20,161 nucleotides of DNA from a virus, in the IMG/VR virus record IMGVR_UViG_3300042874_000613, positions 1 through 20,161 of that record; one strand, 5' to 3'. Of the stretch, positions 1 to 20,161 are shown piece after piece. The position numbers and the translations under genes were made by a program. The notes under the pieces were generated by a model. It was not told where the DNA came from. It was given only the letters and a program-made list of their open reading frames with translations, and ran no database searches. Every line of letters starts with the position of its first letter. Within the stretch, counting starts at the first letter, position 1.

Positions 1-1
1 T

Positions 2-328
2 GGCACTTGTCCAGCAACAGGCGGCCCAAATGTGCAACCACGTTGTGGTGAAGTTGAAATTGCAAACAACACTATTTTGTTTACATGGAGTCGTTTAAAA
101 GATTTTTTGGATATGGGTTACGGCGTGCGTATTATGACAAAATTGGGCTATAATATTCATAATAATATAATTGGTGGAAATATTCTTGGCGGTGTTGACC
201 ACTCACGTTTTACTGCTGACGATTGGATTAAACTAGATGTAGAATTGCGAAAACCAAATGTACGACTTTTAAAAACCAAATGTGCAAAATTGGAGCTTAA
301 ATTATTGTTCCTTCTTGCCAGATATTAA
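2..328 (+). CDS. possible 3' end of a rightward ORF, unknown
   Basis: An open frame enters from the left edge and runs 108 codons to TAA at 326-328. First-position G enrichment is mildly coding-like, and readable stretches such as HSRFTADDWIKLDVEL occur, but I recognise no family. The last 32 bases overlap the end of the convergent BACON gene. The minus strand of 1-296 has only short open stretches. It could be the tail of a host gene next to the prophage, an unrelated phage gene, or chance. The 3' part contains a direct repeat of AAAACCAAATGTRCRA (about 250-265 and 273-288). Confidence 0.25.
   Translation, partial: GTCPATGGPNVQPRCGEVEIANNTILFTWSRLKDFLDMGYGVRIMTKLGYNIHNNIIGGNILGGVDHSRFTADDWIKLDVELRKPNVRLLKTKCAKLELKLLFLLARY
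255..288 (-). promoter_or_regulatory. weak candidate Bacteroidetes promoter, leftward
   Basis: On the minus strand TTTG (285-288) lies 22 bases upstream of TACATTTG (255-262), which matches the TAnnTTTG -7 element. The spacing is at the long end of the known range. No leftward ORF with a start is visible between here and the left edge, and the site lies inside the possible rightward ORF, so it may be chance. Confidence 0.22.
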
Positions 329-602
329 CGGTCTTCGTAAATCCTTCGCCCGAAATTGTTATCTGGGAGGTTCTTTCATCGTAAATATTTTCTGCGACAA
401 CTACGCTGACGGTAAGATTACCTGCACCGGACGTGTTATTAATACTAAACCATGTGTCAACTGGTTGCTTTGTGATATTAAAAGCTATATTGCTCGAAAT
501 TATGATATTTTGCGATATCGGTCCCACCGTATAAAAATCAAGCGAGGTTGGACTGACTTCCAAAAATTTGCGCGCTTGGCAATTTGCGAAAAATAAACTC
601 AT
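297..602 (-). CDS. BACON-domain protein
   Basis: The 101-residue protein is essentially one BACON domain (Bacteroidetes-Associated Carbohydrate-binding Often N-terminal). After about 14 N-terminal residues it shows the typical LEVSPTSLDF opening strand, a central DTWFSI segment and a closing TVNIWQEG strand. No signal peptide or convincing lipobox is seen. It starts at ATG 602, five bases after the tail-fibre stop, with AGGGAT before it, so it is probably the last gene of the leftward structural operon and translated with the fibre. BACON domains in phages (for example crAss-like phages) are proposed to bind glycans or mucin. Here it may be a small adhesin or fibre accessory; its position supports this but nothing proves it. 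Confidence 0.8.
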   Translation of the reverse strand: MSLFFANCQARKFLEVSPTSLDFYTVGPISQNIIISSNIAFNITKQPVDTWFSINNTSGAGNLTVSVVVAENIYDERTSQITISGEGFTKTVNIWQEGTII

Positions 603-606
603 ATCC

Positions 607-2253
607 CTATACGATTAAATCACCAACCAAAACCCATACATTAGAACCTCGATGATATGCTGAGGCGCCGGCGTATTGTCCTAGTAGTCGTTTTGCATTA
701 TTCTTACTTACAATAGATGTGCTTGCAGCAAAGATTATAGTTCCGGTTCCAACGTTCACAAAGTCAACTCGCATGCCAACTGGCATCGAATTTGGCAGCG
801 TGATCGTAATGGAATTGGTGCATTCTACGATTACATTTTCGTGGGATGCGCTAATTAAAGTTGATATTCCAAGTGAAACAACGGGGTTTACGGGAGCGGT
901 CATTACCGTCCTCCCGTTAACCACTATGCCCGTCCCCGAGGCGACACCGGCACCGGATGAAATGCAAAATTTACCTGTTTCACATGTGTGTTCGTGCGTG
1001 AAATCGCCTGAAATATAGGGCGGTAGCATTTGGACATCAAAATATGAATACTGATGCACGGTAACGCGGCATGAGGCGCTACCGGCGATAAGTTTGGCCT
1101 GAACAAAAAAAACTTCGTTGCCATCAGAAATTATACGCAGCACTACCGCAGAATAATCTCCGCTCTCACTTCTAACGATTATGTCTTGGCTGTGGTTAAC
1201 AATCACTCGCGCAAGAACGTTTACCACTGTGTTACCTCCCGTTCCGGTTATGTAGAGGTCAATAGCACCCGCCAGTAAATCAGCGCCAACATGACAAAGA
1301 GTTACATAATTGGTATCAAGTAAAACGCTTGCCGAATATTTTCCACTAATGGCGGCATCGTAGGCCTGTTTCACCGCAGCGCTTGTTGCAAGTGTGGTGG
1401 TAGCAGTTGAGTTGATTGCATCACTTTTCGCTAAGTTGAAGCCTGTATTTTTTGTTATAGCAGGCTCTTTGGTATTTGCCACGGACAGGGCTGCTGCCGC
1501 ATCCGTGATTCCTTGCGACCCTCTATCGTAAGCCAATTTTGCAGCCGCACTAGTTGCAAGTGTAGTGGTAGCGGTTGAGTTGATTGCATCACTCTTATCA
1601 AGGTTGAATCCCGTATTTTTCGTTATCGCAGGCTCTTTGGTATTTGCCGCGGCCAGGGCTGCTGCCGCATCCGTGATTCCTTGCGATCCTCTATCGTAAG
1701 CCAATTTTGCAGCCGCGCTTGTGGCAAGTGTGGTGGTGGCGGTTGAGTTGATTGCATCACTTTTAGCTAAGTTGAAGCCGGACATTTTGGTTCCAATGGC
1801 AGGCTCTTTGGCATTCCATGTGTTAATCTGAGCATCAGAGACCATGCGATTATTGGTGTCCTGAAATGCATCCCGAAAGGTTCTTCCACCAATTGAGTTA
1901 ATCGTTATGTAATCGCCAACTGGAAGATTCGTACTCAAAACCGCCGAAAAGTCACGCTCAATTTCTTTTATTCCTCCTGATTGATAAAGTCTTGTTTTGG
2001 ACACCACCTCCTGAAGTTGGAGATATACAGGAAATGAAACAATACCAGTGGCTCCAGCGAATCGGGCTATTTTTCCTGAAATCACGCAAATACCTGGCGC
2101 AATTTCTTGGCCTACCACCTCGCAACCTTTCAGTATGCAATTCCCATAAGGACCATAAAATGACTCTTGAGCCTCAATAAGCTCATTTTGTATTGCTATG
2201 AAATCATCTCCATACCAATAACGTATCCCTGTTAATTGTCTTTGTTCTTTCAT
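607..2253 (-). CDS. tail fibre protein with three Phage_fiber_2-like repeats
   Basis: This 548-residue protein lies downstream of the baseplate genes, the usual place for the receptor-binding fibre. Residues 1-149 form a distinct N-terminal part, probably the baseplate attachment region. Residues 150 to about 305 carry three near-identical units of 56-57 residues built on SDAINSTATTTLATSAA.K.AYD, the hallmark of the phage tail fibre repeat. The C-terminal 240 residues are Gly/Thr/Val-rich and end in a beta-rich section (ITLPNSMPVGMRVDFVNVG) like many fibre tips, ending close to the BACON gene start. It starts at ATG 2253, four bases after the upstream gene. I see no diversity-generating template or reverse transcriptase nearby. 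Host specificity probably resides in the C-terminal part. Confidence 0.85.
   Translation of the reverse strand: MKEQRQLTGIRYWYGDDFIAIQNELIEAQESFYGPYGNCILKGCEVVGQEIAPGICVISGKIARFAGATGIVSFPVYLQLQEVVSKTRLYQSGGIKEIERDFSAVLSTNLPVGDYITINSIGGRTFRDAFQDTNNRMVSDAQINTWNAKEPAIGTKMSGFNLAKSDAINSTATTTLATSAAAKLAYDRGSQGITDAAAALAAANTKEPAITKNTGFNLDKSDAINSTATTTLATSAAAKLAYDRGSQGITDAAAALSVANTKEPAITKNTGFNLAKSDAINSTATTTLATSAAVKQAYDAAISGKYSASVLLDTNYVTLCHVGADLLAGAIDLYITGTGGNTVVNVLARVIVNHSQDIIVRSESGDYSAVVLRIISDGNEVFFVQAKLIAGSASCRVTVHQYSYFDVQMLPPYISGDFTHEHTCETGKFCISSGAGVASGTGIVVNGRTVMTAPVNPVVSLGISTLISASHENVIVECTNSITITLPNSMPVGMRVDFVNVGTGTIIFAASTSIVSKNNAKRLLGQYAGASAYHRGSNVWVLVGDLIV
1357..1806 (-). repeat. three tandem 168-171 bp repeats in the fibre gene
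   Basis: Two nearly identical DNA copies lie 168 bp apart (GGTATTTGCC at 1471 and 1639 mark the same point), with a partial third copy. They encode the fibre's 56-57-residue units. Similarity at DNA level points to recent duplication or gene conversion, and the copy number could change by recombination. Confidence 0.85.
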
Positions 2254-2257
2254 TTCA

Positions 2258-2731
2258 TCAATTTGTTACAATATCAAATGACCTGCCTGCTAGCTTATAC
2301 TTATACAATTCTGCCGAAATCAATGCAATGTTTAATTCGAGTGGTGCATACACTCTGAATGACACATCTACTGCTTGTTGGACCTCACCATTTAGAGCAA
2401 TGTACTGCCCTGATGCTTCAATTGCTAATGACACTGGAACCCCCTCATAACCTTCGCTCGACAATGAAAAGGCAATAGATTGTTCCTCGTAATGTGATAT
2501 ATAAATTCGACGTCGAATAGGATCGAATAGGTTGTTCAAATGCTCCTGAAGCGCAAATGTTTGTCCGCTTATATTTACATCGTAAAATTGCTTAGTGCGC
2601 CAATTACTGAATTCATTCCACAGCTCAGCCAAAGGATGAAATACAGCGTCTACAAACGACATAAATGCATCCTTGCGAATGCCCTGAATCAACCATTGCT
2701 TGATGTAGTTTTTAACGTCGAAATTAACCAT
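2258..2731 (-). CDS. putative baseplate/tail protein in the gpI position
   Basis: A 157-residue protein without a clear motif. It lies between baseplate J and the fibre, where tail protein I sits in P2- and Mu-like phages, linking fibre to baseplate. The first half is helical and aromatic-rich (WRTKQFYDVNI, LNNLFDPIRRRIYI); the second half is beta-like. Its ATG at 2731 lies inside the end of the J gene (8-base overlap), suggesting coupled translation. The functional call is positional only; I do not recognise the sequence. Confidence 0.5.
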   Translation of the reverse strand: MVNFDVKNYIKQWLIQGIRKDAFMSFVDAVFHPLAELWNEFSNWRTKQFYDVNISGQTFALQEHLNNLFDPIRRRIYISHYEEQSIAFSLSSEGYEGVPVSLAIEASGQYIALNGEVQQAVDVSFRVYAPLELNIALISAELYKYKLAGRSFDIVTN

Positions 2732-3494
2732 CGATACTCAGATTATAAACATTCGTTACACCCCAATTAAAATAACCGGCCACAATTTCATAATTCCGAC
2801 TGATTGTGGTGGTGTTCTCGCCTTGGATCCCTTCAAGCAACGTGATGTCTACATCAAGAATACCCGTCACACCTCGTAAATAATCAATAAAATCATTCTT
2901 CACAAACATCGAATCTTCCTTGTTTGTTTTATAGGCAAAAAGGGCAGTGCTTAAGTAGGTCTCCACAGCACTCATTGCGTATATCGGATTGTAGTATATT
3001 GTTGCCTCCACATGTATGATATCAGGCAGTAGCGAAACCACTTCCAAATCCGTACCGGCAACCATAATTTTCCGCACATAGTTAGTCAACTGCAACAGTT
3101 CTTCGCTCGAAAATGGAACCAATTCTTGATCCGCCAGTTTTGCAACTTTTATAGTCACTTTATTGCCCGATTCTGATGCGGTGGCAAAGGCAACCAATCT
3201 CTTATTCACATCTACCACAGGGTAACTAATCGTTCCATCTGCATTGAATACAACATCATCACCCAACTGAAATTCCTTGGTGCGATCAATGTACCAGCTC
3301 AGAGATCCGATTCTTTTTTTAGCAATTTTATCTTCAAGTTCGGCTTTGTACGCATCCATCAATTTCTCAAACACGTAAATGGCCGATACCACACCATCCA
3401 CAAGCAGGTTCCATAAGGCGAAATTGCTTTCGCTCAAATCCAAACTAAGATTCTGTAGTATCGAATCTTTTATTTCATACTTTTCTCGTGCCAT
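2724..3494 (-). CDS. baseplate J-like protein
   Basis: This 256-residue protein matches the general form of the baseplate J/gp47 family: a helical N-terminal region with RIGSLSWYIDRTKEFQLGD, a middle beta region (DVNKRLVAFATASE), then a domain with IIHVEATIYYNP and FIDYLRGVTGILDVDITLLEG near the C-terminus, which is typical of J proteins. It is short for the family (often 300 or more). It should form the outer wedge of the contractile-tail baseplate. It starts at ATG 3494, directly after the LysM-type gene stop at 3496. Confidence 0.75.
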   Translation of the reverse strand: MAREKYEIKDSILQNLSLDLSESNFALWNLLVDGVVSAIYVFEKLMDAYKAELEDKIAKKRIGSLSWYIDRTKEFQLGDDVVFNADGTISYPVVDVNKRLVAFATASESGNKVTIKVAKLADQELVPFSSEELLQLTNYVRKIMVAGTDLEVVSLLPDIIHVEATIYYNPIYAMSAVETYLSTALFAYKTNKEDSMFVKNDFIDYLRGVTGILDVDITLLEGIQGENTTTISRNYEIVAGYFNWGVTNVYNLSIDG

Positions 3495-3495
3495 T

Positions 3496-3726
3496 TTACT
3501 CGCTTGCTACTATTATTTGATTATCCTTGTAATATTGCACCAATCTCTTATTCACCACATACGCTTCATTGACCACTAACACTAAGCCTGGTTGGATTGC
3601 TGTGCCTATGTCAAGTTGATTGTCAATACATAATTCCACCACGGCTTCTGCGCTTCCATAGTATTGCATTGCAATATCAATAAGATTTTGACCTGGCAAC
3701 ACCGTATGACTATAAATCTTCGACAT
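3496..3726 (-). CDS. LysM-type tail protein X (gpX-like)
   Basis: A 76-residue protein with a LysM-like core: SHTVLPGQNLIDIAMQYYGS, then a helix and LCIDNQLDIGTAIQPGLVLVV. Small LysM proteins next to gpD, V and W genes are the phage tail protein X family, thought to sit in the hub or anchor the central spike. Its ATG (3726) overlaps the end of the gp25-like gene by 17 bases. Confidence 0.75.
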   Translation of the reverse strand: MSKIYSHTVLPGQNLIDIAMQYYGSAEAVVELCIDNQLDIGTAIQPGLVLVVNEAYVVNKRLVQYYKDNQIIVASE

Positions 3727-4000
3727 CTATATAGGTTTTACCGTTAATTTCATCGAACCCTTTAAGCTCTTTTTTATCGAGCTTTAATTGCTTTTTAAAC
3801 TCCGCTTTAAATTCATCACTCACCCCCGTTTCATCATCCAAAAATCGTGGGAGATCCATGCCTGCATATCCATTTTCGCGCAACATACCTGGTGAACTAA
3901 TCAAAAGTAAACGCACTTCTTGTTGCGTGCTATCGCCTGTTTTGAAATCACCATTTTCGATCCATAAATCACCATCCGCTGTCAACAGAATATCTATCAT
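3710..4000 (-). CDS. gp25/gpW-like baseplate wedge protein
   Basis: A 96-residue protein with the start-of-domain pattern of gp25-like wedge proteins: DILLTADGDLWIENGDF, then EVRLLLISSPGMLRENG, where an early loss of E..R or of the G.L pattern would argue against the family. It lies directly after the spike gene with an ATGA overlap at 3997-4000 and before the LysM gene, the usual W position. The protein joins sheath and baseplate in contractile tails. The family call is by pattern and context. Confidence 0.65.
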   Translation of the reverse strand: MIDILLTADGDLWIENGDFKTGDSTQQEVRLLLISSPGMLRENGYAGMDLPRFLDDETGVSDEFKAEFKKQLKLDKKELKGFDEINGKTYIDVEDL

Positions 4001-4536
4001 TGTAGTATTGCATTATTTTCGATGTTCGAAAAATCACCTGTTAATTTGCCTGCTAATGCAGCCCCTAAAGCCGTCTGAAATGCCGATGGCGAGCCATTGC
4101 CTGGCTCAGGGATAGGCGAGCCTGTGCACACAGTCAGTAGAGCCGATAAGATCTGATTGTTCTTGTCCAATTGTGCTTTAAGTTCTTGAGCCTTCACCAT
4201 TCCACCTAATTCGCCATCATTAAACACAAATTCGGTGGCACGCAGCACCACTCGATCAATTTCGCTATAACTGCATACAAAACCATCCGTCTCGCTCCCC
4301 TCTATAAACGAAACCATCACCCACGATCCCGCTTTAGGAATGATGTAGCTATGAGTCTCGTTTTCATCCGCAATCACAGCATTTAGACGCACTTCGTCGT
4401 AATCAAGTCCATCAATTGTCACCGTGCAAGTCAGTGTGCTTTCGTCTACCGAAACCACCTTACCTGGAACATTCACAACCATCTTACCACTTAAGCCCTT
4501 TAGTAGCTTCAATATTTCTTCCGCTTTTTTGCTCAT
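3997..4536 (-). CDS. baseplate spike/assembly protein V-like
   Basis: A 179-residue protein. After a helical start, residues 18-95 form a beta-rich OB-like domain (GKVVSVDESTLTCTVTIDG, then IIPKAGSWVMVSFIEGSETDGFVCSYSEID), the fold used by gpV/gp45 spike hubs. A helical stretch (VKAQELKAQLDKNNQILSAL) and a Gly/Pro/Ser-rich tail follow. It lies between the gpD-like hub and the gp25-like wedge, as in P2 and Mu (Mu gp45). It overlaps the hub gene by four bases. There is no visible HxH metal-binding tip. Confidence 0.7.
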   Translation of the reverse strand: MSKKAEEILKLLKGLSGKMVVNVPGKVVSVDESTLTCTVTIDGLDYDEVRLNAVIADENETHSYIIPKAGSWVMVSFIEGSETDGFVCSYSEIDRVVLRATEFVFNDGELGGMVKAQELKAQLDKNNQILSALLTVCTGSPIPEPGNGSPSAFQTALGAALAGKLTGDFSNIENNAILQ

Positions 4537-5492
4537 AATTTGATGCCTAATTCAACTGTACGTCGAAAACCATTGCGCCCAAAACTTGTGGTCACGCCTT
4601 CTACATAATACACTCCCGCACGCACAGGGTAATTCTTATCCCTAATCACTGCCGACATGCCCATAGTGGCATACGGCAATCCAAAACAGGTTAAAGTGCC
4701 ACGGTAACCGGTATATTTGTATTTGTTGATTTCTTCATTGGCCAATTCTTTCAATTTCTTCTCATTGGCGATATTCTGAAAATACAAAGTGCGCAAATCG
4801 CCATCATTATCGCCAGTTTCAACCTCAAGTTTCGTATTATCCTTCTGGAGCGAAATCGCCTTTATTTTAAATTTCAGTTCATCGGCATGCTTGTAGGTCA
4901 AATCATTGTCAACCACATTGCTTTGCAAGTCATAAATCACCTTACCTGTCATGTACAGGTAGGCCAATCCACAGTATACCTTTTGCTCATTATCAATAAA
5001 TATAGTCAATCCATAGTTGTCCTTAATTTTCTGAAGTGCCTGCACTCCTGTAATATTTTTCACTACAAACGAATTAAATTCAATCTGCGGTAAAGTGGCA
5101 TTCAAGGGTACATTGCCCGCTATATAGCGCACAACCTCGGCAAGTGTAGTGTTTTTAAAAATCTTATTGGCCAATGGTTTCCGGAGCAGATACATCGTAT
5201 CCTCACACTTGATTTCAGTTTTCCCCTTATCCGTGATTTCCTGCACATAGCCCACAAACTCTGTGCGTAGATCATTGTCGTAGCCCAATCTTACCACTAC
5301 CGAATCGCCCTTTTTTATTTCATTGGCGAGCGTGAGTTTCTTGCTATTTTCAAAAACAGCCGATAAGGGCAGCTCAATCGTACAAGTACTACTCAGCAGC
5401 CTGGTCGATTGCTCAATCTTAACATTCAACACCTCTTTGAACATTAATTTCTTACCTATCAATACCTCTACTCCGTTGATTAAGCTATACAT
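4533..5492 (-). CDS. gpD/gp44-like baseplate hub protein
   Basis: A 319-residue protein of the late control gpD/Mu gp44 type. It opens with a beta region (STRLLSSTCTIELPLSAVF, GDSVVVRLGYDN, TEFVGYVQEI), has a central FIDNEQKVYCG segment, and ends with an insertion-type domain (VRAGVYYVEGVTTSFGRNGF). It should form the trimeric hub under the tail tube that holds the spike. Its ATG at 5492 shares one base with the upstream stop (TAATG), indicating coupling. Confidence 0.7.
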   Translation of the reverse strand: MYSLINGVEVLIGKKLMFKEVLNVKIEQSTRLLSSTCTIELPLSAVFENSKKLTLANEIKKGDSVVVRLGYDNDLRTEFVGYVQEITDKGKTEIKCEDTMYLLRKPLANKIFKNTTLAEVVRYIAGNVPLNATLPQIEFNSFVVKNITGVQALQKIKDNYGLTIFIDNEQKVYCGLAYLYMTGKVIYDLQSNVVDNDLTYKHADELKFKIKAISLQKDNTKLEVETGDNDGDLRTLYFQNIANEKKLKELANEEINKYKYTGYRGTLTCFGLPYATMGMSAVIRDKNYPVRAGVYYVEGVTTSFGRNGFRRTVELGIKL

Positions 5493-6013
5493 TAGTCTAC
5501 CAGTATTACATCAAAATCTTTATCGCTTAACAGATTGATCTCGAATGGTTGTATATTTTGTTTACCTACCATATCGGGCAATCGAAGGCTTTCGATCACC
5601 ACCATGTTGATTTCAAAAACCTCGCATAGTTTGCTCTCAATTTTCAAACTTCGATTCAATCCAAATAATTCACGCAGCAGCTGCACATCTTGATAGGGAT
5701 AATCATCACTCTCATAATTGATCGCAAATCCTTTTATCGTCAACTTGTAATCGTCAATACTGATCAATTCCTTTACGGTTCCTACACCAACCACCTGAGT
5801 GCTCACAATTTTCTTTAAGGCATGCACACTCATTGCTGGGCTATTGGGCAACCAAATTCCGTTGATGCGGATGGGCATAAAATACGGCGTTCCATAGTAA
5901 TCTCGTTTAGGACTTACCAGTTCCCCCAACGATTCCATTGTCGGGAAGGGTTTGCCTACATAGCCAAATACTTTGGAATAAAGGTCGTTGATGTCGAATG
6001 CTATTTTTGCCAT
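5492..6013 (-). CDS. DUF6046-like tail protein
   Basis: A 173-residue protein with the pattern of an uncharacterised family seen beside tape measure genes in Bacteroidetes phages: an aromatic N-terminal part (GTPYFMPIRINGIWLPNSPA), then VGTVKELISIDDYKLTIKG and a C-terminal beta region. It lies between tape measure and hub, where LysM/DNA-circularisation (Mu gp43) or T4 gp53-type proteins sit in other phages, so it may connect tube or tape measure to the hub. The DUF number is from memory and the role is inferred from position. Confidence 0.5.
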   Translation of the reverse strand: MAKIAFDINDLYSKVFGYVGKPFPTMESLGELVSPKRDYYGTPYFMPIRINGIWLPNSPAMSVHALKKIVSTQVVGVGTVKELISIDDYKLTIKGFAINYESDDYPYQDVQLLRELFGLNRSLKIESKLCEVFEINMVVIESLRLPDMVGKQNIQPFEINLLSDKDFDVILVD

Positions 6014-7959
6014 CAGATTGAATTTGCGTTGTTTAAAATCCGTAAGAACACATCCTCTATTTTCGACTGTGCATCCTCCAAGCCTTCGTCCAAGCTACTG
6101 GTGTGGATGGTCAAATTCTCAAACATTTTACCCAGTGTGATGCTTATATTCTTAGTTTCTTTGCCACCGCCGGTCACCTGATCAATATTTTCACTTATAT
6201 TGTCATTGGTTGGTGTGGTTGGCTCCACTCCCGTCGGAGTAGTTCCGGCCAATACAGGCACTTCGAAGCCCAATTTCTTTTTAAGGCTATTGGTTACATC
6301 CGCCAGGCTCAGATCCGAATTCCACCGCATGTCTATACTTTCGAGCGATTCTATCGCCTTGGCTTTATGCTCAATCGCTTTCATCTGGGCATCAATCTGT
6401 GCTTGCTGCCTCGCTGCGGCATCTTTCTCTATTTTCGAGATGATACTTTGGGAGGTGCTTTCATCTGCCATGCCAGTAGCGGCCCTGAATTTATGCCAAC
6501 CTATTTGTATCGCATCCAAACCAGACAGAATCGTATTCGTAAATCCATACCAGGTCTCTTTGGTGCCTTCCACAAAGGCCAGAAAGCTATGCTTCATAAA
6601 ACCCACCGATCCTTCCCACAGACTTGCCCAGCCCTCTGTTTTCACCGCTGCCCAAGTAATTACTCCTATCAAGGCCACAATACCCGCTATCACAAGACCT
6701 ACTGGATTCGCATCCATGGCAACGTTTAACAGCCACATGGCGCCTTCCAAAATGGCTGTTTTTACGGCTGCCAAAGCCGACACAATAGCCATTGCATTGG
6801 TTGCAATGGTATAAGCAGTAATGGCCGCTATGATGGTCCATGCTGCAAAATTGCCCTCGCCAAGAGCAGTCGCAAAAGCGCCAATTTTTTCCACCAAGTA
6901 ACCCAACGGCACTTGCAGTGCGCCAAAGAGTGCGATCAACACATCCAAGGCTGGCGACAACACAGGGCCTATAACTTCAAACAGCTTCAAGGCCAATTCC
7001 TTCAAATTGTCCATCGCTGTGGATAATTTACCGCCAATGGTTTGTCCCATCTTTTCGGTCATTCCATGGTAAATGCCTCCCGCTCCGGTAGCAGATTTGA
7101 AAGCCGCTGTAACCATATCGGCACTAATAGCCCCTTTCTCCATCTGCTCTCTTAGCTTTTTGTAGGCTTCTACTTTGCTAATGCCCGATTCCTCACTTAG
7201 CTTTTTGGCCATTTCTTGCAACGGGTTAAAGCCTGCATTGATCATCTGCAACAAGTCCTGGCCTTGCAACTTGCCTGCACTCTGTACTTGAGAGAATGCC
7301 AAGGTCAAGCTCTGAAGCTTATTCGCATTACCGCCTGCCACATCGCCCAGCATTTTCATATTGGGCATGATTGCTTCCTGTGCCACACCAAACGAGAGCA
7401 TTAGGCGCCCAGCTTCTTGCAATTCGGCTTTGCCATAAGGCGTGGTTGAAGCATATTCACTCATTTCGCCAAGCATCTTTTTGGCCTTATCTGCACTTTG
7501 CAGCAACACTTCGTACGATGCCGCTGCTTGTTCGTTTTCGATCCCTATCTGAGTTATGCCCACCAAGGCTGCGCCACCAAGCACCAACGGATTGGCTGCC
7601 ATAGAGGCACCTGGTATTTGCTGCATGGCATTGGTGGCCATAGCCCTAAAGCCGCCACCATTCATCCCTTGCAGCTTGTGCAACTCCCGCTCGGTCTTTC
7701 GGATCTCGTTGTTATATGCTTTGAGCGAGTTCACCGCACTGGCTGGTATCCAATCGCGCTCCGCCTTCAGCAGGTCCAAGCGCTGTTGCAAACTGCCCAC
7801 GCTTTTGCCCATCTCTGTCATCACCTTACTCGACTCACTGGCTTGCGCCTGAAGTTTCGAAAATACTTTTTGAGCAGAATCAGAATTTACGCCAATCTTT
7901 TGCAATTTCCCTGATATCTGATCGTTTAAGGATAAAGTATATTCTAATAGCTTGCTCAT
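6013..7959 (-). CDS. tail tape measure protein
   Basis: A 648-residue protein. Residues 1-100 are coiled-coil rich, residues about 140-350 match the tape measure domain (AGRLMLSFGVAQEAIMPNMK, QGQDLLQMINAGFNPLQEMA), and residues 371-440 are strongly hydrophobic with several potential membrane segments, as usual for proteins ejected into the host envelope. The remainder is helical. By the usual rule of about 0.15 nm per residue the tail would be near 100 nm. It lies between the frameshifted chaperone and baseplate genes as expected. Its ATG at 7959 sits head to head with the ATG of a rightward ORF within the same CATG. Confidence 0.9.
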   Translation of the reverse strand: MSKLLEYTLSLNDQISGKLQKIGVNSDSAQKVFSKLQAQASESSKVMTEMGKSVGSLQQRLDLLKAERDWIPASAVNSLKAYNNEIRKTERELHKLQGMNGGGFRAMATNAMQQIPGASMAANPLVLGGAALVGITQIGIENEQAAASYEVLLQSADKAKKMLGEMSEYASTTPYGKAELQEAGRLMLSFGVAQEAIMPNMKMLGDVAGGNANKLQSLTLAFSQVQSAGKLQGQDLLQMINAGFNPLQEMAKKLSEESGISKVEAYKKLREQMEKGAISADMVTAAFKSATGAGGIYHGMTEKMGQTIGGKLSTAMDNLKELALKLFEVIGPVLSPALDVLIALFGALQVPLGYLVEKIGAFATALGEGNFAAWTIIAAITAYTIATNAMAIVSALAAVKTAILEGAMWLLNVAMDANPVGLVIAGIVALIGVITWAAVKTEGWASLWEGSVGFMKHSFLAFVEGTKETWYGFTNTILSGLDAIQIGWHKFRAATGMADESTSQSIISKIEKDAAARQQAQIDAQMKAIEHKAKAIESLESIDMRWNSDLSLADVTNSLKKKLGFEVPVLAGTTPTGVEPTTPTNDNISENIDQVTGGGKETKNISITLGKMFENLTIHTSSLDEGLEDAQSKIEDVFLRILNNANSI

Positions 7960-8179
7960 GAATCTAGTTATCGGTTATGCGCTCTTGGCAATGCTCTATT
8001 GGCTGCTCAAAAGCTTCTTGAATTTCCCTCGATACATTTCGGTGGTGATCATTGCCCCGCTCATGCCATTCATCACGGCTTATCGCATCCGTAACCAACG
8101 GCCAACATTGGCAGTGGCTTTGCTTGCCACCTACACCACCTTATACCTATCTTTTTTGTTAATTTTTGCTTTGTCGTAA
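7958..8179 (+). CDS. small membrane protein, antisense within the tail operon
   Basis: This 73-residue ORF reads against the tail operon, filling the gap between tape measure and chaperone. It is almost wholly hydrophobic: a segment from residue 2 to about 20 (LVIGYALLAMLYWLLKSFL), one around 28-42 (SVVIIAPLMPFITAY), a basic patch RIRNQR, and a third from about 51 to 72. This gives two or three membrane spans. No minus-strand ORF covers 7960-8158, so this frame best explains the stretch. I prefer ATG 7958 over TTG 7952. Its 3' end overlaps the chaperone extension by 21 bases. No clear promoter or ribosome site is seen and I recognise no family. It could be a phage-borne membrane gene (superinfection, lysis or unknown) or, less likely, a chance ORF. 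Confidence 0.55.
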   Translation: MNLVIGYALLAMLYWLLKSFLNFPRYISVVIIAPLMPFITAYRIRNQRPTLAVALLATYTTLYLSFLLIFALS

Positions 8180-8335
8180 TTCTTCACTTCGCACCCATCT
8201 CAGGTCGTTGAAGGCTACCGCCCAAGCTTCGTCATCCATGCTTTCAGGATGCTGTATATGCAAGTAATACCGCAGTTGTGCATCAATCTTACGGATATAG
8301 CCTGTTCGCTCTCCGATGGCAGTAGCCTCTATAGC
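8159..8335 (-). CDS. tail assembly chaperone extension, reached by -1 frameshift
   Basis: A 58-codon open frame follows the shorter chaperone ORF in the -1 frame, with normal protein character (ERTGYIRKIDAQLRYYLHIQ, DDEAWAVAFNDLRWV). It has no ATG, GTG or TTG before codon 33, so independent translation is unlikely. Joining it to the upstream ORF near AGAAAAG (8335-8341) gives a product of about 158 residues from 8634 to 8159. An AAGGAGG motif lies 9 bases before the AAAAG, an arrangement known from E. coli dnaX frameshifting. This is the expected place for a lambda G/GT-type pair, just before the tape measure. The exact slip site is inferred. Confidence 0.7.
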   Translation of the reverse strand, partial: AIEATAIGERTGYIRKIDAQLRYYLHIQHPESMDDEAWAVAFNDLRWVRSEELRQSKN

Positions 8336-8634
8336 TTTTCTATTTCGGCCTCCTTCAGTTCTATGATTTCGGCAAGCTTGCCACTTGCCGACAGAAACAA
8401 TTCATCATCGGTCTTGATGGCCTCTGAGCCTCCCAGGAAGGTGTTCTCTAGGATTATTTCATTAAACTTCAGCGGGTCTTTGGTGCCCACATTCGATGCA
8501 AACGAGAGGGTCTTTCGATCCGGGTTCTTCACATAACACACATGACCGTCTACTTTGATGGCAAATACCGATTTGTGAGCCTTTTTCCAGCGTTCAATTT
8601 GCTCAGGGCTGGCTTGTCCTATTAATTCTGTCAT
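8329..8634 (-). CDS. tail assembly chaperone, short form
   Basis: A 101-residue protein with VKNPDRKTLSFASNVG, KFNEIILENTFLGGSE and KTDDELFLSASGKLAEIIELKE, a pattern I recall from short chaperone-position proteins of Bacteroidetes phages. It lies between tube and tape measure genes, the place of lambda gpG-type chaperones that coat the tape measure while the tube is polymerised. The ORF ends at TAG 8329-8331, right after a candidate slippery site that would extend it into the -1 frame. It starts at ATG 8634, just after the tube gene stop. Confidence 0.75.
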   Translation of the reverse strand: MTELIGQASPEQIERWKKAHKSVFAIKVDGHVCYVKNPDRKTLSFASNVGTKDPLKFNEIILENTFLGGSEAIKTDDELFLSASGKLAEIIELKEAEIEKL

Positions 8635-8637
8635 AGT

Positions 8638-9060
8638 TTAGATGTTTTTTCTGATTTTTATGGCTATAAACGACAGGGCTATTTCGCCATATTTATCTCC
8701 CTGCTTCATTCCTTTCTCGTTGTCTTGAAACTCCATGTATTCTATGGCATCCGACGATATGGTGCCGCCATTCTCTGGCGCATAAGACACCACCATAGTC
8801 AGGTTGCGCAGATCAAAAATGTCTTTTCCCTTGCCGGCTGCCTTTTCCAAGGCCTGCACCTCGCTCTGTAGCAAGGTAAGCGTGCCTTCATATTTCTTAT
8901 TGCCACGTCCAATGCCGCGGGGTTCCGATCCAGAGGCATGAATCAATTCTTTTTCTTGCGACGACTTGTATTTTATCCCACGAGCACCGGTGAGCTTTCT
9001 TCCTTTCAGTTGAATTTCAATGTCGCTCCAGGCGTATTCTTCACTGTTAAAATCTGCCAT
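8638..9060 (-). CDS. tail tube protein
   Basis: A 140-residue protein directly downstream of the sheath gene, as tube follows sheath in contractile phages. It shows tube-type features: FNSEEYAWSDIEIQLKGRKL at the start, a GIKYKSSQEKE strand, a glycine-rich turn (GSEPRGIGRGNKKYEG), and a C-terminal beta strand (YGEIALSFIAIKIRK). It overlaps the sheath gene by one base. The function is inferred from size, position and pattern. Confidence 0.75.
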   Translation of the reverse strand: MADFNSEEYAWSDIEIQLKGRKLTGARGIKYKSSQEKELIHASGSEPRGIGRGNKKYEGTLTLLQSEVQALEKAAGKGKDIFDLRNLTMVVSYAPENGGTISSDAIEYMEFQDNEKGMKQGDKYGEIALSFIAIKIRKNI

Positions 9061-10256
9061 TATGCATTATTTAAAGGGTTTGTAAAGCCTATTTCTATTT
9101 CTATGGAGGAGGTGTAACCCACCGGAATTGCACTCACCGTTACTTTCAACTTATCGGTGCTTATTACATCTTGCTTTTCATCGATCAAGCAGCTTATTGC
9201 GCTCAATTCGCCATTGGCTACCATCTGCTCCTTCACCGCTTTTTCAATTTCTGTTTGCAAGCTTTTTACATAACTTGCAGGCAGGGTGCCATCAGGGTTG
9301 ATGTCTATATCTTCATCCACTTCATTTATAAAGGTCAGATAGGCAATCAACATCAATTTGTCCATCACCCGTCCGCGCGACAGGTACCTGTAATCATCCC
9401 CATCCGAGGTGGCAGTGTGGTCGCTGTTGAAGTAATAACCCGCCTTGCCCGCAAATTTCCGATAGATGATATAGCCCTTGTCATGGATCAAGTCCAAGGC
9501 ATTCTCAACGGTCTCTATAGGCTCGCCATGGGTCAAATAAGCCTCTGTAATTGCCAAGGAACCTGATTTTACCCTGCTTATTTTGCGCTGCACCGGATTG
9601 GCTGCCAATCTGCCCAGCACTATGCCGATGTTGGCATCTTCCAAGCCCGATCCTTGTCCGGTCAATACCACTGCTACTCTATTTTCACTGCGCTGTTTCA
9701 GATCGGCCAAGTCGCCGGCAATGCCTGTCCAGCCACGTCCAGCAACTAGCACACGCAACGGCCTCACATTTGCCGCATGCTGCGTAGCCAATTGTTGGGC
9801 ATTCACCACAGCTCCCCACACATCGGCATCTAAGCCATCCGTGATGGTTTGCACATAGCCCAAATCGGGCACACGGCTCACACCCAACAATCGGATCCGT
9901 CCTTGGGCAGCATCCAGCAATCTGGCGCCATTCTTACTCAGCGACACATCTACCATCGCTGTCATAAGCACCGTTTGCGCCATCAACATAATCCACAGTT
10001 CAGCGCCTGTGCCTGCTTCGCGGTAAAATTGCGACACTTGGTAGTACACATCCAACTGGTTCGCACTGTCGTAATCGGCATCTATGCCCAAGGCTTCCAA
10101 ATCGGCCAAGCCGAATAGTTGCACCGGTTCATCCAATTCAAGCTGTCCTGCAACTGCAACTCCCGACAACAGCATGCCGGCAACACCATCGCCCACAACA
10201 ACCGCACTGCCAATGCCGCCATTCAATACTACTATATTTACTCCTGGTAATCCCAT
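9060..10256 (-). CDS. contractile tail sheath protein (DUF2586-like)
   Basis: A 398-residue protein. It opens with GLPGVNIVVLNGG, has a middle domain (RIRLLGVSRVPD, RPLRVLVAGRGW, VAVVLTGQ) resembling sheath/DUF2586 proteins, and ends with a conserved sheath-type C-terminal domain (GYIIYRKFAGKAGYYFNSDH, RVMDKLMLIAYLTFINEVDE). It forms the outer contractile tube, so the virion is myovirus-like. It is somewhat shorter than Mu gpL (about 495). It is followed by the tube gene with a one-base overlap and shares one base with the upstream gene's stop. Confidence 0.85.
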   Translation of the reverse strand: MGLPGVNIVVLNGGIGSAVVVGDGVAGMLLSGVAVAGQLELDEPVQLFGLADLEALGIDADYDSANQLDVYYQVSQFYREAGTGAELWIMLMAQTVLMTAMVDVSLSKNGARLLDAAQGRIRLLGVSRVPDLGYVQTITDGLDADVWGAVVNAQQLATQHAANVRPLRVLVAGRGWTGIAGDLADLKQRSENRVAVVLTGQGSGLEDANIGIVLGRLAANPVQRKISRVKSGSLAITEAYLTHGEPIETVENALDLIHDKGYIIYRKFAGKAGYYFNSDHTATSDGDDYRYLSRGRVMDKLMLIAYLTFINEVDEDIDINPDGTLPASYVKSLQTEIEKAVKEQMVANGELSAISCLIDEKQDVISTDKLKVTVSAIPVGYTSSIEIEIGFTNPLNNA

Positions 10257-10600
10257 TATACGTTTTTGTTTTCGTTATAAAATTGTTTGTAAACACAGGA
10301 TTTGCACAGCGTGTCATGATTCTCGCGTAGCAATTTCATATCGCCTATCAGGTCATCAATGCGCATTTCCAGCTTCTTGATTTGTTCCGATTGTTTAAGG
10401 ATCAGTTCCTCCTGCTTGCTGATTTTCTCACTTTGCTCTTCGCTCAATTCGCGCCAAATGGTAATCACTTTCTGTGCATTCCCTAGTTCCAAGGAGAGTG
10501 TTTCAGCATTACTCTTTTTTCGTGTCAAAAAATAAGTCAAAACACTCCCTGCCCCGGTGCCTGCTATGGCTATCAAGGCCAGCATAATTGGTTCGCTCAT
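10256..10600 (-). CDS. membrane-anchored coiled-coil protein with C-terminal CxxC
   Basis: A 114-residue protein with one N-terminal membrane segment (IMLALIAIAGTGAGSVLTYFL, residues 5-25), a basic stop (TRKK), then about 70 residues of charged coiled coil (SEEQSEKISKQEELILKQSE), ending in CKSC (near residues 98-101) and a basic tail. The basic residues after the membrane segment suggest a cytoplasmic C-terminus, which argues against an i-spanin. Similar small proteins occur in Bacteroidetes phages as I recall, without a known function. It lies between the acidic repeat protein and sheath with one-base overlaps on both sides. Confidence 0.65.
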   Translation of the reverse strand: MSEPIMLALIAIAGTGAGSVLTYFLTRKKSNAETLSLELGNAQKVITIWRELSEEQSEKISKQEELILKQSEQIKKLEMRIDDLIGDMKLLRENHDTLCKSCVYKQFYNENKNV

Positions 10601-11097
10601 TACTCAATTATTGATCGTGGTACCTCTAAAATCACCAAAGCCTTGTCGCGTTTCATCCGACCGTCTTTGCGTGCATGATTTTCTGCCGATGAGCGGTCTT
10701 TCTTCAAAAACACCTGTCCATCACTTGTCAGCAACACCATCTTTTCGGTGGCATTACTTTCAAAAACCGACTTCACCTGGTCCAGATGTTTCCGCATAAG
10801 TTGGATAGTTTCCATGCTTGGTTCTTCCACCTCTGGTTGATCCAGAGTGGTGTTTTCAGCTTCGTCACTTGTTTCTTCCACCTCTGGTTGATCCAGAGTG
10901 GCGCTTTCGGCTTCGTCACTTGATTCTTCCACCTCTGGTTGATCCAGAGTGGTGTTTTCAGCTTCGTCACTTGATTCTTCCACCTCTGGTTGATCTAGGA
11001 TGGCGCTTTCTATTTGGTCACTTGATTCGGCCACCACATCTACCGATATCGCCGGTGTTTTATTTTCAGTTTTCTTAAAGTTCGTTCCTTTTCCCAT
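10600..11097 (-). CDS. acidic repeat protein between capsid and sheath genes
   Basis: A 165-residue protein in two parts. Residues 25-92 are four tandem 17-residue acidic units (SSDEAENTTLDQPEVEE type), probably unstructured. Residues 95-165 form a conserved-looking domain (METIQLMRKHLDQVKSVF, VLLTSDGQVFLKKDRSSAE). It follows the major capsid gene, so it may be a head decoration, head-fibre or connector protein comparable in place to Mu gp35; I cannot show this from sequence. A terminator lies between it and the capsid gene, so expression should be lower. The start ATG 11097 is preceded by an A-rich stretch (GAAAGAAAAA). Confidence 0.65.
   Translation of the reverse strand: MGKGTNFKKTENKTPAISVDVVAESSDQIESAILDQPEVEESSDEAENTTLDQPEVEESSDEAESATLDQPEVEETSDEAENTTLDQPEVEEPSMETIQLMRKHLDQVKSVFESNATEKMVLLTSDGQVFLKKDRSSAENHARKDGRMKRDKALVILEVPRSIIE
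10822..11025 (-). repeat. four tandem 51-bp repeats
   Basis: TTCTTCCACCTCTGGTTGAT begins at 10822, 10873, 10924 and 10975, an exact 51-base period. The first three copies are nearly identical and the fourth (the N-terminal one in the protein) is more diverged. They encode the acidic 17-residue units, keep frame, and could expand or contract by slippage. Confidence 0.9.
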
Positions 11098-11130
11098 TTT
11101 TTCTTTCGTTTGTTCGTTTTTTTCTTAGAG

Positions 11131-11158
11131 AAAAACGCCACTTGACCATGCAAGTGGC
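11131..11158 (-). terminator. intrinsic terminator after the major capsid gene
   Basis: On the minus strand GCCACTTG pairs with CAAGTGGC around a six-base loop (11137-11158), followed by GTTTTT. It lies 22 bases after the capsid stop and before the acidic repeat gene. Since no promoter is obvious before that gene, it probably works as a partial terminator that lowers tail gene transcription relative to capsid. Confidence 0.8.
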
Positions 11159-11180
11159 ATTCTTCATCACTCACTTATAA

Positions 11181-12215
11181 CTACACAACACTGTCGTTTA
11201 CCAAGGCGCCAAAAGCTTCCAATGTTTTGGGCAAGGCTATAAATCGTTGATCAAATGATACTAAATTGCGCTTATTCAATGGATCTTTCTCCGCTTCTGA
11301 GTAACTCATCGATGCGGTACCTTTGGCTTTAAACATGCGCTTGGCATAGAAAGCAACTGAGGCATCTCTATCTGTTCCGGCAGCGGCTGCACCATAGGCC
11401 TTTTTCGCAAAAGCTGCATCGTATTTCGGATTATCCGCAAATTCATGGATCTCAAAACCATACAAGCGCACAATTTTGCCCGAACCAATATCCTGGTACT
11501 GTCCTTTAAAAGATTCGCTCACCAACAGCAGATCTTCCACATGCTGTGGACACAACACCAATATGCGATTATCGTCATTGGGAACCCTCAGATCGTCAAA
11601 CTTGCGTTTGAGTGCGATCAAATCGGCTATCACCATCCGTTTCTTACCCAATCCATTATCCCCTCCACTGGTTTTCACCACAGGGGTTTTGGTACTGTGA
11701 GTCTGGGGTGCAAAGGCATGTGCTGCTCGTTTAAAGGCCGATTCTATCAACGATTCCTTATGCAATTGCGTTGCTATCGAAATCTTCTGATAGCTGATTG
11801 CATGCAATTCGTCTTTGGTGATCGACGTGGGCACGGTCTCTAATTTGTCCAGTCCAATAGGGATATCCGGATCGCCCAACGATTGCGGAATTAGGGGATA
11901 GGTGGTATTATTAATCAATACCTCTGGTTTGGCGCCCACATCTATCAGGTGGATCACACTGTTGTTTACATACTGATCGTAAGATGGCACTTTGTCCAGG
12001 AAGGTGCCCTCAAACGTAAAGGCCTTCACTATCTCACCGGTCCACACTTCGGTATATACTCCTGCACGCACAATTCCGCTTGGCAGTGGAATCAACGATG
12101 CTCCTACCAGCACCGGTATGGTGATGCCTGGTGCAATGGCCGTTACTGTAGACACGAACAGGCCCGTCACAATTGAAATCAGCAGCGACAGCGCTACTAC
12201 TATTAATCTTGTCAT
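11181..12215 (-). CDS. major capsid protein
   Basis: A 344-residue protein lying just after the protease/scaffold gene, as Mu gpT does. Middle and C-terminal regions show capsid-type features seen in Bacteroidetes Mu-like phages: GVYTEVWTGEIVKAF, VIHLIDVGAKPEVLINNTTY, DKLETVPTSITKDELHAISY, LVLCPQHVEDLLL. The N-terminal 45 residues are unusually hydrophobic (LIVVALSLLISIVTGLFVST and ITIPVLVGASLIPLPSGI); they might be a delta region removed by the protease or a buried arm. I chose ATG 12215 over the upstream GTG 12221, because ATG is preceded by an A-rich leader typical of this phylum. An intrinsic terminator follows. Confidence 0.85.
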   Translation of the reverse strand: MTRLIVVALSLLISIVTGLFVSTVTAIAPGITIPVLVGASLIPLPSGIVRAGVYTEVWTGEIVKAFTFEGTFLDKVPSYDQYVNNSVIHLIDVGAKPEVLINNTTYPLIPQSLGDPDIPIGLDKLETVPTSITKDELHAISYQKISIATQLHKESLIESAFKRAAHAFAPQTHSTKTPVVKTSGGDNGLGKKRMVIADLIALKRKFDDLRVPNDDNRILVLCPQHVEDLLLVSESFKGQYQDIGSGKIVRLYGFEIHEFADNPKYDAAFAKKAYGAAAAGTDRDASVAFYAKRMFKAKGTASMSYSEAEKDPLNKRNLVSFDQRFIALPKTLEAFGALVNDSVV

Positions 12216-12242
12216 TGACACTTGTTTTTAGTTTTTGTTTTA

Positions 12243-12680
12243 TTAGTTTATTTTTGGCTCAAATCCATAATGGCTGGCATACATCTCTTTATAGGTTGCC
12301 GGATTGTCGGCTCGCAATTTGATTTTTTCGGCATCCGTGAGCGATTCCCAATTCTTCTTCACCCCAGATGCATCCGTATTTTTAACCAGAGCCAACAGGC
12401 TCGACAAGGTCACTGATTCAGGTGCTGCTGCTGGTTCAATTGCCGTTGCAGGCTTACCCAGATGATCAATAAAGCTAAGCGCCAAATTTTGATCAAGTTC
12501 GTACAACTTTAGCAAATCTGCCTTGTTGCCATCGGTCAATACACCGCGCGATGCAGCTAGCATCTCAAACACCGAAATAGGTGTACCTTCAGATTTGGTC
12601 ATCAAGCTCAAAATTTTTGCATTTATTTCTTCCTGTGTTGCTGTATCGGGCAATCCTAGCGAAAGTGCGATTTCTTTCAT
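12243..12680 (-). CDS. nested scaffold protein from internal in-frame start (Mu gpZ-like)
   Basis: In-frame ATG at 12680 (M161 of the protease ORF) begins MKEIALSLGLPDTATQEEIN, which reads like a natural N-terminus, and is preceded by a very A/T-rich stretch (TTAAAATAAAAACAGAC) that suits Bacteroidetes initiation. The product would be 145 residues, the whole scaffold part without protease. In Mu the scaffold Z is made this way from within gene I. Separate translation here is inferred. Confidence 0.6.
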   Translation of the reverse strand: MKEIALSLGLPDTATQEEINAKILSLMTKSEGTPISVFEMLAASRGVLTDGNKADLLKLYELDQNLALSFIDHLGKPATAIEPAAAPESVTLSSLLALVKNTDASGVKKNWESLTDAEKIKLRADNPATYKEMYASHYGFEPKIN

Positions 12681-13160
12681 GTCTGTTTTTATTTTAATTT
12701 TAGGTACTAATTTATTGATATCATCCACCGCAGATAGATTCACAACCACTCCCGAGGTGTCGTAAAGTTTCACAGCCGAGGCATTCGACGGCACGGTGGC
12801 CACTGCTATTTCCATCAGTTCACAGGCTAGCACCGTGGGGCGTTCCTGACCCTGCTTCAGATGTTCGGACATATCACTCCACGTAAGCGCTCTGAAGCCG
12901 ATAGAGAATCCACTCATATAGCCCTTTTCATACTTACCTTTGAGCTTACGACCCAATTCGTCGTCTTCATCAAACTCTACTTCGCCCACCAGATTTTGGC
13001 CTTCGATCCGCAAATCGGTAATCTTACCCACCGACATCTCATAGGTATTGTGCATGTAGGTGACCACCGGATTCTTTTCAAATCGAGCCAAATCGATCCC
13101 ACTGGTCAGTACCCAAAATCCGTAACTGTTTAATTCCTCTGTGTTAAATACTGCTTTCAT
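12243..13160 (-). CDS. prohead protease with C-terminal scaffold (Mu gpI-like)
   Basis: A 305-residue protein. Residues 1-135 are an HK97/Mu-type prohead serine protease: candidate catalytic H37 (VVTYMHNTY), S83 in GYMSGFSIGF, and the family segment ELMEIAVATVPSNASA (114-129). Residues 161-305 are a helical, Ala/Ser-rich scaffold-like region. It should mature the procapsid and direct capsid assembly. It is the first gene of the leftward structural operon, with a promoter about 35-65 bases upstream. An in-frame ATG at residue 161 probably gives a separate scaffold protein, as in Mu I/Z. Confidence 0.85.
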   Translation of the reverse strand: MKAVFNTEELNSYGFWVLTSGIDLARFEKNPVVTYMHNTYEMSVGKITDLRIEGQNLVGEVEFDEDDELGRKLKGKYEKGYMSGFSIGFRALTWSDMSEHLKQGQERPTVLACELMEIAVATVPSNASAVKLYDTSGVVVNLSAVDDINKLVPKIKIKTDMKEIALSLGLPDTATQEEINAKILSLMTKSEGTPISVFEMLAASRGVLTDGNKADLLKLYELDQNLALSFIDHLGKPATAIEPAAAPESVTLSSLLALVKNTDASGVKKNWESLTDAEKIKLRADNPATYKEMYASHYGFEPKIN

Positions 13161-13194
13161 TCAAGTTCTAATGTGTTGCTTGTAAAATTCAAGG

Positions 13195-13226
13195 CAAAGA
13201 TGTGCCCGCCATAATCCAAAAGCAAA
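13195..13226 (-). promoter_or_regulatory. candidate promoter of the leftward structural operon
   Basis: On the minus strand TTTG (13223-13226), 20 bases, then CATCTTTG (13195-13202): a -33/-7 pair differing from TAnnTTTG at one base. It lies 35 bases upstream of the protease ATG, in the 159-base divergent gap (13161-13319). The same N20 spacing is found at 19968-19999. I see no equally good rightward promoter in this gap. Confidence 0.5.
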
Positions 13227-13319
13227 ATTCAATAGATACATACAGTCAATCAGTTGAATACTTCATTCATTTATCGCAATTGTGATTTCTAACAAGCATT
13301 TTCGCAGAAAAATCAATCT

Positions 13320-13550
13320 ATGAACAACTTTATCAAGAGGCTTATGTATCAAGTCAGAATCCGACGGGCTATACGCAAAGCAAATACCCTGCGCCGCCAA
13401 ACCGGATACAAATACATCGTGCTCAATGTGGCTGGGAAGCCAAAGGTTTTCGCACGCTTCCAGCTCAAGAGACTTATTAAGTTAAACTTTTTCGCCAAGG
13501 GTGTCAACATCCGACAACTGGAAAAACATGCACTCTATATCACCGCATAA
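13320..13550 (+). CDS. small basic phage protein of unknown function
   Basis: A 76-residue, strongly basic protein, first of the rightward operon. Its N-terminal half is rich in Arg and Lys (IKRLMYQVRIRRAIRKANTL), followed by a small beta-like part (TGYKYIVLNVAGKPKVFARF) and a helix ending KHALYITA. I recall similar small proteins before the terminase genes of Bacteroidetes phages, without a known role; DNA or packaging-complex binding is possible from charge and place. Its last base is the first base of the small terminase ATG (TAATG). Confidence 0.65.
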   Translation: MNNFIKRLMYQVRIRRAIRKANTLRRQTGYKYIVLNVAGKPKVFARFQLKRLIKLNFFAKGVNIRQLEKHALYITA

Positions 13551-14038
13551 TGGCTAAAGACAACGAAAGACGTACAGCTCGAATACTATTCGTAGAGCAA
13601 GCGAAGACCGGAAAAGAAATTGCCGAACTGCTGGGTGTTTCCGAAAAATCAATCTCTAATTGGGTCACCAAATACGGATGGAAAAAAGCGCAAACACTAC
13701 ATGCAGCCAGCAAAGAAAACAGGCTCGACAATCTCATTCAAATCGTCGACGATTTGGCAGCAAATAGAATTGAACTTAACAATTCGCTCAAAAAATCGAA
13801 TGACATTCAAGAGCAAAAAACTATCCGCGCCCAAATTGCCGAAATCGACAATTCAATCACCCGGTGGACCAAACAGATCACCGCAGTCAACAAAGACGAA
13901 ACCATTACGCTCGGAACGTATCTCAGTGTGATGAAAAGTATCTTCAATTCACTGCAAAGATACAGCCCCGAGTTGTACCTGAAAACAATCGAATTTCAGG
14001 AGATACACATCAACGAACAAAGCACGCTACTCGACTGA
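13550..14038 (+). CDS. terminase small subunit-like HTH protein
   Basis: A 162-residue protein with an N-terminal helix-turn-helix (KTGKEIAELLGVSEKSISNW, about residues 20-39), followed by a helical region and a C-terminal tail. The HTH in front of a large terminase gene marks the small subunit, which recognises DNA for packaging. The gene ends TGATG so the large terminase starts on the same bases. Mu's counterpart is of the gp27/DUF1804 type; family assignment is by pattern. Confidence 0.8.
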   Translation: MAKDNERRTARILFVEQAKTGKEIAELLGVSEKSISNWVTKYGWKKAQTLHAASKENRLDNLIQIVDDLAANRIELNNSLKKSNDIQEQKTIRAQIAEIDNSITRWTKQITAVNKDETITLGTYLSVMKSIFNSLQRYSPELYLKTIEFQEIHINEQSTLLD

Positions 14039-15579
14039 TGAAAAGAATTAGCAAAGAGATCAGGGATCAATACCTTGCTCAATTAAAGTCCGTAAAAGAA
14101 GGCAAAACGGTCGACCTGTTCGAAACCCCAGACCAAAAATCGGCACGGATCGAATGGGCGCGCAAAGACTTTGCATTCTTTGTGCGGCAATACCTGTTTC
14201 ATTACGCAATCGACGATCAAACCCAGCGAATCATTGATTCGGCCCCTTTTCATGTATTTATTGCCAACAAAGTGCGCCGCGAAAAACGCATCAAGGCAAT
14301 CCTTCGATGGGGACGTGCACAAGCCAAATCAGTGGTGGCCGATGTGTTCATTCCGCTTTGGCTCTGGATCAACGACGATATCAAATACATGGTGCTCATT
14401 GGCAACAACGAGGACAAAGCCAAGATCCTATTGTCCGATCTTCAGGCCGAATTTGAGGCCAACAGTAGGTTGCAACACGACTTTGGTATGCAAAAACTCA
14501 AAGGATCCTGGGAAAAAGGCTACTTCGTCACCCGCAATGGCTTTGTATGTAAGGCCATTGGTGCGGGGCAAGATGCCAGAGGTTTGCGCCTAAAGAACCG
14601 CAGACCGGATTACATCGTGGCCGATGACCTCGAAGACAAAGACACACTCAAAAATCCTAAACGTCAAGACGAAATTGCCGAATGGCTCATACATGCCGTC
14701 ATCCCAACCATGGACGGGCACCGGGCACGTTTCCTTATGCCCAACAACCTCTTTGCACCCCGTATGATTCAAACTGTGCTCGAGCTGCTCATGCCTACCA
14801 TTTACATACATAGGGTAGACGCCTACGACCCTGCAACCTACCTGCCTGCATGGACTGCCAAATACACTCCCCAATACTGGCAAACAATCGAAACAGAGAT
14901 TGGCCGACTTGCAGCGCTGGCAGAATACTGCAACCATCCTCACATCGAAGGCAAAATATTCAAAAAGGAAATGATCAATTTCCTCAAAAAATACCCAAAG
15001 CTCAACCAATTCAAAATCATTGTGGGCCACTGGGACATAGCCTATGCCGGCACCAAAACCAGCGACTACAACGCCGTGCGCGTGTGGGCACTCATGGACA
15101 AATCTTTCTATTACATCCAATCATTCGTCCGACAAACCAAAATGGTTGAAGCCCTGGAATGGATGGTCTATTTCCAACAGCAATTGCCTCCGTCGGTGAC
15201 TATACACTGGCGATTCGAAGCCCAGTTCTGGAACGATGCCGTCAAAGATGCAATAGAGCTTGTCGAAGAAAAACACAACATCAAACTCAATCTGGTAAAG
15301 GTGGACACCCCGAGAGGCAAGAAATACGACCGCATGTCGGGCATGCTCCCTTATTACCAAAATGGACGAATAAATTATCCCGAAAAAATGCTGGGCGACA
15401 ACGACACCCAAACAGGACTCCAACAACTCTATGGAGTGGAGCCTGGATACCGCACCAAAGATGATGCACCCGACGCCGATCAGCAAGCCATTACCTTTTT
15501 GGAAAAACACATTCGACGTGGACACACACCCACGCGCACAGGTAAAATGAATAAAAACAACATCAGAAGAGCTAATTGA
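14038..15579 (+). CDS. terminase large subunit
   Basis: A 513-residue packaging ATPase/nuclease. The ATPase domain has a Walker A-like GRAQAKS (92-98), which differs from GxxxxGKS by Ala in place of the last Gly, and Walker B at YIVADDLED (192-200). The nuclease domain has HWDIAYAG (D333) with SDYNAVRVWAL (D343) and DAPDAD (477-480) as likely metal ligands. I chose ATG 14038, which overlaps the small subunit stop (TGATG); the frame is open 58 codons further up inside that gene but that part is a shadow. It resembles Mu gp28 and allied families. It pumps DNA into the head through the portal encoded two genes on. Confidence 0.9.
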   Translation: MKRISKEIRDQYLAQLKSVKEGKTVDLFETPDQKSARIEWARKDFAFFVRQYLFHYAIDDQTQRIIDSAPFHVFIANKVRREKRIKAILRWGRAQAKSVVADVFIPLWLWINDDIKYMVLIGNNEDKAKILLSDLQAEFEANSRLQHDFGMQKLKGSWEKGYFVTRNGFVCKAIGAGQDARGLRLKNRRPDYIVADDLEDKDTLKNPKRQDEIAEWLIHAVIPTMDGHRARFLMPNNLFAPRMIQTVLELLMPTIYIHRVDAYDPATYLPAWTAKYTPQYWQTIETEIGRLAALAEYCNHPHIEGKIFKKEMINFLKKYPKLNQFKIIVGHWDIAYAGTKTSDYNAVRVWALMDKSFYYIQSFVRQTKMVEALEWMVYFQQQLPPSVTIHWRFEAQFWNDAVKDAIELVEEKHNIKLNLVKVDTPRGKKYDRMSGMLPYYQNGRINYPEKMLGDNDTQTGLQQLYGVEPGYRTKDDAPDADQQAITFLEKHIRRGHTPTRTGKMNKNNIRRAN

Positions 15580-15580
15580 T

Positions 15581-16003
15581 ATGATATTTATAACCATCGA
15601 AGATTTCAACCGTAAATTGTCCGTCGACATTCGCAACCAAATAACCGACAACGACGACACCATACTCGACCTGGCCGAAGCGGAGGCCACTGCTATCATT
15701 CAAGATGCATTCAGCCAATTCTACGACCTGAACAGCGAGTTTGCAAAAGCGGACACCGATCGCAACATGAACCTCGTTAGGCTCATGCTCAACCTGGTGG
15801 TCTATTTCATCTACGAGCGGGTGCCCGACTCGCAAGTACCACCCAGGGTGGTCAAAAATTACGACGACACCATCCGCGAAATCCGCGACATTGAAGCCGG
15901 AAAACGCAGCATTTCGCTGGCCAGAATCAACGACATTGAAACCGGAAAACCGTCAACCGTATTCCGTTGGGGTAGCAACACAAAAAGAACTCACACACCT
16001 TAA
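15581..16003 (+). CDS. Mu gp36-like head-tail protein (DUF1320)
   Basis: A 140-residue protein with DUF1320/Mu gp36 character: a start with FNRKLSVDIRNQITDND, an EAEATAIIQDAFSQFYDL helix, then MLNLVVYFIYERVPDSQVPP and a C-terminal NIETGKPSTVFRWGS-like part with two related segments (RDIEAGKRSISL and NDIETGKPSTVF). Such proteins act as head-tail adaptors. It starts almost directly after the terminase stop (TTGATATG). In Mu the gene lies behind the capsid gene; here it is moved to the packaging operon. Confidence 0.75.
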   Translation: MIFITIEDFNRKLSVDIRNQITDNDDTILDLAEAEATAIIQDAFSQFYDLNSEFAKADTDRNMNLVRLMLNLVVYFIYERVPDSQVPPRVVKNYDDTIREIRDIEAGKRSISLARINDIETGKPSTVFRWGSNTKRTHTP

Positions 16004-16017
16004 AATCCACTCAAACC

Positions 16018-18552
16018 ATGTTCAATATTTCTAAACTTTTTACCAAAAAATTGACTGCTACTGCTACCGAATCCGAAAAAAAACGATTCAGTAAGAAAAT
16101 TAGCACCATCCAAATTCCCAAAGCGGAAATGGATCTCGAACGGCTGGCGCTGGCTGTGGAAATTGCCGAAAACGACCTACAGCCCGATTGGCGACCGCTT
16201 TTGGCCATCTACAAACAAACCATGAAAGATGCGCACCTGCGGAGCCAAATCCGTACCGCCCATCACACCATTCAGCAATCTACCTTCGATATTTACAATC
16301 AAAACAACAAGCCCGACCCTGCACGTAAGAAATTATTCGAACGCTCATGGTTTACCGATTTTATCGACTTCGCTATCGAATCTGAGTTCTTTGGCACATC
16401 GCTCATCGAACTAGCCATCAAAGACACGGAGGGATTCACCGAATGCACCCTCATACCCAGATACCACATCATACCCAACACCGGCGAGGTGGTGTTTGAT
16501 TATGCTACCGACATCAAGTTCAACTACCGTAGTCAGCTCACCCAACTTGATCTGATCGAGGTGGGCAACAAAGACGACCTCGGACTACTCGAAACGGCCA
16601 CCCGCGAGGTGATCTGGAAACAATACAGCAGATCGGACTGGAGCCAACACAGCGAAAAATTCGGAATGCCACTCCTAAGCATCGAAACCGAAACTGTAGA
16701 CAATACCGAACTCGACAACATGGAAGATGCCGCTCGCAATTTCGGAGCCAATGGCTACATGATTGTCAACAAAGGCGACACAGTGAGCATCATACAATCA
16801 GGTGCCGCTTCGGGCAATGCGCACCTAATATACAAGGACAAAGCCGAATTTTGCAATGCCGAAATATCCAAGTTGATCAACGGTCAAACCATGACTTCCG
16901 ACAATGGTAGCTCATACAGTCAAGGACAGGTGCATGAGCGTATTCTTAACAATTACACCATTGCTCGCCTGCAACGCATACAGCGGGTGGTCAACGACAA
17001 GCTCATTCCGCACCTGATCAGGCACGGTTATCCACTACAGGGCTGCAAATTGCAGTACACCGACCTCATGGAGCGTCAAAACACACCAACCGAACCCTCG
17101 CAACCTCCCCAAACGGGCAAGGCCGAAAAAAAAAACTTAACGCACAAAGGTATTGAGCGATGCTACAAGCTCAGCTCCACCGCGCAACACTTCCGGCTGG
17201 CAGATGGATTCACACCTCTGGCCAAAAGTATGTTCGACAAAACCATGCAGCGCCTGCACTCCTTGGCCACCAACAACAAGTTGCCCAAGGATGCTGCCGT
17301 GCTCCTAGAGGCGCAAGACATGGTCAAGGCCTTTTACAGCCAATTCAACAAAGCCACCCAACAAGGCTTCAAGCTCGAAGGCTACACCCCCGATCCCCTT
17401 TTCATCAACAACATCAAAGACAACCTCTGGTTGTTTGCCCAGCTCAGAACCTACGCACAACTCCGTGAGGCCTCCAACATGCTATTCGACCCCGAGGGCG
17501 ATTTGTTGCCCTGGAACAAGTTTCGCGATCGCGTGCTCGATGTGCACCAGAAATACAACGTCCGATACCTACAAGCTGAGCACAGCCACATCATTGCCAG
17601 CGCACAAGCTGCCGCCAAGTGGCAACGCCTACAGGCCGACAAAGACATCACCTACTTGCAATACCGCACTGCCGGCGACGAAGCCGTACGCTCATCACAT
17701 GCCGCACTCAATGGCATCACACTGCCCGTTGATCACCCATTCTGGGACCAATACTTCATCCCCAACGGATGGGGATGCCGTTGCAATGTGGTGCCAGTGC
17801 TCAAAACCAAATACACACCCACCGACACTGACCTAGCTATGCAACGGGGACAAGAATCCTCTACCGTGAAAAATGCCGATGGAACCATCAACCAGAAGGC
17901 CACAGATAGCAACCGAATATTCCAATTCAACCCCGGCAAACAGGCTGCTTTGTTTCCCGACAAGCACCCATACATGCAACTCAAGCAAGACATCGAACGC
18001 TTGCACCAATTGGGCGATTACCACAACTACAAAAGGCAACTATCCGTAGAGGATGTAAGCATCAAAGGCCAATCATACGACCAAGTTCTTGCCCAAATCG
18101 AACACCAAATCAGCAACAAAGGAAACGAACTTGCGTTTGTAATAAATAAGGATGGCAAGGTTATTTACAAAAAAACGGGTACCTCTGATCGTGTTAAAAT
18201 TGAGGAGCCCCAAATGGGATTTTTTAAGGATAAAATCCTTACGCATAATCATCCTAACGAAATGCACTTCAGCTATGGTGACCTTGTATCGGCATCAAAA
18301 TTTAATTTTAGTGAAATAAGAGCTGTGGGTAACGAATATGTTTTCACTATGAAAAGGCCGACCGCCGGATGGCCAAGCACCAATGAAATTTCAGACAAAG
18401 TATTTGAGGATCTTGAATGGGCTGAAGAATATATAAATGGTGCCGATATATTTGCAAATTACGAAGAATATTCGTACTTTAGGGAGTATCAGGTGACGAT
18501 CAATACAATTGAGTATTTTAATTTAAAAATGACAAAAAAAACTGTAAAATGA
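16018..18552 (+). CDS. portal-MuF fusion with C-terminal JAMM-like domain
   Basis: An 844-residue ORF in three parts. Residues 1 to about 350 are a DUF935-type portal (RSQIRTAHHTIQQSTFDIYN, FFGTSLIELAIKDTEG, ISKLINGQTMTSDNGSSYSQ). A Pro/Gln/Thr-rich linker (353-370) leads into the MuF minor head protein (about 375-600), with the family core RTAGDEAVRSSHAALNG, HPFWDQYFIPNGWGCRC. Residues about 700-780 hold a JAMM/MPN-like signature: E704, H743-N-H745-P, S752-x2-D755, flanked by strands (ELAFVINKDGKVIY, EIRAV). Codon use changes at about residue 702 (8 of 11 Asn codons are AAT, against 1 of 6 in 601-701), suggesting a transferred module. In Mu, portal (gp29) and MuF (gp30) are separate. A run of ten A's lies at the junction. 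An ATGA overlap leads to the next ORF. Confidence 0.85.
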   Translation: MFNISKLFTKKLTATATESEKKRFSKKISTIQIPKAEMDLERLALAVEIAENDLQPDWRPLLAIYKQTMKDAHLRSQIRTAHHTIQQSTFDIYNQNNKPDPARKKLFERSWFTDFIDFAIESEFFGTSLIELAIKDTEGFTECTLIPRYHIIPNTGEVVFDYATDIKFNYRSQLTQLDLIEVGNKDDLGLLETATREVIWKQYSRSDWSQHSEKFGMPLLSIETETVDNTELDNMEDAARNFGANGYMIVNKGDTVSIIQSGAASGNAHLIYKDKAEFCNAEISKLINGQTMTSDNGSSYSQGQVHERILNNYTIARLQRIQRVVNDKLIPHLIRHGYPLQGCKLQYTDLMERQNTPTEPSQPPQTGKAEKKNLTHKGIERCYKLSSTAQHFRLADGFTPLAKSMFDKTMQRLHSLATNNKLPKDAAVLLEAQDMVKAFYSQFNKATQQGFKLEGYTPDPLFINNIKDNLWLFAQLRTYAQLREASNMLFDPEGDLLPWNKFRDRVLDVHQKYNVRYLQAEHSHIIASAQAAAKWQRLQADKDITYLQYRTAGDEAVRSSHAALNGITLPVDHPFWDQYFIPNGWGCRCNVVPVLKTKYTPTDTDLAMQRGQESSTVKNADGTINQKATDSNRIFQFNPGKQAALFPDKHPYMQLKQDIERLHQLGDYHNYKRQLSVEDVSIKGQSYDQVLAQIEHQISNKGNELAFVINKDGKVIYKKTGTSDRVKIEEPQMGFFKDKILTHNHPNEMHFSYGDLVSASKFNFSEIRAVGNEYVFTMKRPTAGWPSTNEISDKVFEDLEWAEEYINGADIFANYEEYSYFREYQVTINTIEYFNLKMTKKTVK
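17126..17135 (+). other. A10 slippery run at the portal-MuF junction
   Basis: Ten A residues follow GCCG and encode GAA AAA AAA AAC (residues 370-373). In the +1 frame TAA comes at once (ACT TAA); in the -1 frame TGA comes after CTT AAC GCA CAA AGG TAT. Slippage by polymerase or ribosome would thus make a portal of about 375-380 residues without MuF. It could also be a natural or sequencing indel that fused two genes. Confidence 0.6.
18121..18549 (+). other. JAMM/MPN-like effector domain region of the MuF fusion
   Basis: Codons from about residue 702 onward. The HxHP-x5-SxxD arrangement is one residue shorter between P and S than the classic JAMM (HxHP-x6-SxxD), so it is a variant, although a Glu (E704) sits at the expected place before the first strand hairpin. 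The fold would be a zinc isopeptidase/peptidase. MuF proteins are known carriers of exchangeable toxin or effector domains. The last about 60 residues (EDLEWAEEYINGADIF onward) are of unknown fold. Confidence 0.5.
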
Positions 18553-18734
18553 CAGCGGAAGAGCAAAAAGCAGAATTAAGGAAGTGGCTAAACGATATGG
18601 CCAACTCAACGGATCTGATGACAGAACAGGCAAGGCTTGAATTTACACGCAAGCATACAGAAATGTCGCTTAAAAGAAAAGCCGAAAAAGAGCAACTGCA
18701 AAAAGCCGAAGAAAACAAAAAAGCGACCGAATAA
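18549..18734 (+). CDS. small charged helical ORF coupled to the MuF fusion
   Basis: A 61-residue ORF whose ATG overlaps the stop of the fusion gene (ATGA, 18549-18552), so translation is likely coupled. It is rich in Glu and Lys with coiled-coil character (LKRKAEKEQLQKAEENKK), no Cys, and no membrane segment. Its last codons form the left arm of the terminator and its TAA stop lies in the hairpin loop. Placement right after a module of foreign codon use is what one expects for an immunity or chaperone partner of a MuF effector. That is an inference; I recognise no family. Confidence 0.55.
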   Translation: MTAEEQKAELRKWLNDMANSTDLMTEQARLEFTRKHTEMSLKRKAEKEQLQKAEENKKATE

Positions 18735-18747
18735 GGTCGCTTTTTTT
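18717..18747 (+). terminator. bidirectional intrinsic terminator between convergent operons
   Basis: AAAAAAGCGACC (18717-18728) pairs with GGTCGCTTTTTT, loop GAATAA, with a T-run on the plus strand and an A-run giving a T-run on the minus strand. It ends the rightward packaging operon and can end the leftward operon whose last gene stops at 18768. The stop codon of the 61-residue ORF is in the loop. Confidence 0.85.
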
Positions 18748-18767
18748 GCTTTTTAAAAGCTGCTTAA

Positions 18768-19250
18768 TTAGATTTTAAACAGCTGATCAAACTCCCGTTC
18801 TATCTCCCCGTCTAGCTGTGGATGGTTGCCTATGAAGGGGCGTGCCGGTATCTCTATATCGTGGGCTTGGGTGCGCTTGTAGCTCTGTCCTTTGGCTTGG
18901 CGGTTGCTCACAAAGATGGCCTTGCCATCCTCCTTCAACAAATAGGCCGTGCCCCCCGGATGCTTTATGGTGCCCCCCTCGTTGTGTATGCTGGCATAGG
19001 GCCTATTGCTCCTGAAGGTGATCCGATCACCCTGTATCTGGTAATGGATACTCCGCCGCAGCGCACCGCTCCGGATCAGCAGCCTACCACCCCGCCGGCT
19101 CACATACTTACTTGCCGCCCAGGACGTCCCGAAAAAGCTTTGGCGCTCAAAATTCCGATCAAACTCATCGCCGGCCAAGATAGCCACCCGCCGCTGGAAG
19201 CCTGCCGCTTGCTCCAGCATCCGCACTGTGTCGTGGCGAATCTCTATCAT
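18768..19250 (-). CDS. virion morphogenesis protein (Mu gpG-like)
   Basis: A 160-residue protein with the hallmarks of the phage virion morphogenesis (Phage_tail_S/Mu gpG) family: LIRSGALRRSIHYQI, then RPYASIHNEGGTIKHPGG, and the C-terminal IPARPFIGNHPQL. The family acts in head completion or head-tail joining. It is the last gene of a small leftward operon and overlaps the upstream gene by ATGA. In Mu, gene G lies between the MuF (30) and protease genes on the same strand, so it has been moved into a separate inverted unit here. Confidence 0.85.
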   Translation of the reverse strand: MIEIRHDTVRMLEQAAGFQRRVAILAGDEFDRNFERQSFFGTSWAASKYVSRRGGRLLIRSGALRRSIHYQIQGDRITFRSNRPYASIHNEGGTIKHPGGTAYLLKEDGKAIFVSNRQAKGQSYKRTQAHDIEIPARPFIGNHPQLDGEIEREFDQLFKI

Positions 19251-19726
19251 TCGATGGTCAGTTCTAGCCCTGGTTTCTTTATCCGGCTCAGCTGCTGATG
19301 GCGATATAGCATGCCCGCAAAATCCTGCGTGGTCACCATCCAGCCCTTTAGGTACTGATGCAGTTCGTAGTCCTCTCTGGTCAGGCTGCCAAACAAGATC
19401 CCTTCATCCGTTTGTGCGCTGAATCCTTGCAAGGCCTCATAGATGGCCTCTGATAAGGCATCGTGTGCGGCTATGCTCGTTTCGGCTATGCTGTGGTCTT
19501 GCTGCATCAGCACTTTCGACACCAGGTGGATGCGCACCACCATAGGCGCTTGCTGGGCCTTGTGGCGCATGGTCTCAAATTTCAATGGACCCATAAATTC
19601 CACAAACACTGCCGGTACGGCATGAATGGTGCTGCTGTATTGGTCGTTAAACCATTCGAGCAATTTGATCCCGGATACGTGCCGAGATAGTTGGTCTTTC
19701 AACGCTAAGTAGGGCTTTAATAACAT
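19247..19726 (-). CDS. putative tail terminator/completion protein (gp37 position)
   Basis: A 159-residue protein upstream of the gpG-like gene. N-terminal LLKPYLALKDQLSRHVSGIK, then LLEWFNDQYSS, AVPAVFVEFMGPL and APMVVRIHLVSKV are like small Bacteroidetes phage proteins I recall from this position. A minor tail/terminator role comparable to Mu gp37 (DUF1834) is a guess based on length, fold hints (alpha then beta with VVRIHLV) and neighbourhood. Its ATG lies 80 bases inside the upstream gene; both frames look like protein in the overlap, so I keep the long form. Confidence 0.55.
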   Translation of the reverse strand: MLLKPYLALKDQLSRHVSGIKLLEWFNDQYSSTIHAVPAVFVEFMGPLKFETMRHKAQQAPMVVRIHLVSKVLMQQDHSIAETSIAAHDALSEAIYEALQGFSAQTDEGILFGSLTREDYELHQYLKGWMVTTQDFAGMLYRHQQLSRIKKPGLELTIE

Positions 19727-19949
19727 TGTCTTTGTATTTCGTTAGTTCTTCCAGGTCTACCCCATGTTCCTTCAGCCGGCGCCGAGCATTCGTGTTCAGA
19801 TAGGCATAGAAGGTGTCTAGGTGCATTGGATACAGCATGCTCACATTCTCCCAAATTCGCTTCGTGGTCACTCCTTCTTCCTTCTTCAGCAAATAGTATT
19901 CCTGAAGTACGTAGATCTTTTTCAGTCGATTCAAATCTGTATAGCCCAT
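19647..19949 (-). CDS. small helical phage protein of unknown function
   Basis: A 100-residue, basic and helical protein (LNRLKKIYVLQEYYLLKKEE, then LDTFYAYLNTNARRRLKEHG). The pattern of a TFYAYL helix after a turn could be a small DNA-binding fold, but I see no firm helix-turn-helix. I chose ATG 19949, with GGGAAGGG seven bases upstream, over the TTG at 19970, which lies inside the -7 promoter element. It is the first gene of a three-gene leftward operon and its 3' end overlaps the next gene by 80 bases. Function unknown; a regulatory role is possible. Confidence 0.6.
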   Translation of the reverse strand: MGYTDLNRLKKIYVLQEYYLLKKEEGVTTKRIWENVSMLYPMHLDTFYAYLNTNARRRLKEHGVDLEELTKYKDNVIKALLSVERPTISARIRDQIARMV

Positions 19950-19967
19950 ATCCCTTCCCTTTTGGCT

Positions 19968-19999
19968 CAAAATTAACCCATCATAGCTTCCTTTACAAA
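19968..19999 (-). promoter_or_regulatory. promoter of the gpG operon (Bacteroidetes consensus)
   Basis: On the minus strand TTTG (19996-19999), 20 bases, then TAATTTTG (19968-19975), a full match to TTTG-N20-TAnnTTTG. Transcription should start a few bases on, leaving a leader of about 15 bases before ATG 19949 with a purine-rich GGGAAGGG. It lies just downstream of a terminator that shields it from upstream transcripts. Confidence 0.7.
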
Positions 20000-20012
20000 A
20001 AAAGTTATTGAC

Positions 20013-20053
20013 AAAAAAAAACTTCCCGAAAGTTCCAAAACTTTCGGGAAGTT
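20013..20053 (-). terminator. strong leftward intrinsic terminator at the right edge
   Basis: Perfect 15-bp stem: AACTTCCCGAAAGTT (20020-20034) against AACTTTCGGGAAGTT (20039-20053), loop CCAA, followed on the minus strand by eight or nine T (20013-20021). It stops transcription coming from genes to the right of the window before the gpG operon promoter. No gene for it is inside the window. Confidence 0.85.
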
Positions 20054-20067
20054 AAACCAATTAGGCC

Positions 20068-20117
20068 ATAACAGGCCATTGCCCGCCATTGAAACGGGCG
20101 GCAATGTGCCTTGTTAT
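20068..20117. repeat. long bulged hairpin, attC-like
   Basis: Arms ATAACAGGCCATTGCC (20068-20083) and 20100-20117 pair over 16 bp, with two single unpaired T's (20107 and 20112) both on the right arm. The outer bases read ATAAC..GTTAT. Integron attC sites have such an imperfect palindrome with a few extrahelical bases on one arm and AAC/GTT ends. The conserved RYYYAAC and GTTRRRY boxes are not fully matched. The rest of 20118-20161 shows nothing recognisable. Confidence 0.4.
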
Positions 20118-20161
20118 AAGCAATGAAATTAAATAAGGTAATTAATTGATGTAAATTCGCT

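Follow-up and report, generated by a model that had tools for sequence, protein, structure and literature searches.

The tail assembly chaperone gene of the 20,161-base window analysed here, an IMG/VR virus record belonging to a Mu-type phage with a contractile tail, is very probably decoded by programmed -1 frameshifting, a tRNA-Lys slipping on A_AAG giving rise to two lambda-like chaperones, G and GT. Comparison of the window sequence with its relatives established that both frames are conserved as protein, that the shift is -1 and that the slip site is under selection at the nucleotide level. We further infer that the fusion is produced, its ratio to G, the exact tRNA step and the roles of G and GT summarized below.

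The mechanism would generate two products from a single start codon. Most ribosomes would end at the TAG codon (8331-8329) and release the 101-residue chaperone G. A minority, carrying tRNA-Lys on AAG (8337-8335), would slip back by one base onto AAA and continue in the -1 frame as far as 8159, giving a GT fusion in which the chaperone is followed by a two-helix T domain. If lambda is taken as a model, G would coat the tape measure and GT would recruit the tube subunits.

Gene order, relatives and the two reading frames

The Portal_Mu and Phage_Mu_F domains were both found in the window, where a single ORF of 844 aa holds the two of them, and the host of the phage appears to belong to the Bacteroidota. 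The terminase and portal genes (13550-18734, plus strand) are oriented opposite to the capsid and tail genes (607-13160, minus strand). An ORF located between the capsid and sheath genes (10600-11097, minus strand) carries a tandem acidic repeat, TLDQPEVEESSDEAE-like, in about four copies. The features relevant to the frameshift are collected in Table 1. The ORF of the tail tube also matches phrog_9206, 'major head protein', with an E-value of 5e-34. The order of tube, chaperone and tape measure speaks for the frameshift reading. The preliminary description had placed the extension at the position of lambda G/GT; its further statement that the extension immediately precedes the tape measure does not hold, as the two are separated by a gap of 199 nt containing an ORF on the opposite strand.

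Table 1. Coordinates of the chaperone gene, its candidate recoding signals and its neighbours in the window
Feature	Coordinates	Strand	Remarks
Tape measure protein	6013..7959	-	Downstream neighbour; PF20155, E 2.3e-20; phrog_9959, E 2.5e-37
-1 frame open stretch	8159..8401	-	'T' domain used after the slip, 8335-8162; stop 8161-8159
Region of the long covarying stem of the family	8231..8328	-	Weak and not significant in the window; family 5' arm adjoins the stop codon, 3' arm around 8266-8231
Tail assembly chaperone ORF, zero frame, giving the 101-residue 'G'	8329..8634	-	ATG 8634, TAG 8331-8329; phrog_19076, E 1.1e-35
Leu codon CTA, alone between slip site and stop	8332..8334	-	Forms with the stop the 6-nt spacer of the family
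Slip site A_GAA_AAG	8335..8341	-	Core tetramer A_AAG at 8338-8335
SD-like AAGGAGG	8349..8355	-	10 nt upstream of A_AAG
Tail tube protein	8638..9060	-	Upstream neighbour; phrog_4579 tail protein, E 5.5e-17
Tail sheath (contractile tail; DUF2586)	9060..10256	-	PF10758, E 7.8e-62; phrog_907 tail sheath

Relatives were collected by chaperone scans that returned 16 viral loci, 61 genome loci and 80 viral loci, the last set being partly overlapping. Relocation with TBLASTN gave 158 loci (window included), reduced to 127 distinct joints and then to 113 that are less than 90% alike. Slip sites were counted on 112 of these (L070 out), structure scans were run on 111 (L070 and L045 out) and the remaining analyses on 110 (L063 out too). 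Among the 50 of the 113 that could be placed taxonomically, 49 are Bacteroidota and one is a Chlorobiaceae bin. The chaperone matched only two records of the phage collection, both unannotated. The cultured Winogradskyella phage Peternella_1 was found by means of its tube protein: gp46 leads into A_AAA_AAG, CGT and TAG, and a -1 extension of 84 codons bears the T motif. Its T domain (L159, NC_062754.1, 26646-26896) is without annotation in RefSeq. Mushuvirus mushu (L160, BK063464.1; Oscillospiraceae host) displays a -1 extension of 71 codons, together with a hairpin of -44.8 kcal/mol and an A_AAT_TTG placed four codons ahead of the last sense codons of the chaperone. The annotation of this phage treats the T part as a hypothetical gene in its own right, beginning at a GTG, even though the -1 frame carries on from the chaperone. 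In a clade of the family (L071-L078; Flavobacteriaceae, Epilithonimonas) the chaperone ORF extends to approximately 175-183 codons, the slip site is always A_AAA_AAG, the T loop is longer and stems of the family type are weak.

An extension in the -1 frame without a usable start near the joint, overlapping the end of the chaperone as first reported, is indeed present at 8401-8159. The overlap amounts to 70 nt and the frame continues for 57 codons beyond the chaperone stop; its first ATG, GTG or TTG lies at least 68 nt past that stop (TTG at +68, ATG at +92), within the conserved domain. A -1 extension of at least 50 codons was found in 124 of the 127 distinct joints, window included. The corresponding +1 extension was found in only 7 of 127, so that a Mu-type -2 shift, with T in the +1/-2 frame, is not supported. 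The three exceptions to the long -1 extension are one locus whose contig ends (L063) and two with apparent indels elsewhere (L045 and L070); once they are removed, the extension is free of stops over at least 50 codons in 124/124. In L045 and L070 the chaperone genes are apparently disrupted by single-base indels distant from the slip site, or contain assembly errors, and their parts still match the family despite the disruption.

Differences were counted by codon position over 15 independent pairs. In the T region, read in the -1 frame, they amount to 111/64/248 at positions 1/2/3, a pattern like that of the chaperone in its own frame (98/54/293), which indicates that the second frame encodes a real protein. 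No relative was found in which G and T are fused in one frame. The preliminary description had pointed to conservation of both frames and of the slip site in homologues as a check, and to a second frame decayed or provided with its own start as an objection. The frame was found open, with protein-like substitutions and selected slip-site bases, it is not decayed, and an ATG, GTG or TTG within -40 to +15 of the stop occurs in only 10/110 relatives.

Probable slip site and flanking signals

The elements brought forward initially, AGAAAAG (8341-8335) and AAGGAGG (8355-8349, 9 nt ahead of AAAAG), are located as described, and the reservation that AGAAAAG falls short of an ideal heptamer was justified: what is conserved is the A_AAG tetramer. 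This is the sole in-frame Z_ZZN tetramer of the overlap in the window, where no canonical X_XXY_YYZ heptamer was found; canonical heptamers occur in some relatives. Going upstream, the joints consist, with few exceptions, of the zero-frame stop, one codon (mostly Leu), AAG (or AAC, AAT, AAA) and NNA. In passages of PMC5009743, A_AAG counts as a minimal -1 site and NNA_AAG is a natural, low-level form; a canonical heptamer is not required since Z_ZZN is the minimal site described there.

The slip tetramers of the 112 joints are distributed as AAAG 79, AAAC 12, AAAA 6, AAAT 5, TTTT 1 and other 9. The base preceding the slip codon occupies a zero-frame wobble position, and a ribosome that has slipped does not read it in the -1 frame; it is A in 103/112, where codon usage predicts 58.1 (z 9.0). 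Where the slip codon specifies Lys, AAG accounts for 79 of 85 cases against a background of 0.346; over the rest of these genes AAA occurs about twice as often. Covariation is also seen one position upstream of the NNA codon, the base there being A in 28/28 when the codon is AAA (6.9 expected) versus 7/84 otherwise, and G in 30/32 when it is GAA. Such covariation would preserve the pairing of the P-site tRNA at its first position. The wobble bases are thus conserved although needed by neither product and covary as slippage predicts, which identifies the site as the A_AAG tetramer.

The base before NNA is identical to the first base of the codon in 95/112 joints. The window is among the other 17, its heptamer A_GAA_AAG being rare in the family (2/112) and one in which the P-site tRNA would re-pair poorly. 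A_AAA_AAG is present in 21/112 members; the five AAT members continue with TTA or TTT, forming the canonical A_AAT_TTA or A_AAT_TTT, and the joint of L146 is the canonical T_TTT_TTG. The Z_ZZN tetramer is absent from the usual codon in 9/112. Neighbouring codons offer one instead in L061, L062, L067 and L155, and in L014 and four G_GAG_GAA rows the slip would require a G.U pair in the middle.

Two candidate stimulators are suggested by sequence throughout the family, a purine-rich SD-like element and a stem that begins 6 nt beyond the slip site; in the window the former is clear and the latter unconvincing. The SD-like element of the window has a duplex energy of -12.1 kcal/mol, compared with a mean of -5.5 kcal/mol for synonymous variants. 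Upstream GGAGG occurs in 31/112 joints versus 10.9 +- 2.7 under the synonymous null, an approximately threefold enrichment, and G is favoured at the wobble positions of codons -8, -7 and -5. The caution that Bacteroidetes ribosomes make weak use of Shine-Dalgarno pairing weighs less than was stated: the element is enriched family-wide, and passages of PMC8710568 report that Bacteroidia ribosomes occlude the anti-SD, yet the SD-dependent prfB frameshift is kept in 523/726 genomes. In the Weeksellaceae, which have an alternative anti-SD, no strong SD was found in L025, L040 and L078, a sample (n=3) too small to interpret.

Folding scans of the family peaked 15-30 nt past the slip site, with mean z-scores of -1.45 and -1.58 against -0.81 to +0.17 elsewhere. 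In individual members the stop codon is followed directly by a long hairpin, which begins 6 nt from the slip site and is closed some 90 nt further on. Arms from the same phage pair at -18.1, compared with -14.7 +- 0.3 once arms are exchanged between phages of the same GC bin (z -11.4), and six control geometries in the same test gave z-scores of -2.6 to +1.8. Pair counts, obtained on the 73 of 110 sequences that form one spacing class, gave a covariation of 0.203 versus 0.152 +- 0.010 and 53 doubly changed cells versus 29.8; alignments A4 and A5 comprised 80/110 sequences each. RNAalifold returned no consensus structure on the whole set, and the family stem was demonstrated by arm swapping and pair counts instead. 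The downstream fold of the window was not significant against shuffles (z -0.52 over 110 nt, -1.19 over 75 nt) and pairing of its own arms is weak (z -0.27); against the synonymous null the fold reached z -2.6. The stem of the window is weaker than that of the family, an exception in degree, and is not convincing. A hairpin upstream of the slip site, near 8390-8360 (GGCAAGCTTGCC), was set aside as a signal, the family having hardly any structure beyond expectation in upstream windows.

The strongest slip sites have the weakest stems, with means of -12.4 kcal/mol for A_AAA_AAR and -23.7 kcal/mol for GTA_AAY. On a tree used to look for a link of slip class with stem or SD strength, at least 31 changes of slip class and at least 7 of the canonical A_AAA_AAR state were counted. 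The trade-off between slip and stem is an association only, since among the supported branches a single independent pair was informative about it. We regard it as possible, though somewhat short of probable, that the chaperone ratio is set by the internal SD, A_AAG and the post-stop stem together, the SD being truly read by elongating Bacteroidota ribosomes. If so, slip strength, SD and stem would act as interchangeable dials.

Predicted proteins and an antisense gene

AlphaFold2 modelled G with a pLDDT of 95 and T, as two helices, with a pLDDT of 91.6. Among the four PDB entries listed after re-alignment to the G domain, its top structural neighbours are 3fgx (Z 8.4), YqbN 3klu (5.1) and the HK97 chaperone 2ob9 (4.8), at 8-16% identity and with Foldseek E-values of 0.04 to 2. 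A kinship of the predicted G fold with the HK97 tail assembly chaperone 2ob9 is suggestive only. Pfam, PHROGs and NCBIfam contained no convincing match to the T part of the window, and sequence searches of the PDB returned nothing usable. DUF7241 was considered for the extension and rejected: the match was weak (E 0.0063), below cut-off, and vanished when the shorter T part or its relatives were used.

An antisense gene encoding a very hydrophobic protein of 73 aa (7958-8179, plus strand) lies in the gap separating T from the tape measure, and the same place is occupied in relatives. Where this gap measures 150-450 nt (n=42), 37 members have an antisense ORF containing one or more membrane-like segments (two or more in 31), and 2 have such an ORF in the sense direction. 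The antisense gene is missing in about half of the family, the gap being at most 30 nt in 53/109. Several of the antisense proteins are mutually related (that of the window with those of L011, L013, L039, L115, L148 and L158) and have a P..PF..A motif in common. Differences in this gene by codon position amount to 93/55/133 over six pairs, the third position being highest. None of the seven antisense proteins searched had a PHROGs match below E 0.02. It is a fair guess that the gene is a superinfection-exclusion moron, since the superinfection-exclusion gene gp15 of HK97 is located at the same place.

Alternative explanations and known systems

The T part could conceivably be a separate protein, for which translation would be re-initiated past the chaperone stop, or coupled to that of the chaperone, at a weak or non-AUG start codon and in the absence of any frameshift. 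This is very unlikely. Some -1-frame ATG, GTG or TTG does precede the conserved RYY block in 66/110 relatives, and the separate GTG-initiated gene annotated in Mushuvirus mushu would be of this kind; however, none precedes RYY in 44/110, starts close to the stop are confined to the few relatives mentioned above, and re-initiation does not account for wobble bases that are conserved and covary, nor for the preference for the Lys codon AAG upstream of the stop.

A frame change resulting from transcriptional slippage, or from a sequencing or assembly indel, is less probable still. Long A runs such as A_AAA_AAA and A_AAA_AAG in some relatives would suit slipping polymerases, but the A run of the window is only 4 bases long and the joints are mostly GAAAAG, GTAAAG or GTAAAC; recurrence of the identical frame offset in 124/127 distinct joints rules out a sequencing or assembly error. 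That the extension might be a functionless accident of overlapping frames, as the lack of a convincing database match for the T part of the window could suggest, is barely credible in view of a frame kept free of stops in every intact joint and a confident T fold, and the protein-like substitution pattern already contradicts it. Programmed -1 frameshifting remains the preferred reading.

Tailed phages are known to use chaperone frameshifting. Unlike lambda G/GT, the family described here combines an SD-like element and a long covarying stem with a contractile tail; most of its members use an NNA_AAG hexanucleotide rather than G_GGA_AAG, and no sequence match to known chaperone families was found. 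Its slip site lies one codon before the stop; the mean for the group surveyed by Xu, Hendrix and Duda (2004) is 36 nt according to passages of PMC10885494.

The similarity to dnaX proposed in the preliminary description is partial. The E. coli dnaX signal includes a downstream stem and, some 10 nt ahead of the slip site, an SD-like element. This element recurs in the window and in the family, and the stem in the family, without reaching significance in the window. The slip site of the window, A_GAA_AAG, differs from A_AAA_AAG, which some relatives share with dnaX (passages of PMC5009743). The gene and the purpose differ as well, the shift extending the product in this family and truncating it in dnaX. 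IS1222 and Bacillus cytidine deaminase resemble the family in their NNA_AAG sites, at which only tRNA-Lys re-pairs well (same passages of PMC5009743), but the genes concerned encode a transposase and a cytidine deaminase and not a tail chaperone. Phage Mu, with which the window shares portal and F proteins of the Mu type, is reported in that source to use a -2 shift, unlike the -1 shift of the present family.

In the text consulted of open-licence PMC papers, including PMC8008677 and PMC10367356, no report of this frameshift in Bacteroidota phages was found. As the second half of the gene is devoid of a start codon, it is missed by gene callers. The SD-like element is apparently selected where host ribosomes hide their anti-SD, and the use of internal SD sequences by elongating Bacteroidota ribosomes is therefore directly testable. 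The kind of mechanism, similar to that of lambda G/GT, was already known, and the set of signals is the family's own. The family contributes natural slip sites from across a phylum, with more than 100 variants of one joint, where other phages had been the main source of knowledge.
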